Below, piece by piece: positions 1 through 44,327 of a DNA stretch of 44,327 nt (the first letter of the stretch is position 1; each line of letters begins with the position of its first letter). The stretch is taken from NCBI GenBank assembly GCA_016177915.1, contig JACOUI010000163.1, forward strand, positions 1-44,327, written 5' to 3'. A program made the position numbers and the translations under genes. The notes under the pieces are model-generated. The model was not told the origin of the DNA. It searched no databases and was given only the letters and a program-made list of their open reading frames with translations. The DNA comes from Planctomycetia bacterium (GTDB lineage: Bacteria > Planctomycetota > Planctomycetia > Pirellulales > S012-138).

Positions 1-344
1 ACATCGAAGGCTTCGACAGTATCGTCACCTCCACTGCCGCTCCGACTGCTTCCGGCTGGAGCGACCGTTGCCGGGTGGGGCTTGCACCCACTGGAAGACC
101 AGCGCCTTTTCACGGCGCACTGAATCCGGTCACTACGAACAATGCCGTCACCACGAACGCCCGCAAGGTCCGCCCCGTCCGCTTCGCCACCTCCACACTC
201 CCAACTCCACACTCCGCATTTCCCGCTCTTCTTGTCCCCAATTCGCCCGTCGTGTATTCTTGGAAGAACACGCCACACGAGCGGCTGCGCCTCCTGGCCA
301 GCGCCGCTCCCCGCCTTTTTCCCTCCCCCAAACGCGACGCGATC
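1..344. other. Left-edge region without a clear gene
   Basis: No gene can be supported here. The frame of the downstream ligase stays open to the window edge, but its translation is low-complexity and unlike the conserved part of that protein. Around 190-235 the DNA is made of near-repeated words (cctccacactcccaactccacactccgc) of the dispersed type seen in other gaps of this window. A fragment in frame 1 ending at 123 contains HPLEDQRL, which recalls CtaG-type cytochrome oxidase assembly proteins, but it is too short to call. One CCCTNCCC octamer (321-328) is in the minority orientation for this window. Confidence 0.5.
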
Positions 345-1445
<1,101 letters not shown>

Positions 1446-1474
1446 TTGTGAATTCGTAAACACACGAGGGCGTC

Positions 1475-2944
1475 ATGCTGAACATCCCGGTCCTGCGGTG
1501 GGGAAAGCCGTACACTTCGCTGGAAGTCGACAACGTTGTGCATTTCATGTCCGGCGAACCCATCGCCAAGGTCAGCCAGGCCAACGCCGGCCTTCTGGCG
1601 CGCGATATGCGCTTCGCCGGGCGGGCGCGCGAAATCCTCCGCGAGTTTTCGTGCGAGGAGCTGATTGCCCGGATCAAGAAGGCCGCCGACCTGTACGTCC
1701 ACGAGACGCTCCCCCTCGGCGACGGCACGCAATCGCCTGCCGAGTTCGTCCGCGCGCAGTCGGCCTCGACCGGGCTGCCCGAGCACATGTGCCGGTTCAA
1801 CATGACGAAGAACCACTTCGTGCTGTCGAACATGGACCGGATGCTCGACGCCTTGACGCGGGGTCTGGACCTGTCGATCCTCTCGCGCGGCTACGGCATG
1901 GAAAGCCGCGGCGTCGTGGTCAGCTATCAGGCCCAATCTCCCGTGCTGGGCCTCGTCCTCCCCTCAAACTCGCCGGGCGTCCACACGCTCTGGTTGCCGG
2001 TCATCCCGATGCAGATCGGCCTCGTGCTCAAGCCCGGCCCGCAGGAGCCGTGGACGCCTTGCCGCATGACGGCGGCCTTCATCGAGGCCGGCGTCCCGCC
2101 GGAGGCGATTTCGATCTACCCTGGCGCGGGCGACATGGGCGCCGCCGTGCTGGCGAACGTGGACCGGGCCATGATCTTCGGCGGCACGGCCACGGTCGAG
2201 CGCTATCGCGGCAACCCCAAGGTCCAGGCCCACGGACCTGGCTTCAGCAAGATCCTGCTGGGCGACGACGTGGTCGACCAATGGGAAAAGTACCTCGACA
2301 TCATGGTCGACAGCATCTACCTCAACTCCGGCCGCGGCTGCATCAACTGCTCCGGCGTGTGGGCCTCGCGGCACACCGAAAAAATCGCCGAGGCCATCGC
2401 CGCGCGGATCGGCCCCGTCGAAGTCCTCCCGCCCGAAGATCCCAAGGCCGGCCTGGCGGCGTTCACCGTTCCCGGCCAGGCGCAGCAGGTCTGGAAAATG
2501 ATCGAGGCCGACCTGAACGAAGCGGGCGTGACGCACGTAACGGGTAAGTACGGCCCACGCCTGGTGGAGATGGAGCGCTGCGCCTTCCTGCGGCCGGTCG
2601 TCATCCATTGCAATTCGCCCGGGGCCGCCGTCGCCAAGAAGGAATACATGTTCCCGTTCAGCACGGTCGTCAAGTGCCCGCAGGAGAAGGTGCTCGAAGG
2701 CATCGGGCCGACGCTCGTCTGCTCGGCGATCACCCATGACGACAAATTCCAGGAGGAATTGACGAACGCCACGCACATCGACCGCCTGAACATCGGCCCG
2801 ATCCCCACCACCAAGCTCGACTGGCTCCAGCCGCACGAGGGAAGCATCGTCGACTTCTTGTTCCGCGGCCGGGCCTACCAGCTTTCGGGCGAGAAGCTGG
2901 CGGCGCTTTCCCGCCGTCCCGCCACCACAGCCGCCACGAAATGA
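1475..2944 (+). CDS. Aldehyde dehydrogenase family (acyl reductase-like)
   Basis: Aldehyde dehydrogenase superfamily protein of 489 residues. The nucleophile region reads NSGRGCINCSG, giving Cys289 (with Cys292) as the likely catalytic thiol; the Rossmann core is visible as LGLVLPSNSPGVHTLW and MIFGGTATVERY. Such an enzyme could reduce an acyl thioester to the aldehyde, as LuxC or CoA-acylating dehydrogenases do, or oxidise an aldehyde. Position between an acyl-activating ligase and an iron alcohol dehydrogenase favours the reductive role (inference). A GAGG ribosome-binding site precedes the ATG. Its stop overlaps the next start as ATGA at 2941-2944, so the two are translationally coupled. 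Confidence 0.88.
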   Translation: MLNIPVLRWGKPYTSLEVDNVVHFMSGEPIAKVSQANAGLLARDMRFAGRAREILREFSCEELIARIKKAADLYVHETLPLGDGTQSPAEFVRAQSASTGLPEHMCRFNMTKNHFVLSNMDRMLDALTRGLDLSILSRGYGMESRGVVVSYQAQSPVLGLVLPSNSPGVHTLWLPVIPMQIGLVLKPGPQEPWTPCRMTAAFIEAGVPPEAISIYPGAGDMGAAVLANVDRAMIFGGTATVERYRGNPKVQAHGPGFSKILLGDDVVDQWEKYLDIMVDSIYLNSGRGCINCSGVWASRHTEKIAEAIAARIGPVEVLPPEDPKAGLAAFTVPGQAQQVWKMIEADLNEAGVTHVTGKYGPRLVEMERCAFLRPVVIHCNSPGAAVAKKEYMFPFSTVVKCPQEKVLEGIGPTLVCSAITHDDKFQEELTNATHIDRLNIGPIPTTKLDWLQPHEGSIVDFLFRGRAYQLSGEKLAALSRRPATTAATK

Positions 2945-4101
2945 TCCCGTTCGATTTCGAAACCCGCACGCGCGTCGTCTTCGGACCCAACCGCCTCGCC
3001 GGCCTCGGCGAGCTGGCCCAGGGCCTCGGCGGGCGTCGCGCGCTGGTGGTGAGCGATCACGGGATCATCGAGGCCGGCCACACGCCGCGGGCCGTCGCGC
3101 TGCTACAGGCCGCGGGCCTGACCGTGCGCGTCTTTTCCGATCTCGTGGAAAACCCGACCACGGACGACGTCGAGCGCGGCCTGGCCGTCGCCAAGGAATT
3201 TCAGCCCGACGTCTTGATCGGCCTGGGCGGCGGCAGCTCGATGGACTGCGCCAAGGGGATCAACTTCCTCTATACCAACGGCGGCCGAATCCAGGACTAT
3301 TGGGGCTCCGGCAAAGCCAAAAGGCCGCTCCTACCGCTGATTGGCGTGCCGACGACCGCCGGCACGGGCAGCGAGGCCCAGTCGTTCGCCCTCATTTCCG
3401 ATCCCAAGTCGCACGTAAAGATGGCCTGCGGCGACAAGAAGGCCGCCTGCCGGATCGCGCTTCTGGATCCGTTGCTCACGGTCACGCAGCCGCCGCGGGT
3501 GACGGCGATCACCGGGATCGACGCCATTTCGCACGCGCTGGAGACCTACGTCACCAAGCCGCGCAACGCCGCCTCGCTGGCCTTCGGCCGCGAGGCCTGG
3601 CGGCTTTTGGAGCCGAACTTTCCGCGCGTGCTCGATCATCCCGGCGACGTCGACGCCCGAGCGGCCATGCAGCTTGGGGCGTTTTTCGCCGGGCTGGCGA
3701 TCGAGAATTCGATGCTCGGCGCGGCTCACGCCCTGGCCAACCCGCTCACGCAGGCCTTCGGCATCGTTCACGGCCAGGCGGTTGCGCTGACGCTACCCCA
3801 CGTCATCCGCTTCAACGCGGCCGTGACCGAGCCGCAATACGCCGAATTGCTGGCAATTTCGGCCAGCCACAACGGTTCCATTCGGAAAGGGCAGGGGGGG
3901 GCGGCCGAAGAGCTGGCCCGCCGCGTTTCAGCCTTCACGCTTCGCGCCGGCCTCAAAACCCGCCTGCGCGACTTCGACATCCCGCAGGACCGGCTCCCCG
4001 ACCTGGCCGCCGCCGCCGCCACGCAGTGGACGGCCGGCTTCAACCCCCGCCCCGTCGGCCCGGAAGAGCTTTTGCAGCTCTACCGCGCGGCGTATGATTG
4101 A
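2941..4101 (+). CDS. Iron-containing alcohol dehydrogenase
   Basis: Group III (Fe-ADH) NAD(P)-dependent alcohol dehydrogenase of 386 residues. The nucleotide loop GLGGGSSMDCAK is near residue 95. The four metal ligands are present: Asp194 and His198 in GIDAISHALE, His263 in GAAHALANP, and His277 in GIVHGQAVAL. It would interconvert an aldehyde and an alcohol, completing the ligase/aldehyde dehydrogenase/alcohol dehydrogenase cassette. It overlaps the upstream gene by four bases. An octamer GGGCAGGG followed by a G run (3889-3900) sits inside the reading frame and encodes KGQGG in a surface-type segment, one of several places where this motif lies within a gene. Confidence 0.93.
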   Translation: MIPFDFETRTRVVFGPNRLAGLGELAQGLGGRRALVVSDHGIIEAGHTPRAVALLQAAGLTVRVFSDLVENPTTDDVERGLAVAKEFQPDVLIGLGGGSSMDCAKGINFLYTNGGRIQDYWGSGKAKRPLLPLIGVPTTAGTGSEAQSFALISDPKSHVKMACGDKKAACRIALLDPLLTVTQPPRVTAITGIDAISHALETYVTKPRNAASLAFGREAWRLLEPNFPRVLDHPGDVDARAAMQLGAFFAGLAIENSMLGAAHALANPLTQAFGIVHGQAVALTLPHVIRFNAAVTEPQYAELLAISASHNGSIRKGQGGAAEELARRVSAFTLRAGLKTRLRDFDIPQDRLPDLAAAAATQWTAGFNPRPVGPEELLQLYRAAYD

Positions 4102-4212
4102 CGAGCGGCCCGGCGAACAGGGCGGCGTCGGCCCCCGGTGAGTCTCTGGCCGCGCCGACGTTGGCCCATTTCCCTTTTTCAGTTTTCGATTCTCTCTCAG
4201 GACGCACTTCTC

Positions 4213-5577
4213 ATGCGCGCTAAGCCCGGTTTATTCGCGCTTTGCCTCGTGTTCGCGCTGGCGGCAGCCGTCTGCCCGTTGGCGTCAGCGCAGGACAACG
4301 CCGCCCAGCCAAAACCTGCGCCGCAGGAATCGGCCCAGCCTGCCTCGCAGCCCGCTCCTGCGGATAACGTCAAGGACCCCGCCGCAGCGCTGCTCTCCAA
4401 ACTCTCGCCCGACAACATGCGCGCCGTGGCTGAGATGCTCGACCGCGACTGGAAGGACAAACCCGAGTGGGCCGAAATGGCCGTGGCCGTCCTCCGCGGC
4501 GACGAGATGCGCGTGGGCAGCGGCTGGTGGCGGCCCAGCACCAAGCGCTACGACTGGAAATGGCTCCGCGCAAATTTCGATGCCGACGCCGACGGCACGG
4601 TCTCGGCCGAGGAATTCGTCGCCCAATGCCCCAGCGACCTGACGGCGATTCTCCCGAAGGACAAGCTCTTCGAGCGGCTGGACAAAGACTACAGCAGCCA
4701 ACTTGCCCCCGACGACTTCGACTGGTTCAGCCGCCAAATCATCCCCGACCCGCGCCGCATGATGGGCGACTACATGTTCCTGATGCTCGACGCCGACGGC
4801 AACGGCCGCGTGACGCCCGACGAGCTGCAGGAATTCTTCAAGCAGTCGGACCAGGGCGCCCAGGGTTTCCTCACGCCCGAGGACTTGAGCCAAACGATCG
4901 CCCGCGCGATCTCCTCGTCGGGCGGCCGCGGAGGCGGCGGACCCGACTCGGCCGACGTGGTCCGCATGTTCTTTGGCGGCGAGCTGGGGACGTTCGAGGC
5001 GGGTCCCAACGTGGGAGACCTCGCGCCCGATTTCACCCTCCCCACGCACGACGGCTCGCGGACGTTCACGCTCTCCGAGTCGCGCGGCAAGCGGCCCGTG
5101 ATCCTCATCTTCGGCAGCTTCTCGTGAGGGCCCTTCCGGGCCCAGGCTGGGACCCTCGACAAGCTGTACGCCCGCTACAAGGACCGGGTCGACATTTTCG
5201 CCGTTTACATTCGCGAGGCGCATCCGACCGACGGCTGGGCCATGTCGTCCAACGACAAGGCCGGCATCAAGATCGAGCAGCCCAAGACCACCGAGGCGCG
5301 GACGCTGGTGGCCAGCCGCTGCTGCACGTCGCTGGGAATGACCATGCCGCTCCTGGTGGATACGATCGAGGACCGCGTGAACCGGGCCTACAGCGGGTTT
5401 CCCGACCGGCTGTACCTCATCGACGCCGAGGGCAAAGTCGTCTACAAGGGCGGCCGCGGCCCGTTCGGCTACAAGCCGCGCGACCTGGAGCAGACGCTCG
5501 TGATGCTGCTCATCGACGAGGCGCAAAAGGCGGCCAAGACGGACGCCCCGATCGAAGCCCCGGCCGTGAAGGAATAG
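4213..5577 (+). CDS. Deiodinase-like selenoprotein with EF-hands (TGA = Sec305)
   Basis: The ORF track splits this gene into a 329-residue ORF ending at TGA 5125-5127 and a 111-residue ORF. Reading through the TGA gives one 454-residue protein. The ATG at 4213 starts a signal peptide (MRAKPGLFALCLVFALAAA...SAQ); the GTG at 4138 would place non-signal residues first. EF-hand-like loops follow at about residues 123 (DADADGTVSAEEF), 157 (DKDYSSQLAPDDF) and 193 (DADGNGRVTPDEL). The C-terminal thioredoxin fold contains FGSFS-Sec-GPFR, then YIREAHPTDGW and KVVYKGGRGPFGYKP, the signature stretches of iodothyronine deiodinases and their bacterial relatives. Sec sits where the catalytic residue belongs. 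A SECIS-like hairpin follows directly. Likely a periplasmic calcium-binding redox or reductive dehalogenation protein; the true substrate is unknown. Confidence 0.93.
5138..5155 (+). promoter_or_regulatory. Candidate bacterial SECIS hairpin
   Basis: Directly downstream of the in-frame TGA (5125-5127) the RNA can fold GGGCCC-AGGCU-GGG(A)CCC: six base pairs with one bulged A and a five-base apical loop rich in G. The loop begins 16 bases after the UGA, within the window usual for bacterial SECIS elements. A competing fold pairs GAGGG (5126-5130) with CCCUC (5153-5157). Pairing was found by eye; no energy was calculated. Confidence 0.65.
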
Positions 5578-5622
5578 ACGAGACGGCGCGATGGGCCTGT
5601 CGCTTGCTCGGGCTGCGCCTTT

Positions 5623-6609
5623 CTAAAAGAAGCTTCGCAGCAGTGCTTCCCGCGCCTTGTCGAACGACGGCTGCCAGGTGATTTCCGGCCGGCCGTCGCG
5701 GAGACAGTCCCGGACCTTGGCCAGCGTGTTCTTGGCCATGTGGGGGCACTTGTTGCAGGCGCAGGTCACGCCCGGCACGGGATGATACCGGTGCTGCGGG
5801 TGCTTGTGCTGGAGCTGCCAGAGCATGTTGGCTTCCGTGGCCACGAGGAAATCGCGCGGCTCGGCGAACTTTTCCACGTAGCGGAGCATGGCCTGCGTGC
5901 CGCCGATGAAGTCGCTGTGCTCGCGGATGTTGGCGGGGCACTCGGGATGGGCGATCGTGAGCGCCTGCGGAAGCTTTCGCTTGAGCTTGAGGAGATCGCC
6001 CACGGAAAACACCTCGTGGACCATGCAGCTTCCCGGCCAGAGGATCATCTTACGGCCGGTCGCTTCCTGCAAATAGCCGCCCAGGTGCTGGTCGGGGACG
6101 AAGAGGATTTCGAACTCGTCGGGCACGCGACGGATGATCTGTTCGGCGTTGCCGGAGGTCACGACCCAGTCGCAGAGGGCCTTTACGGCGGCGCTACTGT
6201 TGATGTAGGTGACGGTCTGGAACTTGCGGCCCTCGGCGCGGAGGCGGACCTGCATCTCGGCGAGCTTGGGCGCGGGGCAGCTTTCGGCCAGGCTGCAACC
6301 GGCCAGAAGGTCCGGCAGGAGGACGCGCTTTTGGGGGTTCAGGATTTTGGCCGTCTCGGCCATGAAGTGCACGCCGCAGAAAACGATGGTGCTCGTCGAG
6401 ACGCGCGTGGCGGCGCGGGCCAGGTCGAGGCTGTCGCCGGCGACGTCGGCCAGCTCCTGGATTTCGCCCTCCTGGTAGTAGTGGGCCAGGATCGTGGCGT
6501 CCTGCTTCTTGCGCAGCTCGTCGATCTCGTGGCAGAGATCGAGCGGGTCTTCGTCCGAAAGGGCAGGGGGGGAGGCGAGGGGAAGGCCGAGCGAAGGGGC
6601 GGAAGGCAT
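5623..6609 (-). CDS. nadA: Quinolinate synthase A
   Basis: [4Fe-4S] enzyme that condenses iminoaspartate with dihydroxyacetone phosphate to quinolinate in de novo NAD synthesis. The family cysteines are seen in [25 protein letters not shown] and [19 protein letters not shown] near the N-terminus and [11 protein letters not shown] are also typical. I chose the ATG at 6609, which has AAGGA upstream, over the GTG at 6651; this gives 328 residues. It is transcribed divergently from the XRE gene. nadB and nadC are not in the window. Confidence 0.95.
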
Positions 6610-6651
6610 GGCGGGAGTCCTTGTTTTTTGTGTGGCGAAGGAGGAACCCAC

Positions 6652-6884
6652 ATCAGGCTGTTTTTTAAGACGGCCGTGCGTCTTTCCAGGGAATTATAGC
6701 CCGGTGGGGGGCGGGGAAATAGTGTCTTAGCGCAGGGTTCAACTGGAATTTTTCTGCCCGATGTTCCCGCTGACTGGGAGGACAAATTGGGGTGTGAGCG
6801 CGGTAGAATTCAGCCGCGGGACGTGCGAGTTCTGTGAGTGAAGTCCTCGGTCAATGCGCGTTGATGATCGCGTAGGAAAAGAGA
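6652..6884. promoter_or_regulatory. Divergent intergenic region with a nadA -10 candidate
   Basis: A consensus TATAAT lies on the minus strand at 6693-6698, about 85 bases before the nadA ATG; no good -35 box was found 16-18 bases further upstream. The remaining sequence towards the XRE gene has no repeat or ORF that I recognise. Confidence 0.35.
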
Positions 6885-7298
6885 ATGTTGGCGCGTGCAA
6901 TTCACGAGATGATCGAAATCGTTCTCGATCCGAAATCCGACGACGACGAGCGCGAAATGGCGCTGGCGACGATCGCCGAGGCCCTCTTTCCGCAATCGGT
7001 CGGCCCGGACGGCGGCATCGACCTGGAAGAATTCGACCGGCTGGAAGCGCGCGCATCGCCGGAAGGCCGGGCCGTTCATCGGCAACTGGACCGCGAGGAG
7101 GCGGAGTTTGCCGCGCGGCTGCGGCGGTCCATGAAACGAAAGGGAGCGACTCAGGCGGAATTGGCCGAGAGGATCGGCGTCGGTCAGCCGGCGATTTCGA
7201 TGATGCTCAACCGCCAGTGCCGTCCGCAGCCGCGGACGATCGAGCGATTGGCAAAAGCGTTGGGCGCGTCGATCAAGGACCTTTGGCGTCCATTGTGA
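6885..7298 (+). CDS. XRE-family helix-turn-helix regulator
   Basis: A 137-residue protein. The C-terminal half is an XRE/Cro-type helix-turn-helix (MKRKGATQAELAERIGVGQPAISMMLNRQCRPQPRTIERLAKALG), expected to bind DNA as a dimer. The N-terminal half is acidic and helical, without a domain I can name. The ATG at 6885 has AGGA upstream. The layout resembles antitoxins of the HigA kind, but no toxin gene lies next to it, so it is better described as a solitary regulator. Confidence 0.85.
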   Translation: MLARAIHEMIEIVLDPKSDDDEREMALATIAEALFPQSVGPDGGIDLEEFDRLEARASPEGRAVHRQLDREEAEFAARLRRSMKRKGATQAELAERIGVGQPAISMMLNRQCRPQPRTIERLAKALGASIKDLWRPL

Positions 7299-7355
7299 CG
7301 CAGGTGGCCCAGCGGAACCATGGGACACGAATGGGACGGATGGGCACCGATCGGG

Positions 7356-8441
7356 CTAGAGGTGCATCTCGTCGAGCTTGTCGAGGAGATGGTCCAGCTC
7401 GTCCTTGGGCCCGTGGTCCTTGCCCGCCTGGCGCTTGGGCATGCCCACGGTTGCGCCGACGGCGCCGCGGCCGACGGCCACCAGCTCCACGTCCCGCTCC
7501 TGGACGGCGAGCTGCAGGGCGTCCGGCGCGCCGAAGAGCTTCGAAAGGTCGATCTTCAACGCCGCCGACCGCTCCGGCGCCCCGGCGATCCCCGGCGTCT
7601 TGTGCTGCGGGAAGATGATCGCGTTTTCCGGGCAGACGCGGCTGCACGCCGGGCAGCCCTTGCGGCAGTTGTCGGGCTGCTGGACGAGGATCGTCTCGAA
7701 CCGATCGACGCCGTAGACGCCGAACAAGCAGAAATCGAGACACTCCATGCAGTTCGTGCAGCGCGTGAAATCGATCACGGGATACCAGCGGCGGGCGGAG
7801 TCTTCTTCGATGCGCTGGACCGGCGGGGCGCCGTTGGAGGCGGCGGCGGAAGGCGGCGAGTCCTGAAGTGCGGCGTGCGGAGTGGGGGGTTCAGAATTCG
7901 GAATGACGAATCCTGAATGCGGAATGACAGGTTGTTGTTGAGAGGTGTGCCCGTTGACGGAGGGCGCGGCGAGACCGATGGAGACGGTTTGCACCGAGGC
8001 TTCCGAGGCCAGGCGCGTGATCTCCTGCACGTACGGGTCGGCCGCTTTGTGCCAGCGCAAGTCGAGACACGTGATCGCGCGGCCGGGCACGTCGCGGGCG
8101 CCGATCCCGACGTCGGGTTTTTCTTCCTTTTCTTCGTCTTCGTCATCGTCGTCGGGCGGCGGCTCGATGAGCGTCTGGCCGAAGCGCCCCTTGATCCCGT
8201 TGCGGTCCAGGATCCAGTGGGCCGCCCGCGGATAGAGCCAGCTCAAGACGACCACGTCGCCGCGAATGCCTTGCAGGCAGAGAATGCCGGTGCCGTCGGG
8301 CTTCAAATCGTACAAATGCGGGATGACGACGGCCTCGACGTCACGCTCAAAGAGCAAGGCCGCGACGATCGCCTCTTCCAGGGCGCGCTTGGCCGGGTCG
8401 GCGCTTTGGCCTTGCGAGACGACAACGGTGAGCTTGGGCAT
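7356..8441 (-). CDS. Two-cluster [4Fe-4S] ferredoxin-domain protein
   Basis: A 361-residue protein. An N-terminal domain of about 150 residues (MPKLTVVVSQGQ...) looks like an alpha/beta fold and carries an acidic linker (PPPDDDDEDEEKEEK). The C-terminal part binds two [4Fe-4S] clusters: CTNCMECLDFC and CRKGCPACSRVCP. Between them and the N-domain lies a stretch encoded by dispersed repeat DNA (see 7857-7940). It follows the GcvH-like and HemN-like genes on the same strand with small gaps (27 and 66 bases), so it may supply electrons to the radical SAM enzyme (inference). Function not established. Confidence 0.85.
   Translation of the reverse strand: MPKLTVVVSQGQSADPAKRALEEAIVAALLFERDVEAVVIPHLYDLKPDGTGILCLQGIRGDVVVLSWLYPRAAHWILDRNGIKGRFGQTLIEPPPDDDDEDEEKEEKPDVGIGARDVPGRAITCLDLRWHKAADPYVQEITRLASEASVQTVSIGLAAPSVNGHTSQQQPVIPHSGFVIPNSEPPTPHAALQDSPPSAAASNGAPPVQRIEEDSARRWYPVIDFTRCTNCMECLDFCLFGVYGVDRFETILVQQPDNCRKGCPACSRVCPENAIIFPQHKTPGIAGAPERSAALKIDLSKLFGAPDALQLAVQERDVELVAVGRGAVGATVGMPKRQAGKDHGPKDELDHLLDKLDEMHL
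7857..7940. repeat. Dispersed repeat inside the ferredoxin gene
   Basis: The words gtgcggagtgggg, attcggaatgacgaat and aatgcggaatgacag are tandemly varied copies of one short unit, the kind found in several intergenic gaps here. In the gene they are read in frame as VIPHSGFVIPNSEPPTPHAALQ, a proline-rich linker between two folded parts. Confidence 0.7.
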
Positions 8442-8468
8442 GGGGCGGCCGTGGTGGGCGGTGGTTTG

Positions 8469-8966
8469 CTACTCGTTCATCTGGCCTTTGATCGTGCGCT
8501 GGGCGATAGGCCAGACCTGGGCCAGGTGCTCCAGGTATTGCGGGGGGGTGAGCAGGGTGTCGCCTGCCCCCTCCATCATAAACAACCAACCCTCGCCATA
8601 GGTATCGACGTTAATGTGGGAAGGGTCTTTGAGCAACAGCTCGTTGAACCGGCGGAGGAGGCCGGGCATCGGGGCATAAAGGGCGCTTTCGGCCTTGGAG
8701 CTTTCGATGTTGCCGATTTCCTGGCGTTCGCGGAGGTTGGTGCCGGGATCGACGCACCATTCGAGGAAGTAAACATCTTGCAGGAGACGGACGGCGTAGG
8801 CGGAGAAGCCGAAGCGGAAGACCGTGGAGTCAGGCGAGCGGGGGGGGGCCGCCCCCCGGCGCGCCCACATGTGGTTCTTGCAGTAGAGGCGGTCCGTGGG
8901 AAACCGGGCCTCGAATTGCCCCATCATGAACGCGACGAAGGGTGCGTCGGGATTCAGCGGACCCAC
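8469..8966 (-). CDS. GcvH-like lipoyl-carrier protein
   Basis: Related to the glycine cleavage H protein. The lipoylation motif is ESSKAESALYAPMPG, with the lysine expected to carry lipoate, and the end of the fold reads NVDTYGEGWLFMM, close to the GcvH signature. Length is 165 residues from a GTG at 8966; an ATG at 8927 is also possible, and the start is uncertain because no clear ribosome-binding site is seen. No gcvT or gcvP is nearby. Instead it sits between a HemN-like radical SAM gene and a ferredoxin gene, so it may be a specialised carrier and not the glycine cleavage H protein itself. Confidence 0.85.
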   Translation of the reverse strand: MGPLNPDAPFVAFMMGQFEARFPTDRLYCKNHMWARRGAAPPRSPDSTVFRFGFSAYAVRLLQDVYFLEWCVDPGTNLRERQEIGNIESSKAESALYAPMPGLLRRFNELLLKDPSHINVDTYGEGWLFMMEGAGDTLLTPPQYLEHLAQVWPIAQRTIKGQMNE

Positions 8967-9032
8967 GTGGCACCCATCGGCGGGACTTCCGATCGCGAAA
9001 CACTCGGGGGCCGACGCCTCCGGCTCGCCAAC

Positions 9033-10385
9033 TCACGTATAGCGAACGTTCTGAAACTGCGGCTCAAAAAAGGCTGGCAACAGGCTGTCGACCCGCAACA
9101 GGCCCTCGCGCGTCACGCGCACTTCGTCGCCGTCGATCTCGACGTAGCCCTCGTCGCGATATTCGCCCCACACCTCGGGCCAGTCGTCGAGGATTTCCGT
9201 CTGGAACTTTCGGCGGAAGTAGCCGGCGTCGATCCGCCCCGTCTTGAGCTGCAGGATCATCTCGCGGATCAGGCGCTGCCGGGGCGTGAGGCGAAGGCCA
9301 CGGTGCAAGGGCAGCTCGCCGCGCGAGAGCGGCTCCGTGTAACCGGCCCACTCCGGCTCGTTCTGGTAGTGGACTCCGCTGGCGTGCCCGAAGCTAGCCA
9401 CGCCCGTCGCCAACAGGTCCGACCCGCGCCACAGGTTGTCGCGATAGCTGAAACTGACCTGGTTCTCGTGCTTCACGACCGTGTAGGCGCTGGAGACGGC
9501 ATAGCCCGCGGCCTGAAGCTCGTCGAAGGCGTAGCTGACCCAGGCGCGCTTGGTGGGCCAGTCGGCCACGGGCGTCTCGAGCTTGTGGCCCAGGATGTCG
9601 TGCGAGTAGACCGTGTTGAACGGCAGCTCCATCTGGTAGATGGTGACGCTTTCAGGAGAGAGGTCGATCGTGCGGCGGACGCAGTCTTTCCAGTTGTCCC
9701 AGGTCTCGCCGACCATTCCGGCGATGAGGTCGATGTTGACGTTGGGAAAACCGGCCGCGACGATCCACTCCCACGACTTGTAGACCTCGCCCGACAGGTG
9801 CGCCCGGCCGTTTTCCTCCAGCACGGCGTCGCTGAAATTCTCGACGCCCAGGCTCAATCGCGTGACGCCCAGCTCCTTGAGCGTTTTGATCTTCGGCTCG
9901 CTGAGCGTGCCCGGCTCGCACTCGAAGGTGACCTCCTCGGCCTTGTCCCAGCGAATGTTCCGGCGGAGGCGATCGACGAGCGACGTGAGCTGTTTTGCGG
10001 AAAGAAACGAGGGAGTGCCGCCGCCGAAATAGACGAAGCGGAACGGGCGGCCGCCCATCACCGGCAAGCGGCTGACCAGCTCGATCTCGCGCGACAGGGC
10101 AGCCAGGTAGGTTTCCACGTCCTGGGCGTTCTTGTCGGTGTAGACGCGGAAGTAGCAGAACTTGCAGCGCTTGCGGCAGAAGGGAATGTGCAGATAGAGG
10201 CCCAGCGGCACGTCCTTTGGCGGCGAGCCGAGGGCGGCGCGGACGTCGGCCAGCCCTTCCGCAGTCCACTGCGAGAACGGCGGGTAGTTGGCAATGAAGT
10301 AGTTGCCGACTTCGGTTTTGGTGGTTTCGGTGGTCACTCGATGGATGGAGCTTTCGCGGGAAGGTGGGCGGCGCCCACCGGACAT
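9033..10385 (-). CDS. HemN-like radical SAM protein
   Basis: Radical SAM enzyme of up to 450 residues, of the coproporphyrinogen III dehydrogenase (HemN/HemW) family. The cluster-binding CX3CX2C is CRKRCKFC near residue 68, followed by VYFGGGTPSFL, EPGTL and RLSLGVENF, all typical of the family; a C-terminal HemN-like domain follows. The ORF starts at an ATG inside a repeat palindrome (10363-10379); a GTG at 10337 before TTETTKTEVGNYF is an equally good start. It heads a group with the GcvH-like and ferredoxin genes. True HemN activity is uncertain, since HemN-like folds also serve as heme chaperones and other radical SAM enzymes. Confidence 0.85.
   Translation of the reverse strand: MSGGRRPPSRESSIHRVTTETTKTEVGNYFIANYPPFSQWTAEGLADVRAALGSPPKDVPLGLYLHIPFCRKRCKFCYFRVYTDKNAQDVETYLAALSREIELVSRLPVMGGRPFRFVYFGGGTPSFLSAKQLTSLVDRLRRNIRWDKAEEVTFECEPGTLSEPKIKTLKELGVTRLSLGVENFSDAVLEENGRAHLSGEVYKSWEWIVAAGFPNVNIDLIAGMVGETWDNWKDCVRRTIDLSPESVTIYQMELPFNTVYSHDILGHKLETPVADWPTKRAWVSYAFDELQAAGYAVSSAYTVVKHENQVSFSYRDNLWRGSDLLATGVASFGHASGVHYQNEPEWAGYTEPLSRGELPLHRGLRLTPRQRLIREMILQLKTGRIDAGYFRRKFQTEILDDWPEVWGEYRDEGYVEIDGDEVRVTREGLLRVDSLLPAFFEPQFQNVRYT
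10363..10379. repeat. GGTGGGC-GGC-GCCCACC palindrome
   Basis: Perfect 7-bp arms around GGC. The same element occurs at 32978-32996, and variants occur in the pdxA insertion and at 41127-41253. Here it overlaps the first codons of the HemN-like ORF, which is a reason to doubt that start. Confidence 0.75.
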
Positions 10386-10419
10386 TAGGGCTCGGCGCTG
10401 GTTCTATTGTACGAGAAGG

Positions 10420-11670
10420 CTACTTGGAGCCGAAGCAGAAAAGCGTGCCGCTGTTGCGGCCGGCGTTGCCGATGACGAGCTTGCCGGCGGCCACGGCCGG
10501 CGACGCCAGGAATTCCCCCCCGGCCTCGTATTGCCAGACCGGCTTCCCGGTCTTGACGTCCAGGGCCAGCAGAATGCCCCGCGACGTGCCTACGAACGCC
10601 CGGTTCCCGACGATCACGGGCGAACTGTCGACGCCGGCCCCGGCGTTGTAGGGGGTCCAGAGCTCCTTGCCGCTCCGAGGGTCGAGTCCGACGACGACCT
10701 TGCCCTGGTTGCCGACGATGACGATGTCGTTGGTGGCGGCGGGCGAGGAACGGTAGGGCATCGGCCGCGAGGGATCGCGGCGGTAGCTCCAGACGACGGC
10801 TGCGCTTTTCCAGTCGATACCGAAGAAGACGTCGCCTTCCGTGCCGACGAACACGAGGTCGCCCAGGACGGCGGGCGTGCAGCCGGTGGGGGACTCCAGC
10901 TCGACCTTGGCGACGGCTTCGCCTTTGTCCAAATCGACGATGTGCAGCACGCGGTCGCAGCCGGCCAAAAAGGCGCGGTTGCCGACGATCGTGGGGAAGC
11001 AACGGATCTGGTCGTTGATGGGGTACTTCCAGGCCAGCTCGCCGGTTTTCGCGTCGAGGCAGTAGAGCGTGGCATCCTGCGAGCCGAAAAGCACTTTGTC
11101 CTTGTAGAAGTTGGCGCCGTTGTCGATCTCGGCTTGGCTGTCGAAGTGCCACTTTTCCACGCCGGTGGCGGCGTCGAGGCAATGAAAACGGCCGTCCAGA
11201 TCGCCAACGAACACAAGTCCGTCCTTGACGGCGGCGGCGGCCTTGAAACCTAGTTCCGTCTTGAATGTCCATTTCTCGTCGCCGGTGGCCAGGTCCAGGG
11301 CGTAAAACGTCGCGTAGCCGCCGACGTAAATCACGCCCCCGTCGATGACGGCCGTGGCCTCGAAGGCTTCCTTGTCAAACGTCTTTTTCCACAACAGCTC
11401 CGGCGCTGCGGCCAAGGGGCCGGACGCAACGCCGTGCGCCTCGGCTGCCCCGCGGAAGAGCGGCCAGGAGTGGGCCGGCACAGCCGGTTGGCGAGCGTCT
11501 GTCTGCGGCCGCACGGCAGCCTGCGGCGCGTCGGCCGCCGCTTGCTCCAGAAGAGCCGGGGCGCAACCCAGGAGCAGCAAAAGGAGCATCACGACTGCCA
11601 AGCTGCGCTGTGGAGAGCGGCGTAGCGCGATAATCGTCCGTTGCGCGATGTCCGAGCAGGGGCCGAGCAT
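10420..11670 (-). CDS. PQQ-like beta-propeller lipoprotein
   Basis: A 416-residue exported protein. A lipobox (MLLLLLLGCAP) near residue 35 suggests a lipid anchor. The rest is a beta-propeller with repeated blades ending in W-K or A-W motifs such as TGDEKWTFKTE, TGVEKWHFDSQ, TGELAWKYPI, SGKELWTPYN and TGKPVWQYEAG. These are PQQ-binding-like repeats, also seen in BamB; no enzyme active site is evident, so a structural or binding role is more likely. It lies 34 bases upstream of the HemN-like ORF on the same strand and may be co-transcribed. Confidence 0.9.
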   Translation of the reverse strand: MLGPCSDIAQRTIIALRRSPQRSLAVVMLLLLLLGCAPALLEQAAADAPQAAVRPQTDARQPAVPAHSWPLFRGAAEAHGVASGPLAAAPELLWKKTFDKEAFEATAVIDGGVIYVGGYATFYALDLATGDEKWTFKTELGFKAAAAVKDGLVFVGDLDGRFHCLDAATGVEKWHFDSQAEIDNGANFYKDKVLFGSQDATLYCLDAKTGELAWKYPINDQIRCFPTIVGNRAFLAGCDRVLHIVDLDKGEAVAKVELESPTGCTPAVLGDLVFVGTEGDVFFGIDWKSAAVVWSYRRDPSRPMPYRSSPAATNDIVIVGNQGKVVVGLDPRSGKELWTPYNAGAGVDSSPVIVGNRAFVGTSRGILLALDVKTGKPVWQYEAGGEFLASPAVAAGKLVIGNAGRNSGTLFCFGSK

Positions 11671-11828
11671 GGCGTGGTCTCGCGTAGTGCGTATTGCCGA
11701 TACTGTATGAGTAGCTTACCAGGGGCGTGGGCTGCAAGGGCTTGATATCGCCGCTCACGCACGTCGGCGCAGGTTGGTCGTTCGCCCTCGCTTGTGATTC
11801 GGGTTGGTGCCGAACGCGTAAAGTCCGG
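11671..11828. other. Short gap without a recognised feature
   Basis: This lies upstream of the beta-propeller gene and should hold its promoter. I could not pick out a convincing -35/-10 pair or a repeat. Confidence 0.3.
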
Positions 11829-11999
11829 CTACCGGAGCTTCTTGCCGGCCCCGCTGATCTCCACCAGCTCGAACTTGCGGAACACCGTCGGGTCGTCGCA
11901 GAAGATCGCCAGCGACTCCTTGTCGTTGATCCGGTGCCAGGAGTCTGCCTTCAGCGCGGCAAAGTCGCCCTGGTAGCCCGTCACCAGGTTGTCGTTCAC
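11829..11999 (-). CDS. Possible 56-residue protein or 3' gene remnant
   Basis: The 281-residue ORF in the track is mostly a shadow, but its last part (NDNLVTGYQGDFAALKADSWHRINDKESLAIFCDDPTVFRKFELVEISGAGKKLR) has the composition of a real protein. The nearest start is a GTG at 11999. The same frame stays protein-like a little further upstream (RKDDSLQPPSLV), so it could be the tail of a gene whose 5' part was lost or frameshifted at the zinc-ribbon gene end (12062). No family recognised. Confidence 0.4.
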   Translation of the reverse strand: MNDNLVTGYQGDFAALKADSWHRINDKESLAIFCDDPTVFRKFELVEISGAGKKLR

Positions 12000-12061
12000 C
12001 AGGCTAGGCGGCTGGAGCGAGTCGTCTTTTCGGAGCGCAGCGGCGTGCGGCTTGCCGCCGG

Positions 12062-12370
12062 TCAGTACGGCTTCATCGCGTTCATGATCATCCACACGAT
12101 CAACCCGACCACGATGATGATCCCGATCCCGCCGATCGCGTTGATCACGATCGCCAGGTTCCGCTTCCGCGAGGGGAGGTGGGCCTGGGGCTTTTTCGTG
12201 TCGAACTCGTGGCCGCAGCCGTTGCAGATCACCGGTTTGCAGATCATGGCCCCGATCGTGCCCAGATACCACGGCCAGGGTCCCGTGCGGAACGACAGCC
12301 CGCCGCACTTGGGGCAGGGGGGGAGGCCAGGGGGACCGGAGGGCGGCGGATTCGGCGGTGGTTGGCTCAT
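12062..12370 (-). CDS. Small zinc-ribbon membrane protein
   Basis: A 102-residue protein with a proline-rich start, a four-cysteine zinc ribbon (CPKCGG ... CNGCGHEF) and one C-terminal membrane helix (LAIVINAIGGIGIIIVVGLIVWMIM). Likely a membrane-anchored zinc-ribbon protein of unknown function. A GGGCAGGG octamer (12312-12319, plus strand) coincides with the codons for the first CPKC knuckle. Confidence 0.8.
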   Translation of the reverse strand: MSQPPPNPPPSGPPGLPPCPKCGGLSFRTGPWPWYLGTIGAMICKPVICNGCGHEFDTKKPQAHLPSRKRNLAIVINAIGGIGIIIVVGLIVWMIMNAMKPY

Positions 12371-12550
12371 GGGTCCTCGATTTCGTTCGTGACGCGTCTG
12401 GCCGCATCGGCACGCAAACCGACATGGCTCTCCTGGCGCTTGGGTACGTTAGTAGCAGCCCTGACGACGCACTGCAAGCGGCGGCGCCGAAAAACCCGGA
12501 AGCACCGCTCAACTCGCGCGCTTCCCATTCGCGCGAAGCCAGCCTCGCTA

Positions 12551-12775
12551 TTATCCGAAGACGCCGTGTTCCAGACGTCCGATGAGGTCCTCGACCTCGC
12601 GGGCGCCGACTTCCGTCTCGGCCATTTCCATGGGCGAGCGTCCCGCCAGCCCTTTGCAAGGGGAGCTGAGCCACTTTCGCGCCGCCTCCACGTTGCCCTC
12701 AAAGAGCACGGCGGCCTTGTTGAGGAGGAGCGCGAACCGGCGTTCCGATTCCCGCGGCGCTGGCCGCTTTCCCAT
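12551..12775 (-). CDS. Xre/MbcA/ParS-type antitoxin domain protein
   Basis: A 74-residue protein. The C-terminal part, AARKWLSSPCKGLAGRSPMEMAETEVGAREVEDLIGRLEHGVFG, matches the toxin-binding domain (DUF2384) of antitoxins that partner RES-domain toxins. The N-terminal Xre DNA-binding half normally present is reduced to about 30 residues, and no RES toxin gene lies beside it. It lies 28 bases downstream of pdxA on the same strand. It could be an orphan antitoxin or a stand-alone regulator. Confidence 0.75.
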   Translation of the reverse strand: MGKRPAPRESERRFALLLNKAAVLFEGNVEAARKWLSSPCKGLAGRSPMEMAETEVGAREVEDLIGRLEHGVFG

Positions 12776-12803
12776 GGTCTTTTCCTCCAGTGTCGCATTC
12801 GTG

Positions 12804-14015
12804 TTAGTCGCCGCCCGCCAGCCGCGCCGCCACCCGGATCGCCTCGACCATGCTGCTCGTTTCCGCCTTGCCCTGCCAGGCCAGGTCGAAGGCCGTCCCG
12901 TGGGCCACGCTCGTCCGCACGATCGGCAGCCCCAGCGTGATGTTCACCGCCCGGTGCATCCCCAAGAGCTTGAGCGCGATGTGCCCCTGGTCGTGATACA
13001 TCGCCACGACTCCGTCGAAGGCCCCGTCGCGGGCCTGAACCATCAGCGTGTCCGTCGGTAGCGGCCCGACGACGTCCAGGCCCGCTCGCCGCGCTGCCTC
13101 GACCGCCGGCCCGATGATCCGCTGCTCCTCGTCGCCGAACAGGCCCTGCTCGCCGGCGTGCGGATTGAGAGCGCAGACGGCAATCCGCGGCCGCGAACCC
13201 TTGAGCCGCGTCATGATCGAATCGGCAAGTTTCGCCTTGGCGACGATGGCGTCGACCGTGAGATGCGAAAACACGTCCACAAGCGCCATGTGCAGCGTCA
13301 CGTGAACGACGCCCAGCCCGCCCGGCGAACGGATTGTCTCCGACGGGCCAAGGTAGAGCATCATGGCGAAGTCGCGCACGCCGCACAGTTCCGCCAGCAA
13401 TTCCGTGTGTCCCGGATACCGATGTCCGGCCTGCCATAGCGCCGTCTTGTGAATCGGTGCGGTGACAATCCCATCGACGCGGCCATCCAGCGCCAGCCGC
13501 GCCGCGGTAAGGATCGCATCATACGCCGCCTGGCCGGCCCGAGCGTCGATCGTGGCCGACGGCACGTCGAGCGCGTCGTCGCGGCACGCCGCAATGACCG
13601 GCATCACCTCCGCCGACGGCCGCGCCTCTTCGGGCGAGGTAACAACCGACACTGTAGGGTGGGCACCGCCCACCAATTCTCTTGCAGCCTGGGTGCCGCC
13701 CACCTCTGCTCCCCCCCTTTGTAAGGGGGGGCCAGGGGGGGGTGTAGGTGTAGGGCGGGCACGGCCCACCAGCTCTTGCGTCTCGCTCCCGGCAGGGCAG
13801 GGCAGGGGAGGCAGTGCGCTCCTCGAAAGCTGGGGGCGAGCTGCGCTCGACCCCAGCCACAGATTCACCGCCCGCCGCATGATCTGCGGATGCCCCACCA
13901 CCACCGGCCGGCAAACCTTATGGACCGCCGCCTGGCCCCACACGCCGGCAATGACCTCCGGCCCGACCCCGGCCGGGTCGCCCATCGTGATCAAAAGCAG
14001 CGGCCGATTCCCCAT
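12804..14015 (-). CDS. pdxA: 4-hydroxythreonine-4-phosphate dehydrogenase with repeat insertion
   Basis: NAD-dependent enzyme of pyridoxal phosphate synthesis. The start MGNRPLLLITMGDPAGVGPEV, the metal and substrate motifs GHTELLAELCG, CALNPHAGEQGLFG and VAMYHDQGHIALK, and the end GTAFDLAWQGKA are all canonical. The protein is 403 residues against about 330 for the family. The excess is a proline- and glycine-rich stretch of about 65 residues (about 56-120) between NLWLG and SVVTSPEEA, encoded by dispersed repeat DNA (13656-13850) that keeps the frame. The rest is intact, so the gene is probably functional. Confidence 0.93.
   Translation of the reverse strand: MGNRPLLLITMGDPAGVGPEVIAGVWGQAAVHKVCRPVVVGHPQIMRRAVNLWLGSSAARPQLSRSALPPLPCPAGSETQELVGRARPTPTPPPGPPLQRGGAEVGGTQAARELVGGAHPTVSVVTSPEEARPSAEVMPVIAACRDDALDVPSATIDARAGQAAYDAILTAARLALDGRVDGIVTAPIHKTALWQAGHRYPGHTELLAELCGVRDFAMMLYLGPSETIRSPGGLGVVHVTLHMALVDVFSHLTVDAIVAKAKLADSIMTRLKGSRPRIAVCALNPHAGEQGLFGDEEQRIIGPAVEAARRAGLDVVGPLPTDTLMVQARDGAFDGVVAMYHDQGHIALKLLGMHRAVNITLGLPIVRTSVAHGTAFDLAWQGKAETSSMVEAIRVAARLAGGD
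13656..13850. repeat. Composite repeat inserted in frame in pdxA
   Basis: The segment joins several repeat words found elsewhere in the window: tagggtgggcaccgcccacc, gggtgccgcccacc, a CCCCCCC-TTTGTAA-GGGGGGG hairpin, tagggcgggcacggcccacc, and GGGCAGGGCAGGG with two overlapping octamers (13795-13807). It adds about 65 codons without a stop. Confidence 0.85.
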
Positions 14016-14236
14016 GCCTCGATTCTACTCAGCAGGGCAGGGGGGAGGTGAGGGGGCCGTCCATCCGCTCGCTTCCCCGTACTCGTCATCGTACTCGCAC
14101 TCGATCTCCCTGGGTCCAGCGCACCCGCGCTGCCCCTGGTCGGGGCAGAGCAGGGGGGGTACGTTGGAATTCTCGTCCGCGAACGTGCGGTGAGGAGGGA
14201 CTCCAACCGCGCCGCCTGAAGGCGGAACTCCACCCC
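14016..14236. other. Repeat-rich divergent gap
   Basis: Between pdxA (minus) and the membrane protein (plus). It holds a GGGCAGGG octamer (14035-14042), a varied tactcgtcatcgtactcgcactcg tract, a ctgcccc-tggt-cggggcag hairpin, and actccaaccgcgccgcctgaaggcggaactcca, a cousin of the inverted repeat at 30678-30755. Promoters were not identified. Confidence 0.5.
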
Positions 14237-14827
14237 ATGAACCGCATCTTCCCCGTCCTCGCCCTCGTCGCCGCGGCGTTTCTTGTCGCCGCGATGATCG
14301 TCGGCCTCAACGTCGACGTGGCGACCCGCAGCGTGGGTATCGACGCGCTCGCGCCCGGCGTGTCCGCTTCCTCCGCCCAGCAGCCGCGCGACGATCAGGT
14401 TTTCCGGCTGCACTTTCTGCTCGGCGTCGCCTCCGGTATCGTCGTGATGCTCGTCCACGGCATTGCCGTCACCTACTTCATCGGCACCAGCCGCTGGTGC
14501 AAAGAAGTCGTGGCGGCCTACTCGCTCGACCCCGAACTGGCCAAGCGCAGCGCGCGCCTCAAGCGCCGGACGTTCCCGCTGGCACTCTTTTGCATGCTGG
14601 TAGTTGTGGCGATCGCGGCGCTCGGGGCGGCCGAGGACACGCGCGTGCCAGAAGTGCTCGACATCGCCTGGTCCGACCTGCACTATGTCGCCGCTTTCGC
14701 GGGCCTGGCCCTCATGCTCGCCGCCAACTACTTCCAGTGGCTGGCCATGTGCGACAACCAGCGCGTGATCGAGGAAATCGCCGCCGAGGTAAAGCGCGTC
14801 CGCCACGAGCGCGGCCTCGACGACTGA
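14237..14827 (+). CDS. Predicted membrane protein of unknown function
   Basis: A 196-residue protein from the ATG at 14237; the ORF track's longer start adds repeat-derived, arginine-rich residues. Four hydrophobic segments are visible: FPVLALVAAAFLVAAMIVGL, FLLGVASGIVVMLVHGIAVTYFI, TFPLALFCMLVVVAIAALG and YVAAFAGLALMLAANYFQWLAM. A charged C-terminal tail (VIEEIAAEVKRVRHERGLDD) follows. Histidines in the second and fourth segments could bind heme or metal, but no family was recognised. It is convergent with the ZIP gene. Confidence 0.8.
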   Translation: MNRIFPVLALVAAAFLVAAMIVGLNVDVATRSVGIDALAPGVSASSAQQPRDDQVFRLHFLLGVASGIVVMLVHGIAVTYFIGTSRWCKEVVAAYSLDPELAKRSARLKRRTFPLALFCMLVVVAIAALGAAEDTRVPEVLDIAWSDLHYVAAFAGLALMLAANYFQWLAMCDNQRVIEEIAAEVKRVRHERGLDD

Positions 14828-14876
14828 CCCATTTCTCCGACACACCCTCTTCTTCCGCTAGCCTCTTGCCTCCAGT

Positions 14877-15767
14877 CTATCCCCTCCAGCCCCCCCGTCC
14901 GTGCAGCATCGACTCCGCCAGCGCCACCGCCGCGGCCAAGAGCACGCCCGCTAACAGCGCCAACGACAGCTTCCACCGGTCGTGCTGATGGAATTGCAGC
15001 TCCGGCAACAGGTCGCTGAGCGAGATGCACAGGAACGCGCCGCACGAAAAGGCCAGCGCCCAGCCGACGACCTGGCTTTGCGCCGGCCGCAGGCCGGCCA
15101 GGGCGAACGCCGCCCCGCCCAGCGGCACGATGAGCGCGAACAGCAGATTGACCGAGTGCTGCCAGCCCAGCCGCCATCCGCCGCGCGACATGAGCGTGCT
15201 CAGCGTCAGCGCGTCAAACGGCTTGTGCAGCACGATCACGAGGAACATGCCCAGTCCGGCCAGCCAGGGCTGGTGCGGCAGGTCCTTGCGCGGCGCCATG
15301 CTGGCGGCCAGGGCCACTCCCTCGATCAGCGTATGCAGCGCCAGGCCCACCGCGGCGCCGCCCCACCGCAGGTGATGTGCAGAACGCAGCAGCCCGTCGC
15401 CGCGCGGGGCATCGTGCGCGTGCGGCGTGTACGCGTGATCGTGACGCAGGCCGGAGTCGTGACTGTGGGCGTGCTCGTGTGTCGTTTGCGCCGCGTCGGG
15501 CAGGTCGTGATGGTGAAAGCAGAAAAACCGCTCGATAAAAAACATCGACAAGAGGCCGAGCAGCACTCCGTAGCCGACCTCGAAAGACGACAGGTCCAAG
15601 AGCGCGTGCGGAAAAAGATGTAACAGGCTGATCCCCAGGATCACGCCCGCCACGAAGCTCAAGATGGTCTCCATCGAGCGGTGCGTCATGCGGATCCGCA
15701 GGGGGATCCAGCCGCCCAGCAGCGAAGCGGCTACAATGACGGCGCAATAAACCGAAAAGGCAAACAT
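14877..15767 (-). CDS. ZIP-family metal transporter
   Basis: A 296-residue inner-membrane divalent-metal (zinc or iron) transporter. The ZIP signature is in LALHTLIEGVALAASM, with the histidine and glutamate of the metal path, and a second metal helix has HKPFDALTLSTLM. The loop between helices 3 and 4 is histidine-rich (HHHDLPDAAQTTHEHAHSHDSGLRHDHAYTPHAH), as in other ZIPs that sense or collect metal. Confidence 0.93.
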   Translation of the reverse strand: MFAFSVYCAVIVAASLLGGWIPLRIRMTHRSMETILSFVAGVILGISLLHLFPHALLDLSSFEVGYGVLLGLLSMFFIERFFCFHHHDLPDAAQTTHEHAHSHDSGLRHDHAYTPHAHDAPRGDGLLRSAHHLRWGGAAVGLALHTLIEGVALAASMAPRKDLPHQPWLAGLGMFLVIVLHKPFDALTLSTLMSRGGWRLGWQHSVNLLFALIVPLGGAAFALAGLRPAQSQVVGWALAFSCGAFLCISLSDLLPELQFHQHDRWKLSLALLAGVLLAAAVALAESMLHGRGGWRG

Positions 15768-15802
15768 CGCTGCATTGTGATTGACGGCGGCAAAGGGCGG
15801 AA

Positions 15803-15941
15803 GGGCAGGGGAGAAGCAGGAGACAGGCGACAGGATCAGGAGTCAGGCGCAACGGCTTTCCCAACTCCTCGTTCTGCATTCTGTCTCTGCTGCCTCCTGA
15901 CTCCTGACTTTTGACCCCTGATTTCCGACCCCTGACTCACC
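15803..15941. repeat. Inverted low-complexity repeats upstream of dtd
   Basis: Starts with GGGCAGGG (15803-15810), then agcaggagacaggcgacaggatcaggagtcagg on one side and tgcctcctgactcctgacttttgacccctgatttccgacccctgactc on the other, the second being the complement-type of the first. Degenerate copies of the same AGGAGTCAGG word occur at 17290-17350 and 21428-21485. Confidence 0.7.
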
Positions 15942-16391
15942 ATGCGTGCCTGTGTCCAGCGCGTCGCCCAGGCCAGCGTCGCCGTCGCCGGCCACGTCGT
16001 CGGCCAGATCGGCAAGGGCCTCGTCGTGCTTCTGGGCGTTGCGGCCGACGACAAGCCCGACGACGCCCGCCAGCTCGCCGAAAAAATCGTCGGCCTGCGC
16101 GTCTTCGACGACGCCGAGGGCAAGATGAACCTGGGCATCCAGGAATCCGGCGGCGCGATGCTGGTCGTGAGCCAGTTCACGCTGTTGGGCGATTGCCGCA
16201 AGGGCCGCCGGCCCAGCTTCACCGACGCCGCCCAGCCCGCCCTGGCCGAGGCGCTCTACGAAGATTTCGTCGCCGAAGTCCGCCGGCAGGGCGTCGAAGT
16301 CGCCACCGGCAAGTTCCGGCAGCACATGCAGGTCTCGCTCGTCAACGACGGGCCGGTGACGCTGCTCCTGGACAGCCGGAAGGCATTCTGA
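15942..16391 (+). CDS. dtd: D-aminoacyl-tRNA deacylase
   Basis: A 149-residue proofreading enzyme that releases D-amino acids from mischarged tRNA. The two hallmark motifs are present: SQFTL (in [11 protein letters not shown]) and GPVT (in [11 protein letters not shown]). Start [13 protein letters not shown] is canonical and length is normal for DTD1. It stands alone, facing the convergent YdjM-like gene. Confidence 0.95.
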
Positions 16392-16455
16392 TTTTCTGAT
16401 CCGCACTTCATCCGTCCAACCCGCGCCATTCGTGTCCCATTTCCGGCCGCACGAG

Positions 16456-16483
16456 GGGTAGGGCAGGGCAGGGCAGGGGAGGG
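16456..16483 (+). other. Cluster of GGGNAGGG (KOPS-like) octamers
   Basis: In the dtd/YdjM-like gap, five overlapping octamers read rightwards on the plus strand: GGGTAGGG at 16456, GGGCAGGG at 16461, 16466 and 16471, and GGGGAGGG at 16476. This is the densest cluster in the window and the last one before the candidate dif site; all point towards it. Confidence 0.7.
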
Positions 16484-16527
16484 GGGGACGGAAATGCCGA
16501 CGAATGTCGCATTCAGGAACGACGCCG

Positions 16528-17292
16528 TCAGCGCGTCACGTTCTTCGTCGGGCTTGTCGCCGCTTTCGGCGCATCGTGATTTGAATCGCCGTGCTTCCCG
16601 CTTTCCCCCGGCGCGCTGTCCCCTTGCGCGCTGTTCACGTGGACGTGCTCGATCCCCAACGCCTTCATCAGCGTCGGCTCGCCCACGCACAGCATCGTCA
16701 GCAAGATCAGCTTGCCGTAGGTCGAGACGTTCGCCCAGTGGCTGCTGCTGAACAGCTTCACGGCCGTCCCGAACGATTTCTTCACCCGCCCGCGCCTCAG
16801 GTCGATCGCCCAAATCTCGTCCAGCACCAGGTGCGACATGAAACCCGCCAGCACCGCGCCGGCCTTGAACAGCCGGTGGCTCGTCTGGGGGCAGTCGCAC
16901 ATCAAGAACGCCAGCTCGGCGAAAATGATCGCGGCCGGGATGCTGTGGAACATGCCGCGGTGGACGGTGTACTGCTTCAGGAACTTGCCGAAGCCGAAAC
17001 GGATCGCCAGGTAAATGCCCGAGGCCACGAGCACGATCCCGTCGGTCGAAAGGCCCATCTGCCGCAAGCGGTCGACGAGCAGCATGGGGACGACGGCCGC
17101 CCCGAAGGCCAGGCTCTCGCGCAGCGGCACGCCGCTGTCGCTGTCGATGTCCGGCAGCATGCCCGACACGCTGCACAGCCCCGCCCCCAGCAGGCACTGG
17201 TCCAGCGGCACGCCGAAGCCCGCATAGGCGGCCGCCCCGCCGGCCAGACCCAGGGCGGTGCTGACGGTGATGTGCGTTTTGAAGCCGGCCAT
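16528..17292 (-). CDS. YdjM-like membrane-bound hydrolase (DUF457)
   Basis: A 254-residue protein starting at the ATG at 17292 (MAGFKTHI); residues added by the track's longer ORF are repeat-derived. The family features are an early THI histidine, LPDIDSD near residue 47, HRGMFHS in the middle, and GFMSHLVLDEIW. These histidine and aspartate residues resemble a metal-binding site in LexA-regulated, inner-membrane putative hydrolases. Several hydrophobic segments suggest a membrane location. The biochemical role of the family is unknown. Confidence 0.88.
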   Translation of the reverse strand: MAGFKTHITVSTALGLAGGAAAYAGFGVPLDQCLLGAGLCSVSGMLPDIDSDSGVPLRESLAFGAAVVPMLLVDRLRQMGLSTDGIVLVASGIYLAIRFGFGKFLKQYTVHRGMFHSIPAAIIFAELAFLMCDCPQTSHRLFKAGAVLAGFMSHLVLDEIWAIDLRRGRVKKSFGTAVKLFSSSHWANVSTYGKLILLTMLCVGEPTLMKALGIEHVHVNSAQGDSAPGESGKHGDSNHDAPKAATSPTKNVTR

Positions 17293-17503
17293 AGGACCAG
17301 GGGACAAGAGGCAGGCCGCAGGAGTGCGGCAGGAGTCAGGGAACAGGGAGCGGGAGTGGACGAAAAAATGCCCCTTGGGGGAAGAGGGATATCTTCGGCG
17401 GCGAATACGACTGCATTGCCAGCACGAGAGTGCGGTTGGCATCGACGGAGCAAGCCGCGGGACTATAATCCGCGGCCCGGCTTAGGGTCGAACGAAGAAT
17501 AAG

Positions 17504-17532
17504 CGTCGTCTTTCGCTCCGCGAAAGGCGACG
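17504..17532. repeat. Strong imperfect hairpin
   Basis: CGTCGTCTTTCGC and GCGAAAGGCGACG pair over 13 bp (one G-U) around TCC. No T run follows on the plus strand, so an intrinsic terminator is unlikely; it looks like a palindromic repeat unit. Confidence 0.6.
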
Positions 17533-17586
17533 ATTCGAGAAGTTATTTTTCGGCCGCTTCTTAGCCTGCGCCAATGCCAGAAAAAC

Positions 17587-17603
17587 GGCACACGGCGTGT
17601 GCC
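17587..17603. repeat. GGCACAC-GGC-GTGTGCC palindrome
   Basis: A perfect 7-bp inverted repeat with a GGC loop. The GTG used by the ORF track as the CvpA start (17599) lies inside it, which argues for the ATG at 17626. Confidence 0.7.
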
Positions 17604-17625
17604 TCGCTTTGTGGAGATTCTTCGG

Positions 17626-18495
17626 ATGATCGCGTACGACATCCTGATGCTCGTCGTCGTCGTGGGCTACACGATCTTCGGGGCCGTCAAGGGCATGGCC
17701 TGGCAGGTGGCCACGCTCTGCTCGATCGTCGTCAGCTACTTCGCGGCGCTGAAATTCAGCGATCCGCTGGCGCCGCTGCTGAGCAAGGAGGCGCCCTGGA
17801 ACCGCTTCCTGGCCATGCTCATCATCTTTCTCGTGACGTCGCTCGTCATCTGGTTCATTTTCCGCGCCGTGTCGAAATTCATCGAGCGCGTCAAGCTCAA
17901 GGACTTCGACCGGCAGGTCGGGGCGCTGTTCGGACTCTTCAAGGGCGCGTTGGCCTGCGTGGCGATCACGTTCTTCGCCGTCACGCTCTCGCAGGCGGCC
18001 CGCGAGGCGGTCTTGAAATCTCAGTCGGGCTATTACATCGCGGTGCTTTTGAACAAGGCCGACCCGGTCATGCCGGAGCAGCTTCACGAGTTGCTCGGTC
18101 CGTACGTCCACCAGCTCCAGGAAAAACTGAATCAGCCCAATCCTCATGCCACGCCGGTCCGCGACGGTCGTGCAGAAGCGCCGGCCGGCGGAGCGTCGCC
18201 CGCGCCCGGTTCGACCGCTGGCGCCGGGCAAGGCGGCATCGGCCCCAGCGACCTGGCCCGCTTGCGGGCGATCGTCGCCGACCTGGAAAAATCCGAGCTC
18301 GACGAGGACGGCCTGCGCTGGGTGCGGGAGAACATTGCGCGGCTGGAAGCGCTGGCCGCGGAAAGCCCGACCGCCAGTGGAACGGTCGCCGACACCGACT
18401 GGACCGAGCGGGCCGCCAGGCTGGTCCGCGAATCGGAAAAGCTGCGGGGGTTGATCGAAGAAGTCCGGCGCACAAGCGAACCGGGTCGGCGTTAG
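17626..18495 (+). CDS. CvpA family membrane protein
   Basis: A 289-residue protein. The first 150 residues form the CvpA domain with hydrophobic segments (ILMLVVVVGYTIFGAVKG, FLAMLIIFLVTSLVIWFIF, GLFKGALACVAITFFAVTL). The C-terminal part is cytoplasmic or periplasmic, with a low-complexity linker (GGASPAPGSTAGAGQGG) and a helical tail. I chose the ATG at 17626, which has TGGAG eight bases upstream. CvpA was first linked to colicin V export; in most bacteria its role is envelope-related and poorly defined. Confidence 0.85.
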   Translation: MIAYDILMLVVVVGYTIFGAVKGMAWQVATLCSIVVSYFAALKFSDPLAPLLSKEAPWNRFLAMLIIFLVTSLVIWFIFRAVSKFIERVKLKDFDRQVGALFGLFKGALACVAITFFAVTLSQAAREAVLKSQSGYYIAVLLNKADPVMPEQLHELLGPYVHQLQEKLNQPNPHATPVRDGRAEAPAGGASPAPGSTAGAGQGGIGPSDLARLRAIVADLEKSELDEDGLRWVRENIARLEALAAESPTASGTVADTDWTERAARLVRESEKLRGLIEEVRRTSEPGRR

Positions 18496-18577
18496 GTTCG
18501 CGGCAAGGACGAAGAATGCAGCGCGGAAAGGGACGGCCCGCACGGCTTGGTTTTGCCGGAAAAAACGGCGCCGCGCG

Positions 18578-18607
18578 TTGACATTTCCGCCACGACCCGG
18601 CCATAAT
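18578..18607 (+). promoter_or_regulatory. Sigma-70-type promoter for the DUF1559 gene
   Basis: TTGACA at 18578-18583, an 18-base spacer, then CATAAT at 18602-18607. The -35 is perfect and the -10 matches five of six. It lies about 80 bases before the ATG at 18688. Confidence 0.6.
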
Positions 18608-18687
18608 GCCGGCGCTTCGTCCTTTTGCGCGGACGTCCTTTCGCGGTCATTTTCCTTTCATTTTCCTTCGGTTGGGGGGACCATGTC

Positions 18688-19665
18688 ATGTCCAAGCGTG
18701 GATTTACGCTCGTGGAGCTGCTGGTGGTCATCGCCATCATCGGCATCCTCATCGGTCTGCTCTTGCCGGCCGTTCAGGCGGCGCGCGAGGCCGGCCGCCG
18801 CATCCAGTGCCTCAACAACTTGCACCAGTTGGCGATCGCCGCCCACAACTACCACGACGTCTACCAGAGGTTGCCGGCCGGACGCGTGCGGGTGGAGGAA
18901 AACTGGAGTGCGCAGGCGCGGCTGCTGCCGTTCATGGAGAATGACACCGTTCACCGGTTGATCAACTACAGCCTGCCGCCCGGGAACGCTGTGCACGCGA
19001 CCGTCCGCACGATGCACGTTCCCAACTTCATTTGCCCGTCCGACGCCTACCGGATGCTGGGGGCGGGCGCCCAAAACCATCCCGGCTGGGGCAAGAACAA
19101 CTACCGGGCTTGCGCCGGCAGCGACGTGGGCCAGATGGCCGGCGGACAAGAGCGCAACAACGGCATGTTCATGACGGACAAGGCCGTCACGTTCGGCGAG
19201 GTGATCGACGGTTTGAGCAACACGGCGCTCTTCAGCGAAATGGCCAAAGGGGACGCGGACGACAACCTGGTCACGCCGTTTAGCGATTGGTTCCGCATCC
19301 CCAATGCCGGCACGGCCAACGTCGTCGGCTGCCGAAACGCGTGCATCAACGCACCGATGCTGGCGGGTGCGACGAACCAGAATTCCCGCTCCGGCCGCAA
19401 TTGGGTCTTGGGCAATTACACTCCCACGCGCTACAACCACGTGATGACGCCCAACACGAAGAGCTGCTCGCGCGGCTCGGGGGGGACGCTCGTTCCCAAG
19501 GTGAACACCGCGGGCGGGGCGACGACCGCTTCCAGCTACCACCCGGCGGGCGTCAACCTGGCCTTGGCCGACGGAAGCGCCCGGATCGTCAAGACGCAGG
19601 TTTCGATCGTCACCTGGTCGGCGCTGGGAAGCCGCGCCCAGCGCGAGCCGACCGGCGAGTTCTAA
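18688..19665 (+). CDS. DUF1559 protein with prepilin-type N-terminus
   Basis: A 325-residue secreted protein of a family greatly expanded in planctomycetes. The N-terminus MSKRGFTLVELLVVIAIIGILIGLLLPAVQAAREAGRR is a type IV prepilin signal, cleaved before FTLVE; the DUF1559 domain follows with the usual NNLHQLAIAAHNYHD, FICPSD, GLSNTALFSEM and the C-terminal HPAGVNLALADGSARI. The ATG at 18688 has a GGGGGGA ribosome-binding site; the track's start at 18625 would put residues before the prepilin signal. Probably a pseudopilin-like surface protein. Confidence 0.95.
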   Translation: MSKRGFTLVELLVVIAIIGILIGLLLPAVQAAREAGRRIQCLNNLHQLAIAAHNYHDVYQRLPAGRVRVEENWSAQARLLPFMENDTVHRLINYSLPPGNAVHATVRTMHVPNFICPSDAYRMLGAGAQNHPGWGKNNYRACAGSDVGQMAGGQERNNGMFMTDKAVTFGEVIDGLSNTALFSEMAKGDADDNLVTPFSDWFRIPNAGTANVVGCRNACINAPMLAGATNQNSRSGRNWVLGNYTPTRYNHVMTPNTKSCSRGSGGTLVPKVNTAGGATTASSYHPAGVNLALADGSARIVKTQVSIVTWSALGSRAQREPTGEF

Positions 19666-19789
19666 ATCCGTCCTTCAGCGCCACAAGCGGCGGAGACTCG
19701 CGCCTCCGGTGAGTCACGGCCGGCCTTGCGGCGCCACCCGCCGGCTTGCCGCGCTTGTGCCGCCGACGAATGCACACGGGAGCGCCCAC

Positions 19790-20206
19790 ATGCAGACACG
19801 TTGGATTTGTCTCGCGTTTGCGCTGCTGTTTGGCTGCTCGTCGGAACAACCGATTCCTCCGGACCAGGCCTACGACCCGGCCAAAGTGCAGGGGCAGGTC
19901 GACAAGACGCTCCCGGCGGACGACCAAGAGCGGCAGGCCGCCCTGAAATCGGTCCTCGACCAGCTCCAGGAGGGTAACGATTTTGAAAGCCTGTTCCTGC
20001 CCGGCGTCACCTACGAGGAGAGCGAATCGTCATTTCTGGAGGGGGCGATCGGCGTGGCAAGCTGGTCGTTCGACGGCCGTCCCAGCGGCATCGACGTTCC
20101 CGTCGTCCTGCAGATGACGATGGACAGCGGCGAACTTAAGGAGCGGAAGCGTGTCTACCGCGTGGCCGGCTCATCCGGGGGCTACACGGTCAGCCGCGCG
20201 AAATAG
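19790..20206 (+). CDS. Small predicted lipoprotein
   Basis: A 138-residue protein from the ATG at 19790. The signal MQTRWICLAFALLFGCSSE ends in a lipobox (LFGC), so it is probably lipid-anchored. The rest (PDQAYDPAKVQGQVDKTLPADDQERQAAL ... KRVYRVAGSSGGYTVSRAK) has no family I can name. It follows the DUF1559 gene on the same strand, an arrangement often seen for small lipoproteins in planctomycetes, and could work with it. Confidence 0.8.
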   Translation: MQTRWICLAFALLFGCSSEQPIPPDQAYDPAKVQGQVDKTLPADDQERQAALKSVLDQLQEGNDFESLFLPGVTYEESESSFLEGAIGVASWSFDGRPSGIDVPVVLQMTMDSGELKERKRVYRVAGSSGGYTVSRAK

Positions 20207-20325
20207 GGCCGGCGGAATTCGGGCTGTTTCCAGCCGGAAGTTCGGCTCCAAACCGAACATAAGAGACATTATCGGACGTTGGTGCGGCGCACGGATGGCG
20301 CGGGTTAGACGAACGCGGATGTAAT
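20207..20325. other. Convergent gap holding the dif-like site
   Basis: The gap lies between the ends of the lipoprotein gene (plus) and accA (minus). It contains a gttcgg-ctccaaa-ccgaac hairpin (about 20240-20257) that runs into the dif-like sequence, and a ggatggcgcgggttagacgaacgcggatg word of a dispersed type also seen near 16400 and 36980. Confidence 0.5.
20252..20279. other. Candidate dif site (XerCD recombination site)
   Basis: The 28-mer divides into ACCGAACATAA, spacer GAGACA and TTATCGGACGT, the 11-6-11 layout of dif. The inner ends CATAA...TTAT are those of dif. The complement of the left arm, TTATGTTCGGT, matches the E. coli XerD half-site TTATGTTAAAT at eight of eleven bases; the right arm is more diverged. 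It lies between two convergent genes and exactly where the KOPS-like octamers change strand. Part of the left arm is also in a small hairpin, an alternative explanation. Confidence 0.6.
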
Positions 20326-21429
20326 CTACTCCGCGGGCGCGTCCGGACCCGCGACCGGCGAGGCGATGGGTTTTTCGCCGGCTGCCGGCTCGCCGTTGGC
20401 GGGCGAGGCCGTTGATCGTTCTGCTTCCGACACGTCTTCCGCTCGGTCGGGGAACACCTCGGGCGGCTGGCCCTCCAGGTAGACCCCCATTCGCCGGAAC
20501 TTTTCGTACCGCTCGGCAATGAGCCGGTCGAGCGGCACGCGCGAAAGCTCGCGCAGCTTCCGCTCCAGGTACATCTTCAGCGTGTAGGCCATCTGGTGCA
20601 CGTCGCGGTGCGCCCCGCCCAATGGCTCCTCCAGCACGTCGTCCACCACCCCCAGCCCCTTGAGATGACGCGACGTAATCTTTAGCGCCCGGGCCGCCTT
20701 CTCCTTGTGGGCGTCGCTCTTCCAGAGAATGCCGGCGCAGCCTTCCGGACTGATGACGGAGTAGTAGGCGTGTTCCAGAATGGCAATCCGGTCGCCCACG
20801 CCGATCCCTAAGGCCCCGCCCGAGCCGCCCTCGCCGATCACGACGCAAATGATCGGCGTCGGCAGCCGCGATAGCTCGAAAATGCACTGCGCGATCACCG
20901 ACGCCTGGCCGCGCTCCTCGGCCCCGATGCCCGGATACGCCCCCGGCGTGTCGATCAGCGAGACGACGGGAAGGCCGAATTTCGCGGCCAGCTTCATTTT
21001 GGCCAGGGCCTTGCGGTAGCCCTCGGGATGGGCGCAGCCGAAGTTGCAGGCGGTGCGCTCCTTGAGCGTCCGGCCCTTTTGCTGGCCGACGAACATCACT
21101 TGGAACTCGTCGAGCTTGGCGAAGCCGGTGAAGATGGCGTGGTCGTCGCCGAAGCAGCGATCGCCGTGCAGCTCGACGAACTCGTCGAACGCCAGCGCCA
21201 GGTAATCGCTCGACATCGGCCGTTCCGGGTGCCGCGCGACCTGCACGACCTCCCACGGCTCCAGGTTCGCGTAGATCTTCTTTAGCAGCTCGGAACGCTC
21301 CCGCCGCAGGCGGCGGATTTCGTCGAACGTCTCGGCGGTGCGATGCTCCGGCTGCTCGAGGCGCGCAATGCGGGCGTCGATTTCATAGACGGGCCGCTCG
21401 AAGGTAAGGCGCTGGACGAGCGTAGCCAT
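20326..21429 (-). CDS. accA: Acetyl-CoA carboxylase carboxyltransferase alpha subunit
   Basis: A 367-residue subunit that, with AccD, transfers carboxyl from biotin to acetyl-CoA, giving malonyl-CoA for fatty acid synthesis. Hallmarks: ELHGDRCFGDD, GRTLKERTACNFGCAHPEGYRKALAKMKLAAKFGLPVVSLIDTPGAYPG, and IGEGGSGGALGIGVGDRI. The last 40 or so residues are a low-complexity alanine/proline tail not needed by the family. The gene stands apart from the other acc genes. Confidence 0.96.
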   Translation of the reverse strand: MATLVQRLTFERPVYEIDARIARLEQPEHRTAETFDEIRRLRRERSELLKKIYANLEPWEVVQVARHPERPMSSDYLALAFDEFVELHGDRCFGDDHAIFTGFAKLDEFQVMFVGQQKGRTLKERTACNFGCAHPEGYRKALAKMKLAAKFGLPVVSLIDTPGAYPGIGAEERGQASVIAQCIFELSRLPTPIICVVIGEGGSGGALGIGVGDRIAILEHAYYSVISPEGCAGILWKSDAHKEKAARALKITSRHLKGLGVVDDVLEEPLGGAHRDVHQMAYTLKMYLERKLRELSRVPLDRLIAERYEKFRRMGVYLEGQPPEVFPDRAEDVSEAERSTASPANGEPAAGEKPIASPVAGPDAPAE

Positions 21430-21631
21430 TGGGGATCGGGAGTCAGGCCGCAGGAATCAGGGGACAGAAATCAGGAGTCAGTCCGCGTTCGAAAACCGCC
21501 TCCCCCCCTGCCCTGCCCTGCGCGCCGCCAGCGGCGCCAGCATGGGTTGGGTGGCATGGATTGTATCTAACATCGGAGCGGGCCCGCGGGCAATCGAGGA
21601 ATCCAGGAATTCAAGCGACGCCGTCAAGGCG
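21430..21631. repeat. Repeat-rich gap upstream of accA
   Basis: Contains cgggagtcaggccgcaggaatcaggggacagaaatcaggagtcag, a degenerate tandem repeat, and CCCCCCCTGCCCTGCCC with two overlapping minus-strand GGGCAGGG octamers (21506-21513 and 21511-21518), the first on the right of the dif-like site. Confidence 0.65.
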
Positions 21632-22465
21632 TCAGGCCGGCACTTTGGGCGCGGTCTTGAAGACGGGCGCCGCCGCCAGTTCGCGCTGAAGATGTTCCAG
21701 TTCGGGGCGCTCCGAAGGCTCCTTCGACAGCATGCGCAGCACGAGCTGCGAGAACTCCGGCGTGAGGTTGCGGTTGAAGAACTCCAGCTTCGGCGCGCTG
21801 CCGCGGAGGTGCTTCGTTAACAGCTCGTTGGTCGATGTGCCGGTGAAGGGCAGCTTGCCGGTCACCAGCTCGTAGATCGTGCAGCCGAAGCTGTAGACGT
21901 CGGAGGGCGAATCGGGGGCCTTGCGGCGGATTTGCTCCGGCGACATGTAGCTGGCCGTGCCCTGGATCGATGACGAGCGGCCGAAAAACCCCGCCAGCCC
22001 GGTCTTTCGCTTTTGCGCCAGCGCGAAGTCGATGAGCTTGACGTCGCCTTCCGGGGAGATGAGGAAGTTGTCGGGCTTGACGTCGCGGTGGACCCAGCCT
22101 TTGTCGTGCATGTGGGCCAGGCCCTGGGCGGCGTTGAGAATGATTTTTTGCGCCAGGGGAGCGAGGCGCTCGTGGCCCTTTCCGATGAGCTGCTTCAGGT
22201 TGGGGTGCGCGAAGAGCTCCATCACCAGGCACGGCTCGCGGCGGCCCTCGAAAAGCTCCAGCACCTTGATCACATTGGGGTGGTTGAGCTGCTTGCCGAC
22301 GCTGAATTCGCGGCGGAGGAGCGCGATCTGCACGTTGTCGAGCTTATCGGGAATGATCAGCTTGACGGCCACGCGCCGCCGCTCGCCGTCGTGGATCGCT
22401 TCCCAGATTTGCGAGGTCTGGCCCGTGCTGATGATATTCACAAGCCGGAAGGGGCCGACGTACAT
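21632..22465 (-). CDS. Serine/threonine protein kinase with atypical loops
   Basis: A 277-residue eukaryotic-type kinase domain without a membrane segment. The catalytic lysine (VAVKLI), HRDVKPDN loop, SPE motif (YMSPEQI) and SDVYSFGCTIYELVTG are present. Two features are unusual: the glycine-rich loop is replaced by ISTGQTSQIW, and DFG is DFA (LIDFALAQ). The aspartate remains, so activity is possible but may be weak. Start at the ATG at 22465 (MYVGPFRL); residues before it are repeat-derived. Confidence 0.9.
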   Translation of the reverse strand: MYVGPFRLVNIISTGQTSQIWEAIHDGERRRVAVKLIIPDKLDNVQIALLRREFSVGKQLNHPNVIKVLELFEGRREPCLVMELFAHPNLKQLIGKGHERLAPLAQKIILNAAQGLAHMHDKGWVHRDVKPDNFLISPEGDVKLIDFALAQKRKTGLAGFFGRSSSIQGTASYMSPEQIRRKAPDSPSDVYSFGCTIYELVTGKLPFTGTSTNELLTKHLRGSAPKLEFFNRNLTPEFSQLVLRMLSKEPSERPELEHLQRELAAAPVFKTAPKVPA

Positions 22466-22691
22466 GGGCGGAGAGAGTGCGGAGTGGGGAGTTTGGAGTG
22501 GGGAGCGACGAATTCCGGGCCTGTGCCCCCGATCCATGATTCTAATCGGGGCGTGGCGGCAATTGAATCCCGTCCGTAGGGCAGGCGGCCCGCCTGCCAT
22601 CTTTTTGTAGGACGGACTTCAGTCTGTCCTTCGTCGCCGCAGGGAGTCGCGCAAGAGGCCGGACTGAAGTCCGTCCTACATTACCGCGGCG
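22466..22691. repeat. Gap with three repeat elements
   Basis: Includes gagtgcggagtggggagtttggagtgggg (22478-22508), a gtagGGCAGGCGG-CCCGCCTGCC palindrome (about 22576-22599) and a long inverted repeat (22606-22680). It separates ccsBA from the kinase. Confidence 0.6.
22606..22680. repeat. Inverted repeat TGTAGGACGGACTTCAGTC
   Basis: Perfect 19-bp arms at 22606-22624 and 22662-22680 around a 37-base core. It lies just past the ccsBA stop and could fold into a strong stem in that transcript; no T tract follows, so it is a repeat first and a terminator only possibly. Confidence 0.75.
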
Positions 22692-25600
22692 TCAAGCGCC
22701 GCCGGGACGGCTAGTCGGCGCAGCGGGCGGAACCAAGGGCGGTGCGACCGGCAGCGCACCGAGAGCGGTCGGCAGGGGCGCGTCTTGCGGCGGCGGCGAC
22801 AACGACGCAACCAGCTTCTGCCACCAATGCTCCAGCGGCAACGCCCCCACGGCGATCGTGAATAACTGCGTGGCAACAAAAATCCCCAGGGCCAACAAGA
22901 CGCCTTCGGTAAAGCCGTACGAGTGCAACCCCACCCCCAGCTCGTTCACTCCGAACCAGGACCAGCTTGTCGTGATGTTCCCCGCGACGGCCAGCACCGC
23001 CAGGCCCCGCTCGCGGACCATCCCGCCCCAGCGGGCGTGAAGCACCAGCGCATTCCACAGCACGATGATCAGAGCGCCGTTTTCCTTGGGGTCCCAGCCC
23101 CAGAAACGCCCCCAGGAGTCGTCGGCCCACAGGCCGCCCAGCACTGTCCCGAAGAAACTGAAGAACAGCGCAAAGCACAGGACGCCGTAGATCGCGGAAA
23201 CCAGCACGCGCGCGAGGTCGGGCAAGAACCGGCCGCCGAAAAGGTAGACAATCCCCAAAAGTCCGGCCAGAAGCGTCGCCCCGTATCCGCTGGTGATGCA
23301 GACCACGTGCGTCGCCAGCCAGAACTGCGTGTCCAGCACGGCCTGCAGGACGGTGAACGTGTCGCCGTCGCCCGCCAGGAAATGCGAAATGAGCAGCGTG
23401 GCAAATCCGGCGACAGCGGCCACAAAATTGCCAAACCCCAAGCGGAAAACCGCCTCCAGGATGATGCCGAAGACTACGACGAGCCAGCCGATGTAAACGG
23501 CCGACGAGTAGAGATTCGTCACGGGCGGCCGCCCCGAGATGTAAATCCGCCCGACCAGCGCCGCGGTGTGGATCAGCAAGGTGAAGACGATCAGCCAGAA
23601 AGCGGTCCGCTGCAAGGGGCGGTGCCAGCCGAGCAGCGTCGCCAGCCAGCCCAGGATCGTGATGCCGAACGCCACCACGTAGATTCCTGAGGCCGAGGCG
23701 AACGCCTGAAAGTGGTTGAAGAACGCCTCGAACGACGACCGGCGAGCGCTGTAGTCCTGCGGCGGCTGCTCGCCCAGCAGCCGTTCGTAATGCGCCAGCC
23801 CGACGTTGAACGCCACCGCGTCGCCGTTCGCATAGGCGTCGAGGATCGCCTCCAAGGCGTCGGTCGACTCGTTGTGCTTTTGCGGCACGATGCGCGCCAT
23901 GGCGCTCGCGCTGAAGAGCGGCTCCCACGCCTGCTGGCCAAGTTCTTTCAGGGGATCCGCGATCGGGACGGCGTTGGGAACCTGGTCGTTGCGCAGGTCG
24001 CCCATCCGCAAAATCACGGTCCGAATCACCCGGTCCTTCTGCGCGGCCGACTGCGGATCGCTGGCGCGCTCTTCCGGCGTGGGGATCTGCGGCAACCTCG
24101 GGACGTCGAACGAACCCGAGATCCGGTGGAATAGCAAAATGCGGCGCTCCAGCTCCAAATAGCGCCGCTGCTCCGTCGACAGCAGCTTCTTGTCGATTTT
24201 GCGGGCCTTGCGTACCAGCTCCTCGAATTTTGGGAGCTCGGATTCCATCTCTGCCAGCGAATACCGCAAGCCCTCGCGCCGCGGAAGCCCGAACACGCCC
24301 AGCACCTCGGGGCTGTCGATCCGGAAAACCCGGTGATGCTGGCTGATCGCGCCGTTGGCGATGCTGTCCAGCAGCCACTGCACGGACGCGCGCCGCCGAC
24401 CGGCTGGATCGGTAAACCCCTCAGTGTCGGAAATGACCCGCAGCGAGTTGCGCGCCAGCGTGTCCATCGGCTTGACGCGCCCCTCGTACGCGACCGGGAG
24501 CTTGCCGAAGCGGTAGTAGTCGAAGCCGGCGAGGCCCTCGCGCAGCCCGTCGGCCGACGCGATCAGGTCCTTTTCCAGCTTCGCGCTGGTCCTTGCAAGA
24601 CCCTTCAGGTCGCCGGCGACGGAGGCTTGGCCCGGGTTGGCGACGAGGTCCTGCAGTGTTTTGGCGGCGGCCTTGGCGGCGTCACGCATCTTCTTGACGG
24701 CGGCCGTCTCCGGCGACTGGGAGGCTTCCGCCTCGCTTGACGCCATGGCCAGGTCATCGGCAATGGTCTGCTGCTGCTCGGCGAGGTCGGTCGCGCGCTT
24801 GGCGTCCAGCGACTTGCCTGCCGCGTCCCGCTGCGCCGCTTCCGTGACGGTACGCTGCTGCGCCAGGGCGAAGTCCAACAGACGGGCGAGACGCTCGCGC
24901 GCGGAGCCCTTGTCGCGCAGGATCGCTCCGGCCCGGTCAAGCTTCAAGGCAGCCGCCAGGGCCGCATTTCCAAACGCTTCGACCTCTCGCTGGTTGGCGC
25001 CGCCTGGCTGGTTCGTCTGGCGCTGGAACGTTTCGACAGCGGCCCGCCAGCCCTTTTCCCCATCCGCCAGTAGCTGCGCCGCACTGGCGTCGAGCGGGCG
25101 AACGGCGTCGACGCTCGGAAACTTCAGCTCTGCCGCCCGGCGAGCAAGGTCGGCCGACGCCGTCTCGTTGAGGCCCCCAGGTCGGCCCGCGTCCTTGACG
25201 ATTTGTGCGGCGTCGTCCACCGCCGACGAAAGCGCCTCGGCCTGCTTGCCCAACTCGCCCAGGGTAGGCCGGGGTGTAACGGTGCGGCTCGCCAAATAAG
25301 CGGCAAACACCAGCACGACGAAGGCCGGCATGCCGTAGTGGAATCCCCGTCGCACCCAAATCCGCCACGGGGCCTCGGGCGGCGCCGGCGGCGCGAGCGG
25401 CGGCGGAATTCGCGGCGCGTGCGACGCGCGATGCCGCGGGCCTTTGGCGCCGCGACCTTTGGCTGGCTCGGCCGCCGCGGGCGCCGCGGTCCGCAGCTCC
25501 GGGTTGACCCGGTAGACGAACCGGAACAATGTCAGCGTGAACTGCGCGATCATCCCCACGACCACGATCATGCAGGCGACGTACGGGATCATCCACCCGC

Positions 25601-27260
25601 CGTTGCTGACCACCGACAGCGTCGTCGATTCGCTCATCGTGCCTTCGCCGGGATGGTGCCCGCTTTGGTAAAACGTCTCGCCGCCGTAGCGCAGCGGATT
25701 GTTCATCCAGATGTGCTGCTCGTGCGATTGTCCGCGCGCGTCCTTGATCACGATCAGGGACGAATAGTCCCGCGGCTTGTCCGTGCCTAGATAGTTCACG
25801 CGGCTCGCGTCGTTGAGCGTCACCTGGTAGGGCTTGTACGTCCGCCTGAATCGCAGGAACACTTCGTACGTCGTGCGGCCGACGACGACGCGCTCCGGGA
25901 TACGATCTCCGAACTGCCCGGAAAGCCGAAGGGCCACCAGGTGCGTCGCCGGCGCGGCGCCCGGCCGCTCGAACTTGACGTAGGCGACCGAGAGGTCCGT
26001 TTCATCGCCGTCGGCGCCGGTCGCCGGCGGGCGTTCCACGGCCGCATATTTCAGGCCGATGCCCGCCGTCGCCAGCGTCTCTTCCCCCGGCTCCAGCTCG
26101 CGCAGCGCCGCGTTGCGGATGAACTTGATGCACTGAATCTTGAACGGGAGCAGCTTATGCTCCACCACGGGCCCCTGGCCGTCCGGCTGCGACGAACCGA
26201 ACACGCGACGCGTCAGCGAACGAAGCACACCCAGCGCCCCGCGGGAACCGGCGTCGCCGCGGAAGAGCTTCTCAGGCACCACGACGACCCGGTCCTCTTT
26301 GGGGTCCGACGGGTCGATCACGGCCAGCTCGAGGTCGTCGATGTGGTACAGGTGATTGACGGTCTGACCTTCGAAGATGTGCATCTGGCCTTCGACGGCC
26401 TGCGTGGCCACGAGCAGCTCGCCCAGCAGCAGCAGCCCGACGCCCGAGTGCAAAAGCACGACGCCGGCCCGCCGGCGGAAGAGGAAGATGCAGCCGGTGA
26501 GCAGCACGGCGCCGGCGAACGTGGCCTTCATGAGCTGCCAGAGGATGCGCATCGACGAGTCGTTCGGCGTCACGTCGTCGCCCAGCCAGAACAACGTCCC
26601 CAGCGCGACGGCCAGCAGAATCGCGGAAATCAGCAGGGTCCAGCGTTCGACGACGCGGCCCTTCTCGGCCAGAAAGAACCCCAGCACGGCGGCAATGTCG
26701 ATCGCCGCCAGGCAGATCTTGAACAGCTCCCACAGCGCCGGCCACTTGAGGAGCGGCTGCGCCTGAAAGCCGGCGCCCGTCAAACCGGGAACATCCATCC
26801 CGCTCACAATGACGAGCAGCGTGGCCACGAACCCCGCGCCGACCAGCAAAACCCCCATCACCAGCCGCTGGCCGCGCGCCTGTACCGTGAACCGCACCAG
26901 GTGCGCCGCAATCAGGTTTACAAACAGCGCAAAACCCAGCAGGAAACCGCCGGGGAACGGAAAGCCTCCGCGGATGTCGCCGACGTTTGGAAAGAACGAC
27001 TTGGGCAGGAAGACCTTCAGGTCGATCCAGGCGATCGGCGTGCGAAAATACTGCGCCAGGACGTCCTTGAGATTCTGCTCGGCCTGCGCCAGCGTCCCCG
27101 CGAGAATCAGAAAAATCGACAGCCCAAAGAGGACCACCGTCAGCTTCAGCGACGCCAGCGGCGAAAGCACGAGCTTGGTCAGGTCCCACAGGCCCAGAAT
27201 CCGGCGCTCGGCGTTCGCTGCCGGCGCTCGGCTGGGTTGTTCTTTGGAATCGCGCGACAT
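22692..27260 (-). CDS. Fused cytochrome c synthase (ResB-CcsA type)
   Basis: A 1522-residue membrane protein of System II cytochrome c maturation, which moves heme across the membrane and attaches it to apocytochrome c. The N-terminal part (about 1-570) is ResB/Ccs1-like: several membrane helices, a large extracytoplasmic domain, and MNNPLRYGGETFYQSGHHPGEG before a helix. A helical, alanine-rich segment (about 590-880) is inserted. The C-terminal part is CcsA-like, with the heme-handling WWD region GGLWADDSWGRFWGWDPKENGAL near residue 1380. Two-part fusions are usually nearer 1000 residues or less. The lipoprotein gene upstream is 10 bases away. Confidence 0.93.
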   Translation of the reverse strand: MSRDSKEQPSRAPAANAERRILGLWDLTKLVLSPLASLKLTVVLFGLSIFLILAGTLAQAEQNLKDVLAQYFRTPIAWIDLKVFLPKSFFPNVGDIRGGFPFPGGFLLGFALFVNLIAAHLVRFTVQARGQRLVMGVLLVGAGFVATLLVIVSGMDVPGLTGAGFQAQPLLKWPALWELFKICLAAIDIAAVLGFFLAEKGRVVERWTLLISAILLAVALGTLFWLGDDVTPNDSSMRILWQLMKATFAGAVLLTGCIFLFRRRAGVVLLHSGVGLLLLGELLVATQAVEGQMHIFEGQTVNHLYHIDDLELAVIDPSDPKEDRVVVVPEKLFRGDAGSRGALGVLRSLTRRVFGSSQPDGQGPVVEHKLLPFKIQCIKFIRNAALRELEPGEETLATAGIGLKYAAVERPPATGADGDETDLSVAYVKFERPGAAPATHLVALRLSGQFGDRIPERVVVGRTTYEVFLRFRRTYKPYQVTLNDASRVNYLGTDKPRDYSSLIVIKDARGQSHEQHIWMNNPLRYGGETFYQSGHHPGEGTMSESTTLSVVSNGGWMIPYVACMIVVVGMIAQFTLTLFRFVYRVNPELRTAAPAAAEPAKGRGAKGPRHRASHAPRIPPPLAPPAPPEAPWRIWVRRGFHYGMPAFVVLVFAAYLASRTVTPRPTLGELGKQAEALSSAVDDAAQIVKDAGRPGGLNETASADLARRAAELKFPSVDAVRPLDASAAQLLADGEKGWRAAVETFQRQTNQPGGANQREVEAFGNAALAAALKLDRAGAILRDKGSARERLARLLDFALAQQRTVTEAAQRDAAGKSLDAKRATDLAEQQQTIADDLAMASSEAEASQSPETAAVKKMRDAAKAAAKTLQDLVANPGQASVAGDLKGLARTSAKLEKDLIASADGLREGLAGFDYYRFGKLPVAYEGRVKPMDTLARNSLRVISDTEGFTDPAGRRRASVQWLLDSIANGAISQHHRVFRIDSPEVLGVFGLPRREGLRYSLAEMESELPKFEELVRKARKIDKKLLSTEQRRYLELERRILLFHRISGSFDVPRLPQIPTPEERASDPQSAAQKDRVIRTVILRMGDLRNDQVPNAVPIADPLKELGQQAWEPLFSASAMARIVPQKHNESTDALEAILDAYANGDAVAFNVGLAHYERLLGEQPPQDYSARRSSFEAFFNHFQAFASASGIYVVAFGITILGWLATLLGWHRPLQRTAFWLIVFTLLIHTAALVGRIYISGRPPVTNLYSSAVYIGWLVVVFGIILEAVFRLGFGNFVAAVAGFATLLISHFLAGDGDTFTVLQAVLDTQFWLATHVVCITSGYGATLLAGLLGIVYLFGGRFLPDLARVLVSAIYGVLCFALFFSFFGTVLGGLWADDSWGRFWGWDPKENGALIIVLWNALVLHARWGGMVRERGLAVLAVAGNITTSWSWFGVNELGVGLHSYGFTEGVLLALGIFVATQLFTIAVGALPLEHWWQKLVASLSPPPQDAPLPTALGALPVAPPLVPPAAPTSRPGGA

Positions 27261-27270
27261 GGCCTCTTCC

Positions 27271-28341
27271 TCAATTCTGCGAGAACTTCAGCGAGCGGAT
27301 GAACGACTGGAAGTTCGACCTCTCGCGCTGCGCCAGGGCCGAGTCGCCCTTGAGCTTCACGAACCACGCCTTGCCGCCGCGGTACTGAATCACGCCGAGG
27401 ATCGCGAGCGGCCGCGGCGAATCGGAAGGCCCGACCAGCTCCATGTACGCGGCTTCCTTGCCGTCGACCTCGATTTTCTGGACCGCGCCGGGCAGCTCCG
27501 CTTCCGCAATATCCGGCAGGCCGACCTCGCCGCGCCAGCGGTTGACGTTGGGCAGGAGCGCGTTGACGTCGGCCACGAGATCGATGACCGTCACGTCGAT
27601 CCGCTGCTCGCCGTCCTGCACGACGAATGCCGCCTTCCGCATCGCGGTGAGTTGGCCCTCCGACCAGCCGTCGGGCTTGGTGAACGAGACGACGCGCTGT
27701 TGCGGCGCGGCGCCGGCAGGCGACGACGCGCCCGCCGCCGCGCCCCCTCCCCCCTGCCCTTTCACGTCCACAATGCTCGCCGCCAGTCCGTCTTCCAGCG
27801 GCACTTGCCTGACCATGCTGGCAAGCTGCCCGGCGTCGATCGGATTCTCGCCGACCTGTTCCAGCCAGCGGTTGACGTTCATCAAGACATACGCCGCGTA
27901 GTCGTCGTCCACCCTCGTCAGCGCCGTGACGCTGAGCTCGAGCCGCTTGCCGCCGGAGGGAACCGTGATCGTGGCGAATCGCTGCGGGTTGTCGCGCGAC
28001 TCGTCCCAGCCGGCCGGCCGCTGCCAGGCCGGCTCGCCGTTTTCGCCGAACTGCACCGTCTGCACAAACGACGTGAAGGACTGCACGTGCTCCCCGACCG
28101 CCTCGACCGGTCCAGAAAGCTTGAAGAACCAGGCGTTGTCGCCGTGCGGGACGATCGCGGCCAGGATGCGGCCGCCGGCAAGCCGCGGCATCGTCGCGGG
28201 ACGCGCTCCGCCGGTGAAAAAGACCTCGTCGTCGTCCTTGGGCGCCGTGTAGGCCGTGATCTCGTCGCGCTGGCACCCGCCGGCCAGAAGCAGCCAAGTG
28301 AGCCCGATGGCCAGAAGCAGACGCGGCAAAGGCAGTTTCAC
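27271..28341 (-). CDS. Lipoprotein beside the cytochrome c synthase gene
   Basis: A 356-residue lipoprotein (signal MKLPLPRLLLAIGLTWLLLAGGC) from a GTG start. It seems to hold two copies of one domain: WFFKLSGPVEAVGEHVQSFTSFVQTVQF resembles WFVKLKGDSALAQRERSNFQSFIRSLKF, and LMNVNRWLEQVGENPID resembles LPNVNRWRGEVGLPDI. A glycine-rich linker (KGQGGGGAAAGASSPAG) between the copies carries two minus-strand KOPS-like octamers (27745-27759). Only 10 bases separate it from the synthase gene, so they probably form an operon; a role in heme or cytochrome handling is inferred. Confidence 0.85.
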   Translation of the reverse strand: MKLPLPRLLLAIGLTWLLLAGGCQRDEITAYTAPKDDDEVFFTGGARPATMPRLAGGRILAAIVPHGDNAWFFKLSGPVEAVGEHVQSFTSFVQTVQFGENGEPAWQRPAGWDESRDNPQRFATITVPSGGKRLELSVTALTRVDDDYAAYVLMNVNRWLEQVGENPIDAGQLASMVRQVPLEDGLAASIVDVKGQGGGGAAAGASSPAGAAPQQRVVSFTKPDGWSEGQLTAMRKAAFVVQDGEQRIDVTVIDLVADVNALLPNVNRWRGEVGLPDIAEAELPGAVQKIEVDGKEAAYMELVGPSDSPRPLAILGVIQYRGGKAWFVKLKGDSALAQRERSNFQSFIRSLKFSQN

Positions 28342-28687
28342 GTGGGCTGCTCCGCTCGTGATCGCGCCGCCGGCTGAGGCTGCCGGGCGGAGTAAGTCTC
28401 TGCGTCCGTGCGCGGCGGCGAGATTCTCATTTTCGCCGGTCGCAAAGAAGGATGGGGCAAGCTGTCGGGCAGTGTGGAAAGCTGGCAGGCCAGGCTGGCG
28501 AGCCAGGCCGAGGCGGGGCCAATCATGGGGCCAATCGCGGCGTCACTTCATTATAGTCGCGCCACGCGACGGCCGTACAGGCGTCGACCGCTGCACTATC
28601 GTCGTTGCCGCCCCGTCAAGAAACAAAAACCGGGGGGAAACTCCCCCCGGCTGGGAAGCTCAACGGTGAACGGTGCGGGCAAACCCG
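28342..28687. other. Intergenic region with a -10 candidate and terminator
   Basis: On the minus strand a TATAAT (about 28550-28555) could serve the lipoprotein/synthase operon, but no matching -35 was found and the leader would be about 200 bases. The right end carries the terminator of the upstream gene (28625-28650). No ORF is supported. Confidence 0.4.
28625..28650 (-). terminator. Rho-independent terminator
   Basis: On the minus strand CCGGGGGGA-GTT-TCCCCCCGG is followed by TTTTTGTTT, a classic GC-rich hairpin and T tract about 40 bases past the stop of the HTH-membrane protein gene. Confidence 0.85.
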
Positions 28688-30004
28688 CTATTTGAACATG
28701 CTCATCACCGCATCCATGACCGGCGTCGCCACCGGGCCGGCGCCGTCCCAGCTCCACATGTTGCGGGCCATCTCGAAGACCATCACGCCCGTCAGGGCCA
28801 CGAAGATGAACGTGAAGGAGGCAAAGACCATCTCGAACCAGCCGTATCGCGCCTGGGCCACCATCGGGGCGCCCATCATCATCGGGCCGGCGATCGGCTG
28901 CGCGGCGCCCATGGCCAGCGAGGCGTCGGGCTGCAGCACGCCCATCGTCTGCACGTCTTCGCCCAGCAGCGTGGGGGCCTGGTCTTCGGCCTGCGGCTCT
29001 TCGGTGTCCAGCGCGATCACTTGCGAGCCGGAGCTGTCCGACTCCTGGTCGTCCAACTCGAGCATCGGCGTGAGCAGGAAGTCGTCGTCGCTGGAAAGCT
29101 CCTGGATTTCAGCGGAGCCGGAGCCGCCGCCTTCCTTCTCGCCGGCGCCGAGCGTCAGGGGCTCCTCGAGGTTCAGGCCGCTGTCCTTGGCCGCCATCAG
29201 GTTGATGCCGCTGTCGGTCAGCGCGGGGCCGGAGCCGGTGCCGCTGCCGGCGCCCAAAACAAGATCGTCGTCCTCGAACACGGTCTTGCTGTCGCCGAGC
29301 TTTTTGGCGGAAGAGCCGGTCGCCGGCTTGGGCGTGTCGCCGGCCAGCTTCAGGTCGGAGGTGAGGTTCAAGTCCGAATCGAGCGTCAGGTCGCTGCCGG
29401 GACGCAGCTCGACGGTCGGCTCGCCGCCCAGGCGGCGCTTGCTCGAACCACCGGGGACGTTCGTCTTGCTCGAGCCCAGGTCCAGGGGCAGCGCATCGGC
29501 GCCCGGTTCCAAATCGACGAGCTCCAGGTCGCTGCTGCCTTTCTTCAGGCTCCCGCTGGAGCCGGAGGGAACGAGCTTGACGTCGCTGCCGGTGCCGCTG
29601 TCGGGCACGAGCGAAACGCCGCTGCCGGGCGCCTCTCCGCCCGCCGCAGCCAGCTTCAGGTCGCTGTCCGGCTTGGCCTTCTCGCCGGTCTTGCCGATGA
29701 TCGTCGACGTGGTCGGGCCGGACTCGCCGAGGGCCTCTTCGCTCAAGAGCACCTGGTCGGAGCCTTTCTCCTCCTCGCCCTTGTCGTCCAAGGTGACGGG
29801 CAGGTTGTAGACGCCGCTGCCGACGCCGGACGGGCTGCCGCCGCTGAAGCGCGCCTTGTACGACTCGACGTCGGACTTCTTGAACTTCCACGACTGGCCG
29901 TCGCGGATCCCGAAGATGTCGCGCCGCTCGCGCATCTGGTTCAGTTCGTCCACACTCACGCCGAGCATGGCGGCGGCTTCTTCCATGCTGATGAGCTGAG
30001 CCAT
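28688..30004 (-). CDS. HTH-domain protein with acidic repeats and membrane anchor
   Basis: A 438-residue protein from the ATG at 30004 (GGAG upstream). Residues 1-55 are an excisionase/MerR-like helix-turn-helix (ISMEEAAAMLGVSVDELNQMRERRDIFGIRDGQSWKFKKSDVESYKARF). A long middle of serine-, glycine- and aspartate-rich repeats follows (units such as SDLELVDLEPG, SDLTLDSDLNLTSDLKL). Near the C-terminus is one membrane helix (VFASFTFIFVALTGVMVFEMA). The layout suggests a membrane-tethered DNA- or protein-binding factor, but the role is unknown. A rho-independent terminator ends the transcript. Confidence 0.88.
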   Translation of the reverse strand: MAQLISMEEAAAMLGVSVDELNQMRERRDIFGIRDGQSWKFKKSDVESYKARFSGGSPSGVGSGVYNLPVTLDDKGEEEKGSDQVLLSEEALGESGPTTSTIIGKTGEKAKPDSDLKLAAAGGEAPGSGVSLVPDSGTGSDVKLVPSGSSGSLKKGSSDLELVDLEPGADALPLDLGSSKTNVPGGSSKRRLGGEPTVELRPGSDLTLDSDLNLTSDLKLAGDTPKPATGSSAKKLGDSKTVFEDDDLVLGAGSGTGSGPALTDSGINLMAAKDSGLNLEEPLTLGAGEKEGGGSGSAEIQELSSDDDFLLTPMLELDDQESDSSGSQVIALDTEEPQAEDQAPTLLGEDVQTMGVLQPDASLAMGAAQPIAGPMMMGAPMVAQARYGWFEMVFASFTFIFVALTGVMVFEMARNMWSWDGAGPVATPVMDAVMSMFK

Positions 30005-30051
30005 GAGTTCTCCCGCTTGCTTGTCGACACGCGCGGCCGCGGTTCGGCGCG

Positions 30052-30399
30052 TCACTTCGGTTCGAGCATGAGGCGAATTTCCCGCGGCAACGGGCTGACG
30101 CCGTTAAAGTCCGCAATCTGCAAGTCCCAGTGGATCTGTCGCACGCACTTGAGCGAAACCTGCCCGGTGTCGCCGCTCACGTGGTACACGCTCATCACGC
30201 GATCCGCAGGGTCGATGACGATCAACTGCTGATGGTTGTATTTGTCTCCGACGGGCGCCAGAAACGTGATCAGGCTGCCGCGTTGCTGCGGGCCCTGGAC
30301 CTGAGGTTCCTGGCCGACAGCCCCGTGGCCGGCCCAAAGGCCCAGCGCCACAAGCGACAAACACACACCCACCGCGAAGCCAGCCGCCGCCGTTCGCAT
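30052..30399 (-). CDS. Small exported protein of unknown function
   Basis: A 115-residue protein with a signal peptide (MRTAAAGFAVGVCLSLVALGLWAGHGAVGQ). The mature part, including NHQQLIVIDPADRVMSVYHVSGDTGQVSLKCVRQIHWDLQ, has the look of a short beta-rich domain that I have no name for. The promoter at 30446-30473 drives it, and the next gene (HTH-membrane protein) starts 47 bases after its stop, so the two may be co-transcribed. Confidence 0.85.
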   Translation of the reverse strand: MRTAAAGFAVGVCLSLVALGLWAGHGAVGQEPQVQGPQQRGSLITFLAPVGDKYNHQQLIVIDPADRVMSVYHVSGDTGQVSLKCVRQIHWDLQIADFNGVSPLPREIRLMLEPK

Positions 30400-30424
30400 A
30401 AGTCACCTCGCAGGCGAAAGATGC

Positions 30425-30473
30425 GGAAGCCGGGCCTCAACCCTCATTGTAAAAGGCCCGGCTTCCAGTTCAA
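30425..30473 (-). promoter_or_regulatory. Promoter with an inverted repeat around the -10
   Basis: Reading the minus strand: TTGAAC (30468-30473), a 16-base spacer, then TACAAT (30446-30451), 46 bases before the ATG at 30399. A 13-bp perfect inverted repeat, AGGCCCGGCTTCC/GGAAGCCGGGCCT (30425-30437 and 30454-30466), flanks the -10 box, one arm lying in the spacer. It could be an operator or a transcript hairpin. Confidence 0.55.
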
Positions 30474-30783
30474 GGAATTTCCCGACGTAACTGTCCCAGT
30501 TTGCCCGATCGGCAGGGTTGCTTCGCCGACGCGAGCGGCCGCCAGAACCGGCATTTTGCCGCTGAATCCGGGCAAAAAGGGGTGGAAGTCTAGCCGGACC
30601 GGGGGCTGCAAGGAAGGGCAGCTTGCCAGCGGCCGCCCGATGGCCGAAACTGCGTCGTGGGAGCTTGGAGTCCCGCGTTGGAGTACCGGCTTCAGCCGGT
30701 TTTTGTCTGAGTCCCGCCGTTGCCAGAAAAAGACCGCCTCAAGGCGGTACTCCAACCCCCTGCCCTGCCCCGGTCCACGATCC
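30474..30783. other. Gap with a repeat upstream of queD
   Basis: Mostly featureless up to 30677, then an inverted repeat (30678-30755) and a CCCCCTGCCCTGCCC word with two minus-strand octamers (30758-30765 and 30763-30770). The queD promoter was not identified. Confidence 0.45.
30678..30755. repeat. Inverted repeat TTGGAGTACCG...CGGTACTCCAA
   Basis: Outer arms TTGGAGTACCG and CGGTACTCCAA match; each half also has its own small hairpin (CCGGCTTCAGCCGG; CCGCCTCAAGGCGG). A related half-element is seen near 14200. Confidence 0.75.
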
Positions 30784-31185
30784 ATGTTCCGCGTCGCCCG
30801 CGAGATCGAATTCTGCTACGGCCACCGGCTGCTGGACTACGCCGGCAAGTGCCGTCACCTGCACGGCCACAACGGCCGGGCCGTGATTACCATCGAGTCG
30901 CCCACGCTGGACGTCCGCGGCATGGTGCACGATTTTTCGGACATCAAGCGCGGCCTGTCGCAGTGGATCGAGGAGCATCTCGACCACCGGATGATCCTGT
31001 GGCGGCGGGACCCGGTCGTTCCATTGCTCCAGCAGATCGGCGAGCCGGTGTATCTGCTGGATGAGAACCCAACGGCGGAGAACATCGCCCGCGTGATCTT
31101 CCAGGCGGCGCAGCAGCTTGGACTCCCCGTTGTGGAGACGGTGCTCTGGGAAACGCCGCATTGCGCCGCCACGTATCGAGGATGA
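30784..31185 (+). CDS. queD: 6-carboxytetrahydropterin synthase / PTPS family
   Basis: A 133-residue enzyme of the 6-pyruvoyltetrahydropterin synthase family, which in bacteria usually makes 6-carboxytetrahydropterin for queuosine. Zinc ligands are the histidine in CYGHRL and the two in HGH (CRHLHGHNG). The catalytic cysteine precedes them (KCRHLHGH), and LDHRMIL and ETPHCAATY hold the acid-base and substrate residues. The ATG at 30784 fits the family start. Other que genes are not in the window, so a pterin role outside queuosine is possible. Confidence 0.85.
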   Translation: MFRVAREIEFCYGHRLLDYAGKCRHLHGHNGRAVITIESPTLDVRGMVHDFSDIKRGLSQWIEEHLDHRMILWRRDPVVPLLQQIGEPVYLLDENPTAENIARVIFQAAQQLGLPVVETVLWETPHCAATYRG

Positions 31186-31197
31186 ACGAGCGGAAAC

Positions 31198-31989
31198 ATG
31201 CGCGACACCGACCTCACGGCTCGCCTGGAGCTTGCCCGCGCCGCCGCCCGCCAGGCCGGCGCGCTGACGCTCCGCTATTTCCACGGCTCGTTCGACGTGG
31301 AGTGGAAGGCCGACGCCTCGCCCGTCACCGTCGCCGACCGCGAGGCGGAAAAACTCCTGCGGCAGCGCATCGGCGAGTCCTTCCCGGCCGACGCCATCCT
31401 GGGCGAAGAACTCGGCGACAAGGCCGGCAGCTCCGGGTATCGCTGGATCCTCGATCCCATCGACGGCACGAAATCGTTCGTCCGCCGCGTGCCGCTCTAT
31501 GGCACGCTCATCGGCGTGGAGTTCGAGGGGCGGAGCGTCGTGGGCGTCATCTCGGCGCCTGCGACCGGCGAAATGGTCTACGCCGCGGCGGGCCGGAAAG
31601 CGTGGTACCAAAAGGGCGACTCCCCCCCCTGCCCTGCCGTGGTCTCGTCAACCGCGCGCATTGCCGACGCGCTCTTCCTCACCTCGGAGATCGAAGGCTA
31701 CAACCAGGTCGGCCGGCCCGACGTCGTCATGAAGCTCGCCCAGGCCGCCCGCATCACCCGCACCTGGGGCGACGCCTACGGCTATCTGCTCGTCGCCACC
31801 GGCCGGGCCGACTTCATGGTCGATCCGCGCATGAACCTCTGGGACGCGGCGGCGCTGCTGCCCGTCCTGCAAGAAGCCGGCGGCACGTTCACCGATTGGA
31901 ACGGAGCGCCGCGCATCGACGGCGGCAACGGCGTGGCGACGAACGGCAAGCTCCTGCGCGAAGTGCTGAGCTTCACGCGCAGCCAATGA
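31198..31989 (+). CDS. Inositol monophosphatase-family phosphatase (HisN-like)
   Basis: A 263-residue magnesium-dependent phosphatase. The metal site is in GEELGD (Glu and neighbours) and DPIDGTKSFVR, and the C-terminal motif is NLWDAAALLPVLQEAGG. The similarity is closest to HisN-type histidinol-phosphate phosphatases, but inositol-1-phosphate or PAP phosphatase roles cannot be excluded. A small in-frame insertion (KGDSPPCPAVV) matches the position of a CCCCCCTGCCCTGCC word (octamer 31627-31634), another motif embedded in a gene. It begins 12 bases after queD, likely an operon. Confidence 0.88.
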   Translation: MRDTDLTARLELARAAARQAGALTLRYFHGSFDVEWKADASPVTVADREAEKLLRQRIGESFPADAILGEELGDKAGSSGYRWILDPIDGTKSFVRRVPLYGTLIGVEFEGRSVVGVISAPATGEMVYAAAGRKAWYQKGDSPPCPAVVSSTARIADALFLTSEIEGYNQVGRPDVVMKLAQAARITRTWGDAYGYLLVATGRADFMVDPRMNLWDAAALLPVLQEAGGTFTDWNGAPRIDGGNGVATNGKLLREVLSFTRSQ

Positions 31990-31996
31990 GCGGGCG

Positions 31997-32191
31997 CTAC
32001 CGCGCTTTTTTCTGCCGCTTCGGCTCTTCTCGAATCGTGGGCCCGACGTGCGTCACCGGCGTGTGCGCCGGCGGGTCGCTGGCCGGGAACGAGTCTTCGA
32101 AAGCCTGATCGACGAGTTCGCCTTTGTCCTCGACGGGCGGAGGGTGAGTCTCGCGTGGCGCCCGCTTTTCGTTCTTCGTGTTGTTGCGCAT
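31997..32191 (-). CDS. Small acidic protein with a FPASDPP motif
   Basis: A 64-residue protein from the ATG at 32191 (AAAGGAAGAG upstream). The core VDQAFEDSFPASDPPAHTP resembles a short motif shared by many small bacterial proteins of unknown role. The ends are charged and probably disordered. It is convergent with the phosphatase gene. Confidence 0.7.
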   Translation of the reverse strand: MRNNTKNEKRAPRETHPPPVEDKGELVDQAFEDSFPASDPPAHTPVTHVGPTIREEPKRQKKAR

Positions 32192-32298
32192 GTGCTCTTC
32201 CTTTGCCAGCGGCTGACAAGACATCGAACGCCCCCTCGAATTGTAGCGCCCTTGGGAAAGGTCGTGATTCAGCGACCCGAAAGTGGTAGAATCAGGAT

Positions 32299-32559
32299 AT
32301 GAACGCGGTGGTCGTCCAGCACGAGTCGTCGGTCTTTGAGAGGCTCCTCATGTCGCCCGATGCCGCCCAGGCCATTTTGTCGCTGCGATTCCCAGCGGAC
32401 CTCGAAGACCGCATGCGCGAGTTGATGGAGAAAAACAACCAGGGGAAGATCACTCCGGACGAGCAGGCGGAGATGGAGGCCTATCGCCGCACCGGCTCGT
32501 TCCTGGCGATCCTGCAGGCCAAAGCGCGCATCAGACTGAAGCAGGACAACGGCCAATAG
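32299..32559 (+). CDS. Small helical protein upstream of an HNH remnant
   Basis: An 86-residue soluble protein (FPADLEDRMRELMEKNNQGKITPDEQAEMEAYRRTGSFLAILQAKARIRLKQ), predominantly helical. A TAGAAT box lies 7-12 bases before the ATG, so the message would be nearly leaderless. Similar small proteins occur directly upstream of HNH nuclease genes in related bacteria (from memory); here the HNH gene is truncated. A regulator or antitoxin-like role is only a guess. Confidence 0.75.
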   Translation: MNAVVVQHESSVFERLLMSPDAAQAILSLRFPADLEDRMRELMEKNNQGKITPDEQAEMEAYRRTGSFLAILQAKARIRLKQDNGQ

Positions 32560-32569
32560 CGCACCTCCC

Positions 32570-32650
32570 ATGAACGACGAGCTTCGGCAACTCGTCTGGA
32601 CGCGCGCATTCAACCGCTGCGAATACCCCGATCCGCGGCATACCCCAACT
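32570..32650 (+). pseudogene. Truncated HNH endonuclease
   Basis: The first 25 codons after the ATG at 32570 (MNDELRQLVWTRAFNRCEY) match the start of small HNH endonucleases, where the tyrosine is followed by the second cysteine of a zinc knuckle. Here the frame continues as PDPRHTPTLLAIRRPSDYG, without the remaining cysteines or the HNH motif, so the gene is a 5' remnant. The 3' boundary is approximate. Confidence 0.6.
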
Positions 32651-32755
32651 CTACTTGCCATCCGCCGCCCGTCGGACTACGGTCAAAGGTGCGCCGCGAC
32701 GATCAAAGTCCGCCCCGGCCCGGCCGCCGCTTCCCTTCATGAAAGGACCCACGCC

Positions 32756-32971
32756 ATGTCCACCGCCCCCGCTCCCGACGACGATGCCCTGAAACGCCGC
32801 TACAAGGAATTCCTCGACCTGCTCCCCCTCAGCCTGGCCCTGGCCGGCCTCGCGCCCGCCGAAGGGAACCGCAACTACACGACGGAACAGATGCAGATGC
32901 GGGCCGAGGTTGTCCAGAAGGCGTTCAAGCTGGCCCGGCAGACCGTTCGGGAAGCGATCAAGCAGGCGTGA
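32756..32971 (+). CDS. Small conserved-looking hypothetical protein
   Basis: A 71-residue protein from the ATG at 32756, with AAAGGA upstream; the ORF track fuses it with the HNH remnant because the frame is open. It is a helical, charged protein (DDALKRRYKEFLDLLPLSLALAGL ... MRAEVVQKAFKLARQTVREAIKQA). No family recognised. Confidence 0.7.
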   Translation: MSTAPAPDDDALKRRYKEFLDLLPLSLALAGLAPAEGNRNYTTEQMQMRAEVVQKAFKLARQTVREAIKQA

Positions 32972-32977
32972 CGCGTC

Positions 32978-32996
32978 GGGTGGGCGGCGCCCACCC
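32978..32996. repeat. GGGTGGGC-GGC-GCCCACCC palindrome
   Basis: Perfect 8-bp arms. Same element as 10363-10379, here in the gap after the small hypothetical gene. No T tract follows on the plus strand. Confidence 0.7.
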
Positions 32997-33152
32997 TACA
33001 AATTGCGGTTTTTGCGGCAAAAACGACGGCCCGCCGGCGAATTCTGGGTGGGGAAGCCCTGGGCCGGGTGTCTTTCACTTGCCGCCAGACTGAAACTTTC
33101 AAAGCCCCAAGGCGGTAAACTCTTATAGCTCGGCTCGTGACCGAGGTTGTTG

Positions 33153-33716
33153 GTGCCTGACGACTTGCGAACACTGGTCGGGCGATGCCTGAAGGGCGAC
33201 CAGACGGCCATGGCCGAGTTGGTCGGCCGCTTTCAGCGCCAGGTCTACGGCCTGTGCCTGCGGATGGTGAGTAGCCACCAGGACGCCGAAGACCTGACGC
33301 AGGAAACGTTCGTGCGGGCGTTGAAGAACCTGGCCAAGTGGGATCCGCAGCGCGAGTTCCGGCCGTGGCTGTTTGCTATTGCCGGAAACCGCTGCCGGTC
33401 GCTATTGGCTACGCGGCTCAAGCGGCCGCCGCGGACGTCGCTCGTCGAGGAAATCGCAGACCCCAGTCCGGACCGCGAAACCCGGCGGCAGACGATGGAG
33501 GAAATCAACCTGGCTTTGCAGAAGCTGCGTACTGAATACCGGGAGGCGTTTCTGCTGTTTCATCAACAGGAACTGAGCTACGCGGAGATCAGCGAGGTGC
33601 TCGATTGTCCCGTGGGCACGGTCAAGACGTGGATTCACCGGGCGCGAGGGGAGTTGGCACGGCACTTGAAGAGGCGGATGGCCGAGGAAGCGTCCCATGA
33701 ATTGCCAAAAGTTTGA
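33153..33716 (+). CDS. ECF-type RNA polymerase sigma factor
   Basis: A 187-residue sigma factor from a GTG at 33153, which has GAGG six bases upstream; the track uses a TTG at 33147. Region 2 reads LCLRMVSSHQDAEDLTQETFVRALKNLAKWDPQREFRPWLFAIAGNRC and region 4 REAFLLFHQQELSYAEISEVLDCPVGTVKTWIHRARGELARHL. It overlaps the anti-sigma gene by 20 bases, as expected for a coupled pair. Targets are unknown. Confidence 0.93.
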   Translation: MPDDLRTLVGRCLKGDQTAMAELVGRFQRQVYGLCLRMVSSHQDAEDLTQETFVRALKNLAKWDPQREFRPWLFAIAGNRCRSLLATRLKRPPRTSLVEEIADPSPDRETRRQTMEEINLALQKLRTEYREAFLLFHQQELSYAEISEVLDCPVGTVKTWIHRARGELARHLKRRMAEEASHELPKV

Positions 33717-34431
33717 ACAGCGTATCAACGAGCTACTCGACGCGCGGGCGGCGCTGGACGGCGACGCTGCGCTGGAATCGCACGCTCGCCTCTGCGATGC
33801 CTGCCGCTCCCTGTGGTCGGCCTACCGGCAGATCGCGCGCGTCGAGCTTTGGCCCGCCGAGGGTCCGGATGTGACAGTCGCGGTCTTGCTGGCCGTCGCC
33901 GGCGACAAACCAGCGGCGGAGATCGTGCCGCTGCGATCGGGCGGCGCGGCTTGGCGGCGACTGGCCTTTGCGGCTGCCGCGTGTGCGGCCATCGTGCTCG
34001 TCTCGTTCTCCGTGTGGACGGTGATCGAGCTGACCAAGTCGCCGGCTGGCGGCGGCACCGTCGTTCACGGCGGCGGCCCAGACAAGGGCGGTACGCAACC
34101 GATGGCAGGGACACACACCCCGAACATTCCCGACCTGGCCCAAACGGCCGCCGACAGCTATCGCGAGTTCGCGCGCGAGACCGGAAAGAGCCTCTCGGAC
34201 GTCGCCGTGCTCGTCCCGTCCGTCGACGAGACCCCGGCACTGCCGGCCGGCCAGGCGGCTGAAAACGCCTCGCGGCTCGCGCCCAACGTCGTCGAAGGGC
34301 TCAAGCCCGTCACGCGTTCCACCGCCGGCACGCTGAGCCTGCTGATGCGCGTCATTCCGCCGCCGACAAAACAGCCTCCCGCCAGGCGGCCTGCCGCAAC
34401 GCAGCCAAAACCGGACCAGAAGAAGGGCTAG
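33697..34431 (+). CDS. Zinc-finger anti-sigma factor, membrane-anchored
   Basis: A 244-residue protein. The N-terminal ZAS domain has the HX3CX2C motif HARLCDAC (His29, Cys33, Cys36). One membrane helix follows (LAFAAAACAAIVLVSFSVWTVI), then an extracytoplasmic glycine/alanine-rich tail. It should hold the sigma factor at the membrane until a signal arrives; release by proteolysis is the usual route in the family. Confidence 0.9.
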   Translation: MNCQKFEQRINELLDARAALDGDAALESHARLCDACRSLWSAYRQIARVELWPAEGPDVTVAVLLAVAGDKPAAEIVPLRSGGAAWRRLAFAAAACAAIVLVSFSVWTVIELTKSPAGGGTVVHGGGPDKGGTQPMAGTHTPNIPDLAQTAADSYREFARETGKSLSDVAVLVPSVDETPALPAGQAAENASRLAPNVVEGLKPVTRSTAGTLSLLMRVIPPPTKQPPARRPAATQPKPDQKKG

Positions 34432-34434
34432 TGC

Positions 34435-36267
34435 ATGAAGCGACACAGCGTACTGCTGTTTGCCGTATCGGCGCTAGTCGTGCTGGTTTTGGCGCTGCCC
34501 GCCGTCGCGCAAGGCACGCCGGGCGCCGCGGCCGACACGCTCGTGCGCCTCGTGCCCGACGACGCCGGCCTCGTCGTTCACGCCGAGGGGCTGGCCGACC
34601 GGCTGGAAGCATTCAAAAAGACGCCCCTCTTTTCGCGGCTGAAGGCCTTCCCGCCGCTCCGCGCCTGGCGGGACGCGCAGCAAGCCGAGCTGGCGTCCGC
34701 CTCAGCCCAAATCTCGCAGGCGCTTGGAGCGACGCCGGAAGAGCTTTGGGAGCACGTTTTCGGACAAGAGTTGGTCCTGGCCGTCTGGCCGCCCGACGAA
34801 GAAATTGCCGCCGGCGAAAAAACCGGCCCGCCCGCCCCGATCAGCGGCCCGGGCCTGCTCTTGGTGCGCGCCGATTCGGCGCAGCGGCTGACGCGGCTCA
34901 TCGACGCCGTCAGCCGGCTGCAGGCCGGCGACGAGCGCACGGAGTGGCGCGAAGCGACGCATCGCGGCGTGAAGTACCGTGAACTCACCGTTCGCGCCGA
35001 CGGCAACGAAGAATCGCTGTTCCTCTGCTCGGTGGACCGCGTGGGCATCCTCACGAACGACGATCGCCTGATGCGCCGCGTCGTCGAGGCGGTTGCCCCG
35101 CCCAAAGCCGAGCTGATCGACCGCCCGGCCACCCTGGACGGATTGCCGGCGTACCGGGCCTGCCTGGCGGACCTGCCCGCATCCGCGACCATTCACGTGT
35201 TCGTGAGCGCCCGCCGCTGGGACGAGTCGCTCCGGCGCGACGTGGCAAGCGCCTCGCCGGCCGAGCGCGGCGAGAAGGAAGGTTTTTTCCGCTTCTGGCA
35301 AAGCGTCGAATACGGCGGCCTGGGGCTGGAAATCGGCGACCGTGTCCTGCTTCAGGGAGTCGTCCGCATGGCGCCGGAGCGGCTTCCTCCGCCACTCCCG
35401 CAGGTACTCGCTAGCTTCTCGGGCGAAACGGCAATCGTGGAGCGAATCCCGGCAAGCTGCCTGGCGGCGGTCGCCGGCCGGTGCGACCTGGCCGGGCTCT
35501 TTCACGCCGCGCGGACCATGGCCCCGCCGGAGGAGCGCCGGGGCGGCGCTTGGGACCTGGTCGACCGCTTCCTCAAGCTGGTGGGGCCGGATTTCGCGGC
35601 TTACCTGACCGCCGACGAACCGCCCGCGTCCCAAGCGACGCCCGTCGAACCGCAGCCGACTGCCAAGCGATCGCTCCCCCTCCGCTGGATGGTCGGAATC
35701 GGCGTCCGCCGGCGCGAGCCCGGCGAGAACCTCCCACCGGGCAAAGATGTGCTGGAAACACTCGTTCCTCTGTCGCTGCAAATGACCTCGCTCCTGCGTG
35801 ACGGCACCCCGTTGGCCCGGCTGCGGACGATCGCGCACGGCGATCACCGCCTGACGCTCGTCGAAAACTGGTGGCTCCTGCCGCCCGGCGCCGTGGCCGC
35901 CTACGTCGTCACGACCGATTACCTCTGGGCCGGCGCCTCCGAGGCCACGATCCGCGCCGCCCTCGAGTTGCGCGCCGAAGACTCGCTGGCCGGTGCCAAC
36001 CGCTTCCGCGGCCTCGTCGACAAGACCCTCGGCGAGCCGACGCACCTCCTCTACGCCGACCTGGCCGCCATGCGCCGCCTCTTGGCAGAGCACAAAGAAG
36101 CGTTCGTCGCCGCCGTGGCCGAGGCGCGCGGGATTCCTCCCGACCGCGCGGAGCGCGGCCTGGCGCAGCTTGCCAGCATTCTGGAGCTGGCCGACACGGT
36201 GGTGGCGTCGATGCACGTCGACGAGCGGCGCGTTTCCGTGGCCCTGGGCGTCTCGGCCCAGCCGTAG
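34435..36267 (+). CDS. Large exported protein of the sigma operon
   Basis: A 610-residue exported protein (signal MKRHSVLLFAVSALVVLVLALPAVAQ), starting 3 bases after the anti-sigma stop. The sequence has alternating helical and strand stretches (LVRLVPDDAGLVVHAEGLADRLEAFKKTPLFSRL ... LASILELADTVVASMHVDERRVSVALGVS), similar in style to DUF3352-type proteins, but I cannot confirm a family. Being the third gene of a sigma/anti-sigma operon, it may be a sensor partner or a target protein. Confidence 0.85.
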   Translation: MKRHSVLLFAVSALVVLVLALPAVAQGTPGAAADTLVRLVPDDAGLVVHAEGLADRLEAFKKTPLFSRLKAFPPLRAWRDAQQAELASASAQISQALGATPEELWEHVFGQELVLAVWPPDEEIAAGEKTGPPAPISGPGLLLVRADSAQRLTRLIDAVSRLQAGDERTEWREATHRGVKYRELTVRADGNEESLFLCSVDRVGILTNDDRLMRRVVEAVAPPKAELIDRPATLDGLPAYRACLADLPASATIHVFVSARRWDESLRRDVASASPAERGEKEGFFRFWQSVEYGGLGLEIGDRVLLQGVVRMAPERLPPPLPQVLASFSGETAIVERIPASCLAAVAGRCDLAGLFHAARTMAPPEERRGGAWDLVDRFLKLVGPDFAAYLTADEPPASQATPVEPQPTAKRSLPLRWMVGIGVRRREPGENLPPGKDVLETLVPLSLQMTSLLRDGTPLARLRTIAHGDHRLTLVENWWLLPPGAVAAYVVTTDYLWAGASEATIRAALELRAEDSLAGANRFRGLVDKTLGEPTHLLYADLAAMRRLLAEHKEAFVAAVAEARGIPPDRAERGLAQLASILELADTVVASMHVDERRVSVALGVSAQP

Positions 36268-36368
36268 TTTGCCAGCGGTCGTACGCGCCGTTTGACGGCC
36301 CCAGGTCCGGGCGGGCACAATGGCATGCGCCGAAAACGACGCCCCCTGCCCTGCTCTCCCGGTCCAGC

Positions 36369-36971
36369 ATGTTTTTTGCACTCGACGGCATCGACGGCGG
36401 GGGCAAATCGACTCAGGTCGAGCTTCTCGCCGAGCACCTGCGGGCAAAAGGCCGCGACGTCGTCACCTGCCGCGATCCCGGCTCCACGTCGCTGGGCGAG
36501 GCGCTCCGCGGCATCCTCTTGAATCGCCGCACGACCATCAGCCGCCGGGCGGAAATGCTGCTCTACATGGCGGCGCGGGCGCAGCTTGTGGAAGAGATCA
36601 TCTCCCCTGCCCTTCTGGCCGGTAAATCCGTCGTCAGCGACCGGTTTCTCCTCTCCAACGTCGTCTACCAGGGACACGCCGGCGGCCTGGCGCCCGACGA
36701 AATCTGGGAAATCGGCCGCCGCGCCACCAAGGGCCTGGAGCCGGACCTGACGTTCGTCCTGGACGTTTCGCTCGACGAGGCCCAGAAACGCACCAACCGC
36801 CCGCTTGACCACATGGAGTCTCAGGGAGACGACTACCGCCGCAAGCTGCGGGAGGGGTTCCTGCAAGAGGCGGCCAGGCGGCCGGACAAGATTGTGGTCA
36901 TCGACGCCCGAGCGAGCGTCGAGGAAGTGCACGCGGCAATTCGCGCGGCCGTGGAGAAGCTCACGGCGTAG
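36369..36971 (+). CDS. tmk: Thymidylate kinase
   Basis: A 200-residue kinase making dTDP from dTMP. The P-loop is GIDGGGKST, followed by the DR motif (SDRFLLSNVVYQG) and a LID region (RTNRPLDHMESQGDDYRRKLREGF). The ATG at 36369 gives the family start MFFALDGIDGGGKS. A CCCCCTGCCCTGC word lies just upstream (octamer 36344-36351), and another octamer (36605-36612) falls inside the gene. Confidence 0.95.
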   Translation: MFFALDGIDGGGKSTQVELLAEHLRAKGRDVVTCRDPGSTSLGEALRGILLNRRTTISRRAEMLLYMAARAQLVEEIISPALLAGKSVVSDRFLLSNVVYQGHAGGLAPDEIWEIGRRATKGLEPDLTFVLDVSLDEAQKRTNRPLDHMESQGDDYRRKLREGFLQEAARRPDKIVVIDARASVEEVHAAIRAAVEKLTA

Positions 36972-37023
36972 AATCAATTGGGCGACGGATGGTACGGATC
37001 AGGCGGATGAGCGCGGATCGGAG

Positions 37024-37758
37024 ATGTTGAATTCCATGCGCGAGGCGCGTACACCTCCTGAGGTCGTCGTTCACGACGGGCTGGAAAACTGCCCGTACCT
37101 GCCCGGCCGACTCTCGCGACTGCCGATGCGCTATCCGCTCCGGGCGCTCAGCCGGTCGGAGATGGACGAGCGCCTGGCCGCCGGCGACCGCCGCCAGGGG
37201 AGCTTCCTCTACCGCACGGCCTGCCCCGGCTGCCAGGCCTGCCAGCCGCTGCGCATCCCCATTGCGACCTTCCGGCCGAACAAGACGCAGCGCCGCGTGT
37301 GGCGAAACGGCGAATCGCTGTTCCGCATCGAAATCGGCGAGCCGACGGTCGAACCGCGCCGCGTCGAGCTTTACAACCTGCACAAGCGGCAGCGCAACCT
37401 GGCCCGCGGCGAATCGTCGATCGACGAGGCCGGATACAGCGCCTTTCTCGTCGACAGTTGCTGCGAAACGATCGAGATTCGCTACTTCATCGGGACCGAG
37501 CTGATCGGCGTGGCCACGGCCGACGTGGGCCGCACGTCGATGTCGGCCGTCTACTGCTATTTCAACCCGGCGTATTCGCGCCATAGCCCCGGCGTCTACT
37601 CGGTCCTGCACGAGATCGATCTCTGCCGGAAGTGGGGCCTCGTGCATCTCTATTTGGGCTTTTACATCGCCGGCCCTACGCGGATGGCGTACAAAGCGAA
37701 CTACCGGCCGCACGAGTTGTTCATCGACGGCCGCTGGGAATTGCAGGACAGCGGCTGA
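37024..37758 (+). CDS. bpt: Arginyl/leucyl-tRNA-protein transferase (Bpt/Ate1 family)
   Basis: A 244-residue enzyme of the N-degron pathway that adds a leucine or arginine to N-terminal residues of target proteins. The N-terminal CPGCQAC zinc/iron-sulfur motif and the C-terminal YFNPAYSRHSPGVYSVLHEIDLCRKWGLVHLYLGFYIAGPTRMAYKANYRPHE match the family. The ATG at 37024 is used; an in-frame ATG at 37036 also has a suitable GGAG. The gene is convergent with, and overlaps by 38 bases, the DUF433 gene. Confidence 0.93.
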   Translation: MLNSMREARTPPEVVVHDGLENCPYLPGRLSRLPMRYPLRALSRSEMDERLAAGDRRQGSFLYRTACPGCQACQPLRIPIATFRPNKTQRRVWRNGESLFRIEIGEPTVEPRRVELYNLHKRQRNLARGESSIDEAGYSAFLVDSCCETIEIRYFIGTELIGVATADVGRTSMSAVYCYFNPAYSRHSPGVYSVLHEIDLCRKWGLVHLYLGFYIAGPTRMAYKANYRPHELFIDGRWELQDSG

Positions 37759-38056
37759 GCCGCTGCTCGAGCGGCCCCGGCCCGGTCAAGGCGCGAAAGC
37801 GGCGCACAAATTCGTCGTCTTCGCGCATCTCTTGGACGATCGCTTCCCGATGGTCGAAGTAGTACGAAAGCGCCGCATGGACTTGCGCCAGCGTGAGGTG
37901 CGGCAATTCGCGGACGATCTCGCCAGGCGTCTTGCCTTGAATCTCCGACAGGGCATAGACGTCCTGCACGCGGACGCGCGTTCCCGCGATGAACGCCCGA
38001 GGACGCCCCTCCCGGTTGGCGCGAAGCTCGATGTGCGTGGCGACCGTCTGGCTCAT
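37721..38056 (-). CDS. DUF433 protein
   Basis: A 111-residue protein from the ATG at 38056. The DUF433 winged-helix domain is visible as GRPRAFIAGTRVRVQDVYALSEIQGKTPGEIVRELPHLTLAQVHAALSYYFDHREAI. DUF433 proteins are often antitoxins paired with PIN-domain toxins, but no toxin gene lies next to it. Its 3' end overlaps the bpt 3' end by 38 bases on the opposite strand. Confidence 0.9.
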   Translation of the reverse strand: MSQTVATHIELRANREGRPRAFIAGTRVRVQDVYALSEIQGKTPGEIVRELPHLTLAQVHAALSYYFDHREAIVQEMREDDEFVRRFRALTGPGPLEQRLSRCPAIPSGRR

Positions 38057-38135
38057 GTCGCAATTGTACGATGCCCAGTCGCGTGCGGGCAATGCGATCG
38101 GCGCATTCGGCGCTCGGCGGGCTGATTTCGGCGGC

Positions 38136-39305
38136 TCAATTGCGCAGCGACCCGCCCAGCCACGCCGCCAGCGGCACGAAGATCACAAGCGGCAGCCAGG
38201 CCGCCAGCTCCGGCGAGATGTAGACCGCGCTGCCCAGATACTGCGCCCCCAGCACCGTCAGCATGAACAGCACGACGACCAAGAGGCACAGCCCCACCGA
38301 GACGAAAACGTTGCGGTTCTCCCGGCCAACCACCAGCGGCAAGCCCAAGAGCAAGAGCGTGATGTCCAAGAGCGGCTTGACGAACCGCGCATGGACCGCC
38401 ACGCGCACGTCCGCCCCGTAGTCCAGGCTGTCGTTTCGCAGGCCCTCGACGAGCGCCGCCGTCGACGAGAACCGCAGCCAGGCGTTTCCCCCCGCAAGCT
38501 GCTCGAACGTCACGTCGCTGTGCACGAAGCACTCGTCAGGTCCAAGCCAGTCGGTGTCCGACGGGCAGAGGATCACGCGGTTGCCGTTGGCGTCGATGAC
38601 CGACGGCTTTTGCGTGAGGCCCTCGGGCTGCACGACCTTCTTGAGCAGCCATCCGCCGGGCCGGCCCTCGGCCGCAGCGCGGTAATAGGCCGCCTCGGCG
38701 GCAAGCTGCGAACCGTAGCGGTCGAGCCCGGCGGGCAAAAGGAAACTTGGCCGGGCGATCATCCGGTCCTTGGCCACGAGCGTCACTCCCCGGATCAGAA
38801 CGTCCGTCTTGTTGTCGTACCGCGGCCGCAGGGCCTGGTGGCTTTCGCCCGACAGGTTCCGCGCCTCCTGGCTCAGCTCGGCGGCGAAGCGCGGGAAGAC
38901 GACCTCGCGCGCGGCCGCCACGAGCAAGGTGACGGCCACGCCCGACAGGAGCACTGGCATGCTGACGCGGAGCTTCGAGATGCCCGCGGCGTTGAGGGCC
39001 GTCATTTCATTGGCGCGCTGCATCACGGTGAGCGTGAACGCCGCGGCCAACAGCACCACCACGCCGCTCGTCAGGTCAAAGAAACCGATCGACTTGAAAA
39101 GATAGAACCGCAAGACGAACAGCCAGCCGTGCTTGTCGGAATAGGCCATGAAGTGGTCGAGATTGGAAAACAGGTCGAAGATGACGAACATCATCGCCAG
39201 GCTGAAAAAGCAGATCAGGAAGTTCCAGAAGAACTGGAACAGCACGAACCGGTCGATGATGTGCGTGCGCGAGAGCTTGCGGAGCGTCGAAAACATGGTC
39301 GTCAT
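38136..39305 (-). CDS. LptF/LptG family permease
   Basis: A 389-residue membrane protein of the YjgP/YjgQ family, the permease part of the lipopolysaccharide transporter LptB2FG. Three hydrophobic segments come first (FFWNFLICFFSLAMMFVIFDLF; FDLTSGVVVLLAAAFTLTVM; SMPVLLSGVAVTLLVAAA), then an extracytoplasmic domain, then three more (LLDITLLLLGLPLVVG; VSVGLCLLVVVLFMLTVL; LAAWLPLVIFVPLAAWL). Only one such protein is encoded here; a second partner gene is expected elsewhere. Start ATG at 39305; an ATG at 39296 is also possible. Confidence 0.9.
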   Translation of the reverse strand: MTTMFSTLRKLSRTHIIDRFVLFQFFWNFLICFFSLAMMFVIFDLFSNLDHFMAYSDKHGWLFVLRFYLFKSIGFFDLTSGVVVLLAAAFTLTVMQRANEMTALNAAGISKLRVSMPVLLSGVAVTLLVAAAREVVFPRFAAELSQEARNLSGESHQALRPRYDNKTDVLIRGVTLVAKDRMIARPSFLLPAGLDRYGSQLAAEAAYYRAAAEGRPGGWLLKKVVQPEGLTQKPSVIDANGNRVILCPSDTDWLGPDECFVHSDVTFEQLAGGNAWLRFSSTAALVEGLRNDSLDYGADVRVAVHARFVKPLLDITLLLLGLPLVVGRENRNVFVSVGLCLLVVVLFMLTVLGAQYLGSAVYISPELAAWLPLVIFVPLAAWLGGSLRN

Positions 39306-39375
39306 CCTTGACGCACGGGGGCAATTCGGGAGGCGTCGGCCGCCCGGTCTTCAAACTCTCAATCTCCGCCGGCTG

Positions 39376-40794
39376 TCATTTCGCGCGCCGAGGCGCGAGC
39401 GGCTCCACCGCACACTCCAGGGCGGGGTCGCCGCCGTCCGGCGACCTTCCCACGCACGCCGGCACGTCCTCCAACCGCCGGCGCAGCGCCGCGGCGAGCG
39501 CCGCAATCCCCTCGGCGATCCTCTCCGCCGGCTGCACGCCGAAGCTCAGGCGAATGTTGCTCTTCTGCACCGGAAATCCCTCGCGCGCATAGCAGAAATG
39601 CCCGGGCACGTACAGCACCCCCTGCCGCAGCGACTCCTCGTAGAGCGGCCGTCCGATGTCGGCGTCGATCCCCTCCGGCAGCGTGAGCCAGACGTAAAGG
39701 CCGCCGCGGGGCACGCGCCAGCGGCAGCCCAGCGGCGCCAGGTGCGTTTCGGCCGCCTTCAGCATCGCGTCGCGCTTGGCGCGATAGGTCTCGCGCAGCT
39801 TGCCGACGTGCCGCTCGAGCAGCCCGCGCTCGTAAAGCGCCCAGGCAAGCTGCTGGTTGAAATTCGGCGACCCGAAGTCGATGTTGCCCTTTTGCGCCAA
39901 GAGCGGCTCGACGAGCGGCGCAGGCAGGATGCCATAGCCGACCCGCAATCCCGGCGAGAACGATTTGGAAAAAGTCTGCGTCGCGATGACCGTCCCGCCG
40001 CCGTCGTCGAACGCCAAAAGGCTCGGAAAACTCTCGCCCTCGTAGCGAAGCTGCCGGTAGGCCGCGTCCTCGATGACGAAGATCGGCCGCCGCCGGGACC
40101 AGCGCCGGGCGATCTCGACGACCTGCGGCCGGCGGTCCCGCGAGAGGGTGATGCTGGCGGGGTTGTCGAAGAAACTGTTGACGTAAATCGCCTTCACGCG
40201 CGCCAGCTCGCCGGACTTGTCGAAAGCCGCGAGTTGCTCGTCGAGCGCCTCGGGGATCAGCCCCTCGCCGTCGGTCGCCACGCCGACCGTCCGCACCCCC
40301 AAGTTCGCCGCCAGCCCGATGAACACGAAATACGTCGGCGCGGCGCAGAGGACGATATCGCCGGGGTCGCAGAGCGTGTCCGCCAGCAAGTGCAAAAGCT
40401 GGTTGCTGCCGGCGGTGAGCACGACCCGATCGGCGGAGATGCCGCGCAGAGCGTGGGGATGGCCGTCGGCCGCCTGCCATTCCGCCAGCACCCGCTCCCG
40501 CAAGGGCAGGAAGCCGGCCGTCGTGCCGTATTGCAGGGCGGCCCGTCCCGGCTCGGGCTGGGAAAGCAGCCACTGGGCCGCTTCCCGCGTTTCCTCGACG
40601 GGAAGCGTCTCCTGGTCCACGAATCCGGCCGCCAGCGAAATCAACTCCGGCCGCTCAAGCGCCATGTGCATGAGCTGGCTGATGGGCTGGCCCTGGGCGA
40701 GCCCGGCGCGGCGGCTGAGAGCGGGAGCGGGCATCGCGGGCGACTTGGCAGCGCCGGTGGCGGGAGGGGACGAAACACGCGGAGTGCCAAGCAT
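39376..40794 (-). CDS. PLP-dependent aminotransferase (class I/II)
   Basis: A 472-residue aminotransferase of the 2-aminoadipate/MocR-type class I/II fold, without an N-terminal regulator domain. Hallmarks: GTTAGFLPLRERV, AGSNQLLHLLADTL, IYVNSFFDNPASI, VIEDAAYRQLRY, and the PLP-binding lysine in TFSKSFSPGLRVGY. Start at the ATG at 40794; the longer track ORF adds repeat-like residues. Substrate is unknown. The last ~25 residues are a variable tail. The gap to the LptF/G gene is 70 bases. Confidence 0.9.
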   Translation of the reverse strand: MLGTPRVSSPPATGAAKSPAMPAPALSRRAGLAQGQPISQLMHMALERPELISLAAGFVDQETLPVEETREAAQWLLSQPEPGRAALQYGTTAGFLPLRERVLAEWQAADGHPHALRGISADRVVLTAGSNQLLHLLADTLCDPGDIVLCAAPTYFVFIGLAANLGVRTVGVATDGEGLIPEALDEQLAAFDKSGELARVKAIYVNSFFDNPASITLSRDRRPQVVEIARRWSRRRPIFVIEDAAYRQLRYEGESFPSLLAFDDGGGTVIATQTFSKSFSPGLRVGYGILPAPLVEPLLAQKGNIDFGSPNFNQQLAWALYERGLLERHVGKLRETYRAKRDAMLKAAETHLAPLGCRWRVPRGGLYVWLTLPEGIDADIGRPLYEESLRQGVLYVPGHFCYAREGFPVQKSNIRLSFGVQPAERIAEGIAALAAALRRRLEDVPACVGRSPDGGDPALECAVEPLAPRRAK

Positions 40795-41064
40795 AGTTAG
40801 ACCCCTGAAACCGGGCAAGATCGGCAATCTGCGGACGGAATGGGGACAGTCGGTCCCGCCGTGGGGTTCGCTGTGCCGGCCCGACATGCCAACTCGCCGT
40901 GCCTTCAACGATTTTGAACCTGCCAATCTCATTGTGTCCAGTGAGCGGTCGTCGGGCAAAGGGCGTCGGCCGCGGCGCGGCGACGTTGCCCCATCGTGCG
41001 GCGGATTGCGGACTTGCGGCAGTGGCGAAATCCCGTGCCAGTCGCCGCCGTGCGTGCAGTCGTC

Positions 41065-41094
41065 TTGACGTTTTTTTCTGCAAGCTGATAAACT
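41065..41094 (+). promoter_or_regulatory. Sigma-70-type promoter for the SpsF-like gene
   Basis: TTGACG at 41065-41070, an 18-base T-rich spacer, TAAACT at 41089-41094. The likely transcript starts near 41101 and has a long leader before the ATG at 41310. Confidence 0.5.
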
Positions 41095-41126
41095 CGACTT
41101 GTGCCGCGATAGCCCGGACCGCGATT

Positions 41127-41253
41127 GTAGGGTGGGTCGAGCTGGCGATGGTGGGCGTCGCAAGCTTCACGACTTTGGGCGCCTCACGCAAAAAAGGGGC
41201 CGCGCGCCGCGAGCGAAGGCCCACCGGAAATGGGCTTGCTCCGCCCACCCTAC
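41127..41253. repeat. GTAGGGTGGG/CCCACCCTAC inverted repeat
   Basis: Ten-base perfect arms 107 bases apart, within the leader of the SpsF-like gene. The arms belong to the same family as the pdxA insertion and the palindromes at 10363 and 32978. Confidence 0.6.
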
Positions 41254-41309
41254 CGTTTGGTGCCGCGATAGCGCCCCACCCCGCGTACGATGGAGCCGAC
41301 GGGAAGAAA

Positions 41310-42074
41310 ATGACCCAGACGCTTGGAATCGTCGAGGTCGACCTCGACTCGGCGCACATGCAGGAGAAAGTGATCTCCCGCCGGCTGGGCGGGAAGCCGC
41401 TCCTGGCGTGGGTCGTGCGGCAGGTCACCGATTGCCAGCGTCTGGACCGCGTCGTCGTGCTGTCGCCCGACACGCCCGCCGCCGACGTGCTGTCGCAGCT
41501 TGTGCCCCCCGACGTGCCGGTCGTGCGGTCGCCGGGCCGCGATGCGCTGGAACGCTTCACGAAAACCGCCGAGCGCTACGACGCGGCGGCCGCGGTGCGC
41601 ATCGGCGTACACACGCCGTTCGTCGACCCGGTCCTCATCGACCGCCTGGTGCGAACGGCCGACGAGCACCCCTCCTGCGACTACATCAGCTATTGCTGCG
41701 GCGACGGCCGCCCTGCCCTGTTCTCGCCCGTCGGCGTGATCGGCGAATGGTGCCGCCGCGCCGCGTTGCAGCGCGCCAACCGCGACGCCGTCGACCACGC
41801 CGTCCGCGACGACGTGACGCGCTACGTCTGCTCCCATCCGGAAGTTTTCAACATCCGCTTGATCCCGCTGCCGGTGGAAATCGACCGCCAGGACGTCCGG
41901 CTGCGGATCGAGTCGGAGGAGGACTGGGAACACGCGCAGCAGATTTTCGAGGCCCTCGGCCCGGAGCGGCTCGATTGGCGAAAAATCGCCGGCCTGTTGG
42001 AGCACAACCCGGCCATGCGCCGCCGCATGGCCGCCCTCAACCAGCTTGACGCGCCGTTGGAGTCCCGTTTGTAG
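41310..42074 (+). CDS. SpsF-like cytidylyltransferase / NTP-transferase
   Basis: A 254-residue nucleotidyltransferase of the SpsF/KdsB kind, which would link a nucleotide to a sugar for surface glycan synthesis. The N-terminal motif is SRRLGGKPLLAWVVRQV, with VVVLSPDTPAAD and the HTPFVDPVLIDRLV segment following. Preceded by a GGGAAG ribosome-binding site. The stop codon (42072-42074) lies in the 46-bp palindrome. It sits upstream of a glycosyltransferase-like gene. Confidence 0.85.
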   Translation: MTQTLGIVEVDLDSAHMQEKVISRRLGGKPLLAWVVRQVTDCQRLDRVVVLSPDTPAADVLSQLVPPDVPVVRSPGRDALERFTKTAERYDAAAAVRIGVHTPFVDPVLIDRLVRTADEHPSCDYISYCCGDGRPALFSPVGVIGEWCRRAALQRANRDAVDHAVRDDVTRYVCSHPEVFNIRLIPLPVEIDRQDVRLRIESEEDWEHAQQIFEALGPERLDWRKIAGLLEHNPAMRRRMAALNQLDAPLESRL

Positions 42075-42107
42075 TGACCGCATTAATGCGGTCACTACAA
42101 ACGGGAC
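42062..42107. repeat. 46-bp perfect palindrome
   Basis: GTCCCGTTTGTAGTGACCGC-ATTAAT-GCGGTCACTACAAACGGGAC; the two halves are exact complements over 23 bp each. It contains the stop codon of the SpsF-like gene, so the C-terminal residues SRL are encoded by the repeat. It may act as a bidirectional terminator or be a mobile palindromic unit; a weak relative is near 129-158. Confidence 0.9.
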
Positions 42108-42151
42108 CGTCACGACGACGACGGGCCTCTCATTAAGCAAATCGGGCCGCC

Positions 42152-44080
42152 ATGAAGGTCTTCGCCCGGGCAAGCTGCGTTTGGAAACGACCTCGCGCGG
42201 AGGAGCCAGCGCTGCTCCTGGAAGGGACCTGGCCCACCGGCTCGCCCGCGTGTCACTTCTCGCTCGACGACTCAATCGACTCCTCTAGCGCATGGGTGGA
42301 CGATGAGGCTTCGCGCCTCGCGTCGCTTTTGGCGCGGGGCGATGGCCCGCACGTGTCCGCCGCTTGGCTCAATGAGCGCAAGCTCCGCTACTACCTCGTC
42401 CGCCTGTTGCGGCTGGTGGCTTTTTTTGAAGACGTGCAGGCGTTTCCGGCGGAGATGGACTATTACCTTCAGCCGGACCTGGACGTCGATTACGCCCACG
42501 TCCTGGCCGAATTGGCGGCGGCCCGCGGCGCGACGGTCCGCGTGGTCGCCGGCAACGAAGCGCCGGAATGCGAACGGCCGCGATTTCGGCGCGGCGGGTC
42601 GATTCTGCGGCGTTTCGCGGCGGCCGTCGCCGGCTGGTTCGGGCCGGCCGTGCGCGCGGGCGCGCCGCGGATCGTGCTCTGCGGCAATCGCGCCGTGCTC
42701 GATCCCGTCTGCGGCGAGCTGGTGCGGCGCGGGTGTCAGGCGTGGTGGCTGTACGAGGAGTTTGCGTTTCGCGCATTCCTGCGCTGGCGCGGCGCGGGCG
42801 TAGGACAGATCACGTGCGGCGGGGCCGGCAAAGATAAGGAGCGGATCGACGTCTCGCTGCCGCCCTCTGGCGTCGTGTGCCGCGGCGTCAACCTCGACCG
42901 ACCAGTGATCGAGTTTCTCGAGCGCACGATGGAAATCGACGGCCGCCGGCAGGTGCGAAGTATCTCGGCCATTGACGCGCACTTCCGCCGCCTCAGGCCG
43001 TCGCTGGTCGTTTTCGACGAGGACGCCACCCCCCTGCCCCGCGCGGCCATCGCCGTCGCGCGAAAGCTCGGCATTCCGACGGCGGTCGTGCAGCACGGCG
43101 TGCCGCGGGTGCGGTTCGGCTTTGCGCCGCTGGCGGCGGATAACGTACTCGTGTGGGGCGAGTCGAGCCGGGAGCAGCTTTTGCGGTGGGGCGTGCCGGC
43201 AGAACGGATTTTTGTCACCGGCTCGCCGCGGCATGATGCGTACCACACGGGTGCCACTGTGGGTGCCACGGGCCGGGTGCCACTGGCGTCTCGCCAGTGC
43301 TCGCCGGGTGCCACTGTGCGTGCCACGGGCGTCTCGCCAGTGCAGCGTGCTCGACCGAGCGACGGCACTGGCAAGATGCCAGTGCCACCCCCGGAAATCG
43401 TCCTCTTCGCCACGACGCTGCCCCGCGACGAGCGGCCCGACGCGGTGACGTTTCACCTCACGTCGGCCACGCACCGCGAAATGCTCCGGGCCGCGTTTGC
43501 CGCCATCGAGAAGCTCACCAAAGAACGGTTTCCCGGCACCACGCTCACCCTTCAGCTTCATCCCCGCTGCCCGACCGACGCGATTTTCCAGGAGCTGCTC
43601 AGGGAATTTCCGGCGGTCCAGGCGCGGATCGTGCGGCCGACGGGCAGCCCAACCGGCAGCCCAACCGGCAGTCTGGCGGAGCGGCTGCGCGGGGCGGCGT
43701 GCGTTTTGAGCTGCGTTTCCGGGGCGGGCATCGATGCGACGCTCTTCGGCCTGCCGGTGATCGACCTTTTGCCGCGCGGCGGGGCGGACCTTCTGCCCGC
43801 CGCCGATTGGGGCACTTTTGGGTCGGTGCGCGGCGCCGACGAAGTCTATCGCCTGCTGGACCCGGCCCTAGCGTGCTCGCCCAACTGGCCGCCGGGCCGC
43901 GCCACCCCCCTGCCCTGCCCCGCCGGCGAAAGGCGGGTCTTTGCAAACCTGATCGAACCGGCCACGCCGAAGACGGTGGACGTGCTCTTGTCGCTCGTAT
44001 CGGGAGCACCGGCGTCGGGCCGGGCGGGCGAGCGCGAAACGCCTTCCTCTGCCCTTCCCCCCTGCCCTGCCGTGGGATGA
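42152..44080 (+). CDS. Glycosyltransferase-like surface polysaccharide protein
   Basis: A 642-residue protein. The middle (LVVFDEDATPLPRAAIAVARKLGIPTAVVQHGVPRVRFGFAPLAADNVLVWGESSREQLLRWGVPAERIFVTGSPRHDAY) is typical of GT-B proteins such as those of the CDP-glycerol glycerophosphotransferase and capsule type; LQLHPRCPTDAIF and SGAGIDATLFGLPVIDL are the C-domain parts. Three repeat-derived stretches are in frame: a 48-residue insertion (about 365-412), PTGSPTGSPTGS (about 497-508) and a CCCCCCTGCCCTGCCC segment (TPLPCPAGE). The C-terminal tail is low-complexity. It follows the SpsF-like gene. Confidence 0.8.
   Translation: MKVFARASCVWKRPRAEEPALLLEGTWPTGSPACHFSLDDSIDSSSAWVDDEASRLASLLARGDGPHVSAAWLNERKLRYYLVRLLRLVAFFEDVQAFPAEMDYYLQPDLDVDYAHVLAELAAARGATVRVVAGNEAPECERPRFRRGGSILRRFAAAVAGWFGPAVRAGAPRIVLCGNRAVLDPVCGELVRRGCQAWWLYEEFAFRAFLRWRGAGVGQITCGGAGKDKERIDVSLPPSGVVCRGVNLDRPVIEFLERTMEIDGRRQVRSISAIDAHFRRLRPSLVVFDEDATPLPRAAIAVARKLGIPTAVVQHGVPRVRFGFAPLAADNVLVWGESSREQLLRWGVPAERIFVTGSPRHDAYHTGATVGATGRVPLASRQCSPGATVRATGVSPVQRARPSDGTGKMPVPPPEIVLFATTLPRDERPDAVTFHLTSATHREMLRAAFAAIEKLTKERFPGTTLTLQLHPRCPTDAIFQELLREFPAVQARIVRPTGSPTGSPTGSLAERLRGAACVLSCVSGAGIDATLFGLPVIDLLPRGGADLLPAADWGTFGSVRGADEVYRLLDPALACSPNWPPGRATPLPCPAGERRVFANLIEPATPKTVDVLLSLVSGAPASGRAGERETPSSALPPCPAVG
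43246..43390. repeat. Repeat insertion in the glycosyltransferase gene
   Basis: Two units of about 26 bp, cgggtgccactgtgggtgccacgggc (43249-) and cgggtgccactgtgcgtgccacgggc (43305-), differ by one base; between and after them are gtctcgccagtgc copies and cactggcaagatgccagtgccacc, an inverted form. About 48 codons, open in frame. Confidence 0.85.
43638..43674. repeat. 12-bp tandem repeat in the glycosyltransferase gene
   Basis: cgggcagcccaac-cggcagcccaac-cggcagt gives PTGSPTGSPTGS. Three near-identical units. Confidence 0.75.
44052..44067 (-). other. Two KOPS-like octamers at the gene end
   Basis: CCCTTCCC (44052-44059) and CCCTGCCC (44060-44067) on the plus strand, that is GGGNAGGG on the minus strand, pointing left towards the dif-like site. 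They encode the last residues of the glycosyltransferase-like ORF. Confidence 0.6.
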
Positions 44081-44126
44081 CGGCTTCGGAATGCGACAGG
44101 CCCTGCACGGTGAAAAGTGCGCGCGA

Positions 44127-44178
44127 CGGGACAGGGACGGAGCAGGGACGAGACAGGGACGGCACAGGGACGGCAGGG
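44127..44178. repeat. Degenerate tandem repeat GGGACAGGGACGG
   Basis: gggacagggacggagcagggacgagacagggacggcacagggacggcaggg is a run of about 11-bp units. It lies between the glycosyltransferase-like gene and the transposase end. Confidence 0.7.
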
Positions 44179-44214
44179 TGTGGACACGCGACGAGACAGC
44201 GACTGTGTTGATTG

Positions 44215-44327
44215 TCAAGCGGCCGGAACTGGAGTTTTCCAAGCTGTGCGGTTGCGGATCAAGGCGTTGAGGATGCACAGCAGTTTCCGGATGCAGGCGA
44301 CAAGGGCGGATTTCTTGGGCTTGCCGA
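44215..44327 (-). mobile_element. IS110-family transposase, C-terminal end (partial)
   Basis: Reading the minus strand from the window edge gives GKPKKSALVACIRKLLCILNALIRNRTAWKTPVPAA and a stop (TGA at 44215-44217). This matches the very C-terminus of IS110/IS116-type transposases (typically GKPKKVALVACMRKLLTILNAML). The rest of the gene lies beyond the window. It is too short for the ORF track. Confidence 0.85.

Follow-up and report, generated by a model that had tools for sequence, protein, structure and literature searches.

The 28-bp sequence at positions 20252-20279 of the stretch of DNA analyzed here (44,327 nucleotides in all, hereafter the window) almost certainly serves a Pirellulales-type planctomycete as its chromosomal dif, the site of XerCD-mediated resolution of chromosome dimers. 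An earlier reading of this DNA, made from the sequence alone, had proposed a candidate dif at this location, and the proposal was supported by the uniqueness of the site in its genome, the conservation of the 28 bp across the order, the likeness of its half-sites to those of published dif sites, the convergence of a KOPS-like octamer on the site in relatives as well as in the window, and the presence of genes for both XerC and XerD. The sequence, its uniqueness and conservation, the octamer convergence, the XerC and XerD genes, and the FtsK gamma domain in relatives were all computed directly. The window is contig 147 of a planctomycete draft genome that totals 6.03 Mb across 387 contigs.

The site, which reads ACCGAACATAAGAGACATTATCGGACGT in full, is arranged 11-6-11 as ACCGAACATAA-GAGACA-TTATCGGACGT, and the inner ends of its arms, CATAA and TTAT(C), form an inner dyad around the 6-bp centre. 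The central hexamer differs among families, with GAAACA, CAGACA and others in its place. As the sequence-only reading had described, the 28-mer lies between convergent genes, in a 119-bp gap between gene ends at 20206 (plus strand) and 20326 (minus strand). The coordinates of the features are collected in Table 1.

Table 1. Features of the window at and around the predicted dif site.
Feature	Position	Strand	Sequence	Basis or remark
GGGCAGGG x10, pointing toward dif from the left	3889..16478	+	GGGCAGGG	Starts: 3889, 6561, 12312, 13795, 13800, 14035, 15803, 16461, 16466, 16471
cvpA-like gene	17599..18495	+		Pfam PF02674, E=3.6e-24
Small lipoprotein-like ORF, next to dif on the left	19790..20206	+		Local to own genome
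Palindrome-equivalent position	20226..20239		GTTTCCAGCCGGAA	8/14 to consensus; degenerate or absent here
Flanking A, position 0	20251..20251		A	A in 109/138 loci, 0.97 bits
dif site	20252..20279	-	ACGTCCGATAA-TGTCTC-TTATGTTCGGT (XerC-to-XerD, minus strand)	Copy number and conservation
Predicted XerD-binding half-site, left arm	20252..20262	-	TTATGTTCGGT (minus strand)	Likeness to E. coli and family f21; binding predicted
Central hexamer, between predicted strand-exchange points	20263..20268		GAGACA	Role from known dif layout
Predicted XerC-binding half-site, right arm	20269..20279	-	ACGTCCGATAA (minus strand)	Identity to Anaeromyxobacter; binding predicted
Flanking TG, positions 29-30	20280..20281		TG	T in 118/138 loci (1.34 bits), G in 93/138 (0.76 bits)
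accA (acetyl-CoA carboxylase carboxyltransferase alpha), next to dif on the right	20326..21429	-		Pfam PF03255, E=3.4e-132; neighbour conserved in the order
GGGCAGGG x13, pointing toward dif from the right	21506..44067	-	GGGCAGGG	Positions: 21506, 21511, 27752, 30758, 30763, 31627, 36344, 36605, 41711, 43032, 43908, 43913, 44060

One exact copy of the 28-mer was found in the 6.03-Mb draft, as the sequence-only reading had expected, and no other sequence in that genome came within three mismatches. At up to three mismatches the site was present in 50 of the 58 genomes of the order (own genome included), representing 18 of 20 families, and it was single copy in 48 of these 50; its position, which the same reading had marked for comparison among relatives, recurred in most of them as the gap between cvpA and accA. 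The reversed-control 28-mer gave zero matches across the 58 genomes. Most genomes of the order outside the 50 carried one diverged copy each. Across the phylum, a strict pattern matched 60 of 392 genomes, and a sequence-only profile built from 44 variants recovered single hits (E ~1e-5) in four of four genomes of family f7 and one of two genomes of family f11, all of them missed by the strict pattern.

Over 138 loci, the mean information content was ~1.6 bits per column within the 28 bp, where any base that the search patterns fixed is bound to be conserved, and 0.05-0.2 bits outside; at the edges and in the flanks, which the patterns did not constrain, the only conserved bases beyond the 28 bp were the A at position 0 and the T and G at positions 29-30. 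The XerC arm was identical in 21 of the 24 distinct sites of the order and carried a single-base change in the other three. Two draft genomes each contained two copies of dif, on contigs C38 and C186 in G003 and on contigs C29 and C380 in G035. Three of these four copies lie within ~310 bp of a contig start, and the double copies perhaps reflect an element integrated at dif.

The sequence-only reading had rested in part on an 8/11 match between the left arm (minus strand) and the XerD half-site of E. coli dif. The match itself was reproduced, but it carries no significance on its own: arm scores of 13 of 22 against E. coli dif recurred in several parts of the window, and shuffling the window gave scores of 14-16. 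Similarity to E. coli, being at chance level by itself, was dropped as evidence, and the 28-mer stands above chance because of its copy number and conservation rather than this resemblance. The polarity of the site was read from two other comparisons. The left arm of the sister family f21 is ACTTAACATAA, the reverse complement of which, TTATGTTAAGT, agrees with E. coli at 10 of the 11 positions of the XerD half-site, and the right arm on the minus strand equals, at 11 of 11 positions, the XerC half-site in the dif published for Anaeromyxobacter dehalogenans (PMC2731167). Together these matches mark the left arm as the predicted XerD arm and the right arm as the predicted XerC arm. Complete 28-mers of the same pattern, ACGTCCGATAATATATATTATGTTAACT, were found in Alicyclobacillus, and 28-mers with the same XerC arm also occurred in assemblies that carry the labels Armatimonadota, Omnitrophota, Chlamydiae and Vampirovibrio. 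These occurrences link the planctomycete site with dif sites at large.

All 23 occurrences of GGGCAGGG in the window point toward dif, with strand counts (plus/minus) of 10/0 on the left and 0/13 on the right. The strand switch that the earlier reading had noticed near 20.3 kb is thus real, and falls between 16478 and 21506. Because some occurrences overlap in tandem (such as those at 16461, 16466 and 16471), they represent ~17 independent sites, all of which share the orientation toward dif. The switch was repeated in relatives: with the window left out, the octamer was oriented 128 times toward and 13 times away from dif, ranking first of 32,624 octamers. In G009, which is a single 6.65-Mb contig, the octamer flips between 2,040,521 and 2,051,849, and dif is located at 2,049,536.

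The expectation of a GC-skew inflection or maximum at the site either failed or was uninformative. No turn was observed at dif across the window, and among relatives the skew was weak and gave no consistent turn there. Sampled cumulative skew reached its maximum ~0.5 Mb beyond dif in G020 (82 stretches) and showed no turn in G009 (42 stretches, 0-4.4 Mb); GC skew was dropped as a terminus marker, as neither sample gave a useful turn at dif. This result is regarded as a weak test rather than a refutation, because Kono et al. (2011) found no correlation between skew strength and how far the GC-skew shift point lies from dif, and suggested that termination of replication is not strictly confined to dif.

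The own genome encodes one XerD and one XerC above the curated NCBIfam cut-offs, namely a C261 protein with 332.7 bits to TIGR02225 (XerD; cut-off 329.6) and a C241 protein with 350.9 bits to TIGR02224 (XerC; cut-off 335.15). No canonical FtsK, motor or gamma domain, was found in this draft, only a distant FtsK/SpoIIIE-like protein. FtsK gamma was present in 29 of 29 other relatives, in each case above the cut-off, and aligned to solved FtsK gamma domains, including the crystal structures 2ve8 and 2ve9. Because four of four relatives from the same family have FtsK gamma, an assembly gap is most likely the cause of its absence from the draft. The FtsK of Planctopirus limnophila has been described as being without PF17854, which was named the gamma domain in that study, with PF09397 named the linker (PMC12283558); under current Pfam definitions PF17854 corresponds to FtsK alpha and PF09397 to gamma, and each of the two FtsK proteins inspected contains both domains. 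The C-terminal domain of FtsZ was found in none of 30 genomes, with 13 of 14 control genomes positive. Division without FtsZ has been reported for Planctomycetes, and FtsK has been reported to be the sole essential gene of the dcw cluster in P. limnophila.

Pirellulales-type loci widely share the arrangement cvpA - dif - accA - protein kinase. Among 88 such loci, 52 have accA on the right side of dif, encoded on the minus strand, and 50 have cvpA, the commonest left neighbour in the order, on the left side, encoded on the plus strand. In the window, a DUF1559 gene (~18670-19665) and the small lipoprotein-like ORF lie as extra genes between cvpA and dif. DUF1559 genes are typical of the planctomycete phylum. 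The lipoprotein-like ORF had no Pfam match, and a counterpart was found in one of the 88 loci.

Since most Pirellulales-type sites have a cvpA-like gene and accA as neighbours, the 28-mer might be considered a regulatory or terminator element of these convergent genes that resembles dif by accident. However, the same 28 bp was found without those neighbours and in other phyla, its distance to the adjacent genes ranges from 18 to 3398 bp, and its layout and both half-sites match dif, which makes such an element exceedingly improbable. There is likewise hardly any chance that the site is a ter-like replication-fork barrier rather than a recombination site: the location where strand-oriented words switch would suit a barrier, but the 28-mer is single copy and has the two-armed inverted-repeat layout of known dif sites. 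Known fork traps use several polar copies.

A mobile dif-like site, such as a pdif or IMEX attachment site derived from a plasmid module or from a phage exploiting Xer, would be consistent with the occurrence of the dif core in 41 viral contigs and on at least four contigs of a termite-gut assembly. Such sites are recognized by multiple copies or a flanking mobile module; the site in the window is single copy and has conserved chromosomal neighbours. Across the order, moreover, there is a single copy per genome, which lies at the point where the polar octamers converge and, for the majority of genomes, in the gap between cvpA and accA; a mobile origin is therefore very unlikely.

Several occurrences of the dif core were recorded as observations in their own right. 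In the termite-gut-type assembly Pcl387_bin141, the core on the four or more contigs (L106, L111, L137, L145) is followed by AACAGAAT or AACAAAAT, for which the candidate explanations are an element that carries dif and is present repeatedly, or else a mixed bin. Two inverted dif-like sites 76-86 bp apart were present on each of two contigs, L103 (2027 and 2113) and L132 (4962 and 5038). Some of the 41 viral contigs (L315-L355, for example L319, L343 and L352) carried the full planctomycete-type site, and these contigs are candidates for phages using host Xer or for host DNA in viral bins.

In about half of the Pirellulales-type dif sites, an imperfect palindrome near TTTTCCCGGGAAAA is located at a fixed spacing on the XerD side, ~10-26 bp upstream of dif (loci L003-L021 and L076-L194), with its centre at -17 to -20 relative to dif in 53 loci. 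A palindrome profile from 29 training loci was applied to 54 held-out, non-redundant Pirellulales-type loci with a 1% shuffle threshold; 29 of the 54 exceeded the threshold, and 28 of these were centred at -17 to -19. In the controls, the profile was found in 2 of 53 downstream flanks and upstream of 2 of 57 other dif loci. Mutual similarity over 50 loci was 0.628 for the palindrome versus 0.263, that is, none, for the flank from -120 to -61. The palindrome tracks dif and not the genes, because its spacing to dif is fixed and the gene distances vary over the 18-3398 bp given above. It was nearly absent from loci without the cvpA/accA neighbourhood (2 of 17), so that either lineage or function may account for its distribution. 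The exact sequence TTTCCCGGGAAA occurred elsewhere in 0-4 copies per genome and is therefore not a frequent genome-wide word.

A palindrome at the equivalent position of the window appeared plausible by eye, but was dropped after a profile trained without this locus failed to find it, with 47% of shuffles scoring as well. A role of the palindrome as an RNA terminator of cvpA/accA was not favoured, as the foldings vary by locus and the spacing is fixed to dif; a hairpin formed from the palindrome alone would be a short A-U-rich stem. The centre of the palindrome lies 17-20 bp outside the XerD arm, a distance of ~three helical turns from the middle of dif. We tentatively raise the possibility, which we consider rather doubtful, that the Pirellulales dif has a built-in accessory palindrome bound by a factor that would control Xer recombination in cells dividing without FtsZ. 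Accessory elements are regarded as dispensable for proteobacterial dif sites (PMC2731167), and likewise for chromosomal XerCD dif sites with a 6-bp centre.

Protein binding, the order of strand exchange, activation by FtsK and the cellular role of the site are drawn from the E. coli system. By this analogy, an odd number of crossovers would fuse sister chromosomes, and FtsK would load on GGGCAGGG and be steered from both sides to the convergence point. XerD would occupy the left arm (minus strand) and XerC the right arm, the gamma domain of FtsK would activate XerD, and XerD, followed by XerC, would swap strands in the hexamer between two copies of dif, thereby splitting the dimer. In planctomycetes, dimer resolution would proceed without FtsZ.

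In the dif survey of Kono et al. (2011), sites were predicted for most phyla, but prediction was unsuccessful for Planctomycetes (0 of 1) and for Cyanobacteria. No later planctomycete dif was found in the literature searched, which lay outside subscription papers and databases such as DoriC. The conserved site and polar octamer described here fill this gap for one order and much of the phylum. The site also marks the convergence of polar sequences where GC skew is too weak to show the terminus, and with dif and KOPS defined it becomes possible to test which process makes FtsK essential in these bacteria: division, dimer resolution, or the two together.

Compared with known systems, the Pirellulales site resembles plasmid cer and psi, which use the accessory proteins PepA, ArgR and ArcA (PMC5357621), in having a conserved element that adjoins the core at a fixed spacing. 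It differs from them in that the accessory DNA of cer/psi spans ~180 bp, whereas the palindrome spans ~14-16 bp, in that the centre of cer is 8 bp instead of 6 bp, and in that the palindrome is not recognizable in the own window. With E. coli dif it shares the layout, the 8/11 XerD half-site and TGT on the XerC side of the centre, whereas the XerC half-sites agree at 5 of 11 positions only; the planctomycete host also differs from E. coli in having no FtsZ. The polar octamer fits the consensus of the E. coli KOPS, GGGNAGGG. Proteobacterial dif sites are more strongly conserved in the XerD arm (PMC2731167), whereas in the planctomycete set the XerC arm, which the search patterns favoured, was nearly invariant. 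The dif of Anaeromyxobacter dehalogenans, ACGTCCGATAATATGGATTATGGTAACT (Carnoy and Roten 2009, PMC2731167), differs in the central hexamer and in the outer bases of the XerD arm, but has the same 11-6-11 layout, the same TTATG core of the XerD half-site and an identical XerC half-site.
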